From: Gammaproteobacteria bacterium
GTDB lineage: Bacteria > Pseudomonadota > Gammaproteobacteria > Eutrophobiales > Eutrophobiaceae
Length of the DNA stretch: 64,000 nt
Reading direction: 5' to 3'
NCBI GenBank assembly: GCA_947480335.1
Contig: CANKCB010000001.1
Span: 62,001-126,000, forward strand
The notes beneath the pieces were generated by a model that had not been told where the DNA came from, did not search any database, and saw only the letters and a program-made list of their open reading frames with translations. A program made the position numbers and the translations under genes. Of the stretch, positions 1 through 64,000 are shown piece after piece. How positions within the stretch are numbered: the first letter of the stretch is position 1; each line of letters opens with the position of its first letter.

Positions 1-1
1 A

Positions 2-295
2 TCCGTTGCGCGAGAGTTAAGGCTGCCCTATGTTGATCTGGCGGGAAGGACCAATCTGTTGCAGGCCGCTGCTGTGTTGCGCCACGCCAGTCTGTTTGTG
101 GGTAGCGACTCAGGCCTGGGTCATGTTGCCAGTGCTGTGGCTACACCAACGCTGACATTTTTCAGTAATGATAAGCCGGAGCGTGTATTGCCCTGGGGGA
201 ATCGGGCTGTTTGGTTAAGAGCCGCGGACGGCAATGTTAGTAGTATTTCGGTGGAAGAGGCAGAGAAAAAAATCAGAGGGCTGTTTCTGGACTAA
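2..295 (+). CDS. Glycosyltransferase family 9 (heptosyltransferase-like), 3' end only
   Basis: The reading frame is open at the left edge of the window, so only the last 97 codons are present. The visible part has the GT9 C-terminal signature: a run of small residues and then GSDSGLGHVASAVATPT, the loop that binds the nucleotide-sugar phosphates in ADP-heptose:LPS heptosyltransferases, followed by FSNDKPERVLPWG. It is presumably a cytoplasmic-face LPS core transferase. It converges with the glycosyltransferase operon on the other strand, with only four bases between the two stop codons. The acceptor and sugar cannot be told from this fragment. Confidence 0.8.
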   Translation, partial: SVARELRLPYVDLAGRTNLLQAAAVLRHASLFVGSDSGLGHVASAVATPTLTFFSNDKPERVLPWGNRAVWLRAADGNVSSISVEEAEKKIRGLFLD

Positions 296-299
296 GCAA

Positions 300-1403
300 C
301 TATTGCCTGAGCAAGCTCAGATACTCGATACATTTATTTTGCCACAAAAATTCTTTCGCTCTTTCCCGGGCATTTTCACCGAGCTGTTTACAGTACAATC
401 TATTGTCCAGAAGCTCAAATATCGCTTGTGTCAGCGTGTCAGCATTTTCTGGTTCAATGACCAGGCCAGTTTGACGATGCAAAACCGCTTCGGGTGCGCC
501 ACCAACATTACAGGCAATGGAAGGAATCCCAAAACAAGCCGCATCAATATAAGCCATGCCAAACCCTTCCACATCCTGTCCAACTTTGCTGCCAGGCATA
601 ACAAACAGTGTTGAATGTCGTAACCACGCAGATTTGTACGCGCCATCAAGCTTGCCTGTAAAAATAACATGCTTGTTTAATCCCAGTTGTTGAACAGCTG
701 TTTCCAGTTCGCCCCTTAAGGATCCTTCGCCGACAATTACATATAATATATCCGGATATTTTTCGATCAGTCTGGACAGGATGCATATGATCGAAAGCTG
801 TCCCTTACGCCGTTCCAATCGTGCCAGCGTGATCAAAACCGGTGCGTGCAAGGCACATTGTTCACTTATTTTCAGATCGGTTGCTGGTTCTTCTTCGCCA
901 ATTGTTATTCCAGGATAGATAACTCGAATTTTTTGTTGGTCAGCAACATGGTGCGACAATCGTTTTGCTGTATAGTCAGAATTGGCAATTATATAGTTGG
1001 CCTTCTCCAAAGAGCGCTTTATTCGTGCCGACTTGGATGCCGTAGGCTGTTCAGGAAACTCAGTGCCATGTGCCAGACAAAGCACCTTGTTGAAATAGCG
1101 GGTGTCTACATGTTCCAGGCTTTTCCAGGAATCTGTTATTAAAAACAGTTGTGACTCGCGGTGTTCTTGACTATATAAAAATAGTTGGCGAGCTTTTTTC
1201 CTTCTTCTCCAGGCCTTCAGTCCGCCGTAGCGGTAAACCGGGTAGACTTGTTGACTATCATGTTGCGAGTCAGCAGAAGAATATTTGTCCGCAAAAACCT
1301 GTACGCACTCACCAGATATTGCCAGAGCATTAGACAACGAGTACATCAGAGTTTCTATACCGCCTGAGGCGGGCGGAAAACATTGTGTAGAGATCAGTAT
1401 CAT
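300..1403 (-). CDS. Glycosyltransferase family 4 protein, LPS core/O-antigen cluster
   Basis: A 367-residue GT-B fold transferase, last gene of a leftward operon. The N-terminus has the acceptor-side loop FPPASGGIE. The C-terminal half has the donor-site LARLERRKGQ segment, VGEGSLRGEL, and the E-x7-acidic motif in EGFGMAYIDAA. In most GT4 enzymes the second acidic residue is Glu; here it is Asp, a conservative change. It probably transfers a sugar from a nucleotide donor to a lipid-linked saccharide at the inner membrane. Its ATG overlaps the stop of the upstream GT9 gene by four bases (ATGA), so the two are translationally coupled. The sugar specificity is unknown. Confidence 0.85.
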   Translation of the reverse strand: MILISTQCFPPASGGIETLMYSLSNALAISGECVQVFADKYSSADSQHDSQQVYPVYRYGGLKAWRRRKKARQLFLYSQEHRESQLFLITDSWKSLEHVDTRYFNKVLCLAHGTEFPEQPTASKSARIKRSLEKANYIIANSDYTAKRLSHHVADQQKIRVIYPGITIGEEEPATDLKISEQCALHAPVLITLARLERRKGQLSIICILSRLIEKYPDILYVIVGEGSLRGELETAVQQLGLNKHVIFTGKLDGAYKSAWLRHSTLFVMPGSKVGQDVEGFGMAYIDAACFGIPSIACNVGGAPEAVLHRQTGLVIEPENADTLTQAIFELLDNRLYCKQLGENARERAKEFLWQNKCIEYLSLLRQ

Positions 1404-2371
1404 GTATGCTTCAGTAAGCCAGTGGTATTCAATTTTTCCATTACCTGAGAAACGGGTATTTGACGCAAGTCCGGTTTGATGGCAGGTAGCTGGTTCGCGT
1501 TTGTGTCAGCATCCGTAACAATGATGTTTGCCTGTTGACCAATGGCGTGTGTGCGTCGCCAGTTAGTAGGCCCAAACAAACCAAACACCGGAATGCCAGA
1601 ACAGGAGAGTATATGCATGGGCGCAGAATCGTTGGTTACTGCAAAACTCGCATGTCGTCCCAGTTCGGCTTCTTCCTGAACATTAAAAATACCTGAGGTG
1701 TTTATGCCGGCATGGGCAGAGAGGCTGGTATTTATGGTCTGGTCTTCTTTCCCACCCAACCAGAGTGTATCCAGCCCGTACGTTTTTAACTCCTGCGCCA
1801 ACTCGAGAAAATATGGCCATCGCTTCTGTGGATGTTTTGAGCTTGCTCCCGCATGCATTAGTACAAAACGGCGATCTTCCAAGCCATTATTTTTTAGCCA
1901 TTGGCGAACACGTGCTTTAGCGTCGTCACTGATAGGTAAATACGGTGGATCATAACAAGGCGCTACACCAGCACTTACCAGAATCTGGTTCAGGCGTTCC
2001 TGTGCGTGGTATTGACCGGTATAACGGTCATGCGGGTGCATGGTATATGCAAGGCCGGGGTGGTTGCCCGCCCGTTCAGGTATACCCGACAAGGCACAAA
2101 GCATAGCTGTTCTTTCGCTGGACTGTAAATCATACATTCGATCAAAGCGGTTGCTGCGAAGCCAGAGCAGGGTTTGTAGCATCGCCAAGGCACCCTTACG
2201 TGGAAATGATTGTATAGAAAGTCTTGGCCAACCCTGAAATAGAGGAACAAATCCGGGGGAAGTTAATAGCCAGATGCTGGCGTCGACATGATGTTCCATT
2301 ATTCGTCGAATGAGTGGCGTCGACATGATTACATCGCCTAGCGCCCCCATTTTGATAATCAGGACCTTCAA
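1400..2371 (-). CDS. Glycosyltransferase family 9 (ADP-heptose:LPS heptosyltransferase family)
   Basis: A 323-residue protein starting with the GT9 N-terminal signature KMGALGDVIMSTPLIRRI. It continues with MHAGASSKHPQKRWP (donor-binding region), TNDSAPMHILSCSGIPVFGLFGPT, and a C-terminal WRRTHAIGQ, all typical of WaaC/WaaF/WaaQ-type heptosyltransferases that build the LPS inner core. It lies between the O-antigen ligase-like gene (3 bases upstream) and a GT4 gene (4-base overlap). This one may be a core heptosyltransferase, but sequence alone does not separate I, II and III types, so no symbol is given. Confidence 0.85.
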   Translation of the reverse strand: MKVLIIKMGALGDVIMSTPLIRRIMEHHVDASIWLLTSPGFVPLFQGWPRLSIQSFPRKGALAMLQTLLWLRSNRFDRMYDLQSSERTAMLCALSGIPERAGNHPGLAYTMHPHDRYTGQYHAQERLNQILVSAGVAPCYDPPYLPISDDAKARVRQWLKNNGLEDRRFVLMHAGASSKHPQKRWPYFLELAQELKTYGLDTLWLGGKEDQTINTSLSAHAGINTSGIFNVQEEAELGRHASFAVTNDSAPMHILSCSGIPVFGLFGPTNWRRTHAIGQQANIIVTDADTNANQLPAIKPDLRQIPVSQVMEKLNTTGLLKHT

Positions 2372-2374
2372 GGG

Positions 2375-3682
2375 TTACTCCGCACGTGGCAGATCTGCTG
2401 AGTTTAAAGGCCGGGCCAGACAATACTGTTTGGCCATAAAACAATACAGCAAGAACCACCACGTTATTGATGACCAGTATGAGCCGTAAAATGCCAGATT
2501 CGTGCTGAACGGAAACATCACGATTAACACAGATAACAACACAGGGTAGGTTGGAGACAGTCGATCCTTGCCCAGAAAAAAGATATAAAAAACCCGAATG
2601 AAGATAATCAGACCAAACAAGCCAATGATACCGGTTTCTGTCAGTACCTCGAGTAATAATTGATGCGGATGTGTTGTGCCGGTGTCGTAGAAGAAATTAT
2701 CGGCGGTACTGAATTGTTGATAAACATGGCGGAATCCGCGAGGACCGATGCCGTTAATCCAGTTGTTACGGATTATCTTTACGGAAGTTTCCCAAATCGG
2801 TAAACGCCGGGAAGTTGCCTGATCGGCGAGTTCATAATCCATGCTAAAAAGACCGGCCGTTGCCTGTAACCGATCCTGCAAGGGTTTATTGGTATATACC
2901 AGTAGCACCAGCATGGTGATACAGGCCAGTCCGGAAGCCAATAACGCTTTGCGCGAAATGTTCAGCGTGTCGGTATGACGGAGCAGAAACAGCAAATATC
3001 CGCTGACACTGATTGCGATCATAATCCATGCAGCCCGTCGTCCACCTAGCAGGACCACTGCAAACAAAGGCAGAACCAATAACCAGACCGCTGCATGCTT
3101 TTTGCTGTATTCGCGTAAGCTGTCAAAATACAGCGGTGAGAGTGCGGCCAGCATATGTGTAATGGTGTTATCCGGGTAAAACATGCCGGTTATATCACCT
3201 TCCCTGTAGGGATAACCAAACAGATTCACTCCGACGAGATATTGCATTGTCGCATCTATAGACCAGAAAGTGATGACCCAGAAAGTTGCGACGCGAAGCT
3301 TGCAAAATAATAACAGGTTTCTTCTTTCATCCAGAATGTATATGCCCATGAACAGGAAGCGTAGATAAGGGAAGGTTGTACGCGCAGAGTGGGCAAAATT
3401 AACCGCATCGGTCAGGGAAAATAACAGGGGCAACCAAAGTGCAAGAAACATGAATACGTAGACCTTAACAGCGTTATCCAAAAAAAGCCGCGATGGCCAC
3501 GGTAAACAACGGCGCAAACCGATAAGTGCCATGATTGAAACTGGCAAGTTATAAAGCGACTTGCTGACAAACAGTATCAATGTTAACAGCATGAGTATAA
3601 ATGCCAGATTTTCTTTCGACCATGATACGAAGTTGGTCATCATGGCACGAACGTTAATCGCGCTAGAACTCATGTTGGCCAA
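2375..3682 (-). CDS. O-antigen ligase / Wzy-family polytopic membrane protein
   Basis: A 435-residue protein with about ten to twelve hydrophobic segments. A large periplasmic loop around residues 270-340 contains the Wzy_C-type pattern: GIGPRGFRHVYQQ followed by THPHQLLLEVLTETGIIGL. That His-containing loop is the hallmark of WaaL O-antigen ligases and related Wzy polymerases. It acts on undecaprenyl-linked glycan at the periplasmic face. The gene sits among core glycosyltransferases and overlaps the upstream GT4 gene by 13 bases, which favours the ligase role, but ligase and polymerase cannot be separated by sequence alone. Confidence 0.8.
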   Translation of the reverse strand: MANMSSSAINVRAMMTNFVSWSKENLAFILMLLTLILFVSKSLYNLPVSIMALIGLRRCLPWPSRLFLDNAVKVYVFMFLALWLPLLFSLTDAVNFAHSARTTFPYLRFLFMGIYILDERRNLLLFCKLRVATFWVITFWSIDATMQYLVGVNLFGYPYREGDITGMFYPDNTITHMLAALSPLYFDSLREYSKKHAAVWLLVLPLFAVVLLGGRRAAWIMIAISVSGYLLFLLRHTDTLNISRKALLASGLACITMLVLLVYTNKPLQDRLQATAGLFSMDYELADQATSRRLPIWETSVKIIRNNWINGIGPRGFRHVYQQFSTADNFFYDTGTTHPHQLLLEVLTETGIIGLFGLIIFIRVFYIFFLGKDRLSPTYPVLLSVLIVMFPFSTNLAFYGSYWSSITWWFLLYCFMAKQYCLARPLNSADLPRAE

Positions 3683-4803
3683 TTTCCGCGAGGCGCTGCA
3701 TTTAATTGTTCGTACAGGTTGATTGTATGGTCGAGCATGCGTTGCAGGGAAAATGGGTTGTTGGCGAGTACAGTTTGTTTGTTTTCCAGAAAATCGATAA
3801 TTAGTCTGGTAACAGCATCCAGATCGTGTTTATTGACCAGCCCGACAGGAAACATACGGTTCATTATTTCAGCAGCACCGCCATGAGCATATGCAATAAC
3901 AGGAGTGCCCAGGCAAAGAGATTCCAGTACTGTCCTGCCGAATGCTTCCGGCTCCCCTGAAAGCGAAAGCACTATAGCAGAAACGCTCATAATTTCCTTC
4001 AGGTCAGAACGGTGGCCAGTAAAAGTCACGAGATCCGAAAGCCCGAGTTTTTTGCTTAACGTGAGTAACTCTTCCGCATACTGTTGTTTGCGTGGATGTG
4101 ATCCACCGACAATCAATCCGTGTATGGGCAGTTTACGATCAGACAGTTTTGCCAGTATGCGCAGAAAATCTTCCTGGCCCTTCCATCGGGTAAGTCTGGC
4201 CGGGAGCGTAATCAGGCGCTTGTTAACAAGTTGCGGGTATTGCCTGTACCAACGTTCTAACCAGGCTGGATCAGGTTGATAAGCATACGGGTATTTTTGA
4301 CTACTTACACCGCGTTCAATTGTGACAATTTTTTCAGTGACAATCTCAGGGTAGTTTTCAACAATATAGTTATGGATAAAATCCGAGACGGCGATGACAC
4401 GTTCACCAGACATCATGATTTTGCTGTAGGCGTTAACGCTATAGGGGCCGTGTACGCTGGTAACGAAACGCGGGCGTTTGCTATTGGCCATACCCCTCCA
4501 GGCCAGATAGCTAATCCAGGCCGGCAATCGGGATCGGGCATGCAGGATGCTTGTGTTGTTTTGTAACAAGGCCGTCCTGAGAGGGAATATATATTTGAGT
4601 GTAAGTGGCGATTTTTTTCCTACAGGTAACAGGATATGTTCGCTGCCGGTCTGAATCAATTCTTCGAGTAGTTCCCCGCCGGCAGAAACAACAATGGAAC
4701 GGTGGCCTCGTTTAACCAGTTCTGCCGCTACTTCCAGCGTACCGCGTTCAACGCCTCCTGTGTTCAATGCTGGCAAGGCCTGGACTACTGTTAATCGGCT
4801 CAT
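3670..4803 (-). CDS. Glycosyltransferase family 4 protein
   Basis: I start this gene at the ATG ending at 4803, giving 377 residues. It overlaps the stop of the upstream gene as ATGA and puts the N-terminal QALPALNTGGVERGT acceptor loop in the expected place; a start 19 codons upstream is possible but less likely. The C-terminal domain has RLTRWKGQEDF and the donor-binding EAFGRTVLESLCLGTPVIAY with both Glu residues intact. It is probably a core or O-unit sugar transferase at the cytoplasmic membrane. It is part of the operon that runs from ilvE through the LPS genes. Confidence 0.85.
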   Translation of the reverse strand: MSRLTVVQALPALNTGGVERGTLEVAAELVKRGHRSIVVSAGGELLEELIQTGSEHILLPVGKKSPLTLKYIFPLRTALLQNNTSILHARSRLPAWISYLAWRGMANSKRPRFVTSVHGPYSVNAYSKIMMSGERVIAVSDFIHNYIVENYPEIVTEKIVTIERGVSSQKYPYAYQPDPAWLERWYRQYPQLVNKRLITLPARLTRWKGQEDFLRILAKLSDRKLPIHGLIVGGSHPRKQQYAEELLTLSKKLGLSDLVTFTGHRSDLKEIMSVSAIVLSLSGEPEAFGRTVLESLCLGTPVIAYAHGGAAEIMNRMFPVGLVNKHDLDAVTRLIIDFLENKQTVLANNPFSLQRMLDHTINLYEQLNAAPRGNWPT

Positions 4804-5750
4804 GAACTGGAACGCCTGTCGTAAGGTATGGAAAAGAGATCCATAACCAGTTTTGCGCAACGCCCGGATTCGTTGAACAGGCCATGGGTTGCCGTTAGCT
4901 TCTGACCTTCCGTCCAGGCGTCGAATATTGTAAGCAGTTTTTGCTCTGCTAGACGCTGTATCGCCGCGGTTAGTTTCCCCGTTTTTTTTGCGGGCACTTT
5001 AAGCAATCCAACAGCGGCACCAGATGTTAGTGCCTCGTATATCATCGAAACACTGTCTTGTGTCACCCAGACTTTTGCTGATACTTTAAGTTGTTCTGAC
5101 AGCCAGTTGGTTGGTGTTGACTTGCAGGAATAATAGTGGAGGTTAGGGTGTTTAAGCGCCTTCAATTGTGCGCAGGTTTGTTCTGGTGTTCTGGGAGAGT
5201 CGCTTAACGTCCACTGCTCAGAACTGTCTTTGAGTATGCATTGGAGTTGGTCTAGCAGTGCGTTCACATTCCATTGATAGTGTCGTGAAGGCCCGCCAAT
5301 CAGGATCAGCCCTCTGGCAGCATCCTGATTTATAGCAGGAATAATCGTATTTAGCGCACCACGAGTAACGATAATATTTTCATGGTTGGCCGGGTGATCA
5401 TGGTCAGGTATCAAACACAGATCAAACCAGCTCGTGGGTAATGAAGGTTTCATTAGCACTATGGTTCGACCGCCTCTGGCGGCTTTAGCCAGTAACAGGG
5501 AAAGATGTGTACGGTGTCCTGCGCCGAGAATCAGGTCGGGAGAGGGCAGGGCTTCCCCTGCAGCAAATCGATTTACAGGCAAGCCGGATAACAATCCCAG
5601 TCGAGACGGTGCCTCAATAGTGTGTATCTGGCAGGGTGTCAGGGTAGACAGCGCGCCCGCCAGACCAAGGCTTTGTGCATCATGGCCTGCCTTGCCATCC
5701 GAAATCCGCCAGATACTTATCGGCTTGATTTGATCGCCCGGGCCTAAAAT
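4800..5750 (-). CDS. ELM1/GtrOC1-family protein with probable AUU start codon
   Basis: A 316-residue member of the family annotated as mitochondrial fission ELM1-like, common in proteobacterial LPS clusters and GT-B-like in fold. The family's N-terminal signature WRISDGKAGHD is encoded just after the preceding gene's TAG stop, but no ATG, GTG or TTG lies between that stop and the signature. The ATT at 5750-5748 follows a GGAGG (5763-5759) by 8 bases, so I propose AUU initiation. The first standard codon is a TTG ending at 5594, which would delete the signature. Further motifs are GAGHRTH, GGPSRHYQW and VTQDSVSMIYEAL. The molecular function is unproven; the operon context suggests envelope polysaccharide synthesis. 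Confidence 0.75.
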   Translation of the reverse strand: MLGPGDQIKPISIWRISDGKAGHDAQSLGLAGALSTLTPCQIHTIEAPSRLGLLSGLPVNRFAAGEALPSPDLILGAGHRTHLSLLLAKAARGGRTIVLMKPSLPTSWFDLCLIPDHDHPANHENIIVTRGALNTIIPAINQDAARGLILIGGPSRHYQWNVNALLDQLQCILKDSSEQWTLSDSPRTPEQTCAQLKALKHPNLHYYSCKSTPTNWLSEQLKVSAKVWVTQDSVSMIYEALTSGAAVGLLKVPAKKTGKLTAAIQRLAEQKLLTIFDAWTEGQKLTATHGLFNESGRCAKLVMDLFSIPYDRRSSS

Positions 5751-5753
5751 GGC

Positions 5754-5954
5754 CTATTCCTCCAGGATAAAGTCGGTACCACAATAAGGACACTTGGCCT
5801 TACCAGTGGTTTCTATCGGCAAGTAAACTCGCGGGTGAGAATTCCACAGGCTCATTTCCGGCAACGGACAATGCAGAGGCAGATCCTGCCTCGCAATCTG
5901 GATGGTTTGCCTGTCGTTCGGTGTGTTTGTGCCTTTGAATGTTGTCGCCATCAT
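5754..5954 (-). CDS. Small zinc-finger protein, zf-CHCC type
   Basis: A 66-residue protein. The Cys/His pattern is one Cys in LHCPLP, a His in NSHPRVYLP, then CPYCG near the end, matching the zf-CHCC domain shared with the NDUFS6 subunit of complex I and with small bacterial proteins usually found beside ilvE and LPS glycosyltransferase genes, as here. It probably binds one zinc; no enzymatic role is known. Its last codons (CTG GAG GAA TAG) also supply the ribosome binding site for the next gene, implying coupled translation. ilvE ends 12 bases upstream. Confidence 0.85.
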   Translation of the reverse strand: MMATTFKGTNTPNDRQTIQIARQDLPLHCPLPEMSLWNSHPRVYLPIETTGKAKCPYCGTDFILEE

Positions 5955-5966
5955 CGTCCCGTCGTG

Positions 5967-6887
5967 TTAGATATAAGATAGCCAATTCATATGATTCTTG
6001 GTTCGGCCATTGACGCAATCCAGATACATGGACTGCAATCTGGTGGTGATCGGGCCTCTGGCCCCTGATCCTATCTTGCGATTGTCCACTTCCCGAATGG
6101 GTGTGACTTCAGCTGCGGTGCCGGTAAAGAAGGCTTCATCCGCAATATACACTTCATCGCGGGTGATCCGTTTTTCCTTCACGGTATAACCACATTCCGT
6201 TGCCAGTTCGATTATCGTTTCGCGTGTCAAGCCTTCCAGCGCGGAGGTCAGATCTGGAGTGTAGATAACACCATTGCGGACGATAAAGATATTTTCCGCG
6301 CTACCTTCAGCCACGTATCCTTCCGTGTCAAGTAACATAGCTTCATCGTAGCCGTCTTCATGCGCTTCCCTGAACGCCAGCATTGAATTGATGTAATGTC
6401 CGTTCGCCTTGGCCTTGCACATGGAAATATTGACATGATGGCGTGTATAGGAAGAGGTTTTAATCCGTATACCCTTTTCCAGAGCCTCGGCACCCAGATA
6501 GGCGCCCCATTCCCAGGCCGCAACTGCAATATGCGTCTGCAGGTTATCGGCGCGCAGCCCCATGCCTTCAGAACCATAAAAGCAGACTGGCCGGATGTAT
6601 GCAGAGGCGAGCTTGTTGTCTCGTAGTACATCAAGGCAGGCTTTGGTAACTTCAGCCTTGCTATGGGGCATCGGCATACGCATGATATGAGCCGAGTTAA
6701 ATAAGCGGTTCATGTGTTCGGCAAGCTTGAATATAGCTGTACCTTGTGCTGTTTTGTAAGCGCGTATTCCTTCAAACACACCCATGCCATAATGCAGGGT
6801 ATGGGTCAGCACATGTACCTTTGCTTCTCGCCAGGGCAGTAATTTGCCATCCAGCCAGATGACGCCGTCACGGTCATCCATCGACAT
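5967..6887 (-). CDS. ilvE: Branched-chain amino acid aminotransferase
   Basis: A fold-type IV PLP aminotransferase, final step of Leu, Ile and Val synthesis (2-oxo acid + Glu to amino acid). The sequence shows GVFEGIRAY near the N-terminus, RPVCFYGSEGMGL, the CKAKANGHYINSMLAF segment around the PLP lysine, and EGSAENIF and TGTAAEVTPI for cofactor and substrate binding. I chose the ATG ending at 6887 (306 residues) because AGGAG lies 8 bases before it; a TTG two codons upstream is too close to that site. It heads the operon that continues into the zinc-finger and LPS genes. Confidence 0.95.
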   Translation of the reverse strand: MSMDDRDGVIWLDGKLLPWREAKVHVLTHTLHYGMGVFEGIRAYKTAQGTAIFKLAEHMNRLFNSAHIMRMPMPHSKAEVTKACLDVLRDNKLASAYIRPVCFYGSEGMGLRADNLQTHIAVAAWEWGAYLGAEALEKGIRIKTSSYTRHHVNISMCKAKANGHYINSMLAFREAHEDGYDEAMLLDTEGYVAEGSAENIFIVRNGVIYTPDLTSALEGLTRETIIELATECGYTVKEKRITRDEVYIADEAFFTGTAAEVTPIREVDNRKIGSGARGPITTRLQSMYLDCVNGRTKNHMNWLSYI

Positions 6888-7067
6888 CGTCAAGTCTCCT
6901 GTTAGTCAGTCTGGGGTAATAAACGTGTATTGCACCACATTTGGCCAAATTCTGCCATTGTGTTTAATCAGCCTTTTTTGTAATCCGGGCGGGTTTTTAA
7001 ATGGAACGGTGATTGGGCATAATAGCGTCACATCAATCACCACTCTTATGAGGATCAAGCATCTATC

Positions 7068-7496
7068 ATGAACAGCATCGAAATCAGGGAAGTTAACCCG
7101 CTCCAGGCCTGGGAAATCTTGCAGACTGACAGTTCGTCCGTGCTGGTGGATGTACGATCGAGATTTGAATATGAATATGTCGGGCATCCAGAAACCGCGA
7201 TTAATATTCCGTGGAAAGAACTGCCAGACTGGAAACAGGTCCCGGATTTTGCAGAAAAAGTAAGACAGCAATTACAGGCATTACCAGGCCGGACCGTAGC
7301 GCCAGAGGCGATGAACGTATTGTTGCTCTGTCGTAGTGGCCAACGCTCAATGGCGGCGGCCGCGCGTCTGGCAGAATGTGGGTTTAACAGGTTAGTGAAT
7401 ATTGCTGAAGGTTTTGAAGGTCGTCTGGACGATGAGGGTCATCGTGGCACAATCAGTGGCTGGCGCTACCATCGCCTGCCGTGGAAGCAAGGCTGA
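7068..7496 (+). CDS. Rhodanese-like domain protein
   Basis: A single-domain rhodanese of 142 residues. DVRSRFEYEYVGHPETAINIPW is the usual first conserved block, and the active-site loop is CRSGQRS with Cys88 as the predicted persulfide-forming residue. The C-terminal FEGRLDDEGHRGTISGWRYHRLPW is typical of small bacterial sulfurtransferases. It likely moves sulfane sulfur in the cytoplasm; donor and acceptor are unknown. It is transcribed alone, divergent from ilvE and convergent with tatC (3 bases between coding regions). Confidence 0.88.
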   Translation: MNSIEIREVNPLQAWEILQTDSSSVLVDVRSRFEYEYVGHPETAINIPWKELPDWKQVPDFAEKVRQQLQALPGRTVAPEAMNVLLLCRSGQRSMAAAARLAECGFNRLVNIAEGFEGRLDDEGHRGTISGWRYHRLPWKQG

Positions 7497-7499
7497 AAA

Positions 7500-8276
7500 T
7501 CAGTTTTGATCAGATACCGGCTGTTCCGGCACGACCGGAACGAAGTATCGACTGAAATACAGACCAATCTCGAACAATATCAGCATGGGAGTTGCCAACA
7601 GGAATTGTGACAGCACATCCGGCGGCGTCAGGATCATTCCGACCACGAAAGCACCGATGATGATATAGGGGCGTTTTTCCTTTATCCCTTCGATGGAAAC
7701 TATTCCGGTGGCTATAAGCAAAATAGTGGCGATGGGCACTTCAAACGCCAGACCAAACGCCAGAAACATTTTCATGATGAAATCCAGATAGTGTCCTATA
7801 TCGGTCATCATGGACACGCCCTCGGGAGTTACAGAGGTGAAAAAAGCAAAAACCAGCGGAAATACTACAAAGAAGGCGAATGCTGTGCCTGTATAAAACA
7901 GAACGATACTGGAGATAAGCAGTGGCATGGCGAAGCGTTTTTCATTCAGATACAGTCCAGGCGCAACAAAAGCCCATACCTGATATATCAGATACGGCAT
8001 GGTAATAAATAGTGCCGCATACATCGTTAGCTTGAACGGCACCAGAAATGGAGAGGCAACTTCCGTCGCGATCATGGTTGTGCCTGCAGGCAACTTGCTT
8101 AGCAAAGGTGTCGAGACGAGGTTGTATATTTCAGTGGAAAAAGGTGCCAGCAACAAAATGACCACAACCACGCTGATCATGCTATGGATAATTCTGGTAC
8201 GTAACTCGGTCAGATGAGCAATTAACGGTTGCTCGTGTTCCACTTCCGGCGGTTTGGCTGGTTGGATGCTGGTCAT
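7500..8276 (-). CDS. tatC: Twin-arginine translocase subunit TatC
   Basis: The six-helix receptor of the Tat pathway, which binds twin-arginine signal peptides of folded proteins. The N-terminus has PLIAHLTELRTRIIHS, the conserved signal-peptide binding segment, and the cytoplasmic F-x-P-x-A patch is visible in FVAPGLYLNEKRF. I start at the ATG ending at 8276 (258 residues), 13 bases after tatB; an upstream in-frame start would bury the first 21 codons in tatB. It is third in a tatA-tatB-tatC order downstream of hisE. Confidence 0.95.
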   Translation of the reverse strand: MTSIQPAKPPEVEHEQPLIAHLTELRTRIIHSMISVVVVILLLAPFSTEIYNLVSTPLLSKLPAGTTMIATEVASPFLVPFKLTMYAALFITMPYLIYQVWAFVAPGLYLNEKRFAMPLLISSIVLFYTGTAFAFFVVFPLVFAFFTSVTPEGVSMMTDIGHYLDFIMKMFLAFGLAFEVPIATILLIATGIVSIEGIKEKRPYIIIGAFVVGMILTPPDVLSQFLLATPMLILFEIGLYFSRYFVPVVPEQPVSDQN

Positions 8277-8289
8277 AATAATGCCGGGG

Positions 8290-8586
8290 TTATCCAGTCG
8301 GGTTTTGTTTGTTGTTGTCAGGGTCTCTGTCGGGCGCAATTTCCATCAGATCATCCAGTTCATCTATGGCCGATTGCAGTTTTTTGGTTTCGCCACCTAA
8401 TTTGCGACGCTCTTCCTCGAAATCAAATTCTCGTTCTAGCTCATAGCGGGTTTCAGTAACAATTCGCCGGATTTTTTTTGCCCAGCGGCTGACATCCCGA
8501 ACCAGGGTCGGCAACTTTTCCGGACCTACGACCAGCAGTGCAACGACACCGACTACGGCAAGCTCCCAGAAGCTGATATCAAACAT
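8290..8586 (-). CDS. tatB: Sec-independent translocase subunit TatB
   Basis: A 98-residue single-span protein: MFDISFWELAVVGVVALLVVGPEKLP is the N-terminal membrane helix followed by the hinge Gly-Pro, and then an amphipathic helix and a charged, coiled tail. The early Glu (FWELA) is the TatB-type acidic residue at the start of the membrane helix. It pairs with TatC to form the substrate-binding complex. It lies between tatA and tatC. Confidence 0.93.
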   Translation of the reverse strand: MFDISFWELAVVGVVALLVVGPEKLPTLVRDVSRWAKKIRRIVTETRYELEREFDFEEERRKLGGETKKLQSAIDELDDLMEIAPDRDPDNNKQNPTG

Positions 8587-8666
8587 CGTGAGTGTTCCGG
8601 TAAATCGTTGGTAAGCAAAAACAGATCAAGTAAACAGCGAGACGAGTCGACAGTTCGGTGACAGTT

Positions 8667-8903
8667 TCAGGTCTGATCGCCGTTTTTTTGAGCCTGAGAA
8701 CTGTTTTGGGCAGACGACTCCTCGGCCGCTGTGTCCTGCAGCTTCTTGGCTTCAGCCGTTTCCGGGTCATCATCGCGCATGGCTTTTTTGAACCCTTTCA
8801 GGGCCGCTCCCAGATCGCTGCCAATATTGCGAAGTTTATTCGTGCCGAAAAGCAGGGCGGTAATCATCAACACGATCAATAATTGCGGGATACTGAATAC
8901 CAT
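8667..8903 (-). CDS. tatA: Sec-independent translocase subunit TatA
   Basis: A 78-residue protein with a short N-terminal membrane helix ([18 protein letters not shown]), the FGTNKLR hinge and the amphipathic helix containing [15 protein letters not shown], then a charged unstructured tail. TatA oligomers form the transient translocation site. It is the first tat gene, 37 bases after hisE, so the his and tat genes are probably cotranscribed. Confidence 0.93.
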
Positions 8904-8940
8904 AAGAACTCCTCCAACTCAGTCCATCTTTGTCAGGTGA

Positions 8941-9267
8941 TTATACCTGTTTATTATGGCGATTCTGCTTTTCTTTCAGTCCAGACTGACCAAACCGTCT
9001 TTCCAGTTCTGCCAGAACGTCGACCGCCTTCACGTCCAGCGATGCTAGCAGTACCAGTGTGTGGAACCACAGATCTGCGGTTTCATGTATAACTGCCTGT
9101 TTATCCGGATTTTTTGCTGCAATGATCAGCTCGGCAGACTCTTCACCCAGTTTTTTGAGGATAACATCCAGCCCCCGCTGGTACAGGCTCGCCACATAGG
9201 ATATTTCCGGATCGGCGTTTTTACGCTGTTCCAGTATCTCGGCAATTTTTTCCAGGGTATCAGTCAT
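8941..9267 (-). CDS. hisE: Phosphoribosyl-ATP pyrophosphatase
   Basis: A 108-residue all-alpha NTP pyrophosphohydrolase of the MazG-like fold, second step of histidine synthesis (PR-ATP to PR-AMP + PPi). Metal-binding acidic pairs are visible in [14 protein letters not shown] and [14 protein letters not shown]. It is a separate gene from hisI, unlike the fused hisIE of enterobacteria. It follows hisI by 27 bases. Confidence 0.94.
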
Positions 9268-9294
9268 ATATTCAAGATTCAGAACGGTTCATTA

Positions 9295-9693
9295 TTATTT
9301 ATTGTAGATCAAGTCAGGATCCTTGATAACAGGTTCGACTTGTTCCCAGCGTCCTTCGTTCAGCTTCTGGTAAAAACAGCTGAACCGTCCGGTATGGCAG
9401 GCAATGTCGCCAACCTGACGAACCAGTAATAGTAAGCTGTCATTATCACAGTCCATTCTGACTTCGCTTACTTCCTGTACGTGACCAGACTCCTCGCCCT
9501 TGTGCCAGAGTTTTAACCTGGAACGGGACCAGTAAACTGCCTGGCCTGATTTGACAGTTTGCAAAAGTGCATCCCGGTTCATCCATGCTTGGGTAAGTAT
9601 TTTGCCGGTAATTACATCCTGGGTTATCACGGGCACAAGTCCGTCATGGTTCCATTTGACTTGATCAATCCATGCAGATGAGGTTTTCATCAT
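9295..9693 (-). CDS. hisI: Phosphoribosyl-AMP cyclohydrolase
   Basis: A 132-residue zinc-dependent enzyme of the third histidine step. Conserved segments are VLTQAWMN-like ([12 protein letters not shown]), [22 protein letters not shown], and the metal-binding DCDNDSLLL and the two cysteines bracketing GDIACHTG. It is unfused to hisE. Two adjacent ATG codons are possible starts. It follows hisF by 7 bases. Confidence 0.94.
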
Positions 9694-9700
9694 GTCGGGC

Positions 9701-10474
9701 CTAGATTCTTACCGCGATATTATTTTGTGACATTAACATTTTGGCCTCGTTTACGGTGAATTCGCCAAAATGAAAAATGCTGGCAGCGAGTACAGCATCG
9801 GCTTTACCCTTGATAATGCCATCTACCAGATGCTGCAGACAGCCGACACCTCCAGAAGCAATGACCGGGATCGACACAGCGTCACTGATAGTTCTGGTTA
9901 ACGCCAAATCAAATCCATTGCGTGTGCCATCACGATCCATGCTGGTAAGCAACAATTCACCTGCGCCCAGTTCGTCAGCATGCCTGGCCCAGGTTACCGC
10001 ATCAATTCCGGAATTGCGTCGACCACCATGTGTGAAAACTTCCCAGCGCGGGTTATCCGGGTCAGTACCGGTCTGCTTGGCATCAATGGCAATAACTATA
10101 CACTGTGATCCAAATTGTCTGGAGGCGGCACGCACAAATTCAGGGTCCTGTAATGCTGCTGAATTGATACTAACCTTGTCTGCGCCCGCGATAAGCATTC
10201 TGCGGATATCTTCCAGTGTGCGTATTCCGCCGCCCACGGTGAGCGGTATAAATACCTGACTGGCGACCGCCTCGACCAGTTGTACCATGGTTGCACGATT
10301 ATCACTGCTGGCAGTAATATCGAGAAAAGTGATTTCGTCGGCGCCCTGTTCATCGTAACGTCTTGCAACTTCAACAGGGTCTCCGGCATCCCGGATGTTG
10401 ATAAAATTGACGCCTTTAACTACCCTTCCGGCATCTACATCCAGACAAGGGATCACCCGTTTTGCCAGACTCAT
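9701..10474 (-). CDS. hisF: Imidazole glycerol phosphate synthase, cyclase subunit
   Basis: A 257-residue (beta-alpha)8 barrel. Catalytic acids lie in the usual places: [15 protein letters not shown] at the N-terminus and VIAIDAKQ mid-barrel. Phosphate-binding loops GGGIRTLED and [10 protein letters not shown] are present. It uses ammonia from the HisH glutaminase to make IGP and AICAR. hisH itself is not in this window, which is unusual because hisH normally lies directly upstream of hisA. Confidence 0.96.
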
Positions 10475-10483
10475 GCCAGCAAA

Positions 10484-11227
10484 TCAGGTTTTTTTGATAT
10501 GTGCATTAAGGTATTTTTGTGCGGTGGCAAAATCCAGCGTGCCTTCATAGATCGCCCGGCCAGTAATGGCGCCCTCGACACCTTCCCCGGCGATTTCACA
10601 CAATGCCTTTATATCGTCCATATTACTGACACCGCCAGAGGCGATAACCGGGATAGTAATTTGACGACACAGATTAAGGGTGGCTTCGATATTGACATTA
10701 TTCATCATGCCGTCCCGACCGATGTCAGTAAAAATAATGGAAACCACACCCTCATCTTCAAATCGTTGAGCCATATCGACCACATCGTGATTTGACAGTT
10801 TAGACCAGCCTTCAGTTGCCAGCTTGCCATCGCGAGCATCCAGGCCCACGATAATATGACCGGGAAATTCAAGACAGACATCGGAAACAAAATGCGGAGT
10901 GGTTACCGCGCGCGTTCCGATTATTACGTAGTTAACGCCGGCATCCAGATAGGTCTGGATGGTATCCTCGTCGCGTATTCCACCGCCGACCTGCAGAATA
11001 ATGTCAGGATAGGTTTCAGCAATACTATGGATGATGTCAGCATTACCGGGTTTGCCGTTTACTGCCCCATTCAGATCGACTATATGCAGTCGTTTGGCGC
11101 CTTCCTTAATCCAGCGCGAGGCAACGTCCAGCGGATTATTGCTGTAAATGGTTTCGTCATCCATGCGTCCTTGACGCAGACGGACACACTTTCCGTCTTT
11201 GATATCGATAGCGGGAATTAACAACAC
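10484..11227 (-). CDS. hisA: ProFAR isomerase (HisA)
   Basis: A 247-residue (beta-alpha)8 barrel that isomerises ProFAR to [20 protein letters not shown] carries the catalytic base Asp, and [14 protein letters not shown] holds the second catalytic Asp. Phosphate loops [10 protein letters not shown] and [10 protein letters not shown] are intact. It is the first gene of a leftward hisAFIE-tatABC run. 133 bases separate it from the 3' end of polA, enough for its own promoter, although I see no strong boxes. Confidence 0.96.
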
Positions 11228-11360
11228 GGGCAGTTCCTAATGGCCTTGAACAGTTTTCAGATTATGTTAAAGAAAGAGGTGTTCCAAATCAGTGTGTATG
11301 TTTTATAAATGTTAGCACAGTAACCGTAGAACCATAAAATATTTTGCCCAAATATCAAAA

Positions 11361-14075
11361 TTAGTGTGCTTGGTCCCAGTTGGGACCTGTTCCTATGTCG
11401 ACCGTGACTGGTACTGTCAATTCCGGTACATTTGACATGATTTTACGGATTTGCGGGATCAAGGTGGTAATTGAATCCTGTTCTATTTCAAACACCAGTT
11501 CGTCATGCACCTGCATGATCATCTTGATGCTGTCCGAATGGGTCAGTATTTCCCGGTCTATATCAATCATAGCACGCTTGATTATGTCCGCCGCCGTTCC
11601 TTGCATGGGCGCATTTATAGCTGTTCTTTCGGCGTATTGTCTTCGTGCTGCATTGCGGGAATTGATTTCTGGCAGGTATAAACGGCGTTTATAGACTGTT
11701 TCCACAAAACCTTCCTGTTTGGCCTGCGCCCGCGTTTTGTCCATGTATATTTTAACGGCAGGGTACCTTTCGAAATAGCGGTCGACGTAGGCTTTCGCTT
11801 CATCACGCCCAATTCCAAGCTGTCTGCCTAGGCCAAACGCTGACATACCATAAATAAGTCCGAAATTAATAGCCTTGGCCGCCCTGCGTTGTTCAGAGGA
11901 GACATCTTGTACGGGTACGCTAAAAATTTCCGCTGCGGTAGCCTTATGGATGTCCTCGTTGGCAGAAAAGGCATTTACCAGCGCCGGGTCTTCAGACAGA
12001 TGCGCCATGATGCGTAACTCGATCTGGGAGTAATCGGCCGCTACCAGGCTCCATCCAGATGGGGCGATAAAGGCTTGACGGATTTTCCTGCCTTCGGCCG
12101 TACGTACGGGAATGTTCTGCAGGTTAGGGTCAGAAGAGGACAGGCGCCCGGTTGAGGCAACAGCCTGATGGTACGATGTGTGTACCCGCCCGGTCCGGCT
12201 GTTAATCTGTTCAGGCAGCTTGTCAGCGTAGGTTGATTTCAGCTTACTCATTCCCCGGTACTCAAGGATAAGCCCGGGTAATTTATGTTCCGACGCCAAT
12301 TCCTGTAACACAGACTCGGCTGTCGAAGCCTGTCCTGTCGGGGTTTTTTCCAGAATCGGCAGGCCCATTTTTTCATACAGAATGGTCTGGATTTGTTTGG
12401 GGGAACTGATGTTAAAAGGCTCGCCAGCCAGCTGTTGTGCCTCAACCTCGATTGCTGCCATTCGTTCTGCCAGCTCAACTCCCTGCTTTTTCAACATGTC
12501 GGCATCAATCAAAACACCAGTACGTTCCATGCGTGAAAGCACAGTAAGTAGCGGTATCTCCAAATGTTCATACAGTGTTTTCATCCCATTGTCTGCGGAC
12601 AGCTTGGGCCAGAGTTTATTGTGTAACTGCAGAGTGATATCTGCATCTTCAGCGGCATAAGGAGAGGCGGCTTCTACAGCTACCTGATCGAAGCAAACCT
12701 GTTTTGCCCCTTTGCCAGCAACGTCTTCATAATGAATGGTGTGGTAGTCGAGATATTTTAATGCCAGTGAATCCATATCATGGCGACTGGCCGTGCTATC
12801 AAGTATGTATGATTCCAGCATGGAGTCATGTAAAACGCCATTCAGGGTTATGCCATAGTTACCAAGAATATTTCGGTCGTACTTGAGATTATGTCCCAGT
12901 TTAAAAATTTCAGCTGATTCCAGTAATGGCCGCAGTTTTTCCAGCACTTCCTTGCGTATCAGCTGGATCGGTGCGCCGGGGTAAGTATGCGCCAGCGGAA
13001 CATAGGCGGCGCGACCTGGCTCTACCGCAAATGACACGCCCACTATCTCAGCACTCATGTACTCCAGGCTGGTTGTCTCGGTATCGAACGCAAAGAGCGC
13101 AGCGTCGCGCAGACGTTGCAGCCATTGATCCAGCGTGGTCATGTCCAGAATGGTCTCATAATCGGATTTTGAGACTGTTTTTGCTGATTGCGCAACAAGA
13201 GCGGGTTGTGTGCTGGTGGAGGGGTCGACGGGTAATTGAGAAAGCCATGTTTTAAATTCGCAACGTTTATAACAGGCGACCAGTGTCGGATAGTCTGGTT
13301 GAGCCATCTTCAGGTTTTCAATCCTGACTCCCAGTTCCAAATCCGTTTTCAGCGTTACCAGCTGTCGACTGAGACCCAGTTTATCCAGACTGTTACGCAG
13401 GTTTTCTCCGACCTTGCCGCCAATCTCGCTTGCATGTTGAATAATGGTATCGAGGCTGCCGTACTGTTGCAGCCATTTTGCTGCTGTTTTCGGGCCGACG
13501 CTCGGGACGCCGGGCACATTGTCGGCGGCGTCACCGACCAGCGTCAGATAGTCGATAATTCGTTCCGGTCCTACACCAAATTTTTCAATGACGCCCGTCG
13601 GATCCAGCAGCTTGTTGGTCATGGTGTTTATCAGGTGGATACTGTCATTGACGATTTGGGCGAGATCCTTGTCTCCGGTGGAAATAATCGTTTTCATTCC
13701 CTGTGCTTCGGCCTGTTGTGCGAGCGTGGCAATTACATCATCTGCTTCAACATTATCGATCATCATCAGCGGATAGCCTTCAGCCTGGATAATTTCATGT
13801 AATGGCGCAATCTGGCTGACTAGTTCTTCAGGGGCAGGTGGGCGGTGAGCCTTGTACTCTGGAAACATATCATTACGAAAATTTTTGCCCTTGGCATCAA
13901 ACACAACGGCAAAAAATTCGGGATTATAGTCATTACGCAATTTATGGAGCATATTGAGCACGCCATAGATAGCGCCGGTAGGCATTCCGGCAGAATTGGT
14001 AAACGCAGGCATAGCATGATAGGCCCGGAACAAATAAAAGGAGCCATCAACCAGTACCAGAGTTTGTTTTGTCAT
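11361..14075 (-). CDS. polA: DNA polymerase I
   Basis: A 904-residue three-domain polymerase for Okazaki fragment processing and repair. The N-terminal 5' nuclease begins LVLVDGSFYLFRAYHAMP and contains GDKDLAQIV and VGDAADNVPGVPSVGPKTA. The middle 3'-5' exonuclease is intact (FDTETTSLEYM and KYDRNIL, with acidic residues retained). The polymerase domain has DYSQIELRIMAHLS, the O-helix RRAAKAINFGLIYGMSAFGL and the MQVHDELVFE palm motif. I start at the ATG ending at 14075 because the family begins just before LVLVDG. The gene is divergent from a DUF2782 gene, a common gammaproteobacterial pairing. Confidence 0.97.
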   Translation of the reverse strand: MTKQTLVLVDGSFYLFRAYHAMPAFTNSAGMPTGAIYGVLNMLHKLRNDYNPEFFAVVFDAKGKNFRNDMFPEYKAHRPPAPEELVSQIAPLHEIIQAEGYPLMMIDNVEADDVIATLAQQAEAQGMKTIISTGDKDLAQIVNDSIHLINTMTNKLLDPTGVIEKFGVGPERIIDYLTLVGDAADNVPGVPSVGPKTAAKWLQQYGSLDTIIQHASEIGGKVGENLRNSLDKLGLSRQLVTLKTDLELGVRIENLKMAQPDYPTLVACYKRCEFKTWLSQLPVDPSTSTQPALVAQSAKTVSKSDYETILDMTTLDQWLQRLRDAALFAFDTETTSLEYMSAEIVGVSFAVEPGRAAYVPLAHTYPGAPIQLIRKEVLEKLRPLLESAEIFKLGHNLKYDRNILGNYGITLNGVLHDSMLESYILDSTASRHDMDSLALKYLDYHTIHYEDVAGKGAKQVCFDQVAVEAASPYAAEDADITLQLHNKLWPKLSADNGMKTLYEHLEIPLLTVLSRMERTGVLIDADMLKKQGVELAERMAAIEVEAQQLAGEPFNISSPKQIQTILYEKMGLPILEKTPTGQASTAESVLQELASEHKLPGLILEYRGMSKLKSTYADKLPEQINSRTGRVHTSYHQAVASTGRLSSSDPNLQNIPVRTAEGRKIRQAFIAPSGWSLVAADYSQIELRIMAHLSEDPALVNAFSANEDIHKATAAEIFSVPVQDVSSEQRRAAKAINFGLIYGMSAFGLGRQLGIGRDEAKAYVDRYFERYPAVKIYMDKTRAQAKQEGFVETVYKRRLYLPEINSRNAARRQYAERTAINAPMQGTAADIIKRAMIDIDREILTHSDSIKMIMQVHDELVFEIEQDSITTLIPQIRKIMSNVPELTVPVTVDIGTGPNWDQAH

Positions 14076-14251
14076 CAGACTTTCGGAGCCATATTTACAG
14101 GATAGGGCGGCCATTATCCAAGCCCGCGCAATAACCCGCAAGCTGTAAGATGAAAGCAGGCAAGTCAACAGCGCATGTTTAGGCTATGATGATCAGGGCC
14201 CTATGCTGTATAACAGTCTGATCAACTATCAGGAGCGTACAGGTAAATACC

Positions 14252-14599
14252 ATGAAAAAGATCGCGATGCTTTCAGTTTTGCTTGTCGGGCTACCCCACT
14301 TCGCCTGGTCACAGGAAAAAGAAGAACCGCCGCTTGAGGCGGTACCGCCACCCCCGGACATTCCGGAACGTTTGCAAAGCGGAGAACCAATTGAGCCTGA
14401 AGTTACCATTATCCAGAAAGAGACCTCAACGGTTGAAGAGTATCGATTGAATGGCCGCTTGTATATGGTCAAGGTCACGCCAACAGCTGGCCCCCCCTAT
14501 TATCTAATGGACAGGGACGGTGATGGCATGATGGAATTTCGCAGCAATAAGCTGGGAGAAGATATGGTTGTGCCGCAGTGGGTGCTGTTTAAGTGGTAA
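14252..14599 (+). CDS. DUF2782 periplasmic protein
   Basis: A 115-residue exported protein: signal peptide MKKIAMLSVLLVGLPHFAWS with cleavage before QEKEE, then a proline-rich stretch (PPPPDIPERL) and the DUF2782 core around PEVTIIQKETSTVEEYRLNG, KVTPTAGPPYYLMDRDGDG and a closing VPQWVLFKW. No function is known. The family is a regular neighbour of polA in gammaproteobacteria. Confidence 0.85.
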   Translation: MKKIAMLSVLLVGLPHFAWSQEKEEPPLEAVPPPPDIPERLQSGEPIEPEVTIIQKETSTVEEYRLNGRLYMVKVTPTAGPPYYLMDRDGDGMMEFRSNKLGEDMVVPQWVLFKW

Positions 14600-14613
14600 G
14601 GGATGAGCGGCAA

Positions 14614-14883
14614 CTATTCACTTTCACCAAATCGGTTCTGGATCAGTAATTCGAGTGCAGTAATTGCATCCAGCTCGTTATCGCCTTCGGTAGTAATTTC
14701 AAGCTGAGTACCGCAGGAGGCCGCGAGCATCATCAGGCCCATGATACTTTTACCGCTGATTTTTTTATTGTTAAACTGGACAGATACCTCACAGGTGTAA
14801 GCTGAAGCTGTCTGGACAAACTTTGCAGCAGCACGCGCATGCAAGCCCAGCTTGTTGATAAGTGTAATCTGTCTATGCTGCAT
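14614..14883 (-). CDS. HPr-family phosphocarrier protein (NPr-like)
   Basis: An 89-residue HPr fold. The active histidine is His15 in NKLGLHARAAAKFV, the phosphate acceptor from a PTS EI or EI-Ntr enzyme. Ser46 in ISGKSIMGLMMLAAS is the position used by HPr kinase in organisms that have one. The location directly after rapZ in the rpoN cluster suggests the nitrogen PTS carrier NPr (ptsO). However, ptsN is missing from its expected place, so I leave the symbol blank. Confidence 0.88.
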   Translation of the reverse strand: MQHRQITLINKLGLHARAAAKFVQTASAYTCEVSVQFNNKKISGKSIMGLMMLAASCGTQLEITTEGDNELDAITALELLIQNRFGESE

Positions 14884-14895
14884 GATAGTCTCCGA

Positions 14896-15756
14896 TCACA
14901 AATCCCGATGCCTTACCAACACCTGCTTTCCGGAATCCTGAATCGTTTTAGCCAGCTGTTCGATCAGATAAACCGAACGGTGTCTGCCGCCAGTGCAACC
15001 TACTGCAATTGTAAGGTAGCTGCGATTTTCTGTTTCAAAAACGGGTATCCAGTCTGTCAGGAAGCTGATTAATTGATCTGACATTTTTCTTACCAGAGAC
15101 TGTTGTTGTAAGTACTCGATGACAGGAGTCTCCTTTCCCGACAGGGCACGCAGGTCCTTTATCCAGTAGGGATTGGGTAGGCAGCGCACATCAAATATGA
15201 AGTCTGCATCTCGTGGAGTGCCGTGTTTATAGCCAAAGGATATCAGTTGAATGGAGAGTGATGCTGATTTCCTGCCCGATACCCGTTCATGAATAATGTT
15301 GCGCAAGTCGTGCACAGTAGTGTGGCTGGTATCAATTTTCAGGTCAGCTATCGCAACAAGAGGATTGAGCAATCGGTGTTCATTTTCAATGGCATCATGC
15401 AGTGAAATAATGGAAGATGAAAAAGGGTGCTTTCTTCTGGTTTCACTATAGCGCTTGGTCAACACATCGTTGTCAGCTTCAAGAAAGATCAGTTCGGTAT
15501 CAATATGGCGGTGTCTAAAATGTTCTAATGATGATGTAAGCTCCGGGATTCTGCTTTCCTGACTACGGGCATTAATACCGATCGCGATTAGGCGAGGATA
15601 CTGTTCGATTTGTTCGGCGAGAGTTTCAAGTAGTCCGATGGGGAAGTTGTCGATACAGTAAAAGTCCAGATCTTCGAGCGTATTTAATACAACGGACTTT
15701 CCGGCGCCGGATAGGCCGCTGACGAAAATCAGTCTGCGTTTGGCAGTATTATCCAT
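14896..15756 (-). CDS. rapZ: RNase adapter protein RapZ
   Basis: A 286-residue protein with an N-terminal kinase-like domain (Walker A in VSGLSGAGKSVVLNTLED) and the C-terminal domain with GCTGGRHRSVYLIEQLA, which binds glucosamine-6-phosphate in the E. coli protein. In enterobacteria RapZ hands the GlmZ sRNA to RNase E and so controls GlmS. Whether such sRNAs exist here is unknown. It lies between hpf (30 bases upstream) and HPr. Confidence 0.94.
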   Translation of the reverse strand: MDNTAKRRLIFVSGLSGAGKSVVLNTLEDLDFYCIDNFPIGLLETLAEQIEQYPRLIAIGINARSQESRIPELTSSLEHFRHRHIDTELIFLEADNDVLTKRYSETRRKHPFSSSIISLHDAIENEHRLLNPLVAIADLKIDTSHTTVHDLRNIIHERVSGRKSASLSIQLISFGYKHGTPRDADFIFDVRCLPNPYWIKDLRALSGKETPVIEYLQQQSLVRKMSDQLISFLTDWIPVFETENRSYLTIAVGCTGGRHRSVYLIEQLAKTIQDSGKQVLVRHRDL

Positions 15757-15786
15757 TTTGCTGGAATGACCGGTTTATGCTGTTGA

Positions 15787-16110
15787 TCAGTCTTCAGTCT
15801 GACTCTTTGCAGCACCATTACCCTTGTGGTTAGTAAGTTTCTCCTTGTGCTTTTTCAGCTGGCGATCCAGTTTGTCTATCAGGCCGTCTATGGCGGCGTA
15901 CATGTCTTCATGTTCAACTTCTGCAAACAGGTTTCCCTTGTTAACGTGTACCGTGGCCTCCGCTTTCTGGCGGCCTTTCTCTACTGTCAGAATGACATGG
16001 CAATTGGTGATATGGTCAAAGTGACGTTGCAGGCGTTCGAATTTTTCGTGAACATAGGATCGTAGTGCCGGTGTGATATCCAGATGATGTCCGGTGATGT
16101 TTATCTGCAT
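15787..16110 (-). CDS. hpf: Ribosome hibernation promoting factor, short form
   Basis: A 107-residue HPF/RaiA-type protein: MQINITGHHLDITPALRSYVHEKFERLQRHFDH at the N-terminus and FAEVEHEDMYAAIDGLIDKLDRQLKKHKEK at the C-terminus, with the beta-alpha-beta-beta-beta-alpha pattern. It binds the 30S decoding site in stationary phase. Its length fits the short gammaproteobacterial form that works with RMF. It follows rpoN by 24 bases. Confidence 0.94.
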   Translation of the reverse strand: MQINITGHHLDITPALRSYVHEKFERLQRHFDHITNCHVILTVEKGRQKAEATVHVNKGNLFAEVEHEDMYAAIDGLIDKLDRQLKKHKEKLTNHKGNGAAKSQTED

Positions 16111-16134
16111 GGTCGTCTCCGTTTCGGGTTGTAA

Positions 16135-17604
16135 TTAAATCAATTGTTTTCTTTCGCTGGATGGGGGGATGGACATGGCCTCACGATATTTGGCCACAGT
16201 CCGTCTTGCAACCTGAATTCCCTGTTCAGCCAGTATGCTGGCAATCTTACTGTCGCTAAGCGGTTTTTGCGAATTTTCCTCCGACACCAGTTTCTTGATG
16301 AACGCTCGTATAGCCGTTGAGGAGGCCGCACCGCCGTCTTCGGTACTGACATGGCTAGAAAAGAAATACTTCAGCTCAAAAATACCTCTGGGAGTGTGCA
16401 TGTATTTTCTGGTGGTCACCCTTGAAATGGTGGATTCATGCATGTCCAGCTGTTCCGCTATATCGTGCAGAACCAGCGGCCGCATCGCTTGTTCGCCGTG
16501 CTCAAGGAAGGGCTGTTGTCGTTCAACGATACAGGTTGCCACTTTCAGCAAGGTTTCGCTACGGCTCTGCAGGCTTTTGATGAGCCATCTGGCCTCCTGC
16601 AAATGTTCTTTGAGGGAGGTGTTGTCAGTGCTGCTGTCCGCGCGTTTGATCATGTATGCGTAGCCGGCATTGATTCTCAGTCGGGGCGTGGCCTCGGCAT
16701 TTAATTCAATGGTCCAACGACCATTCAGCTTCCTGACATAGATATCGGGAACAATATATTCGATAGCTTCATTCTGGACCTGTCTGCCGGGTCGGGGGTT
16801 GAGTGACTGAATCAGTGCAATAACCTCAGATAACTGTGTTCGGTCCAGTGACAATTTTTTCATCAGCTTGTTATAATCATGCGCTGCTAGCAGATCCATG
16901 TAATGGGTTACGGTGGTCCTGGCCTTGTCCAGCCGTGGCGTGTAACGATCAAGCTGGGCGAGTTGCAGGGACAGACATTCTTTCAGATCTCTGGCGCCCA
17001 CCCCTGTTGGTTCCATCATTTGTATAAGGCGCAGAACGGCGGCAACCTCTTCCACTTCTGCCTCGATTTCATCGTCCAGCAGTGGGACAATTTCTTCCAG
17101 CGGAGTAGTCAGATAACCGTCCTGATCCAGGATATCAATGATGGTAATGGCGATTGCCTTGTCAGCCTCGCTGATCGGCACCAGGTTCAATTGCCAGAGC
17201 AAATGTTCGGCGAGCGTGTATTCCCTGGGTTTCTGGTTTTCAAAAAACTCTCCGCTGTTTCCGGTAGCCGTAGAATTGTATGTAGTGTTTTCATCAAACA
17301 CCTCGTCCCAGGCTGTATCAACCGGCAATTCTCCGGAGAGCTCGCCGGGGATTTCCGCGCTGCTGATATCGTCTTTCAGCTCAAGTTCGGCCACTTCTGT
17401 CGTTGGTGTTGATACTGGTTCGGGCAGAAAATCCGGAGCGTCATCGTCGCCATCATCGATCTCAAGCATCATGTTGGAGTCGAGCGCATCCTGTATTTCT
17501 GTTTGCAGCTCCAGCGTCGACAATTGCAGCAGGCGAATGGCCTGTTGTAGTTGCGGCGTCATTGTCAGACTTTGGCTGATTCTAAGTTGGAGTGTTGGCT
17601 TCAT
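16135..17604 (-). CDS. rpoN: RNA polymerase sigma-54 factor
   Basis: A 489-residue sigma-54. Region I is the Gln/Leu-rich [28 protein letters not shown] that contacts enhancer-binding proteins. An acidic region II follows, then the core-binding domain ([23 protein letters not shown]). The C-terminus has the helix-turn-helix ([17 protein letters not shown]) and the RpoN box [15 protein letters not shown] that reads the -24 element. It lies between lptB and hpf, the usual gammaproteobacterial order. Confidence 0.97.
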
Positions 17605-17658
17605 ACTTCTAGTTTAACGCAAAAATCGCGCCAGATTTGGCAAGACTGTAAATTTTGT

Positions 17659-18396
17659 CTACATTCGAAATTGATTGCCGAGATAAATGTCTCGGACATG
17701 TTCATTGGCGAGTATTTGTTCGGGTGACCCTTCTGCAATAATACGACCATCATTCACTATATAGGCACGATCACACGATCCCAGAGTTTCCCTGACATTG
17801 TGATCTGTTATCAAAATGCCAAGGCCGCGCTGGCTCAGGTAGCGAATGATTTTCTGGATATCCGCTATGGATATTGGATCAATGCCGGCAAACGGCTCGT
17901 CCAGAAGTAGAAATTTAGGGTTGACAGCCAAGGCGCGGGCTATCTCGACACGTCTACGCTCACCGCCAGACAGACTCATGCCCAGGCTGTTGCGTATATG
18001 TGCAATGTGAAACTCCTGTAATAACTCTTCCATCAGGGTCTTGGCTTCGTCTCTGGAGATGTCAGATCGGGTTTCCAGTATGGCCATGATATTGTCTTCA
18101 ACAGACAGCTTGCGGAATATGGACGATTCCTGGGGTAAATATCCGAGACCCAGACGTGCACGTTTATCCATTGGTAAGTGGCTGATATCCTGATCGTTCA
18201 GGAAGATCTTGCCATTATCACAGGGTATCAGGCCAACTACCATATGAAAGCTAGTAGTCTTGCCGGCGCCATTGGGACCAAGCAAGCCGACGATCTCGCC
18301 CTGGCTAACGGTAATGCTGACATCACGCACGACCTCGCGCCGTCGGTATTTTTTTGACAGGTGCTGTGCGGAAAGCATTCCGGTATCTTCTGACAT
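17659..18396 (-). CDS. lptB: LPS export ABC transporter ATP-binding protein LptB
   Basis: A 245-residue ABC ATPase: Walker [14 protein letters not shown], signature [15 protein letters not shown], Walker [15 protein letters not shown]-loop [10 protein letters not shown]. It forms the LptB2FG complex that drives LPS from the inner membrane across the periplasmic LptA bridge. Its permease partners are the LptF/G family; the only such genes visible in this window are the pair inside the sphingolipid-like operon around 27-29 kb. Confidence 0.96.
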
Positions 18397-18428
18397 GTGT
18401 TTGCGAATAAAGCCTGTTCGTTAAGGTT

Positions 18429-18983
18429 TCAGTTTGTCGGATCCGTTGTGGTTTTTTTCCCGGGGATGATTAATTTGACGCGTGTATCTTCATTGGTCGG
18501 TTTGCCAGCATCACTAGTGGAGCTATTGGCGCGAACCTGGCTCAGTGTCGTGTCATATTCAACATGGTCGGCAATCAAACGTCTGTCACCCTGCTTTACC
18601 TTGGCATTTTGTTTAAGCACGATCAGGTTATTGAGTTCGTAATATTCCATTACCACCGCCTCGGCCTCATCATAGATAGTGCTGTTGTCAGGCATTTGTC
18701 TGAATGTTGATGGCTGACCCTCCATGATGATTTTTTCCAGCTTGTTGTCATCGGTGTAATAAATGGTCAACTTGTTGCCAGTGATGCGCATGCTGCCCTG
18801 AACCACCACCACATTCCCGGTGTAAATACTGATATTTTTTGTGTCATCAAGCTGGGCCGAATCCGATTCGATCTCCAGATCCTGATCCTTGTCTGTCGAC
18901 AACCCAAAGGATGGTGTTGAGCAGAGAAGCGCCAGCAATAACAGGCTAGATCTTGTCAGCTGGTTTAATAGTCGTTCGTTCAT
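18429..18983 (-). CDS. lptA: LPS transport periplasmic protein LptA
   Basis: A 184-residue periplasmic protein with signal sequence (SSLLLLALLCSTPSFG) and an OstA-like beta-jellyroll: IESDSAQLDDTKNISIYTGNVVVVQGSMRITGNKL is the characteristic start. It forms the filament between LptC and LptD. Its 5' end overlaps the end of lptC by 38 bases, implying tight coupling. Confidence 0.93.
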   Translation of the reverse strand: MNERLLNQLTRSSLLLLALLCSTPSFGLSTDKDQDLEIESDSAQLDDTKNISIYTGNVVVVQGSMRITGNKLTIYYTDDNKLEKIIMEGQPSTFRQMPDNSTIYDEAEAVVMEYYELNNLIVLKQNAKVKQGDRRLIADHVEYDTTLSQVRANSSTSDAGKPTNEDTRVKLIIPGKKTTTDPTN

Positions 18984-19515
18984 GATTCAGTATTTCCAGT
19001 CGATTCTCATCAAAATGTGCCCGGACGCCTTTTCCTGTCACTGTTGCCCGATTGGCAACGATGGTGGCATTCTGGTCTGTCTCCGCATATTCTTCAAGCA
19101 GCAGTACCTTGACCTCGGTGGTGTCTACGTTCAGTCTGACCTTGCCAGCCCCGTTTTCTATCCACATCCGCACCTTGCCGCGTAACAATATTACTTCATT
19201 ATTGTTGGTCACCCAGCCCTTGTCCGCTGTTATATGCAGCGGGTCGGAATCCGGCCGGTAAAGTTCAAGCACGGGCTCGTACAATTCGAGTGTGTCATCG
19301 ACCGGATTATGTTCCATGTAGACAGCATACAGCTTGCTGGCCGGCAATCCCTTCTCATCCATGGTGATGGTCGTGAAATCATCCATGTAATAGTCAGGAT
19401 CAAGATTTTCGGATGGAGCAGTGGCGGTTCCTGTCTCGACGATCCTGTTCATAAGCCAGCCGCTGCCGATGGCGGCGGCGGCCAGAATCGAAAACAGGAT
19501 GATGCGTTTTGACAT
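18946..19515 (-). CDS. lptC: LPS export system protein LptC
   Basis: A 189-residue bitopic protein with one N-terminal membrane helix (IILFSILAAAAIGSGWLMN) and a periplasmic jellyroll (MDDFTTITMDEKGLPASKLYAVYMEH, HITADKGWVTNNNEVILLRGKV). It docks on LptB2FG and passes LPS to LptA. It lies between kdsC and lptA. Confidence 0.92.
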   Translation of the reverse strand: MSKRIILFSILAAAAIGSGWLMNRIVETGTATAPSENLDPDYYMDDFTTITMDEKGLPASKLYAVYMEHNPVDDTLELYEPVLELYRPDSDPLHITADKGWVTNNNEVILLRGKVRMWIENGAGKVRLNVDTTEVKVLLLEEYAETDQNATIVANRATVTGKGVRAHFDENRLEILNHERTTIKPADKI

Positions 19516-19582
19516 GTCAGCTCTCCTTCAGCCCGAATCGGTTTGATACAGCTGCCACTCAATCCAGATATCCGGATCCAGA

Positions 19583-20116
19583 TTACTGCAGGTATGCATT
19601 TTGCAACGCATCCAGTTTGCCTTGAGCGGTCAGTATCAAATCACACACTTCACGAACTGCGCCATTACCACCTGGCCTGGTAGTTACCCAGTCCGCGTGT
19701 TGGCATACTGTTTGATGTGCGTTGGCAACGGCAACAGCCAGTCCCGACACCCTCATCGCAGGCAAATCTACCAGATCGTCACCCACATAGGCCGTATTTG
19801 CCTGTTCAACTTTCAACTTCTTTTGTAACTCCAGCAGGCAGGTTCGTTTGTCAGTTTGGCCCTGAAACACATGCTCTATACCCAGCTCTTGCATACGGAT
19901 AGCCACAACAGATGAGGAACGGGAGGACAGGATTGCCACTTCGCAGCCGCCCTGCTTCAGCAGTTTCATGCCCTGACCATCATGCGCATGAAACACCTTG
20001 ATTTCCAGATTGTTGCCAGCGTATACAATTTCACCATTGGTCAACACACCATCAACATCAAATACTACCAGTTTAATCGCGGAAGCCTTTTTCATTATTT
20101 CATTTATGTCAGACAA
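19583..20116 (-). CDS. kdsC: KDO-8-phosphate phosphatase
   Basis: A 177-residue HAD phosphatase without a cap domain (C0 type) that makes free KDO for LPS. The nucleophile motif is VVFDVDGVLTNGE, motif II is ILSSRSS, and the metal-binding motif is YVGDDLVDLPAM. It overlaps the end of kdsD by 8 bases; the two act in the same KDO pathway. Confidence 0.95.
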   Translation of the reverse strand: MSDINEIMKKASAIKLVVFDVDGVLTNGEIVYAGNNLEIKVFHAHDGQGMKLLKQGGCEVAILSSRSSSVVAIRMQELGIEHVFQGQTDKRTCLLELQKKLKVEQANTAYVGDDLVDLPAMRVSGLAVAVANAHQTVCQHADWVTTRPGGNGAVREVCDLILTAQGKLDALQNAYLQ

Positions 20117-21083
20117 CGCGAGCCCTCAACAGGTCGTGCATATTCAGGATGCCAGCAAGGATATTATCTTCATTCACTACCAGTAGCACATTGATTTTGT
20201 GGTCTTCCATTTTTTTTACGGCTTCAACAGCCAGTGCTGTAGCGCTGATGGTTTTGCAACCACTGTTCATTACCTTGCTGATGCTAGTGTTGTGTATGTT
20301 GGTTCCAGTATCCAGCATTCTTCGTACGTCACCATCAGTAAAGATGCCGACCACGTGGTTGTATTTATCAACTATGGCTGTAGCCCCGAAGCCTTTGTTG
20401 GTCATTTCTACCAGTGCGTCTTTTAACAGGGTGTCACCTGACACCCGCGGGATTCTGGAATCCAGGTGCATAATGTCACTGACCCGCAATAACAACTTAC
20501 GACCCAATACTCCACCAGGATGAGATAACGCAAAATCTTCCTTGCTGAATCCTTTGGCTTCCAGTAAAGCCACTGCAATCGCATCACCCATGGCCAGAGT
20601 GGCGGTTGTGCTGGCGGTTGGGGCCAGTCCAAGCGGGCAGGCCTCCTTGTTAACGCTGACATCAATATGTACCGTGGCCATTTTTGCCAACGTAGAATCC
20701 GGTTTGCCGGTCAGGGCGATTAAAGGAATGCCTAGCCGTTTGATAACCGGTAGTAGCGTAATAATTTCATCGGTTTCCCCTGAGTTTGACAGGATCACGA
20801 CTACATCTTCGGACGTAATCATGCCTAGATCTCCATGACTGGCCTCTCCGGGATGGACAAAAAACGCCGGAGTGCCGGTGCTGGCCAATGTGGCTGCAAT
20901 CTTGTTGGCAATGTGGCCGGATTTGCCCATGCCGATGACCACGGTTCTGCCCTTACATTTCAGGATAATCTCGCAAGTAGCAATAAAGTTGTCATCGATA
21001 CGTTCAAGCAGGTCAGTAACCGCACCAGCCTCGATTTCAATTACAGCTCGCCCCAATTGCCGTAATTTCTCTCTTTTTTCCAT
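20109..21083 (-). CDS. kdsD: Arabinose-5-phosphate isomerase
   Basis: A 324-residue enzyme that converts ribulose-5-phosphate to arabinose-5-phosphate, the first KDO precursor. An N-terminal SIS domain (VIGMGKSGHIANKIAATLASTGTP, SNSGETDEII, HPGGVLG) is followed by two CBS domains from about residue 210, including IFTDGDVRRML and GILNMHDLLRARVV. It heads the leftward kdsD-kdsC-lptCAB-rpoN-hpf-rapZ cluster. Confidence 0.95.
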   Translation of the reverse strand: MEKREKLRQLGRAVIEIEAGAVTDLLERIDDNFIATCEIILKCKGRTVVIGMGKSGHIANKIAATLASTGTPAFFVHPGEASHGDLGMITSEDVVVILSNSGETDEIITLLPVIKRLGIPLIALTGKPDSTLAKMATVHIDVSVNKEACPLGLAPTASTTATLAMGDAIAVALLEAKGFSKEDFALSHPGGVLGRKLLLRVSDIMHLDSRIPRVSGDTLLKDALVEMTNKGFGATAIVDKYNHVVGIFTDGDVRRMLDTGTNIHNTSISKVMNSGCKTISATALAVEAVKKMEDHKINVLLVVNEDNILAGILNMHDLLRARVV

Positions 21084-21268
21084 ATATACTGTCGTCCTGT
21101 CAGGTTAGCCTTTATATTTGGGAATATCACAATTAGCTTGTGCCAACTTCCGGATATTGTTTTGGGAATAATGCCATAAATCTACGCCTGACCGTCAGTT
21201 TATCCAGCAGGCGTTCAGGCCAGGTATTGTGCAGGCGCAAGACTGATCGTAATTCGGAGGAGTATTTA

Positions 21269-21934
21269 ATGAACGCGATGATACTTGCTGCCGGTAAGGG
21301 AGAGCGAATGCTGCCGCTTACTCTAACAACTCCCAAGCCATTATTGCAGGCTGGTGGCAAACCATTAATCCAGTATCACATTGAAGCGCTGGTGGCGGCC
21401 AATGTAAGTCGTATTGTGATTAATACCGGCCGGTTGGGCGAGCAAATAGAAGCATGGTTTGGAAATGATGGTCGCTATGGAGTAGAGCTGCTTTATTCGC
21501 ATGAGGGGGCAGAACCTCTTGGTACCGGAGGCGGGATTTTCCGGGCTTTACCCCTGCTGGGAGCTGACCCGTTCTGGCTGGTTAATGGGGATGTCTGGAC
21601 GGACTTTGATTATTCAAAAATCCCGGTGAATATCGTAGACCAAGCCCATCTGATCCTGGTTGATAATCCGCAACACAATCCTGACGGGGATTTTATATTG
21701 TCCGGGAGCCGGGTCATGCTTGTGGGTCAACCCAGACTGACCTACAGCGGAATAGGCCTTTACCAACCCGGACTATTTATGTCTGTGAGAGAGCCCCTGT
21801 TCTCGCTGGTACCCTTACTTAAGCAGGCGATAGGGCTGGGTCAAGTAAGTGGTCAGCACTATTCGGGTAACTGGTTTGATATCGGCACGCCAGATAGGCT
21901 GGAAGCGTTAAATCAGCGGTTAATAGAAAACTAA
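21269..21934 (+). CDS. murU: N-acetylmuramate alpha-1-phosphate uridylyltransferase-like nucleotidyltransferase
   Basis: A 221-residue sugar-phosphate nucleotidyltransferase: MILAAGKGERMLPLTLTTPKPLLQ is the NTP-binding signature and PLGTGGGIFRAL, FWLVNGDVWTD and the closing GTPDRLEALNQ match MurU, the UTP-dependent enzyme that recycles MurNAc-1-P to UDP-MurNAc. The ATG at 21269 has GGAGG 9 bases upstream. It is transcribed divergently from kdsD. Its usual partner, the kinase AmgK, is not adjacent here, so a related sugar-1-phosphate substrate is possible. Confidence 0.8.
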   Translation: MNAMILAAGKGERMLPLTLTTPKPLLQAGGKPLIQYHIEALVAANVSRIVINTGRLGEQIEAWFGNDGRYGVELLYSHEGAEPLGTGGGIFRALPLLGADPFWLVNGDVWTDFDYSKIPVNIVDQAHLILVDNPQHNPDGDFILSGSRVMLVGQPRLTYSGIGLYQPGLFMSVREPLFSLVPLLKQAIGLGQVSGQHYSGNWFDIGTPDRLEALNQRLIEN

Positions 21935-22151
21935 AAGTTAGCGTCCACTTACGGAATATCTCTAGTAATTACAGGAGATTCAGTTTCAATCAGCAAATAA
22001 AATCTTGATATTGCGACGCAGCATATGCCCCGAACAAGTGTAGTACGATGGACACAATATTATGTATAGCCTGAGACGGAAAACCGCAATATATAGAATT
22101 TCTCTGCAAACCATCGTATAGTTCGCCGACTTCACAAGAGGGGGGTGCCGC

Positions 22152-24296
22152 TTGACCCATCAGGCCATACCCGTATTTTTCAGGTACTTTGTTCCTCTGG
22201 CACTACTGGCGCTACTGCTTTCCAGTTATTCCCCGGTTCCGACAGTAGTTCAAAAGTTATCTACCAGTCAGCCAATAGAATCGATAGTCGTTCCGCAAGT
22301 AACACCCACTCATATCGTCACAGAGTTGCGCCCTGCGCCACTGAGAATTCTGGTTCCCACCTGGCAGGGCGCCCCGGAAATGAGCCCGCACGAAAAGGAG
22401 CTGCTATCACAATATGCGGCTTCTGAAAACAGATCACAAATATGGTTACCAGTAAAAGATCCGACATTACTGGCGCAAAAGCTGGCTGTGGGTGAGGCGG
22501 ATATGGTTGCAACACTGCGAAATAAACTTGATGGGATCGATGAAGGCATATTGCTGTACACGCTACCCTGGGCCACTACTAAACCACAGATTATAGGACG
22601 GTCAGGCAATAACACGGTTCATCAGCTAACTGATTTGATGGGCAGGCAGATTGCCATACGTAAATCCTCTCCTGCCTGGACCTTGCTGTCTAATCAGGCA
22701 AACCCCAGCCTAGGGTTAGAGTTACTTACTATCGCAGATAATGTCGATAACGCCACCGTTCTGGAGCGGGTGAAGTCAGGACAATATGATCTGGCTGTAG
22801 TAGAAAGTTTGATGGTCCCGTCCGACCTGGAGTTTGGTTATGATCTTGAGGTCTTGATGAGTTTGTCATCCGATACTTATATGAATTGGGCTACTCCCGG
22901 GACGGATCAGGTCTTGCACAAGTCGCTCAACCAGTTCCTTAATAAAAAACACCTTGAATTGGATGCGGCCAGAAACTATCGCGATGATTTTGCGGCCATA
23001 AAGCAGAGAAAGTTACTGCGACTGATAACTTATCGTAGCCCGGTAAATTATTTTCATGATCGTGGCAGACTCAAGGGTTTTGAGTACGAGTTGATGAAGA
23101 GGTTTGCTGATCAACATAAATTGCGTCTGGATGTGGTGATCGCAGAATCGCACCAGCAGATGCAACAGTTGTTAGAGGAAGGCGAGGGTGACGTTATTGC
23201 CGCTTCCATGCCGGAGAGTATGGCAATGCAACTATCCGAAACCGGGTTTTCCCGGCCGTATAATTATTCAACCCCAACTCTGGCTGGTCGTGAAGGCGAA
23301 ACAATCAAAGATATTCAGGATCTGAACGGACGCACGGTATACCTGACTGCGACCAGTCCCTATCTGGCCGATATGCAGGAAATACGCAAGCAGGGAATCG
23401 ATTTGAATATCGTCGTTGAGGAACCTGGTATCAGTACAGAAACAATCCTGTTCCGAATTTCCCAGGGAGTGTATGACCTGAGCGTCATCAGCAGTCACGA
23501 ACTTAAAGCTGAATTCTCCCGACAGCTGAATTTGCAGGCACACTTCAGTGTGCGTAAGCCACAGGGTTTGGTCTGGCAGGTGAGAAAGTCTGCGCCAGAG
23601 CTGTTAAGTGAGCTGAACAGCTTTATTGATACCGAATATAAAAAAGGCTTTTATAATACGATTTATGCGAGATATATCCAGAATCCGAATATAAAAAGCC
23701 TGGATACAAACCTGTTTGCACAAATTGATCAGATTTCGCCATATGACAGTATTGTGCACAAGTATGCTGACCATTACAGTTTTGACTGGCGACTGATTGT
23801 TGCCTTGATGTATCAGGAAAGCCGGTTCAATCCACGGGCCATTTCGGCGTCTGGTGCTAAAGGTCTGATGCAGGTTTTGCCAGTAACGGCGCAAACAATC
23901 GGAATTATAAATCTGAACGATCCCGATAACAGTATTTATGCCGGGGTTCGTTATCTCGACCAGCTGCGAAGCCAGTTTGAAAATGATCTGACATTGGCAG
24001 ACCGGTTATGGTTTGCCCTTGCGGCATACAATTCCGGTTATCAGCGGGTGCAGCGGGCGAGAATGCTGGCTGAAAAAATGAATCTGGACAAGAACCGTTG
24101 GTTTAATAACGTTGAATTGGCAATGCAGAAACTTGGACGCCCATACAAAAAGGACGGTGAATCCGTTCGCGACTGCCGCTGCGGGCAGACCGTTGCCTAC
24201 GTACGTGAAATACAGACCCTGTATAATAACTACCTGCGGTTAACCCGCTCAATCAAGGCTGCTGCGCAAACGACACTGGCTGAAGATAAAATCTGA
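22152..24296 (+). CDS. MltF-like lytic transglycosylase with two solute-binding domains
   Basis: A 714-residue envelope protein. After an N-terminal hydrophobic signal or anchor come two SBP_bac_3-type domains (about residues 55-270 and 285-500); the second begins KLLRLITYRSPVNYFHDRGRLKGFEYELMKRFAD. A C-terminal SLT domain (about 530-660) has catalytic Glu556 in MYQESRFNPRA followed by SGAKGLMQVLPVTA and ALAAYNSGYQRVQRA. It should cleave peptidoglycan to 1,6-anhydromuropeptides. E. coli MltF has a single solute-binding domain, so this is a longer architecture. The start is a TTG preceded by a G-rich Shine-Dalgarno. It stands alone, converging with the lipid operon. Confidence 0.85.
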   Translation: MTHQAIPVFFRYFVPLALLALLLSSYSPVPTVVQKLSTSQPIESIVVPQVTPTHIVTELRPAPLRILVPTWQGAPEMSPHEKELLSQYAASENRSQIWLPVKDPTLLAQKLAVGEADMVATLRNKLDGIDEGILLYTLPWATTKPQIIGRSGNNTVHQLTDLMGRQIAIRKSSPAWTLLSNQANPSLGLELLTIADNVDNATVLERVKSGQYDLAVVESLMVPSDLEFGYDLEVLMSLSSDTYMNWATPGTDQVLHKSLNQFLNKKHLELDAARNYRDDFAAIKQRKLLRLITYRSPVNYFHDRGRLKGFEYELMKRFADQHKLRLDVVIAESHQQMQQLLEEGEGDVIAASMPESMAMQLSETGFSRPYNYSTPTLAGREGETIKDIQDLNGRTVYLTATSPYLADMQEIRKQGIDLNIVVEEPGISTETILFRISQGVYDLSVISSHELKAEFSRQLNLQAHFSVRKPQGLVWQVRKSAPELLSELNSFIDTEYKKGFYNTIYARYIQNPNIKSLDTNLFAQIDQISPYDSIVHKYADHYSFDWRLIVALMYQESRFNPRAISASGAKGLMQVLPVTAQTIGIINLNDPDNSIYAGVRYLDQLRSQFENDLTLADRLWFALAAYNSGYQRVQRARMLAEKMNLDKNRWFNNVELAMQKLGRPYKKDGESVRDCRCGQTVAYVREIQTLYNNYLRLTRSIKAAAQTTLAEDKI

Positions 24297-24319
24297 TTTG
24301 TGTCACTAAGTCTGATCTC

Positions 24320-25090
24320 TCAGGTGCCAATACGATATTCCCATGCCTTCTGGTTTTTGATGGCGTCCTGAATAAAGGGTGACATTCGTATGAGCCGTAT
24401 GACGAACCGATTAAGCCATGAGCCTGGGAACCGCATCGGCCGGATAATGTCCAGAAACAACACGACACGGGTGCCGTCTGTATTATTTTCTACCCGATGC
24501 TTGTAGGTATCATCAAACACCAGACATACACCCTCCTGCCAGTTCGCCTTTTGATCCCCCACTTCTATCCAGCAGCGATCGGTTGGCTCAGGAACTTTCA
24601 GCGCGAGGTGACATCGTAATATACCTTTATAAGGACCTCGATGAGGAGGAATATGTTTACCGGGCGCGAGTACTGAAAAGAAACCTGTCAGCATTCCCGG
24701 TATCGATTCAATAATGCGCGTTGTTTCCGGACAAAGGTCGCAATTACTCTGCATTTTGAACCCATAGCCGTACAGGAAAAAAGTTTTCCAGCGGTCATCC
24801 TGGGTAATATTAATCTGGTCTCTGGAGATATCCTGGAAATTTGGTAGCTGATCCTGCTTTTCCAGAATCCGATCCAGTTCCTGACGAATTATTTTCCAGT
24901 TCGTCTCCAGTGGGGCCGTCCAGGCGAAATCATGGGCATCGAAGATGGGAATGTCACTAACAGCCGAATATCTTATAAGTATCCTTTCTATGTGTTGTAA
25001 CACCCATTTGCCAATAGCGACGCTGGGACGATGCCGTCGTCTTTTTTTTGTGGCCGCAGGGTTCTGTGCCGAGTCTTTGTGTTCGTTCAT
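24320..25090 (-). CDS. Aspartyl/asparaginyl beta-hydroxylase (AspH/LpxO) family dioxygenase
   Basis: A 256-residue Fe(II)/2-oxoglutarate dioxygenase. The two Fe-binding histidines expected for AspH-type enzymes are His161 (RCHLALKVP) and His198 (FDDTYKHRVEN). Arg208 (GTRVVLFLD) is the likely 2-oxoglutarate ligand, and PPHRGPYKG precedes the core. The family includes LpxO, which 2-hydroxylates lipid A acyl chains. It is the last gene of the six-gene bCerS-lptF-lptG-kinase-NTase-AspH operon, so a lipid acyl-chain substrate such as a ceramide is my inference, not shown by sequence. Confidence 0.82.
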   Translation of the reverse strand: MNEHKDSAQNPAATKKRRRHRPSVAIGKWVLQHIERILIRYSAVSDIPIFDAHDFAWTAPLETNWKIIRQELDRILEKQDQLPNFQDISRDQINITQDDRWKTFFLYGYGFKMQSNCDLCPETTRIIESIPGMLTGFFSVLAPGKHIPPHRGPYKGILRCHLALKVPEPTDRCWIEVGDQKANWQEGVCLVFDDTYKHRVENNTDGTRVVLFLDIIRPMRFPGSWLNRFVIRLIRMSPFIQDAIKNQKAWEYRIGT

Positions 25091-25129
25091 GGTCAGGTCT
25101 CAATACATAGTGTCAGATCTTGTTTGCGA

Positions 25130-26110
25130 TCAATGTAAGCCATCCCGCTTAATCAGTTGCCATAATACACTAAAGCCAAACAGGACAGGATGACGTTGAA
25201 GTTCGGGTGTCACCTTGATGGCTATGCCGGTATGTCGTTCAATTTTCCAGGCGGCATAGCTTACACAGTCGCGGAAAGTGTACGCTGCCTTGGTCAGACG
25301 TATTATGGACAAAATCAAACCTTGCCAACGTCTGAGGCGCCACAGCCATAAAACATGTCGGTGTGAGTTGCCGTCTGTAAGATGTCGTAACTCCCCGGAT
25401 GCAGACAGTTGTAGTAGAGAAGGTAATGCGGGTGCCGCCAGATGAGTCAGCGTTGTGAAATCAGTCAGGTTCTGGCTGGTAATTTCCCGGGCCCGGGTAA
25501 GACGTTCCGGCCTGAGCTCGGCCGCGTAAGTCAGTCCCAGTCCGTTAGTCCAGATTAATTGCGTTTTAACAGTTGTTTCAGTAACAGCCGGCAATGTGGT
25601 CCTCAAAAAAGTCAGTAGCGCTTGCGCCAGCATTTCATAAATTGTAGATCTGGAAGTATTATCACGTACATAGACCAGTCTGGATGGCTGGGCAAACCTC
25701 GACCAAATGTATGAATGGAACCAGCTCGAACAACCTCGTCGAAAATCCGCGACGGAAATGACCGCATATTTTGCGCGTACCGTTGTGCCCTCCCTGTCAG
25801 TTTCCAGATAGAAAACATTCGGGGGTAATAATCTATTAATCAAGCGGGAAGTTTTATTCGCGTAAGCATCGGCATAATTGTCTACAATCACATATAAATC
25901 GATTACGCCTTCATCATATTGGTTCATGCGTAAACAGGAACCATACAGAATGATTGCTACCAAGGAATCACCAAAGCGAGTCTTAAGTTGTTCGGCAAGC
26001 AATCCTGCTTCCGGTACAGTATCCAGCTCACTTAGCCGGGCGATTTCCCTTATCAGGAGCGGAGGTGGAATGATTACTGGCGTGAGCATAGGATTCTGCA
26101 AACCGGTCAT
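25130..26110 (-). CDS. Tam41-like nucleotidyltransferase-fold protein
   Basis: A 326-residue protein I cannot assign by strong identity. Residues 51-77 show a polymerase-beta-type nucleotidyltransferase start: ILYGSC (Tyr56-Gly57-Ser58) and then, after a short spacer, IDLYVIV with Asp71. The following LPPNVFYLE, KYAVISVADFRR and W-x-x-x-YIWSRFAQPSRLVY strongly resemble the order of motifs in Tam41, the mitochondrial CTP:phosphatidate cytidylyltransferase (FNP, KYGVIS, LYVAGRLQKPV). The start codon overlaps the stop of the lipid kinase by one base. A CTP-dependent activation of a phospholipid or ceramide phosphate is the inferred role. Confidence 0.62.
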   Translation of the reverse strand: MTGLQNPMLTPVIIPPPLLIREIARLSELDTVPEAGLLAEQLKTRFGDSLVAIILYGSCLRMNQYDEGVIDLYVIVDNYADAYANKTSRLINRLLPPNVFYLETDREGTTVRAKYAVISVADFRRGCSSWFHSYIWSRFAQPSRLVYVRDNTSRSTIYEMLAQALLTFLRTTLPAVTETTVKTQLIWTNGLGLTYAAELRPERLTRAREITSQNLTDFTTLTHLAAPALPSLLQLSASGELRHLTDGNSHRHVLWLWRLRRWQGLILSIIRLTKAAYTFRDCVSYAAWKIERHTGIAIKVTPELQRHPVLFGFSVLWQLIKRDGLH

Positions 26111-27102
26111 TACGGCGCGTGAGCTACCAGAAATTTAATCGGGCGTGTGGCAGAGATACGCAGCGGACCGTTTTGGCTATCGCAGTGGAAAAACTCGCCA
26201 TCTACGATATAGTCCTCATCCATTAATAATTCCAGTGTAGTGTTGTTTCTGCTGTAGTAACCGTTTTCGACAGTTAATAATCCACCTTTGCGGCAAAGTA
26301 TTTTCGGCAGCGCACGCCAGAAATGTACCGCCTTGTCCCGTAATATCGTGGTATGTATCTGACCCTGGCCAGCACCCCAGTACGGCCGCATCCCGAGTAA
26401 TAATCGGTCCAGCGTGCTGGCAAACATCAACAAGCTGCGTTGTTCCCATACCAGACGATTGTCATCTTGCAGCCTGATGTGTGATGCCTGGAATTCTTCC
26501 GAGTTTCGACCAGACAACAATCCCGTTAGCAGATGTAGCATGACGAGTGCTGAAGCAGACTCTCCAAGCAGCCCTGATTTTTTAATATGCTTATGGAAAA
26601 ATCTGGCGCCACGGGCAATGATACCCGCACCAAAAAACATGCCATATACATCCGTTTGATTGTCCTGCTGAATGTGCAGTACCGGGCGGGTAATCAGATT
26701 GACCCCTGAAGCACTCTGTAAACTGGAGACCAGTCGTTGCAGGTTTTTTTCAGCGCGGCCGCACGAGCCGATATCCGTTGCTGTCATATTTGTCGTTCCG
26801 CCCGGAACAATACTGAGTAGCGGGAAGCTGCGCCATTCTGGCCCAGAGAGTAGTCTGTTAAGCACAGCCTGTACGGTACCATCACCACCAATAACAACCA
26901 GATGATCCCGCTCTTGTAGTTTTACTTCAGAGACGATTTGGTCCAGGTCGGTCAATGAACTGGCTTCATGGATAATAACGCCAGGGATGCCGGTGCACAG
27001 CTGTCTGATTTTGTCCACACGACGACGCACTTGCCCGCTATAGGGATTGAGTATTACCGCCGTCTTATGCGGGTACAGGTTGTCAGTAGCCGTAATTAAC
27101 AT
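26110..27102 (-). CDS. DAG-kinase catalytic domain lipid kinase, ceramide kinase candidate
   Basis: A 330-residue DAGK_cat protein of the YegS/sphingosine kinase fold. The N-terminal ILNPYSGQ, the nucleotide loop VVIGGDGTVQAV (Gly72-Thr76) and PGGTTNMTATDI (100-110) are intact. This superfamily phosphorylates diacylglycerol, phosphatidylglycerol, sphingosine or ceramide, and Caulobacter has a bacterial ceramide kinase of this type in its sphingolipid cluster. The context with ceramide-type genes favours ceramide as substrate; diacylglycerol is the alternative. It lies 18 bases after lptG. Confidence 0.8.
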   Translation of the reverse strand: MLITATDNLYPHKTAVILNPYSGQVRRRVDKIRQLCTGIPGVIIHEASSLTDLDQIVSEVKLQERDHLVVIGGDGTVQAVLNRLLSGPEWRSFPLLSIVPGGTTNMTATDIGSCGRAEKNLQRLVSSLQSASGVNLITRPVLHIQQDNQTDVYGMFFGAGIIARGARFFHKHIKKSGLLGESASALVMLHLLTGLLSGRNSEEFQASHIRLQDDNRLVWEQRSLLMFASTLDRLLLGMRPYWGAGQGQIHTTILRDKAVHFWRALPKILCRKGGLLTVENGYYSRNNTTLELLMDEDYIVDGEFFHCDSQNGPLRISATRPIKFLVAHAP

Positions 27103-27120
27103 GTGTAGAGTGTTATTGAA

Positions 27121-28191
27121 TCAGGGTACGCGATGTAGCCAGACACGGGCGAACCAGATAAGCAATATGCCCGGAACCAGCGCAATGAATGAAGAATCCA
27201 GTTTCAACAGAAGTCCGGCATTAGAAAAAATCTGGTCCAGTATATAAACCATTATTCCGGTAACGCCGGCCAGTACCAGTCTGGTAGAAAATCCGGTGCG
27301 CACAGATCCAAATACAAAGGGGACCGAAATTAACAACATACCCAGCATCATGATTGGCCCACCCAGTTTCTTCCATAAGGATAACAAATAGATGTCCGAT
27401 TCCTGCCCGGTTGCTTTTAGGTGTTGTACGTAACGAAATAACTCGAGAGGTGACAGGCTTTCCTGGGGTTTAGTAAGCGTCGATATCTGCGCATCACTCA
27501 GAAAGGAATTCCAAGGCAAGATTTCGAGTGTAGACGACGTGACAGTTTCATCGTTGAAGGTTTTATGCACGACATTATGCAAGATCCATTCATTATTATT
27601 AACAATCTCGAACCCTTCGGCGCGTATGTAATCGGAAAGATTACCATTGTTGTCCAGGCTCAGAATTTCCACATTGGCTTGATTGGTTTCGTGTGTCATA
27701 TTGCCAATGCGCAGTATTTGTTTGTCATCACGGGTCCATATGCCAAGATTGTTACCCAGCTCTGCACTTTGTTCCATTGCAGCCGATCGATGTGAAATCG
27801 CATCCTGTTGCAGTGATGGTGCGACAAATACTTCCAGCATCCCGATAATCAGCATAAGAATCAGACCAACTTTCATCGACGCCGCGCTGATTTGTACGGG
27901 CGAATATCCGGCTGAACGTAAGGAAATCAGTTCATGATTCATGGCTAGTCGACCCAGTGCCGTGACATTCCCCAGCAGAGCAATAAACGGTGAGATTTGT
28001 ATAAATCGTCTGGGAGTGGTCATCAGTACGTAGAGAAATGCATCGCTGGTTTTATAGAAACCGGTGCCGACATCATCCAGTTGGTCTACCAGATCCAGAA
28101 AACTGAATAAGGGAATTAATACCAGGGTAGAGATGAGTATCCCTCCTGCTATCTGTTTCATCAGATACCGATCAAGTATGTACATTTGCAC
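27121..28191 (-). CDS. lptG: LptG-like LPS export permease, YjgQ family
   Basis: A 356-residue permease: three membrane helices, a periplasmic jellyroll of about 150 residues, three more helices. Family motifs are LDRYLMKQIAGG at the start, ALLGNVTALGRLAMNHELISLRSAGYS for the LptB coupling region, and PFVFGSVRTGFSTRLVLAGVTG near the end. It overlaps lptF by 20 bases. In canonical systems LptF/G carry LPS with LptB. Here the pair sits inside a putative sphingolipid operon and not in a pepA context, so it may be a dedicated paralogue; the symbol refers to the family. Confidence 0.85.
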   Translation of the reverse strand: MQMYILDRYLMKQIAGGILISTLVLIPLFSFLDLVDQLDDVGTGFYKTSDAFLYVLMTTPRRFIQISPFIALLGNVTALGRLAMNHELISLRSAGYSPVQISAASMKVGLILMLIIGMLEVFVAPSLQQDAISHRSAAMEQSAELGNNLGIWTRDDKQILRIGNMTHETNQANVEILSLDNNGNLSDYIRAEGFEIVNNNEWILHNVVHKTFNDETVTSSTLEILPWNSFLSDAQISTLTKPQESLSPLELFRYVQHLKATGQESDIYLLSLWKKLGGPIMMLGMLLISVPFVFGSVRTGFSTRLVLAGVTGIMVYILDQIFSNAGLLLKLDSSFIALVPGILLIWFARVWLHRVP

Positions 28192-29254
28192 CGACCGGTT
28201 TTTTTCTGAAACTGGGAGTCAATATCCACGTTACCAGAATCAACATCAGGATATGCAGCCACCAGACACCGGGAACACGACCTACTATCCCTTGTTCCAC
28301 CCAGGTCTGAGCAAGACCACTCAGGTTGTAATAGATTGCAAACATTACGGCCGCAGCAATTATTTTTTCACCCTTGCCCTGGCGGGGAGCGGCGCGACTC
28401 AATGGGATCGCAACCAGCGCCAGCAGAATGGTTGCCACGGCACGTGAGACGCGCCATTGAAACTCTGCAATATCACGCGAGTCCGTTGACTTGCCCAGTT
28501 GCAGAGTGGATGCGGCCTTACGTTGGTAATCCATCGCTTTTTTGATATCGGGCATGAATACAAAACGGGAAAAATGGACGATGGATTCACGGGCATTCGG
28601 ACGGCCGATCCGGTACATTGATCCATCAATTAAATGCAGCTGGGGCGGCTGAAAGTCGCCGGAACGAACCTGATATCCCTGATGTGCAAGAATGATATCG
28701 CTCTGCTCATTTTTTCTGATGTAGTGGAAAACCCCCTCGAGTGTTTTGTCTTTATTACGCTTGTTCCTGATATAGACGATTCTGCCACTGGATTCGTTGC
28801 CATAGAATCGTCCGGCCTGATACCGATCCACATCAAGCTCGGTGCTGGCGCTATTGTCAATGCGGTAAATTGTGTCGTATGCCCAGGGTCGTCCATATAT
28901 TGATAGCAAACCGACAAGTAGTCCAACAGGTATAGCCAGCGTCAGCACTATCTTGACAATACGTGTCTCGTTGATTCCGGCAGACTGCAGTACAATAATT
29001 TCCTGGTCCCTGTGCATGCGTCCAAGTGCCACAATAATGGCGGCATAAAAAGCGATAGGCAGCAGTACTTCCATGGCGATGATTGTTTTAAGCAGGATCA
29101 GTTCCAGAATGAGTACCAGCCCCAGAGTCTGGGAAACGGCATCTTCCAGATAACGCGCTGCATTAAAACTAGAAAATAATCCAGCCAGTAACAGGCTTAT
29201 TACCAGCAGAGGGTGCAGTATTTCGCTGTGAATATATTGATCCAGTTTTTTCAA
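28172..29254 (-). CDS. lptF: LptF-like LPS export permease, YjgP family
   Basis: A 360-residue permease with the same layout as LptG: N-terminal helices, coupling region ALGRMHRDQEIIVLQSAGI, periplasmic jellyroll (about residues 125-265) and C-terminal helices containing IPLSRAAPRQGKGEK, the family's conserved loop. The PRQGK loop and QEIIVLQSAG match LptF better than LptG. It follows the GNAT-like ceramide synthase gene by 94 bases and overlaps lptG. The LPS versus sphingolipid question is as for lptG. Confidence 0.85.
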   Translation of the reverse strand: MKKLDQYIHSEILHPLLVISLLLAGLFSSFNAARYLEDAVSQTLGLVLILELILLKTIIAMEVLLPIAFYAAIIVALGRMHRDQEIIVLQSAGINETRIVKIVLTLAIPVGLLVGLLSIYGRPWAYDTIYRIDNSASTELDVDRYQAGRFYGNESSGRIVYIRNKRNKDKTLEGVFHYIRKNEQSDIILAHQGYQVRSGDFQPPQLHLIDGSMYRIGRPNARESIVHFSRFVFMPDIKKAMDYQRKAASTLQLGKSTDSRDIAEFQWRVSRAVATILLALVAIPLSRAAPRQGKGEKIIAAAVMFAIYYNLSGLAQTWVEQGIVGRVPGVWWLHILMLILVTWILTPSFRKKPVGANVHT

Positions 29255-29348
29255 AAACTTACGACCTGTGATCCAAGTGATGGGTATGTGTCTTGCAGAT
29301 AGCGCGCATCAATAACGTTTAATGAGAATTCCCACCAAAGCGCGATGC

Positions 29349-30509
29349 TCATAGATTTTTTTCATAAATACGATAACGCTTGTACTCTTTACTACCGATA
29401 TTGTCGAGAATGCTACGCATGCCCTTGTTGTTCTCAAGTATCCAGGACATTTCAACAGCTTTAATACCGGACTCCCTGGCGGCATCACAGGCAGCATTGC
29501 ACACCATTAACGCCAGGGTCAGACCCAGTGTACTATTCTGGTACTGTTTGCGTACACCCATCAGGGGTACTCGCCCTGTACGTATACTTTTTTGGGTAAC
29601 CCCCTGATACAAACGTAACCAGCCCAGCGGAAACAACTTTCCGTTCAGTTGTGACAGCACTTCATTCAGATTCGGCAGTGCTACAACAAACGCTACAGGT
29701 ATACCGTCCAGCTCTGCAATCTGGACGAAGTCATCAGAAATAAACAGTCGCAGACTGGTGCCTAGCTCTGCAAACTCTTCCTTGCTAAACGGTATGAATC
29801 CCCAATTGTCTGACCATGCGTCATTGAAAATATTCCTCAATATTTCCATTTCCTCGCCAAAGTGTTTACGGCGCAATGGTCGTAACTGTATACGTTTGTC
29901 AAATTTTGCAACCAGTGTCTTCATTATTCGTGACGGTACAAAATCGGTTTCAATCCAGTAGGCCAGTAAATCCATTGCCGGCGAGTAACCCTGCTGTTCA
30001 AGTAAGGTACCGTACCAGGGTTTTGAATGTGGCATGAGTATGACCGGCGGCGTATCAAACCCATCGACCAGAACCCCGCACTCCTGATTGATTGAAAAAC
30101 TGAATGGTCCGGAGATATGGGTTGTGCCTCTGTCAGATAACCAGGTTTCACCAGCGCTTGTTAGCGCTGCGATAACGACAGGGTCATTGATAAACTCAAG
30201 TAAGCCAAAATGACCCGCATGACCGCCATGGAACTGACGATGGATCTGATCAATCTGTGCACAGATTCTGCCTACCGGTATTCCGTTGCGATATGCCAAC
30301 CAGGCCTGCCATGTGGCATTTTTGAAGTAGGGGTTTAGCCTGGAGAAATGCAGACGACGCTCCAGTTTAAGTGGTGGTACCCAATGTGGGTCGTTTGCGT
30401 AAATGGTCCAGGGTAGGTTGATAAATGCCAACATGTCTGCACGGGAATGCACCGGTCTGACTTCTACAGGATGACTGGACGCAAATGAGTCTTTTTCGGC
30501 ATTATTCAT
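29349..30509 (-). CDS. GNAT-superfamily acyltransferase, bacterial ceramide synthase candidate
   Basis: A 386-residue protein starting at the ATG ending at 30509. Its motifs DPHWVPPLKLERR, GRICAQID, GPFSFSINQECGVLVDGFDTPPVILMPH and LLEQQGYSPAMDLLAY are those of a GNAT-like family often mislabelled dATP pyrophosphohydrolase. To my knowledge the Caulobacter member was shown to be the bacterial ceramide synthase (bCerS), which N-acylates the 3-oxo-sphinganine-type base. The C-terminal half is a second GNAT-like fold. It heads the leftward lipid operon and is divergent from the ACP/serine palmitoyltransferase operon. Enzyme identity is inferred from family memory and context. Confidence 0.72.
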   Translation of the reverse strand: MNNAEKDSFASSHPVEVRPVHSRADMLAFINLPWTIYANDPHWVPPLKLERRLHFSRLNPYFKNATWQAWLAYRNGIPVGRICAQIDQIHRQFHGGHAGHFGLLEFINDPVVIAALTSAGETWLSDRGTTHISGPFSFSINQECGVLVDGFDTPPVILMPHSKPWYGTLLEQQGYSPAMDLLAYWIETDFVPSRIMKTLVAKFDKRIQLRPLRRKHFGEEMEILRNIFNDAWSDNWGFIPFSKEEFAELGTSLRLFISDDFVQIAELDGIPVAFVVALPNLNEVLSQLNGKLFPLGWLRLYQGVTQKSIRTGRVPLMGVRKQYQNSTLGLTLALMVCNAACDAARESGIKAVEMSWILENNKGMRSILDNIGSKEYKRYRIYEKNL

Positions 30510-30887
30510 GCTGTTGTCCTGGAACTGGAAAAATGCGGGCAAGGATAGCATAAATATAAAAAAGGGCCTTTTAAAACCACTTTGTAATTTGCTGGATCAG
30601 GCTGAATTTTCGCAGGATTTCGGGGTCAAACAAAGAAGAGACAAGGATGCCTGGCAAGTTAATGAGTCAGCTTCAAACAAATCAGCAGTAAAATTAAGCT
30701 AAATAATGCTGGCATCAGGCATGCAGAATACTTTAAACTCCGCGTTTTTAGTAAATTTGGCTCAAATCCCGGGGTATAAACCGGGGCTGATAACGGGCAA
30801 TTTCCAGAGAATTAATACTGGTATACCGTACACAAATCTTTTATATTATCAGCGGGATAGAACACATTTGCATGAGAGGTATTAACT
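30510..30887. promoter_or_regulatory. Divergent intergenic region between the two sphingolipid-type operons
   Basis: About 380 AT-rich bases between the two divergent operons hold no supportable gene. They must contain the promoters for both directions. A weak TATATT (30842-30847) could be a -10 box for the rightward operon, but I see no convincing -35 partner. An imperfect small hairpin (CCCGG, 8-base loop, CCGGG) lies near 30769-30786. A ten-codon ATG reading frame (30872-30904) ends 4 bases before the TTG of the ligase gene and could couple its translation. Confidence 0.4.
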
Positions 30888-30908
30888 CTGATCTCCGAAA
30901 TTAGTAAT

Positions 30909-32717
30909 TTGGATACGCCAACTGTCCGGCCTGAAAACGGTTCGTTTTCAGGCGAGCCTTCGCTCGTCCTGCAACCGACGAACACGCTGAATACATTGAC
31001 TCAGCGTCTGGCAGATTTTGAGACGCTGACAGATGCGCTGGACTATGCCGCATCCGGCACTACCGGTTATAACTTCTATGACGCACGTGGAGCACTCAAA
31101 CATGTGCTGACGTATTCTGATTTAAGACAGAGTGCGCTTACCACAGCAAGACGTTTGCTTGGTCTTGGGCTGACACGTGGTGAACACGTTGCCATAATTG
31201 CTGATACTACCCCTGAATTTATTATCCTGTTCTTTGCTTGCCGTTATGCGGGATTGGTTCCGTTTGCCATGCCTATTCCAGTCAATCTGGGTAGTCACGA
31301 TATCTATGTACGTCAGTTACGTGGCATGCTCAGCATCAGCAATGCCAGTATGGCAATTGCTAACAAGGATTTTATTTCTTTTCTGGAAGAAGCTACACGT
31401 GATCTTGAGTGTGTGCGCTGGACTGGTACGCCAGGACAACTTGCACAGTTGCCTGAATCGGAACAGGAGCTACAGAAAAACCAGCCGGATGCAGTAGCTT
31501 ATCTGCAGTTCACTTCCGGCAGTACTCGTGCTCCACAGGGTGTTATCATCACTGAAAAAGCTGTGATGAGTAACCTGCAGGGCATCGTCAGACATGGTCT
31601 GGAAATATATCCGAATGATCGTTGTGCCTCCTGGCTGCCCTTTTACCATGATATGGGATTAATCGGTCTGGTATTGTCACCGCTGGTCTCACAGCTGTCT
31701 GTCGACTTTCTGCGTACCCGTGATTTTGCTGTACGCCCTATCCAATGGCTGAGAATCATTAGTCGTAACCATTGCACAATCGCATTTTGTCCACCATTTG
31801 GTCTCGAACTATGTGCCCTTAGGGTGCGTAGTGCTGATCTGGAAGATTTGGATTTGAGCAGCTGGCGAGCTGCAGGTATTGGCGCTGAAATGATACGGCC
31901 GGATACACTGAAGAACTTCGCCAGTAAGTTTGCGGCAGTTGGATTTAATCCTGCTGCGTTCCTGCCTTGTTATGGACTGGCTGAAGCCTCGCTTGCGGTT
32001 ACTTTTTCCAAAGTGGGGACTGGTCTTGATATTATGAAAGTCGATACCGAGACACTTGCTGACCGTAGTGTTGCAGTCCGTGTTCAGGCTGATGGTAGAA
32101 AACACACTGAATTCGTAAATTGTGGCAAACCGTTGCCTGGCCACTTTGTCTCAGTAGTTGATGATAATGGAAAGCCATTACCGGACATGCGTGTAGGCAG
32201 AGTATTGTTGAAAGGACCCAGCATAATGTCCGGTTATATCAACGACCCGGAAACTACACAGCGTGTAATGCGGTCTGACAGCTGGATGGATAGTGGTGAT
32301 CTTGGTTATGTCTCCGAGGGCAATCTGTACCTGACTGGCAGACATAAGGACATTATTATAATCAACGGTCGCAATATCCGTGCGCAGGACATAGAAGAAA
32401 TTGCAGAACAACAACCAGAAGTCAGAACACGTGAAACGTCAGCATTTGCAGTTGTCGATTCGAATGGCGTTTCCACCGTTGTGTTGGTGATTGAGTGCCG
32501 ACTGTCATCTGTGCAGGAACGACAATCGCTTATGAGTCGCTTGCAGAGACTGGTATACGCCGCATTTGGTGTGCACTGTCTGGTTGAACTGGTCCCTCCC
32601 CATACCTTACCTCGGACCTCTTCAGGAAAACTATCGCGTGCCGCGGCGTGTAAGGGTTTCATGCAAAGGACCGGATTTTCAAGTTTGCAATCTGCCAAGC
32701 CGGAAGTTCGTCACTGA
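30909..32717 (+). CDS. Fatty acyl-AMP ligase / acyl-ACP synthetase (AcsR-like)
   Basis: A 602-residue adenylate-forming enzyme of the FAAL type. Motifs: LQFTSGSTRAPQGVIITEKAV (phosphate loop), SWLPFYHDMGLIG, LPCYGLAEASLAVTFS, MDSGDLGYV, HKDIIIINGRNIRAQDIE and LPRTSSGKLSRAA with the C-terminal Lys. It should activate a fatty acid and load the ACP two genes downstream for the serine palmitoyltransferase. The start is uncertain: TTG at 30909 has no Shine-Dalgarno, while a CTG at 30888 follows GAGAGG by 8 bases, and no in-frame ATG exists upstream of the conserved region. Confidence 0.85.
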   Translation: MDTPTVRPENGSFSGEPSLVLQPTNTLNTLTQRLADFETLTDALDYAASGTTGYNFYDARGALKHVLTYSDLRQSALTTARRLLGLGLTRGEHVAIIADTTPEFIILFFACRYAGLVPFAMPIPVNLGSHDIYVRQLRGMLSISNASMAIANKDFISFLEEATRDLECVRWTGTPGQLAQLPESEQELQKNQPDAVAYLQFTSGSTRAPQGVIITEKAVMSNLQGIVRHGLEIYPNDRCASWLPFYHDMGLIGLVLSPLVSQLSVDFLRTRDFAVRPIQWLRIISRNHCTIAFCPPFGLELCALRVRSADLEDLDLSSWRAAGIGAEMIRPDTLKNFASKFAAVGFNPAAFLPCYGLAEASLAVTFSKVGTGLDIMKVDTETLADRSVAVRVQADGRKHTEFVNCGKPLPGHFVSVVDDNGKPLPDMRVGRVLLKGPSIMSGYINDPETTQRVMRSDSWMDSGDLGYVSEGNLYLTGRHKDIIIINGRNIRAQDIEEIAEQQPEVRTRETSAFAVVDSNGVSTVVLVIECRLSSVQERQSLMSRLQRLVYAAFGVHCLVELVPPHTLPRTSSGKLSRAAACKGFMQRTGFSSLQSAKPEVRH

Positions 32718-32720
32718 CGC

Positions 32721-33644
32721 ATGTCAGAAACTGTGGCGGTAACCGGCGCCACCGGTTTTATCGGCCGGAATCTGATTGAAAAGCTGGTTAAGGATGGCCG
32801 GCAAGTCCGCGCACTTACTCGTCACTCTCGCTCTGATACAGAAAATGTCCGTTGGATTACCGGCACACTTGACGATACCGATGCGTTAAATCGACTGGTA
32901 TCAGGCGCTGGCGCTGTTATACATTGCGCTGGCCGAGTTAGAGGCCGCTCTTTACAGGATTTTCTGGATACGAATCTGGGTGGAACAGCAAACATAGAAC
33001 GTGCCGCGCTGTTACAGGATCCCCTGCCACGGTTTCTACTGATCTCCTCTCTCGCTGCGCGTGAACCCGACTTGTCCTGGTATGCCGAAAGCAAGCGTCA
33101 GGCAGAACAGTCAATGATTGCTAACGCTGGCAGTATGCGCTGGACAATCTACAGACCTACAGCTGTATACGGTCCGGGCGATAAGGAACTTGCGCCCTTG
33201 TTAAAAGCCACCCGCCTCGGAATATTACCGGTAACAGGATCCCGGTCTTCCAGGTTTGGTTTAATCTATGTGACAGATCTGGTTGCAGCCATCACGGCCT
33301 GGCTTGATTCGGAAAAGGTTATTCAGGGTGTGTATGAGCTTGATGATGGAACGCCCGGGGGATATGATCACGAACGGGTGAAAGTAATTGCAAGCCAGGT
33401 CTGGAAGCATCCAGTTTACAGTCTGCCTGTGCCAGTCGCCATGATACAACTGATCGCAACAATCAATCTTTGTCTGGCCAGGTTACTCGATTATTCACCT
33501 ATGTTGACGCCGGGAAAAGTCAGGGAATTACGACATCCAGACTGGGTATGTGACATCAGCCGGTTGACAGCAATACTTGGGTGGAAACCAAGCCAGCGCT
33601 TACAGGACACCCTGAAGCAGACAGTAATATTAAAAAAGCAGTAA
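32721..33644 (+). CDS. NAD(P)-dependent epimerase/reductase, ceramide reductase (CerR) candidate
   Basis: A 307-residue extended short-chain dehydrogenase. The dinucleotide loop is VTGATGFIGRNL (Gly9, Gly12, Gly15) and the catalytic pair is Tyr121-x3-Lys125 in SWYAESKRQAE, with Ser nearby in LLISSLA. In Caulobacter an epimerase-like protein in the same position (CerR) reduces the 3-keto group of the sphingoid intermediate. It follows the ligase by 3 bases. The epimerase alternative cannot be excluded by motifs alone. Confidence 0.78.
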   Translation: MSETVAVTGATGFIGRNLIEKLVKDGRQVRALTRHSRSDTENVRWITGTLDDTDALNRLVSGAGAVIHCAGRVRGRSLQDFLDTNLGGTANIERAALLQDPLPRFLLISSLAAREPDLSWYAESKRQAEQSMIANAGSMRWTIYRPTAVYGPGDKELAPLLKATRLGILPVTGSRSSRFGLIYVTDLVAAITAWLDSEKVIQGVYELDDGTPGGYDHERVKVIASQVWKHPVYSLPVPVAMIQLIATINLCLARLLDYSPMLTPGKVRELRHPDWVCDISRLTAILGWKPSQRLQDTLKQTVILKKQ

Positions 33645-33668
33645 TCTGACAGGAACGGAAGCTACCAT

Positions 33669-33920
33669 ATGACTGATAACTACGAAAACACACTGCAGAG
33701 GATTTGCAAACATCTGGAGCGAATTGCAGATCCAGGCGCGATCATACGGGCAGACACAAATCTGGTGGATGAATTTGCGCTGGATTCAGTCAAAATACTC
33801 GACCTGATTATGGAAATAGAAGACGAATTTGATATATCCATTCCACTAAATCTGATGGCAGATGTTCAGCTCGTAAGCGATCTCGCCAGAATGATAGAAC
33901 GTATAGAGTCAGAAAAATAA
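33669..33920 (+). CDS. Acyl carrier protein
   Basis: An 83-residue four-helix ACP. The phosphopantetheine attachment site is Ser40 in FALDSVKILDLIMEIEDEFDIS, the standard DS(V/L) motif at the start of helix II. It differs from the housekeeping AcpP by sequence and by location, and its stop overlaps the start of the serine palmitoyltransferase-like gene. It is therefore likely a dedicated carrier that presents the acyl chain to that enzyme. Confidence 0.88.
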   Translation: MTDNYENTLQRICKHLERIADPGAIIRADTNLVDEFALDSVKILDLIMEIEDEFDISIPLNLMADVQLVSDLARMIERIESEK

Positions 33921-35116
33921 TGAATCTGTTCGACAAGTTCACAACATTTATCGCGGACAAGGAACCATTACTCGCGATTAAACCTGAAATATTCGGCACA
34001 CCGATAGAAAAAATGTATTCACCGACAGAGGCCAGTATCGGTGGTAGGCGTATCCTGCTCGCAGGTACCAATAATTATCTGGGACTGACCTTTGCTCCCG
34101 AGTGCCTGGCCGCTGCTCATCAGGCAATAGATGAGGAAGGAACCGGTACAACAGGATCACGCATGGCGAATGGCAATTATACCGGTCATCGTGAACTGGA
34201 ACGCGAGTTTGCCGAGTTTTATGGATGCAAGCATGCTGTGGTATTTTCCACGGGCTATCAGGCCAACCTTGGCACTATCTCCGGACTGGCCGGTGCAGCA
34301 GATGTGTTATTGATAGACGCACACTGTCATGCAAGTATTTATGATGGCTGTCGTCTTAGTGGCGCAGAGATTATTCGTTTCCGTCACAACGATACGACAG
34401 ATCTTGAAAAACGATTACGACGTCTCGGCGACAGGACAGGATCGACCCTGGTAATTGTAGAAGGTATTTACAGTATGTTAGGTGATCAGGCGCCACTGTC
34501 AGCCATGGTTGAAGTAAAAAAATCATATGGTGCGTATATGCTGATCGATGAAGCGCATTCACTGGGTGTGCTGGGTAAAACCGGACAAGGTTTGGTTGAG
34601 GCGGCTGGCGTGACGAACAATGTCGATTTTATTACTGGCACATTCAGTAAGAGTCTGGGTAGTATCGGTGGATACTGTGTGAGTAATCACAGGGAGCTCG
34701 ATATCATGCGCTACTTGAGTCGACCCTATATATTTACTGCCTCTCCCTCACCTTCAAATATCGCTTCGGCTCGAGCAGCATTGCGACTGCTGAAGGATGG
34801 AGAGCATTTACGTAAACGTTTATGGGAAAACGCCAACCGTTTATATTCTTGTATGCAGGAACAGGGTTATCGTCTTGGTCCACAGGTAGGCCCTGTGATA
34901 TCTGCACAGCTTGAAACTACCGAACAGGCGCTGGCTTTATGGACTGCGCTGATTGAACGTGGCATCTATGTAAACCTGATTTTCCCTCCCGCTGCCCCTC
35001 ACGACAAACCGCTGGTTCGTTGCAGCCTGAGCGCTGCACATACTCCCGAGCAGATTGAGTATCTTTGCAGCACATTTACTGATCTGGCAAGTCTGGCTCG
35101 TCCACTCAGCCAGTAG
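33920..35116 (+). CDS. spt: Serine palmitoyltransferase-like alpha-oxoamine synthase
   Basis: A 398-residue fold-type I PLP enzyme of the BioF/Kbl/Spt family. The PLP lysine is Lys244 in GTFSKSLGSIGGY; Asp210 and His213 (LIDEAHSLGVLG) bind the cofactor ring. The N-terminal GTTGSRMANGNYTGHRELE resembles Spt (G-x-R-x-x-N-G) more than BioF or Kbl. It condenses an acyl thioester with an amino acid, most likely serine. The dedicated ACP and ligase genes upstream and the GNAT-like acyltransferase across the divergent promoter support Spt over a biotin enzyme. Glycine- or alanine-using relatives remain possible. Confidence 0.82.
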   Translation: MNLFDKFTTFIADKEPLLAIKPEIFGTPIEKMYSPTEASIGGRRILLAGTNNYLGLTFAPECLAAAHQAIDEEGTGTTGSRMANGNYTGHRELEREFAEFYGCKHAVVFSTGYQANLGTISGLAGAADVLLIDAHCHASIYDGCRLSGAEIIRFRHNDTTDLEKRLRRLGDRTGSTLVIVEGIYSMLGDQAPLSAMVEVKKSYGAYMLIDEAHSLGVLGKTGQGLVEAAGVTNNVDFITGTFSKSLGSIGGYCVSNHRELDIMRYLSRPYIFTASPSPSNIASARAALRLLKDGEHLRKRLWENANRLYSCMQEQGYRLGPQVGPVISAQLETTEQALALWTALIERGIYVNLIFPPAAPHDKPLVRCSLSAAHTPEQIEYLCSTFTDLASLARPLSQ

Positions 35117-35376
35117 GGTTCCGCAGTCCTTTTGCGTCTATATGGCGTATGAGAGCGAACATTACCCTGTGTGACGTGTTGAACAACAGGTTTCGTTATG
35201 CAAAGTCAGTCAGAAAAGCACACAATTTTTCATATGTTATTGGGAAAAATGAATATATTGTGAATGTTGATTAATTAACGGGTGAATAGTTTTTCCCGAA
35301 TGAAAACTGTAGGTAAGATGCACCTCCCGTCTATATTAGGTTGTCCTAAATTGTTATCACGAGCAGAAAACCAATC

Positions 35377-36453
35377 ATGTTGAAAATTACAGGAATTACC
35401 CTGGTCTGTCTGATTTTACTGGGAGCTTGTGCAGAGAAAACTGATAACAGACAGGCGGCAGGTGAAAAAACAGTTACAGTATTGGTTGAAGCTGTTCGAT
35501 TCAGTAATGAACAGACCCGGATTGAAGCCGTAGGTACTTCGCGCGCAATGCAATCAGTAACCTTGAACCCTGTGACTTCAGGTGAAGTTGTCGCTGTGAA
35601 TTTTGAACCAGGACAAAAAATAGAATCAGGCGCAATACTGGCGCAGCTGGATGAGCGAAATGAACAGCTCGCACTGGAGCTGGCACGTATTCGTGTTGAA
35701 GATGCCAAAAAACTTTACGATCGATATCAGAAGACTGCCGGTTCGGGCGCGATACTGCCTACAGTTCTGGATGCAGCAAAAACAGCCTATCAAACTGCCG
35801 AAGTAGAATATAAGCAGGCACGAATCGCGCTGGATGACAGGATAATTCGCGCACCATTTACCGGGTATGTCGGTATCGCTGAAATTCATCCGGGTGACCG
35901 TGTTGATCCGGGCACAATCATTACCACGATAGATAATCGTGATGGCCTGCTGATCAGCTTTGAGGTGCCTGAAATCATGGTGGGTACACTCAGCGTCGGA
36001 GACCGTGTCGCAATCAGTCCCTGGAATAGCCAGGATACCGCTGCACAAGGTGATGTGGTGGATATCGGCAGCCGTATCGATCCATTGACACGGACATTTA
36101 CAACTCGCGCCGAAGTTGATAATAAATCCGATATGCTCAGACCGGGCATGAGTTTCCGCGTCAGTCTCGACATAAAAGGCAAGAACTACCCGGTGTTGCC
36201 GGAAATTGCGGTGCAATGGGGCGCGGATGGTTCCTATATCTGGGTAGTAAGTTCCGGACAGGCCCATCGTGTTTCTGCCAGCATCATTCAGCGACAGCAG
36301 GGCAAGGTTTTGGTCAATGCTGCCCTCGTTGAAGGCGATCTGGTGGTGGTTGAAGGTGTGCAGCGTATGTATGAAGGCGTCAAGGTAAAACATACCCGGC
36401 GAGAGGACAGTCAGGAACAAAAGATGGACAGGACTGTAAAAATTGAGAGTTAG
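35377..36453 (+). CDS. RND efflux periplasmic adaptor (membrane fusion lipoprotein)
   Basis: A 358-residue HlyD/AcrA-like protein. The N-terminus ends in the lipobox LLGAC with Cys18, so it is probably a lipoprotein tethered in the inner membrane. Next come the barrel-sandwich half EVVAVNFEPGQKIESGAILAQLDER, a helical hairpin (about residues 95-150), the second half APFTGYVGIAEIHPGDRV and a beta-barrel. It starts 260 bases after the serine palmitoyltransferase-like gene and is followed 2 bases later by its RND pump. Confidence 0.92.
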   Translation: MLKITGITLVCLILLGACAEKTDNRQAAGEKTVTVLVEAVRFSNEQTRIEAVGTSRAMQSVTLNPVTSGEVVAVNFEPGQKIESGAILAQLDERNEQLALELARIRVEDAKKLYDRYQKTAGSGAILPTVLDAAKTAYQTAEVEYKQARIALDDRIIRAPFTGYVGIAEIHPGDRVDPGTIITTIDNRDGLLISFEVPEIMVGTLSVGDRVAISPWNSQDTAAQGDVVDIGSRIDPLTRTFTTRAEVDNKSDMLRPGMSFRVSLDIKGKNYPVLPEIAVQWGADGSYIWVVSSGQAHRVSASIIQRQQGKVLVNAALVEGDLVVVEGVQRMYEGVKVKHTRREDSQEQKMDRTVKIES

Positions 36454-36455
36454 TC

Positions 36456-39400
36456 ATGTCTGTTGATATCAATGATTTGCCCGGACTGAGTATCCGCAGG
36501 CCGGTACTGATTCTGGTAGCCAATCTGCTAATTGCGCTGGCCGGGATAGCTGCAATCATGTCTGTTGAAATTCGTGAACTTCCCGATGTTGATTTTCCTG
36601 TTGTGAGTGTATTTGTGAATTATCCGGGAGCTTCGCCTGAAACCATAGATACTGAAGTAACCAGTATTGTCGAAGGAGCTGTAGCACGGGTGTCCGGGGT
36701 CAAGAATATTACCTCCTCCTCTGAAGAAAACAGTTCACGTATTCGTATTGAATTTCAACCTGGCGTCGATCTGGATTATGCCGCTTCCGATGTGCGTGAA
36801 GCTGTCAGTCGGGTCGAAAGACGTCTGCCCGACAGGGTTGAGGATGTGTCAATTATCAAGGCAGACTCTGACTCGCAGCCGATTATGAATCTGTCTGTGT
36901 ACAGTGAAACCCTGCTGGAAGAGGATATAACCCGCATCCTTGAAAAGGACATCATACCCGAACTTATATCAATTGATGGCGTTGCGGACATCTCCCTGTT
37001 TGGAGATCGTAAACGTGTATTAAGAGTGGTGGTGGATCCGCTGCGCCTGACCAGTCTGGGCTTGTCCGTGTCAGATGTGGCCGACACGCTCCGGCGTGCG
37101 CCGTTTGATGTACCGGCAGGAAGTTTTCGTTCCGAAAATCAGGAGTTGTCAGTACGGGCAGACGCCTCGGTGACTACCACTGATCAGGTAGCCAATATCA
37201 TTATTCGTGATAACACGCGAATAGGAGATGTGGCCAGGGTTTATTTCGGTCCGGAAGATGCTGCACGCTATACCAGAATGAACGGACGTAGTGTGATTGC
37301 AATGGGTGTGATTAGGAAAGCCCGATCCAATACCATCGACATTTCTAACAAGGTGCATGAGGCAATTGGTAAAATTAACGAGCGCTTCGACAATCTTGAG
37401 GTGAGCATAACCAATGATGATGCGGGCTTCATCCGCAGCTCGGTGCACGAAGTGTTGATCTCTCTGCTGGCAACAATACTGATCGTAATCGCCACGATAT
37501 GGCTGTTTATGGGTTCGCTACGGGCGACACTGATACCGAGTATTGCTATACCAATTTCACTGATAGGCACAGTAGCCGGAATCTGGCTATTTGGATTTTC
37601 CATCAATATCCTGACACTGTTTGCGCTGGTGCTGGCGACAGGTCTGGTGGTGGATGATGCTATCGTGGTACTGGAAAATATCCTGCGACGGCGCAAACAA
37701 CATGTAGGTGGCCGGGCAGCAGCCGTACTTGGTACGCGGCAGGTTTTTTTTGCAGTAGTAACCACTACCGCCGTTCTGGTTTCGGTCTTTGTGCCCATAG
37801 CCTTTTTGCCGGGAACCGCTGGTCGTTTGTTCCGTGAGTTTGGTTTTGTACTGGCCTTGTCCGTTGTCATCTCCAGCTTTGTTTCCTTGTCGCTGGTTCC
37901 GGCAATGGCATCACGCTTGCCACAACAGGATCGACAGGGCACAGGTTTAAGAAACAGAATGGGAGCCTGGTTAACTGGATTCTATACGCGTAGTCTGGGC
38001 GCCACCCTGAATCATCCCTTGCTGGCCTTGCTGGTTGCCACCTGTATGGGTGCCGCTGCCTTTTCTGTTTATACCACACTGGATCAGGAATTATTGCCAA
38101 CGGAAGATCGGGGAATGTTCAGGGTAAATATGTCTGCTCCCGATGGTGTGGGTGTGGGTTATATGGACCAGCAAACGCGCAAGGTTGAACAGATACTCGC
38201 TCCTCTGGTTGATGGTGGAGAGGTGCAATCATTGTTTACTGTCGTCGGCTTTGGCGACCCTAATCGCAGTTCAATTGTGGTGCCTTTGGTTGACTGGAGC
38301 TTGCGTAAGCGCAGCCAACAGGAAATCATGCGATCCTTGAACAAGATGGTGTCGGACATTCCCGGTATCCAGGTCTCTGTTTCCGGTTCAAATAGTTTGG
38401 GCATGGGCAGGGGTGGGGGAAACCGGTTAACTGTCGCACTGATTGGTAATGAATATGCACATATTTATGATGTGGCAAAAATATTTACCCGGGTAATCGA
38501 ACAAAAATCTAAAAATCTTTCCGGTCCGGAAATATCCTATGAACCAACGCAGCCACAGCTGCGTCTGCAAATTGATCGCCGCCGTGCAGCCGATCTCGGT
38601 ATAAATCTGGATAATCTTGCTGACACGTTAAGAGTGATGATCGATGGCGATGACATAATTGATTTGAATGTGCAGGATGAGGCCGTGCCAATACGGCTGG
38701 AAGCATCATCTGAAGAAATAAATGATCCTACCGATCTGGTCAATCTGTATGTAGACACGGAGTCCGGACGCCTGTTGCCACTTTCCAGTGTGGTTACCCT
38801 GAAGGAAGAAGGAATTGCATCAGAGTTGCCGCGTGAGGCACAGCGCAGGGCGATAGAAGTAGATCTGGATGTCACGCCGGGTTACCCCTTGCAATCTGCT
38901 GTGAACGAACTCAGGGCCTATGCCGCAGAAGCACTGCCAGAAGATGTTTCCATGATTCTGCTTGGTGATGCTTCCACGCTGGAACAAACATCCAGAGAGG
39001 TTGCAATGATTTACATAATCGCCTTACTGGTAGTGTTTCTGGTCTTATGTGCCCAGTTTGAAGGGTTTACCAGTGCTATTGTCATCATGTTGCTGGTGCC
39101 ATTTGGTATTGCTGCAGCAATATTTGCATTGTTCTTAACAGGTACGTCCTTGAATATTTATTCGCAAATCGGTCTGGTCATGTTGATTGGTTTGATGGCT
39201 AAAAATGGTGTACTGGTGGTTGAGTTTGCCGACCAATTGCGTGACAAAGGTTATGATGTTCGCAATGCTATCGAAAAAGGTGCGGTTATCCGCTTGCGAC
39301 CGGTGTCCATGACTTTAATGTGTACTGTACTTGGTGGATTGCCATTGATACTGGGTTCGGGTGCTGGAGCAGAAGCCCGTTCGGCCATAGGTTGGGTAGT

Positions 39401-39554
39401 CTTTGGGGGGCTTGGACTGGCCGCAGTATTTACTCTGTATCTGACGCCGGTACTTTATTTGTTGCTGTCACGCTTTTCTTCGGCGCGATCGGCTGAAACA
39501 GAACGTCTGACAGAAGAGTTGAATCATGCCGCTGAAATGAAAGGTAGTGGCTAG
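36456..39554 (+). CDS. RND efflux pump permease (AcrB/HAE1-like)
   Basis: A 1032-residue proton-driven pump. It has the N-terminal helix followed by DLPGLSIRRPVL, the periplasmic porter region YPGASPETIDTEVTSIVEGAVARVSGV, and the charged residues of TM4 (GLVVDDAIVVLENILRR with two Asp). The second membrane block contains GLMAKNGVLVVEFADQLRDKG and LRPVSMTLMCTVLGGLPL. It is most like efflux pumps for hydrophobic or amphiphilic compounds. No TolC-type outer membrane gene is adjacent. Substrate unknown; a lipid role is possible only by proximity. Confidence 0.93.
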   Translation: MSVDINDLPGLSIRRPVLILVANLLIALAGIAAIMSVEIRELPDVDFPVVSVFVNYPGASPETIDTEVTSIVEGAVARVSGVKNITSSSEENSSRIRIEFQPGVDLDYAASDVREAVSRVERRLPDRVEDVSIIKADSDSQPIMNLSVYSETLLEEDITRILEKDIIPELISIDGVADISLFGDRKRVLRVVVDPLRLTSLGLSVSDVADTLRRAPFDVPAGSFRSENQELSVRADASVTTTDQVANIIIRDNTRIGDVARVYFGPEDAARYTRMNGRSVIAMGVIRKARSNTIDISNKVHEAIGKINERFDNLEVSITNDDAGFIRSSVHEVLISLLATILIVIATIWLFMGSLRATLIPSIAIPISLIGTVAGIWLFGFSINILTLFALVLATGLVVDDAIVVLENILRRRKQHVGGRAAAVLGTRQVFFAVVTTTAVLVSVFVPIAFLPGTAGRLFREFGFVLALSVVISSFVSLSLVPAMASRLPQQDRQGTGLRNRMGAWLTGFYTRSLGATLNHPLLALLVATCMGAAAFSVYTTLDQELLPTEDRGMFRVNMSAPDGVGVGYMDQQTRKVEQILAPLVDGGEVQSLFTVVGFGDPNRSSIVVPLVDWSLRKRSQQEIMRSLNKMVSDIPGIQVSVSGSNSLGMGRGGGNRLTVALIGNEYAHIYDVAKIFTRVIEQKSKNLSGPEISYEPTQPQLRLQIDRRRAADLGINLDNLADTLRVMIDGDDIIDLNVQDEAVPIRLEASSEEINDPTDLVNLYVDTESGRLLPLSSVVTLKEEGIASELPREAQRRAIEVDLDVTPGYPLQSAVNELRAYAAEALPEDVSMILLGDASTLEQTSREVAMIYIIALLVVFLVLCAQFEGFTSAIVIMLLVPFGIAAAIFALFLTGTSLNIYSQIGLVMLIGLMAKNGVLVVEFADQLRDKGYDVRNAIEKGAVIRLRPVSMTLMCTVLGGLPLILGSGAGAEARSAIGWVVFGGLGLAAVFTLYLTPVLYLLLSRFSSARSAETERLTEELNHAAEMKGSG

Positions 39555-39584
39555 CTATTCTTCAACCTATCTTTGCTCAGACAA

Positions 39585-40256
39585 TTACCGATACCGGGTC
39601 GGATCTTTCAGTCCGGCTTCACTGAATCCCTGTTGTCGTAAGCGACACGAATCGCATACACCACAACTGTTGCCTGTGCTATCTGGTTGATAACAGGACA
39701 GCGTAACCGCAAAATCTACACCGAGTTGTTTCCCACGCTTGATGATGTCAGCCTTGCTCATCGATATCAGTGGTGTATGAATGGCAAAGGTTCTGCCTTC
39801 GACGCCGGCTTTGGTACCAAGATTGGCCATTTGTGCGAACGCTTGAATAAACTCAGGTCGGCAATCTGGATAGCCGGAGTAATCAATTGCATTGACGCCA
39901 ATAAACAGATCAAACGCTTCTATGGTTTCGGCATAAGCAAGCGCAAGCGACATGAATATAATATTGCGAGCTGGCACATAGGTGACGGGTATTCCACTTC
40001 CAGTCGTTTGAGGTACTTCGATCTGACTGTCTGTCAGCGCCGAACCACCAATCTGCCTAAGGTCAACTTGCAGGGTGCGATGCGAAAGGGCGTGTAAGGA
40101 TTTTGCTACCTGTACCGCCGCTGCCAGTTCGAGTTTATGCCGTTGTCCATAATCAAAGCTGAGCGCATAACATTCATAACCCTGATCTTTGGCAATAGCC
40201 AATACCGTGGCCGAATCCAGACCGCCTGACAAGAGAACCACGGCTTTTCTGTGCAT
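39585..40256 (-). CDS. queC: 7-cyano-7-deazaguanine synthase
   Basis: A 223-residue PP-loop ATPase: [15 protein letters not shown] binds ATP, and a zinc site is formed by [24 protein letters not shown] with four cysteines near the C-terminus. It converts 7-carboxy-7-deazaguanine to preQ0 in queuosine synthesis. It is separated from queE by 70 bases and follows the tol-pal cluster. Confidence 0.95.
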
Positions 40257-40326
40257 GTGACTGAAATTACCCGGAAAGATGGACGTGAGTATAAATTAGC
40301 GTTTTAGGCCTTGCCAGCACGGGGGC

Positions 40327-41013
40327 TTATTTGCCTGGAACATTGCCCCACAGGTATTTATGTAACTGAATTTGAAACCGCACTGGTAAGGCGTCTTCCA
40401 GTATCCAGTCAGCCAACAGACGCGCCTCTAGCTGATCATGGCTAGGAGAAAAAAGTACTTCACAGGTTTCATGCAGGCGACGATCCTGTAGTAGTTTTTT
40501 TGCCCAGAGATAATCATCCCGATTGCAGATCACCAGTTTAATCTGGTCTGTGTTCTGCAGAAAGGACAGGTTTTCAAGGTGATTTTTTTCTACTTCGCCA
40601 GAGCCAGGTGTTTTAATATCCACTATTTTGACGACCCGTTGATCGACAGCAGATATATCCATTGCACCACTGGTTTCAAGCGAAACGTCATAACCTTCAT
40701 TACAGAGTATTGTCAGCAGATTCTGGCAGTGTTTCTGGGCCAGAGGCTCGCCGCCGGTAACAGTGACATGACGGGTGCGGTAAGAAGTAAGTGTCTGCAT
40801 TATCTGGTTTATCGTCCGCTTTTCCCCCTGATGGAAGGCATAGGCGGTATCACAATAATGACAACGTAGTGGACAGCCGGTAAGACGGATAAATGCAGTA
40901 GGTAATCCGGTTTTGGAAGTTTCACCCTGCAATGAAAAGAAGATTTCATTTATACGCAGGGTTAAGGTCTGGTCATCCGACCCGGTCTGCTCAGTTACCG
41001 GGGTGTGTAACAT
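40327..41013 (-). CDS. queE: 7-carboxy-7-deazaguanine synthase
   Basis: A 228-residue radical SAM enzyme. The cluster-binding motif is C-x3-C-x2-C in TGCPLRCHYCDTAYA, and the SAM-binding TVTGGEPLAQ follows. FFSLQGETSKTGLPTAFIRL is the typical N-terminal substrate segment. It rearranges 6-carboxytetrahydropterin to the deazaguanine ring for queuosine. It starts 9 bases after cpoB. Confidence 0.95.
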   Translation of the reverse strand: MLHTPVTEQTGSDDQTLTLRINEIFFSLQGETSKTGLPTAFIRLTGCPLRCHYCDTAYAFHQGEKRTINQIMQTLTSYRTRHVTVTGGEPLAQKHCQNLLTILCNEGYDVSLETSGAMDISAVDQRVVKIVDIKTPGSGEVEKNHLENLSFLQNTDQIKLVICNRDDYLWAKKLLQDRRLHETCEVLFSPSHDQLEARLLADWILEDALPVRFQIQLHKYLWGNVPGK

Positions 41014-41022
41014 GAAGTCAGA

Positions 41023-42033
41023 CTAGTTAGCCTGTTCCGGCAAGGGTTGTTGTGTGGCCGAACCCAGCTGTTTCAGCCGTTCATCTGCAAGCCGTGCTAC
41101 AGTCGAATCCGGTTGTTGGCGGATGAGTCCTTGCAGATGTTGACGGGCATTATCAATCTGCCCCAGTTCAATCATGGTAAACCCGATTTTCAGCATGGCT
41201 TCACTGGCTTTCGGGCTCTCCGGAAAGTTGGTGACTACCTTGTTGTATTCGTCCAGTGCTTGCGGGAAATCACGGTTAACAAAAAAAGCTTCAGCCAGCC
41301 AGTATTGAGCCGCATCTGAATAGCGGTCATTCGGATGAGCGGTCAGGAACTGTTGAAAAGCTTTGATGGCCTGGTCATAAAGCGATTGTCGCAGCAGGTT
41401 GAATGCCTGTTGATATTCTGCCTGCAGCTGGACAGGATCCACGCTGGAGGGGGCAGCATTGGTATTGGCAACAGTACCCGGATTAACCGGCGGGTTAGTG
41501 GCCGTAGTGATTATTGTAGTGTTTGCCGGATTTATACCCGCCGGAGCCTGTTGTCGCGGCATGGATCCGACGATTTCAACCTGTAACGGGCTTTCTGTGG
41601 GCATGGATGACGCCGGAGCATTAGCATCCTGTATCGCTGAAAGCGTTTCCAGCGGAGGCGTATCCGTTGCTACTGGATTAACCGGTGCTGCCCCCTCTGC
41701 TGTAGCAGGAGCGGTGCTGCCGCCTTCGAGTTGTTGTAACCGTTGATCCATGTCTGCATACAGATCACGCTGACGTTGTGTCAGTTGTTCCAGCTGGTAG
41801 TTCTGGGTTTCAATGTCACCACGCAGCTTGCTGATGTCCTGTTGTAGTTGTTGAACCTGCTGCAGTATTTCCAGCATGCCCTGACTTTGCATCATTCTTT
41901 CCAGACGTTCAATGCGCTGTTCTGTCGTGGCTGGTTGACTGGCTGTTCCTACCGGCGCCTGTGCGTACAGCGCACCGACAGGTATTGCCAGCAGACTAAA
42001 TACCAGACCAGAATTGCGGAATTTAACGTTCAT
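41023..42033 (-). CDS. cpoB: Tol-Pal cell division coordinator CpoB (YbgF)
   Basis: A 336-residue periplasmic protein: signal peptide ending before QAPVG, a trimerising coiled coil (about residues 35-105, Gln/Leu-rich), a long Pro/Ala/Thr linker, and a C-terminal TPR domain (EYQQAFNLLRQSLYDQAIKAFQQFLTAHPNDRYSDAAQYWLAEA and following repeats). CpoB links Tol-Pal to peptidoglycan synthesis at division. It is 11 bases after pal. Confidence 0.93.
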   Translation of the reverse strand: MNVKFRNSGLVFSLLAIPVGALYAQAPVGTASQPATTEQRIERLERMMQSQGMLEILQQVQQLQQDISKLRGDIETQNYQLEQLTQRQRDLYADMDQRLQQLEGGSTAPATAEGAAPVNPVATDTPPLETLSAIQDANAPASSMPTESPLQVEIVGSMPRQQAPAGINPANTTIITTATNPPVNPGTVANTNAAPSSVDPVQLQAEYQQAFNLLRQSLYDQAIKAFQQFLTAHPNDRYSDAAQYWLAEAFFVNRDFPQALDEYNKVVTNFPESPKASEAMLKIGFTMIELGQIDNARQHLQGLIRQQPDSTVARLADERLKQLGSATQQPLPEQAN

Positions 42034-42044
42034 GCAGAATCAGA

Positions 42045-42560
42045 TCAGTAAATAATTTCCACGCGACGGTTCTGGCTCCAGGACTGCTCGTCGTGACCTT
42101 CGTTTACAGGACGTTCTTCACCGTAGCTGGTCGTACGTAACTGAGAAGCAGAAGGTCCAAATACCATCATCTGGCTTTTCACACTCTGGGAGCGTCTTTC
42201 GGCCAGCGCCAGATTGTATTCACGACTACCGCGTTCATCAGCATGGCCTTCCAGTGATACGACCCGTTCCGGGTGTTGGGCTAGAAAGTTCGCATGGGCT
42301 TCAAGCACTTCCTTGTAGGCTGGCAACACTTCGCTACTGTCATACTCAAAATAAAGTACTTTGACTGACAATGGACTAGATGCATCGGCAGTCAGCGGAT
42401 CAGCCTCACCTATAGAATTCTCGCCAGCGCCAAAGGTCTTGGCGCCGTTTTCGCTGCCTGTGCCGTCAACGACTTCGGCCGCTCCGGATTTTTCCTGCGA
42501 TGAACCGCACGCGGTCAGTAAGCCGGCCAGGGCCAGTATTAGTATCAGTCTGTTTGTCAT
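42045..42560 (-). CDS. pal: Peptidoglycan-associated lipoprotein Pal
   Basis: A 171-residue outer membrane lipoprotein. The lipobox is LLTAC with Cys18, and a linker leads to the OmpA-like domain (VKVLYFEYDSSEVLP, LEGHADERGSREYNLALAERR) that binds diaminopimelate of peptidoglycan. It anchors the outer membrane and binds TolB/TolA. It lies between tolB and cpoB. Confidence 0.96.
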   Translation of the reverse strand: MTNRLILILALAGLLTACGSSQEKSGAAEVVDGTGSENGAKTFGAGENSIGEADPLTADASSPLSVKVLYFEYDSSEVLPAYKEVLEAHANFLAQHPERVVSLEGHADERGSREYNLALAERRSQSVKSQMMVFGPSASQLRTTSYGEERPVNEGHDEQSWSQNRRVEIIY

Positions 42561-42638
42561 GGGTTAACTCCTTCTGGACTAGTATAAATTGTTAATAGTG
42601 AAAGCATATCATTCATTGCCACTCAAGTTGAAACTGAT

Positions 42639-43937
42639 TTATGGCTGGGGAAATGGCCCCCAGGCCGGTTCACGTACTTCTCCATCCTGAAATGCCAGTC
42701 TCTGGTGCACACGGCCATCTGCCGAGACTGCAGCCAGTTCTGATCCTCGGCCAGTTGTGGTTGCATATATTATCATGCTGCCATTCGGGGAAAAGCTGGG
42801 TGATTCGTCATACCTTGCCGTGGTCAGCAAGTTCATGTATTTCTGTGTCAAATCCATCATCGCAATTCGGTACATTCCATCCGCACCGTGTACCAGCGCC
42901 AATGATTTTCCGTCCGGTGAATAGCGGGCACGTGCATTATAATTACCGGTAAAGGTGAGACGCACCGCTTCACCGCCTGCAGCACTCATCTGGTATATCT
43001 GCGGTGAACCGCCACGATCCGAAGTAAAGACCAGGGATCGGCCATCGGGTGACCAGGAAGGTTCAGTGTCGATCGAACGGTTTGTGGTCAGACGCTGGAT
43101 GGTCTTGCTGATCAAATGCATGACAAAAATCTCGGGATCTCCTTCCTTGGACAGAGTCATTGCCAGGCGTGATCCATCCGGTGACCAGGCAGGCGCACTG
43201 TTGATTCCCGGGTTCGAGGCTGCCCGTTCGCGGGTACCGTTGAAAATATTCTGTATGTAAATGGCTGAGCTTCTACCTTCAAAAGATACATACGCCAGAT
43301 TCTTGCCATCTGGTGACCACGAAGGGGACATGAGCGGTTCCTTTGATTCGAGCAGAACCTGCGGATTAAAGCCATCCGCATCAGAAACCTGCATCGAATA
43401 CATCTTTTTACCGTCTGCCTGTTTTTTCACAGTAACGTAGGCAATGCGTGTATCAAATGCGCCTCGAATTCCGGTCAGTTTCTCAAACACAATATCGCTG
43501 ATACGGTGTGCTGTGCGGCGCATTTGATCCCGACTGGCAGGTATGCGAAAGCCGGCAACTTGTGCACCGGAGATGGTATTGATCAGTCTGAATTCAATTT
43601 CATAATTGCCGGCCGCCAGCGGACGCACATTACCAATAACGATATTCTCCATGCCAAGCAGTTTCCAGTCGTTAAACGAAACCTGGCTGAACTGGACCGG
43701 GCGTTGTGGCATATCAGCCGGATCCATAGTCTGGAAGCGACCGCTGCGCGACAAATCATTGGCTATGGTGACATGCATGTCTACAGGCAGATCATCCGGT
43801 AGTCCTTGCCATTCAAACGGGACGATGGCTATGGGTAGCGCCTGTTCGACGCCTTCAGTAATGGTAATGTCGAGAGCAGCATGAGCATTCAGGCTGAGCA
43901 ACAGCCCGAACAACAAGACCAGTATATTTTTATTCAT
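42639..43937 (-). CDS. tolB: Tol-Pal system protein TolB
   Basis: A 432-residue periplasmic beta-propeller. I start at the ATG ending at 43937, with AGGA 10 bases upstream; a TTG three codons earlier is too close. Signal peptide MNKNILVLLFGLLLSLNAHA; N-terminal domain; then WD-like repeats with the recurring P-x-WSPDGK/R (SPSWSPDGKNLAYVSFE, SAPAWSPDGSRLAMTL, TEPSWSPDGRSLVFTSD). It cycles between Pal and TolA. Confidence 0.96.
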   Translation of the reverse strand: MNKNILVLLFGLLLSLNAHAALDITITEGVEQALPIAIVPFEWQGLPDDLPVDMHVTIANDLSRSGRFQTMDPADMPQRPVQFSQVSFNDWKLLGMENIVIGNVRPLAAGNYEIEFRLINTISGAQVAGFRIPASRDQMRRTAHRISDIVFEKLTGIRGAFDTRIAYVTVKKQADGKKMYSMQVSDADGFNPQVLLESKEPLMSPSWSPDGKNLAYVSFEGRSSAIYIQNIFNGTRERAASNPGINSAPAWSPDGSRLAMTLSKEGDPEIFVMHLISKTIQRLTTNRSIDTEPSWSPDGRSLVFTSDRGGSPQIYQMSAAGGEAVRLTFTGNYNARARYSPDGKSLALVHGADGMYRIAMMDLTQKYMNLLTTARYDESPSFSPNGSMIIYATTTGRGSELAAVSADGRVHQRLAFQDGEVREPAWGPFPQP

Positions 43938-43967
43938 GAGTAACAAATCCTGTGTTCACTAGATTGA

Positions 43968-44771
43968 TCAGTTGGGTTTAAAGGTCATATTGATTTCACG
44001 CATTTTAGCAAACACCCTGGCATCGTCCGGTACCGGTAAGGGTGAGGCTTTCTGCACCGCCGCAACGGCACGACTGTCAAATATGGTATTGCCGCTGGAC
44101 TTGGATATGCGTGTGTCTATTACATCGCCGGTAGGGCTCATGCGGATAAAAAGCACACAGGAAAGACCCGGTTCAACCAGCCCAAGTAGATTATATTCTG
44201 CCTGGATGGAAGCAATAATTTTTTGCGTATATTGCTGGATGACAGTCAAGTCCTGACGATCCTGGGCGGCTGTTTCCGCTGCGAGCTGTTTTTTCAGCGA
44301 AGCTTCCGCTTCTTTCTTCTTTTTATCTGCTTCCTGTTTGGCGAGCGCTTCTTTCTTCTTGCGCTCCTCTTCCTTTTGCAGGGCTTCCTGCTTTTTCTTT
44401 GTTTCAGCCAGCTTTTGTTCTTCTTCCTTACGCCTCTTTTCTTCTTCAACCTGCTTTTGCTTCAGATCGGCCAGTTTCAGTTCTTCTTCCTTGCGTTTTT
44501 GTTCAGCCGTGTGCGTCTTGTTTTCAAGCTCTTTCAGCTTTTTTTCCTGCTCTTTTTGCTGGATATCCTTTTTCTGTTCGAGCTCTTTCAGTTTGGTTAC
44601 TTCCTGTTCGACTTCCTTGCTGTCGATTGCCGTAGCCTCAATAATCTGTCCAGGAGGTGGCAGCGTTTGTACTGTCTTGGTGGAAAAATCCAGACTGAAA
44701 ATGAGCAGGGCGACGGCAAGGCCATGGATAAGGATGGAGAATACAGCCGAACGCGTAACAAGAAAATTCAT
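43968..44771 (-). CDS. tolA: Cell envelope integrity protein TolA
   Basis: A 267-residue inner membrane protein: one N-terminal helix (AVFSILIHGLAVALLIFSLDF), a long Lys/Glu/Gln/Ala coiled coil (about residues 55-180) and a short C-terminal TonB-like domain (CVLFIRMSPTGDVIDTRISKSSGNTIFDSRAVAAVQKASPLP). It reaches through the periplasm to TolB and Pal. The coiled coil is made of many K(K/E)xE repeats. Confidence 0.94.
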   Translation of the reverse strand: MNFLVTRSAVFSILIHGLAVALLIFSLDFSTKTVQTLPPPGQIIEATAIDSKEVEQEVTKLKELEQKKDIQQKEQEKKLKELENKTHTAEQKRKEEELKLADLKQKQVEEEKRRKEEEQKLAETKKKQEALQKEEERKKKEALAKQEADKKKKEAEASLKKQLAAETAAQDRQDLTVIQQYTQKIIASIQAEYNLLGLVEPGLSCVLFIRMSPTGDVIDTRISKSSGNTIFDSRAVAAVQKASPLPVPDDARVFAKMREINMTFKPN

Positions 44772-44778
44772 GATAATA

Positions 44779-45231
44779 CTAGCCCTTAGGCGGATCAGTA
44801 ATCAAACCAACCCCCTCAACACCAGCATTTTGCAGCAATGACATCAACTCAACCACTCGTCCATAGGGTACATTAGTGTCGCCCTTTACAAACACCCGCG
44901 TTTTGGGTCGCTTCTGTTCCTGTGCATATTTTAACAAAGCGGCAACACGATTGACCAGCGTCTGTACTTCAACCGGCTTATCCTGTTCTTCAGCCGTTGC
45001 GCCACCAAACGAAATGTAATAATTACCCCCCTTGTCGACGCTGATGACTACCGGAGGGTTGTCTGGTTCCGCTGGCATGGGCTTTGAATTCAACTTGGGC
45101 AATTCCACGTTGACACCCTGGCTCAACAGCGGAGCGGTGATCATGAATATGATCAACAGTACCAGCATTACGTCGATATAAGGAACGACGTTGATATCGG
45201 ACATCGGGCGTTTCTTTATTCTCTGACGCAT
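44779..45231 (-). CDS. tolR: Tol-Pal system protein TolR
   Basis: A 150-residue ExbD/TolR protein with one N-terminal membrane helix preceded by MSDINVVPYIDVMLVLLIIFMITAP; the Asp in the helix is the conserved proton-path residue. A periplasmic domain follows. With TolQ it forms the proton-driven stator that energises TolA. It is 7 bases before tolA. Confidence 0.95.
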   Translation of the reverse strand: MRQRIKKRPMSDINVVPYIDVMLVLLIIFMITAPLLSQGVNVELPKLNSKPMPAEPDNPPVVISVDKGGNYYISFGGATAEEQDKPVEVQTLVNRVAALLKYAQEQKRPKTRVFVKGDTNVPYGRVVELMSLLQNAGVEGVGLITDPPKG

Positions 45232-45242
45232 CAGCTCAATAC

Positions 45243-45917
45243 TCAGGAATGGGCGTAACGATGCAGTATCGAAGCGAATTCTTCCATGAAGATGTCGTAA
45301 CGGCTGATCAGACGTTCAACATCATTGGAAAACCGGTTATAGGCTATTACGGCCGGAATGGCGGCAAATAGTCCCATCGCTGTAGCAATCAGTGCTTCGG
45401 AAATGCCCGGTGCCACCATCGAGATTGTGGCTTGCTGGACTTCTCCCAGTGCCCGGAAACTGTTCATGATTCCCCATACGGTACCGAACAGGCCGATATA
45501 CGGACTGGTAGATCCAACCGTGGCCAGAAACGGCAGATTGGTTTCTATCATTTCGATTTCCTTGTTCATGGCCACGCGCATGGCGCGCTGTGATCCTTCA
45601 AGCACCGCATCGGCGTCCACGGTCTTTTGCTTACGTAAACGGGCAAACTCGCGGAAGCCGGATTCAAAGATTTTCTCCATGCCATTGGTTGAGTCACGTT
45701 TGCTGCTGACCTTGTTATACAGCGGCGTGAGATCCTCGGCAGACCAGAATAATTCTTCGAACTTATCTGCATCCCGGCGCGCCTTGTTCAGGATGGAGCG
45801 TTTGCTGAAGATCATCGTCCAGGAGGTAAAAGAAGCCAGTAACAGGGTCGACATGACCAGTTTTACAATTACGCTGGCGTTCAGCACCAGTTCAAGTATG
45901 GATAAGTCAGCTGTCAT
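45243..45917 (-). CDS. tolQ: Tol-Pal system protein TolQ
   Basis: A 224-residue MotA/TolQ/ExbB protein with three membrane helices and conserved cytoplasmic segments. The second and third helices contain VGSTSPYIGLFGTVWGIMNSF and ISEALIATAMGLFAAIPAVIAYN, the signature of the proton channel. Its start overlaps ybgC by 4 bases. Confidence 0.96.
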   Translation of the reverse strand: MTADLSILELVLNASVIVKLVMSTLLLASFTSWTMIFSKRSILNKARRDADKFEELFWSAEDLTPLYNKVSSKRDSTNGMEKIFESGFREFARLRKQKTVDADAVLEGSQRAMRVAMNKEIEMIETNLPFLATVGSTSPYIGLFGTVWGIMNSFRALGEVQQATISMVAPGISEALIATAMGLFAAIPAVIAYNRFSNDVERLISRYDIFMEEFASILHRYAHS

Positions 45918-46342
45918 AGGTTAAGTTTTGCCTTGATTGAAGTAGGTATACGTTTGGGTTTAAATGTTTCCGTGTCCACACACACAATTTGTACATCTGC
46001 ACGGCACTTTACGGTTCCCGTTTCGTTGATGATGGTCTGTTCAAACATTAATCCTGCTCCGGAGTGGTCAGTTACCCTTGAACAGATGTTCAACAACTCA
46101 TCAAACCGTGCGGGACTGTTGAATTCTATATTCATTTTGGCCACAACAAAAACAATACCCTCCGTTTCAGCCAGGGTTTGCTGCGAAAATCCGGCAACAC
46201 GCAACCATTCAGTACGTGCCCTTTCCATGAATTTCAGATAATTCGAATGATACACTACGCCTGCCGCATCCGTATCTTCATAATAGACACGCGTAGGCCA
46301 GATAAATTCCTGCAGACTGTTCGGCACTGGCCTATCCGTCAT
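45914..46342 (-). CDS. ybgC: Tol-Pal system acyl-CoA thioesterase YbgC
   Basis: A 142-residue hotdog thioesterase. [29 protein letters not shown] contains the catalytic Asp (DTDAAG) and the 4-hydroxybenzoyl-CoA thioesterase-type signature. It hydrolyses short-chain acyl-CoA and is linked to phospholipid metabolism in E. coli. It overlaps ruvB by 11 bases. Confidence 0.94.
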
Positions 46343-47375
46343 GCTTAAACAGTTCCGGGCCCTGATTCAGATTGCCCGGCATGTCCAGCCCGAAATGTAA
46401 CCAGGCCTGACGGGTTACTACCCGGCCTCTGGGAGTGCGCATCATAAACCCCTGCTGGATCAAATAGGGTTCTATTACATCCTCAATCGTGTCACGCTCT
46501 TCACCAATTGCGGCCGCAATGCTGTCGAGGCCAACCGGACCGCCTTCAAATTTCTGAATGATCGCCAGCAACAGCTTGCGATCCATCATATCGAAACCGT
46601 GCTCATCGACATTCAACATGTCGAGCGCCTGATTGGCAATCTCATAGGAGACCACCCCATTGGCGCGAACTTCAGCAAAATCACGAACACGCCTGAGCAG
46701 GCGATTGGCAATACGCGGTGTACCTCTGGATCGCGAGGCAATTTCATTGGCACCTCTGGCATCCATTGATACTTTAAGGATTTTGGCTGATCGCATCAGG
46801 ATGCTCGACAGATCGGCGCTGTTGTAAAACTCCAGTCGCTGTACAATACCAAAGCGGTCGCGTAATGGAGACGTTAACAGGCCAGCTCGTGTTGTTGCAC
46901 CCACCAGAGTAAATGGTGGAATATCCAGTTTGAGTGCGCGTGCGGCCGGACCTTCACCAATCATGATATCGATCTGGTAATCTTCCATCGCCGGATACAG
47001 GATTTCCTCAACGACCGGACTCAGCCGGTGTATTTCATCAATAAACAATACGTCGCGCGGTTCCAGATTGGTCAGCAGGGCGGCAAGATCACCGGCACGC
47101 TCCAGCACCGGACCGGAGGTTTGCCGCATATTCACATTCAATTCGTTGGCAATCACATGCGCCAGCGTGGTCTTGCCCAGGCCCGGCGGGCCAAATATCA
47201 GTACGTGATCCAGTGGCTCGCCGCGCTTGCGGGCGGCATTGATAAAAATCTCCATCTGTTCCTGTACAGCTGGCTGGCCCTGGTATTCTGCCAGCGATTT
47301 CGGGCGCAAAGCCTTGTCGACTACCGCATCATCTGCCGTACTGGTGGGTGAAATTATCGGATCCGGTCCTGACAT
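46332..47375 (-). CDS. ruvB: Holliday junction branch migration helicase RuvB
   Basis: A 347-residue AAA+ motor. Walker [19 protein letters not shown], Walker [10 protein letters not shown], sensor 1 [19 protein letters not shown], and a C-terminal winged helix ([17 protein letters not shown]). With RuvA it drives branch migration at Holliday junctions. A 139-base gap separates it from ruvA, longer than usual for this operon. Confidence 0.97.
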
Positions 47376-47514
47376 TCTGTTCGCGACAAAGGTCTCAGTG
47401 ATGCAGTTGGCTCTGCGTTTTTACTACAAGACTATATTATATGGCCTGAATGAGACCATTCATATGCTTGAGATTGGTAATTTTGATGAAAACTGTGATG
47501 CACAAACCATTGCT

Positions 47515-48117
47515 TCAGCGTACCGAGGCTTTTAGAGCCTCACGTATAAGTGTTTCACTGTCCATATCCTCAGTCGCAATTGCATGCACGAATCGACTGG
47601 CTTCCTGCGGTTTGTAGCCGAGTGAGACCAATGCGCTGACAGCATCATCTACCGCATTCGTAGGTGTCTTGCCCAGGCTTCCCGCGAACGGTTTATGACC
47701 GATATCCGTATTCCAGTCTTTCAGGCGATCACGCATTTCAATCACCAGACGCTCAGCCGTCTTCTTGCCGATACCTGGAAGACGAACCAGACGATCCGTA
47801 TTGCCGGTTTGTATGCAGTGAATGAATTCTTCTGTTTCAATTCCGGATAATATGGTCAGTGCCAGTTTGGCACCAACACCGTTTACCTTTATCAGCGTAC
47901 GGAACAGACGCCGCTCCTGTTCGGTGGCAAAACCGAATAATAAATGTGCATCCTCTCGTACCACCAGATGTGTGTATAAATGCACGTCCTCGCCAGGTTG
48001 CGGCAGGTTATAAAAGGTGGTCATCGGTGCTTCAAGTTCATAACCGACGCCAGCGACATCAACGAGCAAGTTAGGCGCTTGTTTCAGGATCAGCTTGCCT
48101 CGTAATGTACCGATCAT
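47515..48117 (-). CDS. ruvA: Holliday junction branch migration protein RuvA
   Basis: A 200-residue protein: N-terminal OB fold (MIGTLRGKLILKQAPNLLVDVAGVGYEL), two helix-hairpin-helix motifs (VNGVGAKLALTILSG, LPGIGKKTAERLVIEMRDRL) that bind the junction, and a C-terminal RuvB-interacting domain (DAVSALVSLGYKPQEASRFV). Its start overlaps ruvC by 4 bases. Confidence 0.97.
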   Translation of the reverse strand: MIGTLRGKLILKQAPNLLVDVAGVGYELEAPMTTFYNLPQPGEDVHLYTHLVVREDAHLLFGFATEQERRLFRTLIKVNGVGAKLALTILSGIETEEFIHCIQTGNTDRLVRLPGIGKKTAERLVIEMRDRLKDWNTDIGHKPFAGSLGKTPTNAVDDAVSALVSLGYKPQEASRFVHAIATEDMDSETLIREALKASVR

Positions 48118-48632
48118 TGCAGTCTGCCTCGGCGCACACCCTTGACTCCTGCCATGCGTAACAGCCCTTCCCTGGAATTACCGTGACACAAGGCAATTGC
48201 CAGCGCATCGGCGGCATCGGCCTCCGGTATGGCGCGTAAACACAGCAGGATTTTGATCATATGTTGTACCTGTTCCTTGGCCGCATGGCCTTTGCCTACC
48301 GTCGCCTGTTTGACTTGATTGGCCGTATATTCAAATACCGGCAGATCCCGTTCTGCACAGGCGGTAATTGCACAGCCTCTGGCTTGTCCCAGTTTCAATG
48401 CTGAATCGGCATTCTTGTGCATGAATACTTTCTCAATCGACACTTCATCAGGATGAAATTCACTGATAATGGTCGTCAACTGACGGTACAGGTAGCGCAA
48501 CTTTTCTGCAATCTCCTCACCCTGAATCCGGATAACGCCATGAGTAATATGAGTAGCATGGTTGCCCTGCATATCGATGATGCCGTAACCGGTAAAACGC
48601 GAACCGGGATCGATACCCAGAACCCGGGTCAT
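48114..48632 (-). CDS. ruvC: Crossover junction endodeoxyribonuclease RuvC
   Basis: A 172-residue RNase H-fold resolvase. Catalytic acids: Asp in LGIDPGSRFTGYGI, Glu in VSIEKVFMHKNADSALKLGQARG and the Asp pair in EADAADALAIALCH. I start at the ATG ending at 48632, which places the first catalytic motif at residue 7 as in the family; an extended start 14 codons upstream adds non-homologous residues. Confidence 0.96.
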   Translation of the reverse strand: MTRVLGIDPGSRFTGYGIIDMQGNHATHITHGVIRIQGEEIAEKLRYLYRQLTTIISEFHPDEVSIEKVFMHKNADSALKLGQARGCAITACAERDLPVFEYTANQVKQATVGKGHAAKEQVQHMIKILLCLRAIPEADAADALAIALCHGNSREGLLRMAGVKGVRRGRLQ

Positions 48633-48699
48633 TTTGTCGCCAACCTGGAGCAGACGGCCGCTTGAAGATCGCATAAGCAGTAAGCGGGCATAAGACGTG

Positions 48700-49446
48700 T
48701 CAGTTTAATTGTGACAGGATTTCTTCCGGAATATCGGCATTCGAATACACGCGTTGTACATCATCCAGATCATCCAGCACATCCATCAGCGTGATCATCG
48801 CCTGGGCGGTTTCGAGATCCAGCTTGTTAGAAGTGGCGGCGCGCATGGTGATCTCGGCGGAATCGATCGAAATTGCGGCCTGTTGCAACGCTGTTTTGGT
48901 CTTGATGAACTCTTCTGGTGAGGTAATGATGTCGATGGAGCCGTCATCGTTGTTGACGATATCTTCCGCACCCGCTTCCAGCGCAACGGACATCAACTGA
49001 TCCTCGTTGCTGCCAGCGGGGCAGCAGATCACACCGGATTTCTGGAACAGATAAGCTACTGAACCATCGGTACCCAGATTGCCGCCGTATTTATTGAATG
49101 CATGCCTGACCTCGGCCACAGTGCGGTTGCGGTTGTCCGACATGCAATCAACGATTATGGCGGTGCCGCCAGGACCATAGCCTTCATAGCGGATATCCTC
49201 GACATTCTCGCCTTCGCTTCCGCCCGCACCTCTTTTGGTGGCACGTTCAATAGTGTCGCGGGTCATATTGTTCGACAAGGCCGCATCGATTGCCGAGCGC
49301 AGCCTGGGATTGGCACCGGCATCACCGCCGCCCATTTTTGCTGAGACCGTGATTTCCCGAATTAACTTGGTAAACAGTTTTGCGCGTTTGGCGTCCTGTT
49401 TGTTTTTCCGGTGTTGTATGTTAGCCCATTTACTATGACCAGCCAT
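48700..49446 (-). CDS. yebC: YebC/PmpR family regulatory protein
   Basis: A 248-residue protein of the TACO1/YebC family: [71 protein letters not shown] and [23 protein letters not shown]. Members act as DNA-binding regulators or as translation factors relieving ribosome stalls. It is upstream of ruvCAB, as in most proteobacteria. Confidence 0.95.
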
Positions 49447-49500
49447 TTCTGCAATACCCGTGTTAAGTTGTTTGCGAGTTTAACATTTACCCCCGGTTCA

Positions 49501-50130
49501 TCAAACATTGTTGAATGAACCGGTATGCAGGAAAGTATGACACAGGCTGGCGGTTTTGGGTGAGAGCAGTAGTCCGATATGTGTGGCATGTACAGTGGTG
49601 TGTGCTTTCATATTGGTCAACCGCGTTTCTTCGACAGCCACAGTACCGTCGTTCGGGCTGGGCAGCCCGGTAAAAATCTTGCCCAGACCCATGCTCAAGG
49701 TGCCGCCAATACTGCCAAGATCATGTGCGCCGCTCCAGGGCGGTATATTACCCAACAAACCGTCTATGATGCTTTGTCCCAGCATCAACTTTCCCACAGC
49801 AAACGCGGACAATCTATAGGCTGAATAGCTGGGGCGGTGGGGCGTGCCCAGCGTTACGACTCGACCGGGTTTTCGAACAGGGTAATCAAAGAACAGGTGT
49901 CGAAGCACGATGCCACCCAGACTGTGTCCGATAAAATGGATGACCGGTGCGTTAAGGCTGGATGTGAATTGATGCAGGCGGGCCGCGTTTTCCCTCGGTG
50001 TGCCAGACAGGCTGGGATAGCTGAAGCGTACCGTATGATAACCCGACTGTTGCAGACGATTTGCCAGCAGCGACATGTCGATGCCATTCATCCACAGGCC
50101 GTGCACTAGAACGATAGTTTCGTCATTCAT
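49501..50130 (-). CDS. Alpha/beta hydrolase, lipase-like
   Basis: A 209-residue hydrolase without a clear signal peptide. It begins IVLVHGLWMNGIDMSLLANRL (oxyanion-hole HG), carries the nucleophile elbow IGHSLGGIVLRHL with Ser, then RVVTLGTPHRPSY and a late His in HIGLLLSPKTA. It resembles PGAP1/lipase-type esterases of gammaproteobacteria. Substrate unknown. It sits between nadA and yebC, leftward, and does not belong to either pathway. Confidence 0.8.
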   Translation of the reverse strand: MNDETIVLVHGLWMNGIDMSLLANRLQQSGYHTVRFSYPSLSGTPRENAARLHQFTSSLNAPVIHFIGHSLGGIVLRHLFFDYPVRKPGRVVTLGTPHRPSYSAYRLSAFAVGKLMLGQSIIDGLLGNIPPWSGAHDLGSIGGTLSMGLGKIFTGLPSPNDGTVAVEETRLTNMKAHTTVHATHIGLLLSPKTASLCHTFLHTGSFNNV

Positions 50131-50209
50131 TTGAAACAGACTGGATATTAGATGATATTTTTCGCACTATATTTTTGGTTGTTGGTTGCTCGGTACTCGT
50201 TTATCTGTA

Positions 50210-50326
50210 GGAGTCCCGACCTCGGGCCGGATTTACGTAGGGGCACAGCATGCTGTGACCCTACAGGTTGAGGAGCATCTCCGGTCCGAATGGTTCGCTG
50301 AGGGGTCGCCATTCCTACATACTACG
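50210..50326. repeat. Palindromic intergenic repeat, diverged copy
   Basis: Between nadA and the hydrolase is a near-perfect 28-base palindrome at 50237-50264 (arms GTAGGGGCACAGCATGC / GCATGCTGTGACCCTAC, one mismatch). It has the same core GGGGCACNGCATGC as the copies near tRNA-Lys. It is flanked by a larger imperfect inverted pair: GTAGGAGTCCCGAC at 50207 onward and the rightward GGGGTCGCCATTCCTAC ending near 50318. The structure resembles REP/BOX-type mobile palindromes of proteobacteria. Confidence 0.6.
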
Positions 50327-50335
50327 GGCCATTTA

Positions 50336-51412
50336 CTATGCGTCATTATTGCCATAAAAGGGCAGCTTCTGGCCTTTGGCAAAATCGAGCAATCGCTGTA
50401 TCGGAACCTGCGCGCGCTGGATGATGTTCGGATCTACATGGATTTCATTCTGGCGGTTCTGAAGCACCCTCGCCAGTTTATCCAGATTATTCATCGCCAT
50501 CCAGGGACAGTGGGCACAGCTTTTACAGGTAGCACTTTTGCCGGCGGTGGGCGCTTCAATAAATAGTTTGTCCGGAGCGGCCTGCTGCATCTTGTAGAAA
50601 ATACCGCTGTCCGTGGCCACAATGAATTTTTTCGCGTTCATTTCCCTGGCCGCCTTGATGATCGTGGTCGTGGAACCCACTACATCGGCAAGGCCGGCCA
50701 CCGCAGCCGGCGATTCGGGATGAACGAGCACAATCGCATCGGGATGTTGCCGCTTTAATTCCAGCAGTTCTTTTGCCTTGAACTCCTCATGCACGATGCA
50801 GCTGCCTTGCCACAGCACCATATCTGCACCGGTCTGGTTCTGGACGTACTGCCCCAGATACATATCCGGTGCCCACAGGATTTTTTTACCCTCGTTTTTC
50901 AGATGATTCACTACATCAACAGCACTGCCCGAGGTGACCATCCAGTCTGCGCGCGCTTTGACGGCTGCACTGGTGTTTGCATAGACCACCACAGTCCGAT
51001 CCGGATGCTGGTCACAGAATTGGGCAAACTGGTCCGGAGGACATCCGATATCAAGCGAACAGGTGGCTTCCAGATCCGGCATCAGGATGGTTTTTTCCGG
51101 GTTGAGGATCTTGGCGGTTTCGCCCATAAAGCGTACACCGCAGACAACCAGCGTTTGCGCGGAGGACTCATTGCCGAATCTGGCCATATCCAGCGAATCG
51201 GATACGTGACCACCGGTCTGGTCGGCAAGGTATTGTAAATCCGGATCAGTGTAATAATGTGCGACGACCACAGCGTTTTGCTGTTTTAGTAGGTGACGTA
51301 TCTGATCAATCAGCACGTCTCGCTGAGGTGGGTCCAGATGTGTTACTACCGTTTCGGGTACGCGTTCCGGGCCCAGCCGGTAATCCTTGAGTAGAGGTAT
51401 GATTGTATTCAT
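50336..51412 (-). CDS. nadA: Quinolinate synthase
   Basis: A 358-residue [4Fe-4S] enzyme condensing iminoaspartate and DHAP to quinolinate for NAD synthesis. Three cluster cysteines lie in [24 protein letters not shown] and [13 protein letters not shown], and the substrate-binding [15 protein letters not shown] and [22 protein letters not shown] segments are clear. I start at the ATG ending at 51412, nine codons inside the longest frame, because the family begins near that point. It lies between aspS and the hydrolase, an unusual position. Confidence 0.95.
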
Positions 51413-51484
51413 GGATTTGAGCCCGCTGGATGAATTCAACCGCGCTAGGGAAGTTCAGCCAGTATACACGCGTCGTACGCGACG

Positions 51485-53272
51485 TTACTGTGGTTTGTCC
51501 TGGCTTTTTACCCTGATTCCGAGTTCGCGCAATTGTTTTTCCGGCGCGGGTGATGGCGCGGAGGTAAGCAAACAGCTGGCGGACTGGGTTTTTGGAAATG
51601 CGATTACATCGCGGATCGATTTGGCGCCTGCCATTAGCATGACGATACGATCCAGACCAAAAGCCAGACCGCCGTGCGGAGGACAACCGTAATCCAGAGC
51701 ATTAATCAGGAAGCCGAATTTTTCATGTGCTTCTTCCTTGCCTATGCCGAGCAAACGTAATACCGCCATCTGCATGTCCGGACGATGGATACGAATGGAG
51801 CCGCCGCCAAGTTCGGTGCCGTTCAGCACCAGATCATAGGCGCGTGACAGGCAATGGCCTGGATCGGCTTCGAGCGCTTCAATACTGTCTACCTGTGGAG
51901 CGGTGAACGGATGGTGCAGTGAATCCCAGCGTTTCTCGCCTTCGTTATATTCGAACATGGGAAAGTCTGTGACCCACAGCGCCTGCCACTGACTCGTGTT
52001 TAAATTCAGATCTTCGGCCAGCTTGTTGCGTAATGCGCCGAGCGAATCGTTGACGACGGATTTTTTCGTGTCTGCACCAAAGAAAATCAAATCACCGCTG
52101 ACAGATCCGGTTCTTTCAAGTATGGCCGTGATAACGTGATCTGGCAGGAATTTCAGAATGGGTGATTGCAGACCTTCCTTGCCCTTGCTCAAGTCGTTCA
52201 CCTTAATATAGGCGAGTCCTTTTGCGCCATACTGTGCAACAAACAAAGTATAGTCATCAATCTGTTTACGGGTCAGCAGGTTGCCACCGTTCGGTAAACG
52301 CAGTGCAGCGACGCGGCCCTTGTCTGTACGTGCCGGTTCAGAAAAGACCTTGAACTCGACCTCCTTCATCAAATCACTTAGTTCAGTCAGTTCCAGCGGG
52401 TTGCGTAGATCCGGGCGATCTATGCCGAAGCGGCTGATGGCTTCGGAATATTTCATGCGAGGCAGCGGGTTAGGTAGATGCACATCCAGCACTTCGCTGA
52501 ACAAACCACGCATCATGTCTTCCATCATCGTGGTGATGTCCATCTCGTCCATGAACGAGGTTTCAATATCGATCTGGGTAAATTCAGGCTGGCGATCAGC
52601 GCGCAGATCCTCGTCACGGAAGCAACGCACGATCTGGTAGTAACGATCCATGCCCGACATCATTAACAGCTGTTTGAACAATTGCGGCGACTGGGGCAGC
52701 GCAAAAAACTCACCGGGATGGGTACGGCTGGGCACCAGATAATCGCGCGCGCCTTCCGGAGTGGCCTTGGTCAGCATCGGTGTTTCGATATCCAGAAAAC
52801 CGTGGTCATCCAGATAATTACGCAGCAGGCGGGTGACCCGGCTGCGCAGTTTCATGTTTTTCTGCATTTCCTGACGACGCAAATCGATATAACGGAAACG
52901 CAGACGGATATCGTCGTTCAGATGTTCTTCATCCATCTGGAACGGTGGCGTCAACGCCTTGTTCAGGATGGTAATCTCATGAGCATGCACTTCAATCTGA
53001 CCGGTAGGCATGTCAGCGTTGATAGTACCCGCTGGACGGTGTCGAACCTTGCCCTTGACCTGGATCACGTACTCATTACGTACGGCATCGGCAATGGCAA
53101 ACGGTTCGGGACGATCTGGATCAAACACAATCTGGGCGATGCCTTCACGGTCGCGTAAATCAACAAAGATGACGCCTCCGTGGTCGCGCCGACGGTGGAC
53201 CCAGCCACACAGTTCCACGTCCTGGTCGACCAGGCGGGTATCCAGTAATCCACAATAGTTGCTACGCATCAT
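51485..53272 (-). CDS. aspS: Aspartyl-tRNA synthetase
   Basis: A 595-residue class IIb synthetase: N-terminal OB anticodon domain ([28 protein letters not shown]), then class II motif 2 ([20 protein letters not shown]), the GAD insertion, and motif 3 ([15 protein letters not shown]). Its length and GAD insertion are those of bacterial AspRS. Two adjacent ATG codons start the gene. It lies upstream of nadA on the same strand. Confidence 0.97.
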
Positions 53273-53372
53273 AAGTCAGGTCTGCAAAAAGGCTGCATAT
53301 TACGAGGCAGCCGCACATTGCGCAACAGGCGCGCGGCGGGTAATCCGGCAAAATACAGTAAATTTACAACGA

Positions 53373-53747
53373 TTAGCTGTCTGCCGACGGTTTTGGTGTG
53401 CTGGCAGCCGGAGTGGTGCTCGATTTGGTCTCACTGCTACCCTTATCTGCGGTAGTCGTTTTGGTCTCAGAGCTGGACGAATTACTGTCGCCAGAGGACG
53501 ATTTTTCATTTTTCTTGTCTGCGGAACCGGAGGTTTCACCGCCTATAATGTTCTTTTGTAATTTTTTGTCCTTAAAATCAGTCTCATACCAGCCGCCACC
53601 TTTTAGCCGAAATGCCGCCGCAGTGACCATTTTACGCAATTTGTTCTGTTTGCATGCCGGACATTCGGTTAAAAGTGCATCCGATACCTTTTGTATCACC
53701 TCAAACTTGTGGCTACATCCATCACATTGATATTCGTATATCGGCAC
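53373..53747 (-). CDS. FmdB-family zinc ribbon protein
   Basis: A 124-residue protein. The zinc ribbon at the start is IYEYQCDGCSHKFEV and then ECPACKQNKLRKMVTAAAFRLKGGGWYETDFK, with two CxxC pairs. A long Ser/Thr/Lys-rich low-complexity tail follows (about residues 70-124), as in many FmdB proteins next to aspS. I prefer a GTG start ending at 53747, with GAGG 10 bases upstream, giving M-PIYEYQC; an ATG 9 bases further upstream has the site only 2 bases away. Function is unproven; probably metal- or nucleic acid-binding. Confidence 0.88.
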   Translation of the reverse strand: MPIYEYQCDGCSHKFEVIQKVSDALLTECPACKQNKLRKMVTAAAFRLKGGGWYETDFKDKKLQKNIIGGETSGSADKKNEKSSSGDSNSSSSETKTTTADKGSSETKSSTTPAASTPKPSADS

Positions 53748-53927
53748 AGTAAACATTCCTCGAATAAATCCAGAGGCGCAGAAAATAGGGGCGTAGCGAG
53801 ATAAAATCAAGATTTATATCTGACTTGAAGCGATATATTTGTCGCTTGCCACCATGAACAGGTTTAACCCGCGGGGAAACTTCGGTATTATCGCGGCTCC
53901 GCAAACAGGGTTACACTATCCTGACAT

Positions 53928-54003
53928 GGGCCGTTAGCTCAGCCGGTAGAGCATCTGACTTTTAATCAGGTGGTCGCGTGTTCGAACCACGCACGGCCCA
54001 CCA
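53928..54003 (+). tRNA. tRNA-Lys (anticodon TTT)
   Basis: A 76-base cloverleaf: acceptor stem GGGCCGT pairs with ACGGCCC, followed by A and an encoded CCA. D arm GCTC...GAGC, anticodon stem TCTGA/TCAGG around loop CTTTTAA with anticodon TTT at 53961-53963, and T arm with TTCGAAC. The anticodon reads AAA and AAG, so this is lysine. Its 3' end is repeated downstream. Confidence 0.97.
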
Positions 54004-54085
54004 TTTTTCCAATATCTCCAGAATAGCTGTAGGGGCACGGCATGCCGTGCCCCTACGATCAGGTGGCCGCGTGCTGACTCGCGCC
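53983..54085. repeat. Direct repeat copy A: tRNA-Lys 3' end plus downstream palindrome unit
   Basis: This roughly 103-base unit starts inside the T arm of tRNA-Lys (CGAACCACGCACGGCC... CCATTTTTCCAAT). It continues through a TGTAGGGGCACGGC palindrome to ATCAGGTGGCCGCGTGCTGACTCGCGCC, itself a degenerate echo of the tRNA anticodon/T region. It recurs at 54176-54277. The first 31 bases are identical in the two copies. Confidence 0.85.
54029..54056. repeat. Perfect 28-bp palindrome, copy 1
   Basis: GTAGGGGCACGGCA at the left arm is exactly mirrored by TGCCGTGCCCCTAC at the right, with no mismatch. The same core occurs at 54222-54249, 55727-55758 and, diverged, 50237-50264. It sits downstream of tRNA-Lys and could also act as a transcript-end hairpin, although no T-run follows. 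Confidence 0.85.
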
Positions 54086-54151
54086 ATCCCCCGGCCTACA
54101 GCATGCCGGGGCAGGCTCTGGCGCTCGCCCTGCGGGCGCACGTTGTGCGTC

Positions 54152-54174
54152 CGGATGTGATCCGGTCACATCCG
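54152..54174. repeat. Perfect hairpin (9-bp stem, 5-base loop)
   Basis: CGGATGTGA is followed by TCCGG and TCACATCCG, a 9-base stem. It lies just before the second tRNA 3'-end copy, inside a GC-rich run of small inverted repeats (CCCCGG...CCGGGG at 54089-54111). The whole 54004-54300 stretch is non-coding and rich in secondary structure. Confidence 0.7.
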
Positions 54175-54175
54175 T

Positions 54176-54277
54176 CGAACCACGCACGGCCCACCATTTT
54201 TCCAATTCTTCCAGAACATCTGTAGGGGCACGGCATGCCGTGCCCGTACGATCAGTGGTCGCGCGCTGACTCGCGCC
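54176..54277. repeat. Direct repeat copy B: second tRNA-Lys 3' end, att-like
   Basis: The last 21 bases of tRNA-Lys including CCA, plus TTTTTCCAAT, recur here 193 bases downstream of the gene. The next 70 bases match copy A with scattered substitutions, including the TGTAGGGGCACGGC palindrome (54222-54249, one mismatch). Repeated tRNA 3' ends are the classic trace of integration or tandem duplication at a tRNA gene. No integrase is visible. Confidence 0.82.
54222..54249. repeat. 28-bp palindrome, copy 2
   Basis: Same palindrome as at 54029-54056 with a single substitution in the right arm (CCCGTAC for CCCCTAC). It is part of direct repeat copy B. Confidence 0.8.
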
Positions 54278-54402
54278 TTTCGTGGTGCTTTACCGGGTGC
54301 GTGAAAACCGTGGTCTGTCCCTGTCGAATTCATGATAATCTGACCAATCAAAGCCGGAATCAGTCTTAAATGCAAATCAACAGTCAGGGCATAACAAAAT
54401 AG

Positions 54403-55728
54403 ATGGAAGCCGCTGCAGAACAACGTCTGTTACCGAAGATGGGTGCGCCGATGCTCGCCTTGTATGGTCTCGGCTCAATGGTGGGGGCGGGGATTTATGG
54501 CCTCGTCGGCCGCGCCGCGGGACTTCTGGGCGGAGCGGTGTGGACCTCCTTTGTCGTCGCCATGGCGGCGGCCCTGCTGACCGGACTCAGCTATGCGGCG
54601 CTCGGTGCGCGTTATCCACATGCGGGCGGGACGGCCTATGTGATCGAGCGTGCGTTCCGGATGCGGCTGCTCTCCTATACAGCCGGGTTTTGTGTGGTGG
54701 CATCGGGTCTCACCTCGATGGCCACGGGTTCGCGCATCGTCGCGGCAAATGTACTTGCGCTCATTGGTCTGCCGGCCCCGAGCGATTCAATGCTCGCACT
54801 CGTTGCGGTGATCTATCTTGCACTCCTCTGTATGTTGGTCTGGCGGGGATTGAAGGAGTCACTCTGGTTCAATGTGCTTTGCACCTTCATTGAGGTATCC
54901 GGGTTGGTGTTCGTGATCGTCATGGGCGCGCGTTTCTGGGGCTCAGCCAATCTGCTGGAATTCCCGACCGCGCAGGCCTGGTATGAGACGGGTGCGCTCA
55001 TCCTGCAGAGTTCGGTGCTGACATTTTTTGCCTTTATCGGATTCGAGGACATCCTGAATGTGTCGGAAGAAGTGAGGGATCCCCGGCGCAATGTACCAAT
55101 CGGTCTGATTGCGGCGATGCTGGGCGCGACCGCGCTCTATCTTGGCGTCGCCATCACGGCGGTTTCTGTGGTTCCCTGGCAGGAGCTATCCACGTCATCC
55201 GCGCCGCTGGGCATGGTGATGGAGCGTGCGGCCCCCTGGCTGCCACCGGTGGTTTACACGGTGATCACCATTTTTGCTGTCGCCAACACAGCGCTAATTA
55301 ACTATGTGATGGGTTCACGCCTCGTGTTTGGTATGGCGAGATCGGGTCTTCTGCCGAAACTGCTCGCCAGCATTCACCCGACGCGCAACACGCCCCACTA
55401 TGCCACGGTCGCGATTTTCTTCGCCGCCACCGCGCTGATACTCGCGGGCGATGTGAGCCAGCTTGCTTCGGCAACGGTGATCCTGTTGCTGGGCGTGTTC
55501 ATTCTAATGAATGCCGCGCAGGTAGTCCTCGCGCGTCGTCCGGGCGAGCCTCCTGCGGCGATCCGGCTGCCCACCGCCGTGCCCATTGTCGCTGCGCTCA
55601 TTTGTGCGGTGATGCTGGTCTCGCGCGCGTCGGGAGATTTACGGCCACTGCAGATCGCGGGCGTGGTGGTAGTATTGATTCAGGTGGTTTACTTCGCGAC
55701 ACGCAAAAGCCATCGTACTGTAGCTTGA
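54403..55728 (+). CDS. APC-family amino acid permease
   Basis: A 441-residue polytopic transporter with about twelve membrane helices. The N-terminal helix break GLGSMVGAGIYGLVGRAAG is the APC substrate/sodium site motif, followed by ALGARYPHAGGTAYVIERAF. The middle GFEDILNVSEEVRDPRRNVP is also typical. Substrate unknown; amino acids are most likely. The gene is visibly richer in G+C than its neighbours, with mostly G/C third positions (39 of 60 bases in 55081-55140). It follows duplicated tRNA-Lys ends and is closed by a palindromic repeat, all of which suggest recent acquisition. Confidence 0.88.
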   Translation: MEAAAEQRLLPKMGAPMLALYGLGSMVGAGIYGLVGRAAGLLGGAVWTSFVVAMAAALLTGLSYAALGARYPHAGGTAYVIERAFRMRLLSYTAGFCVVASGLTSMATGSRIVAANVLALIGLPAPSDSMLALVAVIYLALLCMLVWRGLKESLWFNVLCTFIEVSGLVFVIVMGARFWGSANLLEFPTAQAWYETGALILQSSVLTFFAFIGFEDILNVSEEVRDPRRNVPIGLIAAMLGATALYLGVAITAVSVVPWQELSTSSAPLGMVMERAAPWLPPVVYTVITIFAVANTALINYVMGSRLVFGMARSGLLPKLLASIHPTRNTPHYATVAIFFAATALILAGDVSQLASATVILLLGVFILMNAAQVVLARRPGEPPAAIRLPTAVPIVAALICAVMLVSRASGDLRPLQIAGVVVVLIQVVYFATRKSHRTVA

Positions 55729-55758
55729 ACAGGGGCACGGCATGCCGTGCCCCTGTTC
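55727..55758. repeat. Perfect 32-bp palindrome, copy 3, at permease stop codon
   Basis: GAACAGGGGCACGGCA and TGCCGTGCCCCTGTTC mirror each other exactly. The core is that of the 28-bp copies, but the outer arms have changed together (GTAG/CTAC to GAACAG/CTGTTC), so pairing has been maintained. It overlaps the permease stop and may act as its terminator hairpin. Confidence 0.82.
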
Positions 55759-55903
55759 AATTAGCATCCGTATTAAATCAATTGCAAATGATCAGCTATA
55801 CTCAAACCTGATCTGCATGGTATTAATTTTGGTCAGGTCAGCCTTAATCTAACAGCATTCGATTGATTTATCGTATCCATTCAATTAACCAGAGGTTAAC
55901 TTT

Positions 55904-56560
55904 ATGATTAAACCTGTATTGATAGTTACGTTATTACTGGGGTTCATGCTAACGACAGCCTACGGTCAGGATTTTGAAGCGACCAAACAAGCGGCTGAAA
56001 AAGGGGATCCGGCTGCCCAGGTTCAACTCGGCACGATGTACAACTCCGGAGAGAAGGATTACGGCGTTCCTAAAAATAATGCCGAAGCGGCCAAGTGGTA
56101 CAAGCTGGCGGCAGAAAAAGGTTATGCCCAGGGTCAAAATGATCTGGGTAATATGTACCGCGAAGGAGAGGGCGTTGCTAAAGATCATGCTGAAGCGGCC
56201 AAGTGGTACAAGCTGGCGGCAGATCAAAATCATGCGGGGTCCCTGAACCATCTGGGTTGGTATTACTACACCGGAGAGGGGGTCGCTAAAAATGATGCTG
56301 AAGCGGTCAGGTTATACAGACTGGCGGTAGTACAAGGTCATGCCCACTCGCAGTTCAATCTTGCCATCATGTATGAAAATGGAGCGGGCGTTCCTCAGGA
56401 TTCAATTATGGCTTTTGTGTGGTATTCACTGGCCATTGCGCACAATGGCGCGGCAGAAAGCAGGGACAAGATCAAGGCAACACTCTCACCAGAACAGCTA
56501 GTAAAGGCCGAGCAGATAGCCGCTCGTTGCCTTGAATCAAAGTATAAGGACTGCAACTAA
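55904..56560 (+). CDS. Secreted Sel1-repeat protein
   Basis: A 218-residue protein with signal peptide (LIVTLLLGFMLTTAYG, cleavage before QDFEA) and four Sel1-like repeats of the AxxLGxMYxxGxGVxxDxxxAxxWYxxAA pattern (about residues 40-190). Repeats 1 and 2 share an almost identical DNA stretch (GAAGCGGCCAAGTGGTACAA in both), showing recent internal duplication. Such proteins act as protein-binding scaffolds; no partner is evident. It stands alone. Confidence 0.85.
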   Translation: MIKPVLIVTLLLGFMLTTAYGQDFEATKQAAEKGDPAAQVQLGTMYNSGEKDYGVPKNNAEAAKWYKLAAEKGYAQGQNDLGNMYREGEGVAKDHAEAAKWYKLAADQNHAGSLNHLGWYYYTGEGVAKNDAEAVRLYRLAVVQGHAHSQFNLAIMYENGAGVPQDSIMAFVWYSLAIAHNGAAESRDKIKATLSPEQLVKAEQIAARCLESKYKDCN

Positions 56561-56581
56561 CCCGCGCTTAATCTGAAACAG

Positions 56582-56619
56582 ACAGGGCGCAGGGCAATTT
56601 GTATGCCTGAGCGCCCTGT
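56582..56619 (+). terminator. Possible stem-loop after the Sel1-repeat gene
   Basis: ACAGGGCGC and GCGCCCTGT form a perfect 9-base stem with a 20-base loop, starting 22 bases after the stop codon. No T-run follows, so it may be a weak terminator or an mRNA 3'-stabilising hairpin. Confidence 0.4.
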
Positions 56620-56779
56620 ATTGGCATGCCTGCACTGCCTTTAATAGAGCGTGATTCAGGTTAAAACAACTACTACAACACAACAATTCTCGTAATTGCT
56701 TGAGATAATTCTGCAGAGTACCGTAAACTTCAGGCAAGGAAGTTCGTTATTAGTTGGCAACAAGCACAGGATATACAAC

Positions 56780-57442
56780 ATGGTTGCTTTACAAAATAAT
56801 CACAGTGAACCTCGCATTGCTTCGAGTTTCAAAAATCATCTCTTTAGTTCCCTCTCGCGGATTGTGCTCGTATGCACTCTGTTTGCGCTTACACCAGGTT
56901 ATGCTTCCACCATTCTGGAAGTTAGCTTCCCGGATTTATGTGCAGATGCCGAACTGATTTTTGAAGGGCAGGTTATCAATCATTCTGTCAGTCAGGATCC
57001 GGCAACCGGTAATATCTGGACAGAAGTGGGTTTCCGCGTGATAGAGAAAATCAAGGGGCCAGAGGTGGAGGATACGTTGACGCTGCGTTTTCTCGGTGGC
57101 ACGGTCGGTGATTTGACATTAAAAATCTCGGATATGCATGTACCTGCTTTAAATGAGCACGGCATCTATTTTGTTGAAAGTCTGCGTGAGAACCTGGTCA
57201 ATCCATTGCTCGGCTGGTCACAGGGACATTATCTGATTGAAACCGATAACACTGGAACTGCCAGGATTACAACAGAGGATCAGGTGCCAGTCAGTGAGAT
57301 AGAAACCAATACCTCGCAGTCCGTCCGACTGTTTTCTGCCGAATCAGTCACAGACAATACAACCGCCGCAGATCAACCGCCGCTTACGGAAGCCTTAACG
57401 GTTCCAGACTTCAAGGCGTTGATACAGCAACAACTACAGTAA
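56780..57442 (+). CDS. Exported protein of unknown function, partner of the metalloprotease gene
   Basis: I start at the ATG at 56780 (220 residues) because it places a signal peptide (LSRIVLVCTLFALTPGYAS) near the N-terminus; a longer frame adds 28 unlikely residues. The mature part contains LCADAELIFEGQVINHSV, WTEVGFRVIEKIKG and LRFLGGTVGDLTLKISDMHVPAL, a beta-rich pattern I have often seen next to matrixin metalloproteases but cannot assign to a named family. It ends 10 bases before the metalloprotease gene, so they are cotranscribed. Confidence 0.72.
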   Translation: MVALQNNHSEPRIASSFKNHLFSSLSRIVLVCTLFALTPGYASTILEVSFPDLCADAELIFEGQVINHSVSQDPATGNIWTEVGFRVIEKIKGPEVEDTLTLRFLGGTVGDLTLKISDMHVPALNEHGIYFVESLRENLVNPLLGWSQGHYLIETDNTGTARITTEDQVPVSEIETNTSQSVRLFSAESVTDNTTAADQPPLTEALTVPDFKALIQQQLQ

Positions 57443-57452
57443 GCCATTCCGA

Positions 57453-58985
57453 ATGCAGCTTGATGATTCATCGGAACGATACAGCATGCTGATACTGGGT
57501 AGATCATTTGGGCAGGGTCGAAGGAATGGTTTAGCCGCTGTCGCCATGCTGCTGATGCTTAGTCTGGCATCACTGCTTTCCTCGTTCAGTCTGTACGCTT
57601 ATGAATTCGCGGGAGACAAGTGGCCCCAGTACGATGCAACGTTTCAGGTCGATATTCCGTTGATTCCCGGTAACCCGGTCATCTGGAACGACAAATTTGA
57701 AGAGGCGATGCAACGCTGGAATGTAAAATCTGCATTCAGCCTGAACAGTGTACGCAAGTTTGGTGACCCGTGTAATAACCCGACGACTTCCCCTCCGGTA
57801 AACGGTGTCAAATTTGCAGCCGATGTTTGTGGTGTGGCGTTTGGTTCCGCTACGCTGGCGATAGAACGATCCTGGACAACTGATGACAATACCCGCACAG
57901 TGCAAGCGGGAATTATATTTAATTCAAACAAGTCCTGGGCAAGTTATGAAACCTTCATTACGACCCCGGTCGATTTTACCCGTGTCGCCGTACATGAACT
58001 GGGACATGCGCTGGGTCTGGCTCATGAGGATGATGTCAGTTCGATCATGGCAACATTTGTTAATAGTCTAACATTGCCAATGCCGGATGATATCCAGGCT
58101 GTGCGACTGCTTTACCCTCATACTACCCATGATGTCGTCAAGCCAAATAACGTTGTCGTCGTAGAGTTCAGTTTAACCGGCATGCCTCAAAACGGCATTG
58201 ACGGCAGCCCGGTCGATTTGTTGGTTATCAAGATTAATGATGACATTCCCTTTTTCTTAAATTCAACCGTACGCTTGTATAGTGGCAACACCCTATTGGG
58301 AACCCATTCCGCTATTGGTGGCTTTAGCGCCGCGTTCAAAAGCAACACCAGTGCGATCGCTTCATCCAGCTCCTTGTATAACTTTTTTAATCCGACCGTG
58401 GTGGATTTTACTTCCATACAAAATGGCACGTTTAATGGGCGTGTTGAATACACCCTTCCGAATTTAACAGTCCTGTACCCGAACATCGCTTTGAAACTGA
58501 GTGCAATGAAAATTGTATTTGGTACCTCGACAGGCGCCAACACGTGGATTGTCCAGTCTGGAAATACAAATGCTGCCGTGCTTATTGGCACCACAAAAAA
58601 CGGAACTGATTTAAATAGTGACGGGTTTCTGGATACGAATGATACGGACAGCGATGTGGATGGTGTGTTTGATAGCCTGGATAATTGTCGGTACATCTCC
58701 AATGCAGTGCAGACGGATGCAGATCATGATGGCATTGGTGATGCCTGCGAAGACGATGCCTTGCCGAACGACGGCAGCGATCTGAGGGTAACCAAATCGG
58801 TAAACATACAATCGCCGGTATTAAATAATGCGGTCGAATTCAAGGTGGCAGTGACGAATGAAGGTCCAAACGGTGCGTCGGATATTGTGGTTAAAGATCT
58901 GTTGCCGAGCGGAATGAGACAACCCGCCGGGCTCTCGCCCTTCTTCAGTCAGGGGAGTTATTCGTTGACCACAGGCGTTTGGTAG
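57453..58985 (+). CDS. Matrixin metalloprotease, N-terminal part ended by in-frame TAG
   Basis: A 510-residue exported protein. After a signal sequence (AAVAMLLMLSLASLLSSFSLYAYE) comes a matrixin zinc protease with HELGHALGLAHEDD (three His and the catalytic Glu) and the SSIM Met-turn. Then follow a beta domain, a thrombospondin type 3-like Ca-binding stretch (DLNSDGFLDTNDTDSDVDGV, DADHDGIGDACEDD) and most of a DUF11 repeat. TAG at 58983-58985 interrupts that repeat after TTGVW; the same frame continues for 307 codons with the rest of the DUF11 and a CFI-box C-terminus. It looks like a recent nonsense mutation in one 818-codon gene. Confidence 0.82.
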   Translation: MQLDDSSERYSMLILGRSFGQGRRNGLAAVAMLLMLSLASLLSSFSLYAYEFAGDKWPQYDATFQVDIPLIPGNPVIWNDKFEEAMQRWNVKSAFSLNSVRKFGDPCNNPTTSPPVNGVKFAADVCGVAFGSATLAIERSWTTDDNTRTVQAGIIFNSNKSWASYETFITTPVDFTRVAVHELGHALGLAHEDDVSSIMATFVNSLTLPMPDDIQAVRLLYPHTTHDVVKPNNVVVVEFSLTGMPQNGIDGSPVDLLVIKINDDIPFFLNSTVRLYSGNTLLGTHSAIGGFSAAFKSNTSAIASSSSLYNFFNPTVVDFTSIQNGTFNGRVEYTLPNLTVLYPNIALKLSAMKIVFGTSTGANTWIVQSGNTNAAVLIGTTKNGTDLNSDGFLDTNDTDSDVDGVFDSLDNCRYISNAVQTDADHDGIGDACEDDALPNDGSDLRVTKSVNIQSPVLNNAVEFKVAVTNEGPNGASDIVVKDLLPSGMRQPAGLSPFFSQGSYSLTTGVW

Positions 58986-59909
58986 GTGGGGTTGTTGCGC
59001 TCGGGAGGAGTGGCTACGCTGACGGTGCCTGCCATTCCCGTGCAATTTGTGCAGCCAGAATGTTTTGTGAACGAGGCCAGCCTGACCAGCCTGACCGGGG
59101 TGGATTCCATTACCTCGAACAATAGTGCAACCGCAGGTGTTTTTGTTGGTGGAGTCACCAGTTGTGCCCACCTGAAGCTGACTGTTACGCCGCAGTTCAC
59201 CGCACAATCTGTCTGCTCCGGCAGTATTACCAGCAATAATCGACTGGACTTCAATTACCGGATAAGCAACCAGGGACCCAATACGGCACAAAATGTTAAT
59301 GTGACGCTGACCGGCAGTTATCGAAACCAGACTGAGCCTTACATTGGCTCACGCAGTTTCCAGATAGGTCAGATAGCCTCAGGCGCGACCTCCACGGGTG
59401 TACTCAGCTGGTCCTTGCCTTGTGGTCAGGACCCGGCAACCGCCAGTTACAATCTGGCCGTTACCAGCACGACCCGTACGTCTACTGAAAGCGTTGTGAG
59501 CGTTTCTGGCAATGTGGACGTGCCTAACACTGGCGCCTGTGTGTGCACGGCATCATCCGCTACTTCCGGAGGTGGAGGCGGCGGGGGATGTTTCATCGCT
59601 ACAGCGGCTTACGGCTCCTACCTGCATCCGTACGTGGTTAATTTGAGGCAATTCAGTGATCATGTGTTAATGCGTAGCTCTATTGGGCGTCAATTCGTCT
59701 CACTTTATTATCGATACTCGCCACCGGTGGCAAATATCATTGCTCGACATGAACTATTGCGTCTGCTTACCCGCGGCGCCTTGACACCCATTGTGTTTAT
59801 AGTGGTGTATCCTTGGCCTGTTTTGGCGCTAGCAGGGTTATTTACTCTGTTGTTACTTGTGCGGATTAGGTCTGTGAAAACGGCACAGGCAGCGCCATTG
59901 ATCAGATAG
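58986..59909 (+). CDS. Detached C-terminal part of the metalloprotease: DUF11 remainder and CFI-box-CTERM anchor
   Basis: In the same frame directly after TAG. It begins [19 protein letters not shown], which is the second half of the interrupted DUF11 repeat. A further beta-rich repeat and a Gly run (GGGGGG) follow, and then the [16 protein letters not shown] sorting motif with [15 protein letters not shown], a hydrophobic helix and a basic tail (RIRSVK). The CFI-box C-terminus is a surface-sorting or processing signal in several proteobacteria. A GTG right after the stop could restart translation, but no signal peptide remains, so this part is probably not functional on its own. Confidence 0.72.
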
Positions 59910-60106
59910 TATTTCCGCTGCCTGTTGAACTAAACCAATCCGTCCAGGCAACAGCTTTTATATTCGGAGTGTAGGAACCACAAACCAGGCATATACTCTA
60001 AACAGGAACATCGGGACGGTTACAGTTAACAGTAAGGCAATTACCGCTTTGCCCGGTCAACCAATTTTGGCAGAGGGCGTTACTAATCATCAGGAGGACA
60101 GCAATC

Positions 60107-60520
60107 ATGTTCAAGACGACACAATTTTTTACCCGGACAGTTTTTGCAGCAGTAATTATGCTCGCTGGTTTGCCGGTACTGCATGCGCAGGAAGCGTCCA
60201 AGCAAGAGTCATCCATTCCCTGTGTTAAACTGGATCGAATCCAGGATGTGGATGTGATTGATAATAAAACAATCGTGTTCCAGACAGGTAACAACACCTA
60301 TTACATTAACAGACTGCCATATGCGTGTAACGGACTCAGATTAAACGATGGGTTTCTGTATCGCACATCGCTGAATGAAATCTGTAATGTTGATGTGATT
60401 ACCGTACTGGACAAGGTAGGTCCTGGTTATACCGGCGGTCCGTCCTGTGGGCTGGGCCGGTTTGAGCCGATTACCAAGGAAGGGATTAAGGCATTAAAAG
60501 ACAGTCTGAAAAAGAAATAA
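60107..60520 (+). CDS. Small secreted DUF6491-like protein
   Basis: A 137-residue exported protein: signal peptide (FFTRTVFAAVIMLAGLPVLHAQ), then CVKLDRIQDVDVIDNKTIVFQTGNNTYYINRLPYACNGL, ICNVDVITVLDK and CGLGRFEPITKE. The four-Cys pattern and the order of motifs match the DUF6491 family of small periplasmic proteins of unknown role. GGAGG lies a few bases before the ATG. It ends at a strong bidirectional hairpin. Confidence 0.78.
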   Translation: MFKTTQFFTRTVFAAVIMLAGLPVLHAQEASKQESSIPCVKLDRIQDVDVIDNKTIVFQTGNNTYYINRLPYACNGLRLNDGFLYRTSLNEICNVDVITVLDKVGPGYTGGPSCGLGRFEPITKEGIKALKDSLKKK

Positions 60521-60539
60521 TTTTTCAGTCACAGTTGTG

Positions 60540-60570
60540 GGCCGGGGTAGTGTACTACCCCGGCCTTTTT
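60540..60570. terminator. Bidirectional rho-independent terminator
   Basis: A perfect 11-base stem (GGCCGGGGTAG / CTACCCCGGCC) with a 4-base loop TGTA is followed by TTTTTATTTT on the rightward side. On the leftward side A-rich sequence upstream becomes a T-rich tail, so it can end both the DUF6491 gene and the CPBP protease gene whose stop lies at 60569. Confidence 0.88.
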
Positions 60571-61447
60571 ATTTTGCCGGCCGGCGATGCAGGTAAATAA
60601 AGTAGGCCGCTGTAACCAGTGTTAGCCACAACAGTGCCAGCCAACCCAATCGATAGTCATAACGACTGACCAGAAAAGCCCAGGAATTATCCGGTTTATA
60701 TTCTGCAAAAAACCGGAACAGTTTAATGCCTGTAACCAACCCAGCGTGCAGTCCAATACACTGGATGATGTTGCCTTTATGGATGCGCACAAAGGCGAGT
60801 AGCAGGCCTAGCATGAATAACGACAAGAATGCATCCAGTGTAGTCGTACTGAACACATTCGCGTACGCGGCCAAAAACTGACCGGGGGCTGTTAGCCAGT
60901 TGATTGTCGTTGCCGTGTCAGTTTTCGGATAGTCGATAAAATGCACTGCTGCATACAACAAGCTTATTATCAATACAGCGTTATTCATTCCCGCCTGTTT
61001 GCGCAATCCCTGCAACAGCGCCCCGCGGAACAGGGTTTCTTCAAACAGACCGACAGCGATGCCGGACAACAGTCCTGTCAGTAGGGTGGTTACTACCGGC
61101 CCGGTTGTAAATTCATGAAATTGATTGGTGCCATAAATGCCAAGCCCATACAGGGCGATCGCGAGCACGGCCAGTATGAGCAGGCCACTTAGCAAGCCAT
61201 AGCCAAAGTCCGTCAGTGTTTTACCGGGCTGTGTTTTCAGTCCAAGCGTGTCCAGTGCCAGTCGATCGGAATAGTGCAGGTAACACAGGCTGAAGACCAA
61301 GCCGGTTAGCTGCGTGGTACGTATCGTCAAATCGTTATATTCGTAGGTAAAAAAAGGACTGAGTAACAGGTGCAATGGATAGGTCAGCAAGGCTCCCAGA
61401 AACAGTGCGGCGATAAAGACTAGCAGAAATATAAGCAACGAACGCAC
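60569..61447 (-). CDS. CPBP-family intramembrane glutamic protease
   Basis: A 292-residue polytopic protein with about eight helices. The CPBP/Abi signature is GLFEETLFRGALLQGLR (EExxxR) with later conserved His-containing helices: AAVHFIDYPK and IIQCIGLHAGLVTGIKL. The family includes Rce1-like proteases for prenylated proteins and bacteriocin-immunity proteins. Target unknown. It is downstream of the BepA-like protease on the same strand. Confidence 0.86.
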   Translation of the reverse strand: MRSLLIFLLVFIAALFLGALLTYPLHLLLSPFFTYEYNDLTIRTTQLTGLVFSLCYLHYSDRLALDTLGLKTQPGKTLTDFGYGLLSGLLILAVLAIALYGLGIYGTNQFHEFTTGPVVTTLLTGLLSGIAVGLFEETLFRGALLQGLRKQAGMNNAVLIISLLYAAVHFIDYPKTDTATTINWLTAPGQFLAAYANVFSTTTLDAFLSLFMLGLLLAFVRIHKGNIIQCIGLHAGLVTGIKLFRFFAEYKPDNSWAFLVSRYDYRLGWLALLWLTLVTAAYFIYLHRRPAK

Positions 61448-61489
61448 AGTGAGGGCCTGATCAGATGTTGGTTCCGGACAGGAATCTCC

Positions 61490-62965
61490 TTAACCGAGAT
61501 TCAAATCTCTTTCCATTTTCAGCTCAAGCTCAAGCTGGTTGATACGTGACAAGATTCGCTCTTCCTGATAATAATCAGGACGTGGTTGCGACATCAGCAA
61601 ACTTTTCAGCTGTTCGATGGCGACCCGTGTTTCACCGGTAAGGAAATAATATTCTGCATTGGCCATGCCAGCCTCTACCGAATTGCCAGCCTCGGCTTCA
61701 GCACGGGTAAGGTAGTTATAATAGGTTATGTCCGGTGTATTGTATTTACCATAATTTTCCAGCACGACCTTTGCCTCGGCAGGACGCTTCGCTGTCAGCA
61801 GCGTATTCGCATAGGACAGAATCAGGGGCCGATAATCAGGATAGATGTTGATCATGTCCTTGTAGATTTTAACCGCCGCATCATAGTTGGCCTGGCGCAC
61901 CTCTACATCCGCGCGCGCCAGTAGCAGCGACAGATTTTCGCCGTTTTTGACCAATAACTCATCAAGTATGCTCGCGGCTTTTGCATAGTCCTTGTTTTCC
62001 ATCTGAGCGAGCGCCAGACCATATTTAAGTGTTACCACGTCGTCACGGAATTCACCTTGATCCAGTATGCCTTGATAATACTTGATGGCATCCAATGGCG
62101 ACTTATAGGAACGCACCAGCAATTTAGTACGGATGAATTGATAGGTCTGACTCTCGTTATAGGTAAGATTCTTTGGCAAATCATTTACACGTGCCTGAGA
62201 ATCTGAAATACGGTTTACTGTTAACGGATGCGTTCTCAGGAATTCCGGTGCTTGTGAAGCATAGGTAGAGTTGCGTTGCAGCTTGGTAAAAAAAGCTGGC
62301 ATTCCGTTCGGATCAAAATCCGAACGTTGCAATAACTGCATGCCGATTCGGTCTGCTTCTTCTTCATTGCCACGGGTAAAATTGATTTGAGCCTGGGCTG
62401 CACCACCTTGCACAGCCATCATCGCCGCTGCACCGGCATCCGGGTTCTGTGATGCAATAAGGATAGCGCCGAGCATCGCTGCCATGATCGGAATGCTCAT
62501 TTTCTGGGTCATTTCCGCAGAACGCGCCATATGGTGCTGGGTAACGTGAGCAATTTCATGTGCGATGACGCCAGCAAGTTCGCTCTCGGATTCGGAGCTG
62601 GTTATCGTGCCGGTATTGATCCCGACAATGCCGCCCGGCGCAGCAAAGGCATTGATAGCGTTGTCATTAACCACAAAAAAGGTAAACAGCTGGCTGCTGT
62701 TGTCACTTTGGGCAACCAGACGGTAGCCTATCGACTGAATATAGGTTTCAACTTCCGGATCGCCGATGATATCGGTCTGACGACGTATTTGATTGAGGAA
62801 TGCCTGTCCCAGACGTCGTTCATATTCGGGACTAAGGATGCTGCCGGTAGATTCACCGATATCCGGCAAATCCAACGTAGTGACAGCCGAGACGGTTGCA
62901 CTGATAAGCAACAGACAAAAAATAAGTTGTCCGGGTAGTCGTTGCATTAATTTATTATGTACCAT
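61490..62965 (-). CDS. bepA: BepA-like M48 family periplasmic metalloprotease
   Basis: A 491-residue secreted protease: signal peptide (LIFCLLLISATVSA), M48 domain with zinc motif AHEIAHVTQHHMARS and later NEEEADRIGMQLL supplying the third ligand, followed by C-terminal TPR repeats (about residues 305-480). In E. coli BepA assembles or degrades the LPS translocon protein LptD at the outer membrane. It links functionally to the Lpt genes here but is transcribed separately. Confidence 0.88.
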   Translation of the reverse strand: MVHNKLMQRLPGQLIFCLLLISATVSAVTTLDLPDIGESTGSILSPEYERRLGQAFLNQIRRQTDIIGDPEVETYIQSIGYRLVAQSDNSSQLFTFFVVNDNAINAFAAPGGIVGINTGTITSSESESELAGVIAHEIAHVTQHHMARSAEMTQKMSIPIMAAMLGAILIASQNPDAGAAAMMAVQGGAAQAQINFTRGNEEEADRIGMQLLQRSDFDPNGMPAFFTKLQRNSTYASQAPEFLRTHPLTVNRISDSQARVNDLPKNLTYNESQTYQFIRTKLLVRSYKSPLDAIKYYQGILDQGEFRDDVVTLKYGLALAQMENKDYAKAASILDELLVKNGENLSLLLARADVEVRQANYDAAVKIYKDMINIYPDYRPLILSYANTLLTAKRPAEAKVVLENYGKYNTPDITYYNYLTRAEAEAGNSVEAGMANAEYYFLTGETRVAIEQLKSLLMSQPRPDYYQEERILSRINQLELELKMERDLNLG

Positions 62966-63117
62966 AGCGCTTTTGAGTCTGTGCGTGGACCGTGGTTCAA
63001 TGTTTTTCAGGTTTTCTGCCTGGATATATAAATCAGATAACGTCCAGACTGACAGTTTAGCATACCTCTAACAGGGTAAAACGGATCGAAAATACGATTA
63101 TCTGGAGAGAAAACAGG

Positions 63118-64000
63118 ATGGGTGAAGCCAAAAATGCGTTTTATGCACAATCCGGCGGGGTAACGGCAGTCATAAATGCCAGCGCCTGCGGTGTGATACA
63201 GACGGCAAGACAACACCGTGACAAGATTGCGAATGTCTATGCCGGCCGAAACGGAATTATCGGTGCATTGACAGAAGATCTGATCGATACCGGTCTTGAG
63301 GACGATGCGTCGATAGCGGCGCTCCGGTATACCCCTTCGGGTGCCTTTGGTTCCTGTCGTTACAAACTGAAAGGTCTGGTCGAAAGCAAGGCGCAGTATG
63401 AGCGACTGATAGAAGTCTTCAAGGCGCATAATATCGGGTACTTTTTTTACAATGGCGGTGGAGACTCTGCCGATACCTGCCATAAGGTTTCACAGCTGTC
63501 CGACACGCTCGGATATCCGGTGCAGGCGATACATGTGCCCAAGACCGTAGATAATGATTTGCCGGTAACTGATAACTGCCCGGGATTTGGTTCAGTGGCT
63601 AAATATATCGCCGTCTCTACACGCGAAGCCTCTTACGACGTACAATCGATGGCCCTGACCTCCACCAAGGTGTTCGTAATCGAGGTGATGGGTCGTCATG
63701 CAGGCTGGATTGCTGCAGCAGGGGCATTGGCCGCAGACAGCGAAAATGATATCCCGGTCGTCATTCTGTTTCCGGAGGTCCGGTTTGACCAGCAGCGGTT
63801 TCTCGATCTGGTCAAAGCAAACGTCGAAAAATACGGGTATTGTTCCGTTGTCGTGTCCGAAGGGGCCAAATGGCCAGATGGCCGGTTCCTATCCGAACAA
63901 GGTACCCGCGATGCTTTCGGACATGCGCAACTCGGTGGCGCAGCGCCGATAGTCGCGAATATGGTCAAACAGGCTCTGGGCTATAAATATCACTGGGCGG
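63118..64000 (+). CDS. 6-phosphofructokinase, pyrophosphate-dependent type, 5' part
   Basis: Open at the right edge; 294 codons are present from the ATG at 63118, with GGAGAG upstream. The fold signature is FYAQSGGVTAVINASACGV. The phosphoryl-donor loop reads NGGGDSADT with Asp116 in place of the Gly of ATP enzymes, and PKTVDNDLP has Lys142. Both changes are hallmarks of PPi-using PFKs. MGRHAGWIAAAGAL and VSEGA follow. A PPi enzyme works reversibly in glycolysis, gluconeogenesis and the Calvin cycle. Confidence 0.88.
   Translation, partial: MGEAKNAFYAQSGGVTAVINASACGVIQTARQHRDKIANVYAGRNGIIGALTEDLIDTGLEDDASIAALRYTPSGAFGSCRYKLKGLVESKAQYERLIEVFKAHNIGYFFYNGGGDSADTCHKVSQLSDTLGYPVQAIHVPKTVDNDLPVTDNCPGFGSVAKYIAVSTREASYDVQSMALTSTKVFVIEVMGRHAGWIAAAGALAADSENDIPVVILFPEVRFDQQRFLDLVKANVEKYGYCSVVVSEGAKWPDGRFLSEQGTRDAFGHAQLGGAAPIVANMVKQALGYKYHWA

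Follow-up and report, generated by a model that had tools for sequence, protein, structure and literature searches.

A gammaproteobacterial gene island for a predicted ceramide-based phosphosphingolipid, with a second LptF/LptG pair and no CPG2 module

Sphingolipids, of which ceramide is one, are fats typical of animal cells. A bacterial ceramide/CPG2 cluster has been described in Caulobacter crescentus, CC_1168-CC_1152, which comprises Spt, AasR, CerR, AcpR, bCerS, CpgA-D and second copies of LptC, LptF and LptG; bCerS lies, as a rule, in an operon separate from the other ceramide genes (PMC11324152). Among these genes CpgB and CpgC suffice for CPG; cpgA, cpgD and a cofC-like gene lead from CPG to CPG2, for which CC_1152, CC_1153 and cpgA are required (PMC11324152, PMC12275187). 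CpgC has been shown only to be required for CPG, its mechanism being open (PMC12275187), and the order of the bCerS and CerR steps is disputed in the literature. Bacterial ceramide kinases are DAGK-type proteins of sphingolipid producers with a GGDG motif and without the eukaryotic CxxxCxxC (PMC10331486). The route by which sphingolipids exit the bacterial inner membrane is described as unknown (PMC11324152, PMC11087976). Contiguous clusters have also been described in Azotobacter vinelandii and Pseudomonas luteola, and gammaproteobacterial clusters with lptF2/lptG2 are already published (PMC11324152).

The locus described here lies in the window, a stretch of 64,000 nucleotides from an uncultured gammaproteobacterium. 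A sequence-only reading had placed ten genes in it, in two divergent and tightly packed operons. Every open reading frame was found at the position given for it (Table 1) and measurement of the intergenic spacing upheld the packing, all intra-operon gaps being below 100 bp: neighbouring genes of the leftward operon lie 39, 18 and 94 bp apart or overlap by 1 and 20 bp, and those of the rightward operon lie 3 and 24 bp apart or overlap by 1 bp. A consensus promoter scan of the 357 bp that separate the first genes of the two operons stayed at chance level, as did a terminator scan. Repeats at 22-37 kb were short two-copy matches. The gene order aasR-cerR-acpR-spt, given in the same reading as the mirror of that in Caulobacter, is instead the order of CC_1165-CC_1162 (PMC11324152).

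Table 1. Features of the island and of the housekeeping Lpt operon (positions in the window)
Feature	Position	Strand	Evidence
Dioxygenase, OlsC/LpxO-type Fe(II)/2-oxoglutarate, predicted ceramide acyl 2-hydroxylase	24320..25090	-	Asp_Arg_Hydrox 1.5e-54
cpgC-like Tam41-fold cytidylyltransferase, predicted CTP:ceramide-1-phosphate cytidylyltransferase	25130..26110	-	Tam41 profile and fold
cpgB-like lipid kinase, predicted ceramide kinase	26110..27102	-	DAGK_cat 6.7e-17
lptG2, second LptG, proposed half of sphingolipid exporter	27121..28191	-	TIGR04408 295 bits, cut-off 240
lptF2, second LptF, proposed half of sphingolipid exporter	28172..29254	-	TIGR04407 314 bits, cut-off 230
bCerS, N-acyltransferase (bacterial ceramide synthase)	29349..30551	-	tandem GNAT fold
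Divergent intergenic region, 357 bp, expected promoters of both operons	30552..30908		position only
aasR, fatty acyl-AMP/ACP ligase, should load the dedicated ACP	30909..32717	+	PRK09192 839 bits, cut-off 600
cerR, SDR reductase, predicted substrate 3-keto-sphinganine or oxidised ceramide	32721..33644	+	Pfam Epimerase 7.3e-25
acpR, dedicated acyl carrier protein	33669..33920	+	PP-binding 4.4e-09
spt, serine palmitoyltransferase	33920..35116	+	NF047599 609 bits, cut-off 500
lptC, the genome's only LptC match, putative partner also of LptF2G2	18946..19515	-	TIGR04409 125 bits
Housekeeping lptB and lptA, inferred shared partners	17659..19003	-	TIGR04406 397 bits, TIGR03002 122 bits
lptA	18429-18983	-	housekeeping Lpt operon
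lptB	17659-18396	-	housekeeping Lpt operon

The five-gene ceramide set is complete, with bCerS in the separate operon. Spt passes the cut-off of its own NCBIfam model and falls short of those for BioF (331 bits, cut-off 426) and Kbl (311 bits, cut-off 460); its best PDB matches are the serine palmitoyltransferases 2x8u and 2jg2. In a quick tree a single branch with support 100 divided 26 Spt rows from 17 BioF/Kbl-like rows, the latter being paralogues from the same genomes. Clustering with BioF or Kbl, named beforehand as the outcome that would speak against ceramide, was thus not found, and by model the protein is a proteobacterial serine palmitoyltransferase in its predicted activity. The aasR homologues that adjoin spt are syntenic and 45-86% identical; the start of aasR is listed as a TTG and is putative. 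The cerR translation carries TGATGFIG and YAESK motifs, and in complete relatives the gene is always flanked by aasR and acpR/spt. AcpR, syntenic as well, has an ALDSVK site and a PP-binding match below the generic ACP cut-offs. No Pfam match was obtained for bCerS; the GNAT-like character ascribed to it was confirmed as a tandem GNAT fold (Foldseek match 5kf1, 1.7e-15). Its homologues beside spt clusters are 39-76% identical. In the family bCerS was found in 18 of the 21 spt-positive genomes, with a single weak match outside; it is a GNAT-fold acyltransferase that travels with spt. The ceramide interpretation is supported by each sequence test that was applied: Spt is distinct from BioF and Kbl, all five functions known from Caulobacter are jointly conserved in relatives, the kinase and Tam41-like genes accompany them, and a second LptF/LptG pair follows spt across the family. 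Among 53 family genomes spt was found in 21, the Tam41-like gene in 20 and bCerS in 19, almost entirely the same genomes.

The kinase of the leftward operon reaches only 25-30 bits with YegS models; its translation contains GGDG and lacks CxxxCxxC, as expected of a CpgB-type ceramide kinase, which is its predicted function. In relatives its gene adjoins the Tam41-like gene and both travel with the ceramide genes. The latter gene product gave no Pfam or NCBIfam match. A profile match to Tam41 (6ig2, 2.6e-05), a Foldseek match of its AlphaFold model (pLDDT 85.5) to 6ig4 (2.4e-08) and Z scores against Tam41 entries of 18.4 (7ecd, VIA), 16.6 and 16.2, the next fold reaching 7.6, place it in the Tam41 CDP-DAG-synthase fold, well above other nucleotidyltransferases; the name Tam41-like proposed for it is thereby borne out, and it is predicted to be a cytidylyltransferase. 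The best NCBIfam models for the dioxygenase, whose gene adjoins the Tam41-like gene in most relatives, are OlsC (275 bits, cut-off 450) and LpxO (146 bits, cut-off 500). Both scores lie below the cut-offs, and the protein is by these models neither OlsC nor LpxO; it is predicted to work like them as an acyl 2-hydroxylase, and the ceramide is probably 2-hydroxylated.

None of the five genomes of the window's genus has an orthologue of cpgA or cpgD or a close cofC-like gene, and all five keep the kinase, the Tam41-like enzyme and LptF2G2; the source assembly is 95%-complete in 27 contigs and absences were checked through the agreement of the five genomes. Nearly all other spt-positive genomes have cpgA and cpgD orthologues, and of the 46 bCerS loci compared, those of the five genomes of the genus are the only ones in which the Tam41-like gene stands without cofC, cpgD and cpgA. 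Judged by cpgA and cpgD, the window genome is not classed as a Caulobacter-type CPG2 producer. Because these modules, which serve the second phosphoglycerate, are missing throughout the genus, synthesis is expected to end with one phospho-head group on the ceramide. No head-group transferase was found within the island, which leaves the prediction of the final lipid incomplete. Several candidates were set aside: the NTP-transferase at 21140-21934, considered as CpgD, is MurU (274 bits, cut-off 250), and CpgD queries matched the genus at MurU level only; a CDP-alcohol phosphotransferase of 369 aa on contig C12, the third of its kind and found in all five genomes, lies among pterin/riboflavin-like, glycosyltransferase and methyltransferase genes and was dropped as a candidate head-group transferase; and remote CofC-like genes on contigs C9 and C2 are not near sphingolipid genes, one of them lying between MmgE/PrpD and ribose-5-phosphate isomerase genes.

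The remote CofC-like genes bear on the suggestion that the island yields complete CPG2 or some other double head group, genes elsewhere in the genome filling in for what it lacks, for example the CofC-like NTase-HAD phosphatase fusion on contig C2 together with its glycerophosphotransferase-like neighbour. Such genes outside the island occur in the window's genus and in almost no other family genome, and the fusion adjoins a MOP flippase and a conserved 385-aa gene that looks like a CDP-glycerol glycerophosphotransferase (predicted; a PDB search gave no significant match), which makes an alternative second head-group module possible. Against this, the CofC-like genes are 26-31% identical to the island CofC and stand beside polysaccharide-type genes, not near any sphingolipid gene, and none of the five genomes has a CpgA or CpgD orthologue; a double head group is quite unlikely. 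Shortness relative to the sister-genus islands might instead mark the cluster as a decaying remnant that has lost its head-group genes and makes no lipid, but all ten frames are intact, their order is conserved in the relatives of the genus, most proteins are 54-92% identical there and the same complete module is lost in 5/5 genomes, so that decay is scarcely credible. Enzymes of the Spt type are able to accept amino acids other than serine (PMC11334938), and sulfonolipid synthases belong to the same superfamily (PDB 28eh); use of alanine, glycine or cysteate would yield a 1-deoxyceramide or sulfonolipid and no true ceramide. This is improbable in view of the full-length best match to proteobacterial serine palmitoyltransferases (428 bits, with cysteate acyltransferase at 184), of the equivalog score and of the 1-hydroxyl targeted by the head-group kinase, which deoxyceramides lack.

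It might also be held that LptF2 and LptG2 are a variant of LPS export that sits in the island by chance, sphingolipids reaching the outer membrane by another route. The genome retains LpxC and a complete housekeeping Lpt set, and it contains a single PF06835 match and no LptC2. Yet LptF/LptG matches number 3 to 5 in 20 of the 21 spt-positive genomes, and each of the 32 without spt has exactly 2 (Fisher p about 1e-13, kinship ignored). Copy number thus tracks spt in 52 of the 53 genomes, the exception (G006) being a fragmentary assembly, and the same contrast holds between one genome (G033) and six sister genomes of its own genus. The island proteins form their own old clades, apart from housekeeping LptF and LptG, and differ from them at lipid-contact positions: that of Escherichia coli LptG K34 is Ser/Thr in 17/17 housekeeping copies, acidic in 19/24 island copies and Asp in the window, and that of LptF K30 is basic in 16/17 housekeeping and 0/24 island copies. 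LptG K34E is lethal for LPS export (PMC6744409). A chance association is accordingly unlikely, and a dedicated sphingolipid exporter is supported because the copies track spt and the island clades are separate.

We consider it likely that this is a chromosomal, vertically kept phosphosphingolipid island with a whole pathway through export and a single phospho-head group. AasR would put a fatty acid onto AcpR, Spt would join the acyl-AcpR chain to serine, and bCerS and CerR would attach a second acyl chain and reduce the keto group, giving dihydroceramide. The CpgB-like kinase would form ceramide-1-phosphate. The Tam41-fold enzyme would use CTP to activate this, CDP-ceramide being the most likely product, so that a single head group, CPG-like in Caulobacter, could be transferred; the dioxygenase would probably 2-hydroxylate an acyl chain. 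LptF2 and LptG2 would work with the nearby single LptB/LptC/LptA set, the island having no second lptB, to deliver the completed lipid to the outer membrane. A further and doubtful reading makes the kinase and Tam41-type enzyme a minimal head-group module of two enzymes: housekeeping CDP-alcohol phosphotransferases of PssA or PgsA size would convert its CDP-ceramide to ceramide phospholipids, and LptB2-F2G2 would export these with LptC and LptA, each present once, borrowed from the LPS pathway. Phospholipid synthesis would then have a CDP-ceramide branch served by a separate exporter.

The family offers a natural experiment on sphingolipid export and on the CpgC step from ceramide-1-phosphate to CPG. 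Presence or absence of the second LptF/LptG pair with spt over 53 genomes gives a handle on export. In the one genus that has naturally lost cpgA, cpgD and close cofC, the kinase and Tam41-type enzyme are left as a self-contained, separately assayable unit in a small operon convenient for reconstitution.

Comparison with Caulobacter was made through PMC11324152, an alphaproteobacterial locus (L030), family models and relatives. Both clusters have the five ceramide genes, with the same four-gene order and bCerS in the other operon, together with a CpgB-like kinase, a CpgC-like (CDP-DAG synthase-like) enzyme, lptF2 and lptG2 (CC_1156/CC_1155 in Caulobacter). The window's genus differs in having no cpgA, cpgD, cofC-like CC_1153, CC_1158 or lptC2 (CC_1168), and its operon carries an OlsC/LpxO-type dioxygenase where Caulobacter uses the unlinked DesA-type hydroxylase CC_0202. 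With OlsC and LpxO the dioxygenase shares the Asp_Arg_Hydrox family, OlsC being the best model at a score below the equivalog cut-offs. The Tam41 CDP-DAG synthases of mitochondria and Firmicutes (6ig2, 6ig4, 7ecd) share the fold (Z 16-18) and the motifs KY..S..DF....W...Y...RF..P with the window protein, which is 15-18% identical over the fold and whose expected substrate is ceramide-1-phosphate instead of phosphatidate. Pseudomonas fluorescens MYb115 likewise makes a gammaproteobacterial sphingolipid, but one derived from a polyketide synthase (PMC12134224), which the window lacks. The rarity of gammaproteobacterial sphingolipids, as first claimed, holds only in weakened form: such clusters are already described (PMC11324152), and a sample of 369 genomes from the whole class included 24 with bCerS. 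A. vinelandii and P. luteola have a contiguous ceramide/phosphosphingolipid/transport cluster like that of the window (PMC11324152, Fig 7); at least 13 of the 17 genes are retained there, with CPG and CPG2 as the predicted products, whereas the window's genus is without the CPG-to-CPG2 genes. This genus-wide loss and the spt-tracking LptF/LptG copies across the family go beyond the earlier accounts.

All ten genes named in the sequence-only reading were recovered where it had placed them (see table). In both operons the genes overlapped or were separated by less than 100 bp, and the divergent first genes, bCerS and aasR, were spaced by 357 bp. Pfam and NCBIfam assigned a family to eight of the ten, the exceptions being the 400- and 326-residue proteins. 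In relatives within the genus one flank of the island carried mltF and the opposite flank, at a greater distance, queC; no tRNA or integrase was found near it and its G+C content was ordinary, hence it is inherited in place within the genus. RND efflux adaptor and pump genes lie downstream of spt on the same strand (35377–39554), as in loci L017 and L018; they are probably outside the pathway, because an LPG_synthase_TM gene replaces them after spt in locus L020. L017 and L018 (CAMDWI010000003.1, CAMBTO010000001.1) are titled Klebsiella pneumoniae, yet their Spt is 81–82% identical and they were placed in the window's genus, so the titles look like mislabels; relatives named in GTDB records are environmental MAGs.

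Features of the island and of export genes in the window and related loci (order in the leftward operon counted from the divergent centre)
Feature	Position	Operon and order	Remark
aasR	30909–32717	rightward, 1st	
cerR	32721–33644	rightward, 2nd	
acpR	33669–33920	rightward, 3rd	
spt	33920–35116	rightward, 4th	
bCerS	29349–30551	leftward, 1st	400 aa, tandem GNAT
lptF2	28172–29254	leftward, 2nd	
lptG2	27121–28191	leftward, 3rd	
lipid kinase (DAGK family)	26110–27102	leftward, 4th	
nucleotidyltransferase	25130–26110	leftward, 5th	Tam41 relative, 326 aa
dioxygenase, Asp/Asn-hydroxylase family	24320–25090	leftward, 6th and outermost	
housekeeping rpoN-lptB-lptA-lptC-kdsC-kdsD block	16135–21083		3–8 kb from island; lptB/lptC/lptA operon 5 kb to its left
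MsbA-like exporter	L021:11196–12914, L073:2–1606, L074:17429–19117, L082:779–2524, L091:5217–6935, L160, L161, L166, L171, L172		related loci

With NF047599, the curated NCBIfam model for serine palmitoyltransferase, Spt reached 609 bits (cut-off 500), and it fell below the cut-offs of the rival models BioF (331; cut-off 426) and Kbl (311; cut-off 460). Of solved structures, 2x8u and 2jg2, both serine palmitoyltransferases of the Sphingomonas type, came closest; the alignment spans the full length and keeps the GTFSKS lysine motif and the PPAxP...RCS loop. A tree built by a quick method combined 26 Spt sequences with 17 BioF/Kbl-like paralogues from genomes of the same family; a single branch (support 100) set the Spt sequences apart. 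The tree and the model scores thus bore out the reading of this enzyme, which a grouping with BioF or Kbl would have contradicted.

The 400-residue protein has no Pfam match; its AlphaFold model (25 homologues, pLDDT 84) matched the two-domain GNAT enzymes 5kf1 and 7q3a across its entire length (E = 1.7e-15). This modelled tandem GNAT fold and the association with spt are consistent with a Caulobacter-type ceramide synthase. The 326-residue protein is a Tam41 relative: a profile search matched Tam41 (6ig2) at 2.6e-5 with a common KYAVIS..DF....W...Y...RF.QPV stretch, and its model (pLDDT 85.5) matched Tam41 with a Foldseek value of 2.4e-8 and VIA Z scores of 18.4, 16.6 and 16.2, the next fold scoring 7.6. 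Tam41 converts phosphatidate and CTP to CDP-diacylglycerol. Since the gene adjoins that of the DAGK-family kinase, the enzyme is most naturally predicted to convert ceramide-1-phosphate to CDP-ceramide. A CDP-DAG-synthase-like domain has been noted in Caulobacter CC_1161 (CpgC; PMC11324152), the mechanism of which is described as unidentified (PMC12275187).

Of 53 family genomes, 21 have Spt proper, 20 the Tam41-like protein and 19 bCerS, and these are nearly always the same genomes; one bCerS match was weak (25%) and lay in a Spt-negative genome. The most useful part of the finding is the family-wide link between spt and LptF2/LptG2. Besides the LptF/LptG pair of the island, the window's genome (a 2.42-Mb assembly, 27 contigs) has one other, on a separate contig. 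Three to five LptF/LptG matches were present in 20 of the 21 spt-positive genomes and exactly two in all 32 spt-negative ones (Fisher p ~1e-13, without kinship correction and surely inflated by kinship); genome G033 differed in the same way from six sisters within its own genus. The one exception, G006, is an assembly of 280 contigs and has only the aasR-cerR-acpR-spt operon, on a short contig. In an 82-sequence tree, island LptF and LptG each separated from their housekeeping counterparts, in clades that take in copies from other gammaproteobacteria and one record labelled deltaproteobacterial; the extra pair is therefore old rather than a local duplication.

Positions of lipid A phosphate contacts in the Lpt structure (PMC6744409) were compared in E. 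coli numbering. At the LptG K34 position, Ser/Thr is present in all 17 housekeeping copies from the family and Asp/Glu in 19 of 24 island copies; for LPS export, K34E in LptG is lethal (PMC6744409). At LptF K30 a basic residue occurs in 16/17 housekeeping and 0/24 island copies, and at LptF R33 Arg occurs in 1/17 and 18/24, respectively. A caution is that housekeeping and island copies alike have acidic residues at K40 and K41, so the whole family departs from E. coli. As the genome encodes a single LptC, LptF2G2 would need to use LptB, LptC and LptA jointly with the housekeeping pair. With the housekeeping block 3–8 kb from the island, the LPS export genes and the proposed sphingolipid export genes are near each other in the window. 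An MsbA-like ABC exporter gene (ABC_membrane + ABC_tran), a candidate ceramide flippase, adjoins spt or sits inside the cluster in ten related loci; the window's genus lacks it.

In most relatives the dioxygenase gene comes after that of the Tam41-like protein. Other lineages of the class instead have a fatty-acid hydroxylase (PF04116), not homologous to it, beside bCerS, and only one of 24 bCerS loci with either gene has both (L030); that unrelated hydroxylases occur in this setting suggests that ceramide hydroxylation may matter.

Islands of the sister genera additionally hold cpgD-like and cofC-like nucleotidyltransferases, a metallophosphoesterase and a CpgA-like CDP-alcohol phosphotransferase (D..DG..AR motif). 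Outside the window's genus, genome-wide searches recovered CpgA- and CpgD-like orthologues from most genomes with spt; within it they recovered none from any of the five genomes. The close CofC-like gene followed the same pattern, remote CofC-like genes occurring elsewhere in genomes of this genus. Among 46 bCerS loci of the family and class, only five retain the Tam41-like gene yet lack cofC, cpgD and cpgA, and all five belong to this genus. Caulobacter needs CpgB and CpgC to make CPG, and CpgA, CpgD (CC_1152) and CC_1153 to make CPG2 (PMC11324152, PMC12275187). The island does not qualify as that of a CPG2 producer, and the simplest reading is that the genus stops at one phospho-head group. 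Almost exclusive to this genus is a fusion of a CofC-like nucleotidyltransferase with a HAD phosphatase (L094:8324–12694 on the genome's own contig C2, L096, L097, L098, L100), followed by a conserved ~385-residue gene without Pfam match and, in some loci, a MOP flippase; the locus may serve a glycerol-phosphate polymer or a lipid head group. A further operon conserved in the genus (L176:1096–7981 on own contig C12, L177–L180) includes CDP-alcohol phosphotransferase, LPG_synthase_TM, GTP cyclohydrolase II, RibD-C reductase, zinc dehydrogenase, 6-pyruvoyl-tetrahydropterin-synthase-like, glycosyltransferase and methyltransferase genes.

The remark in the sequence-only reading that sphingolipids are rarely described in gammaproteobacteria held in part: bCerS occurred in 24 of 369 genomes sampled evenly across the class, so ceramide genes are uncommon yet widely spread. 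Contiguous clusters of Azotobacter vinelandii and Pseudomonas luteola are already listed (PMC11324152), and the island is therefore not the first of its sort in this class. It is one of the known phosphosphingolipid clusters of the Caulobacter type and works as they do. Differences include the following: Caulobacter has LptC2, whereas the window's genome has one LptC only, and the Caulobacter N-acyl chain is hydroxylated by an unlinked DesA-type enzyme (PMC11324152), whereas here a dioxygenase gene lies inside the leftward operon.
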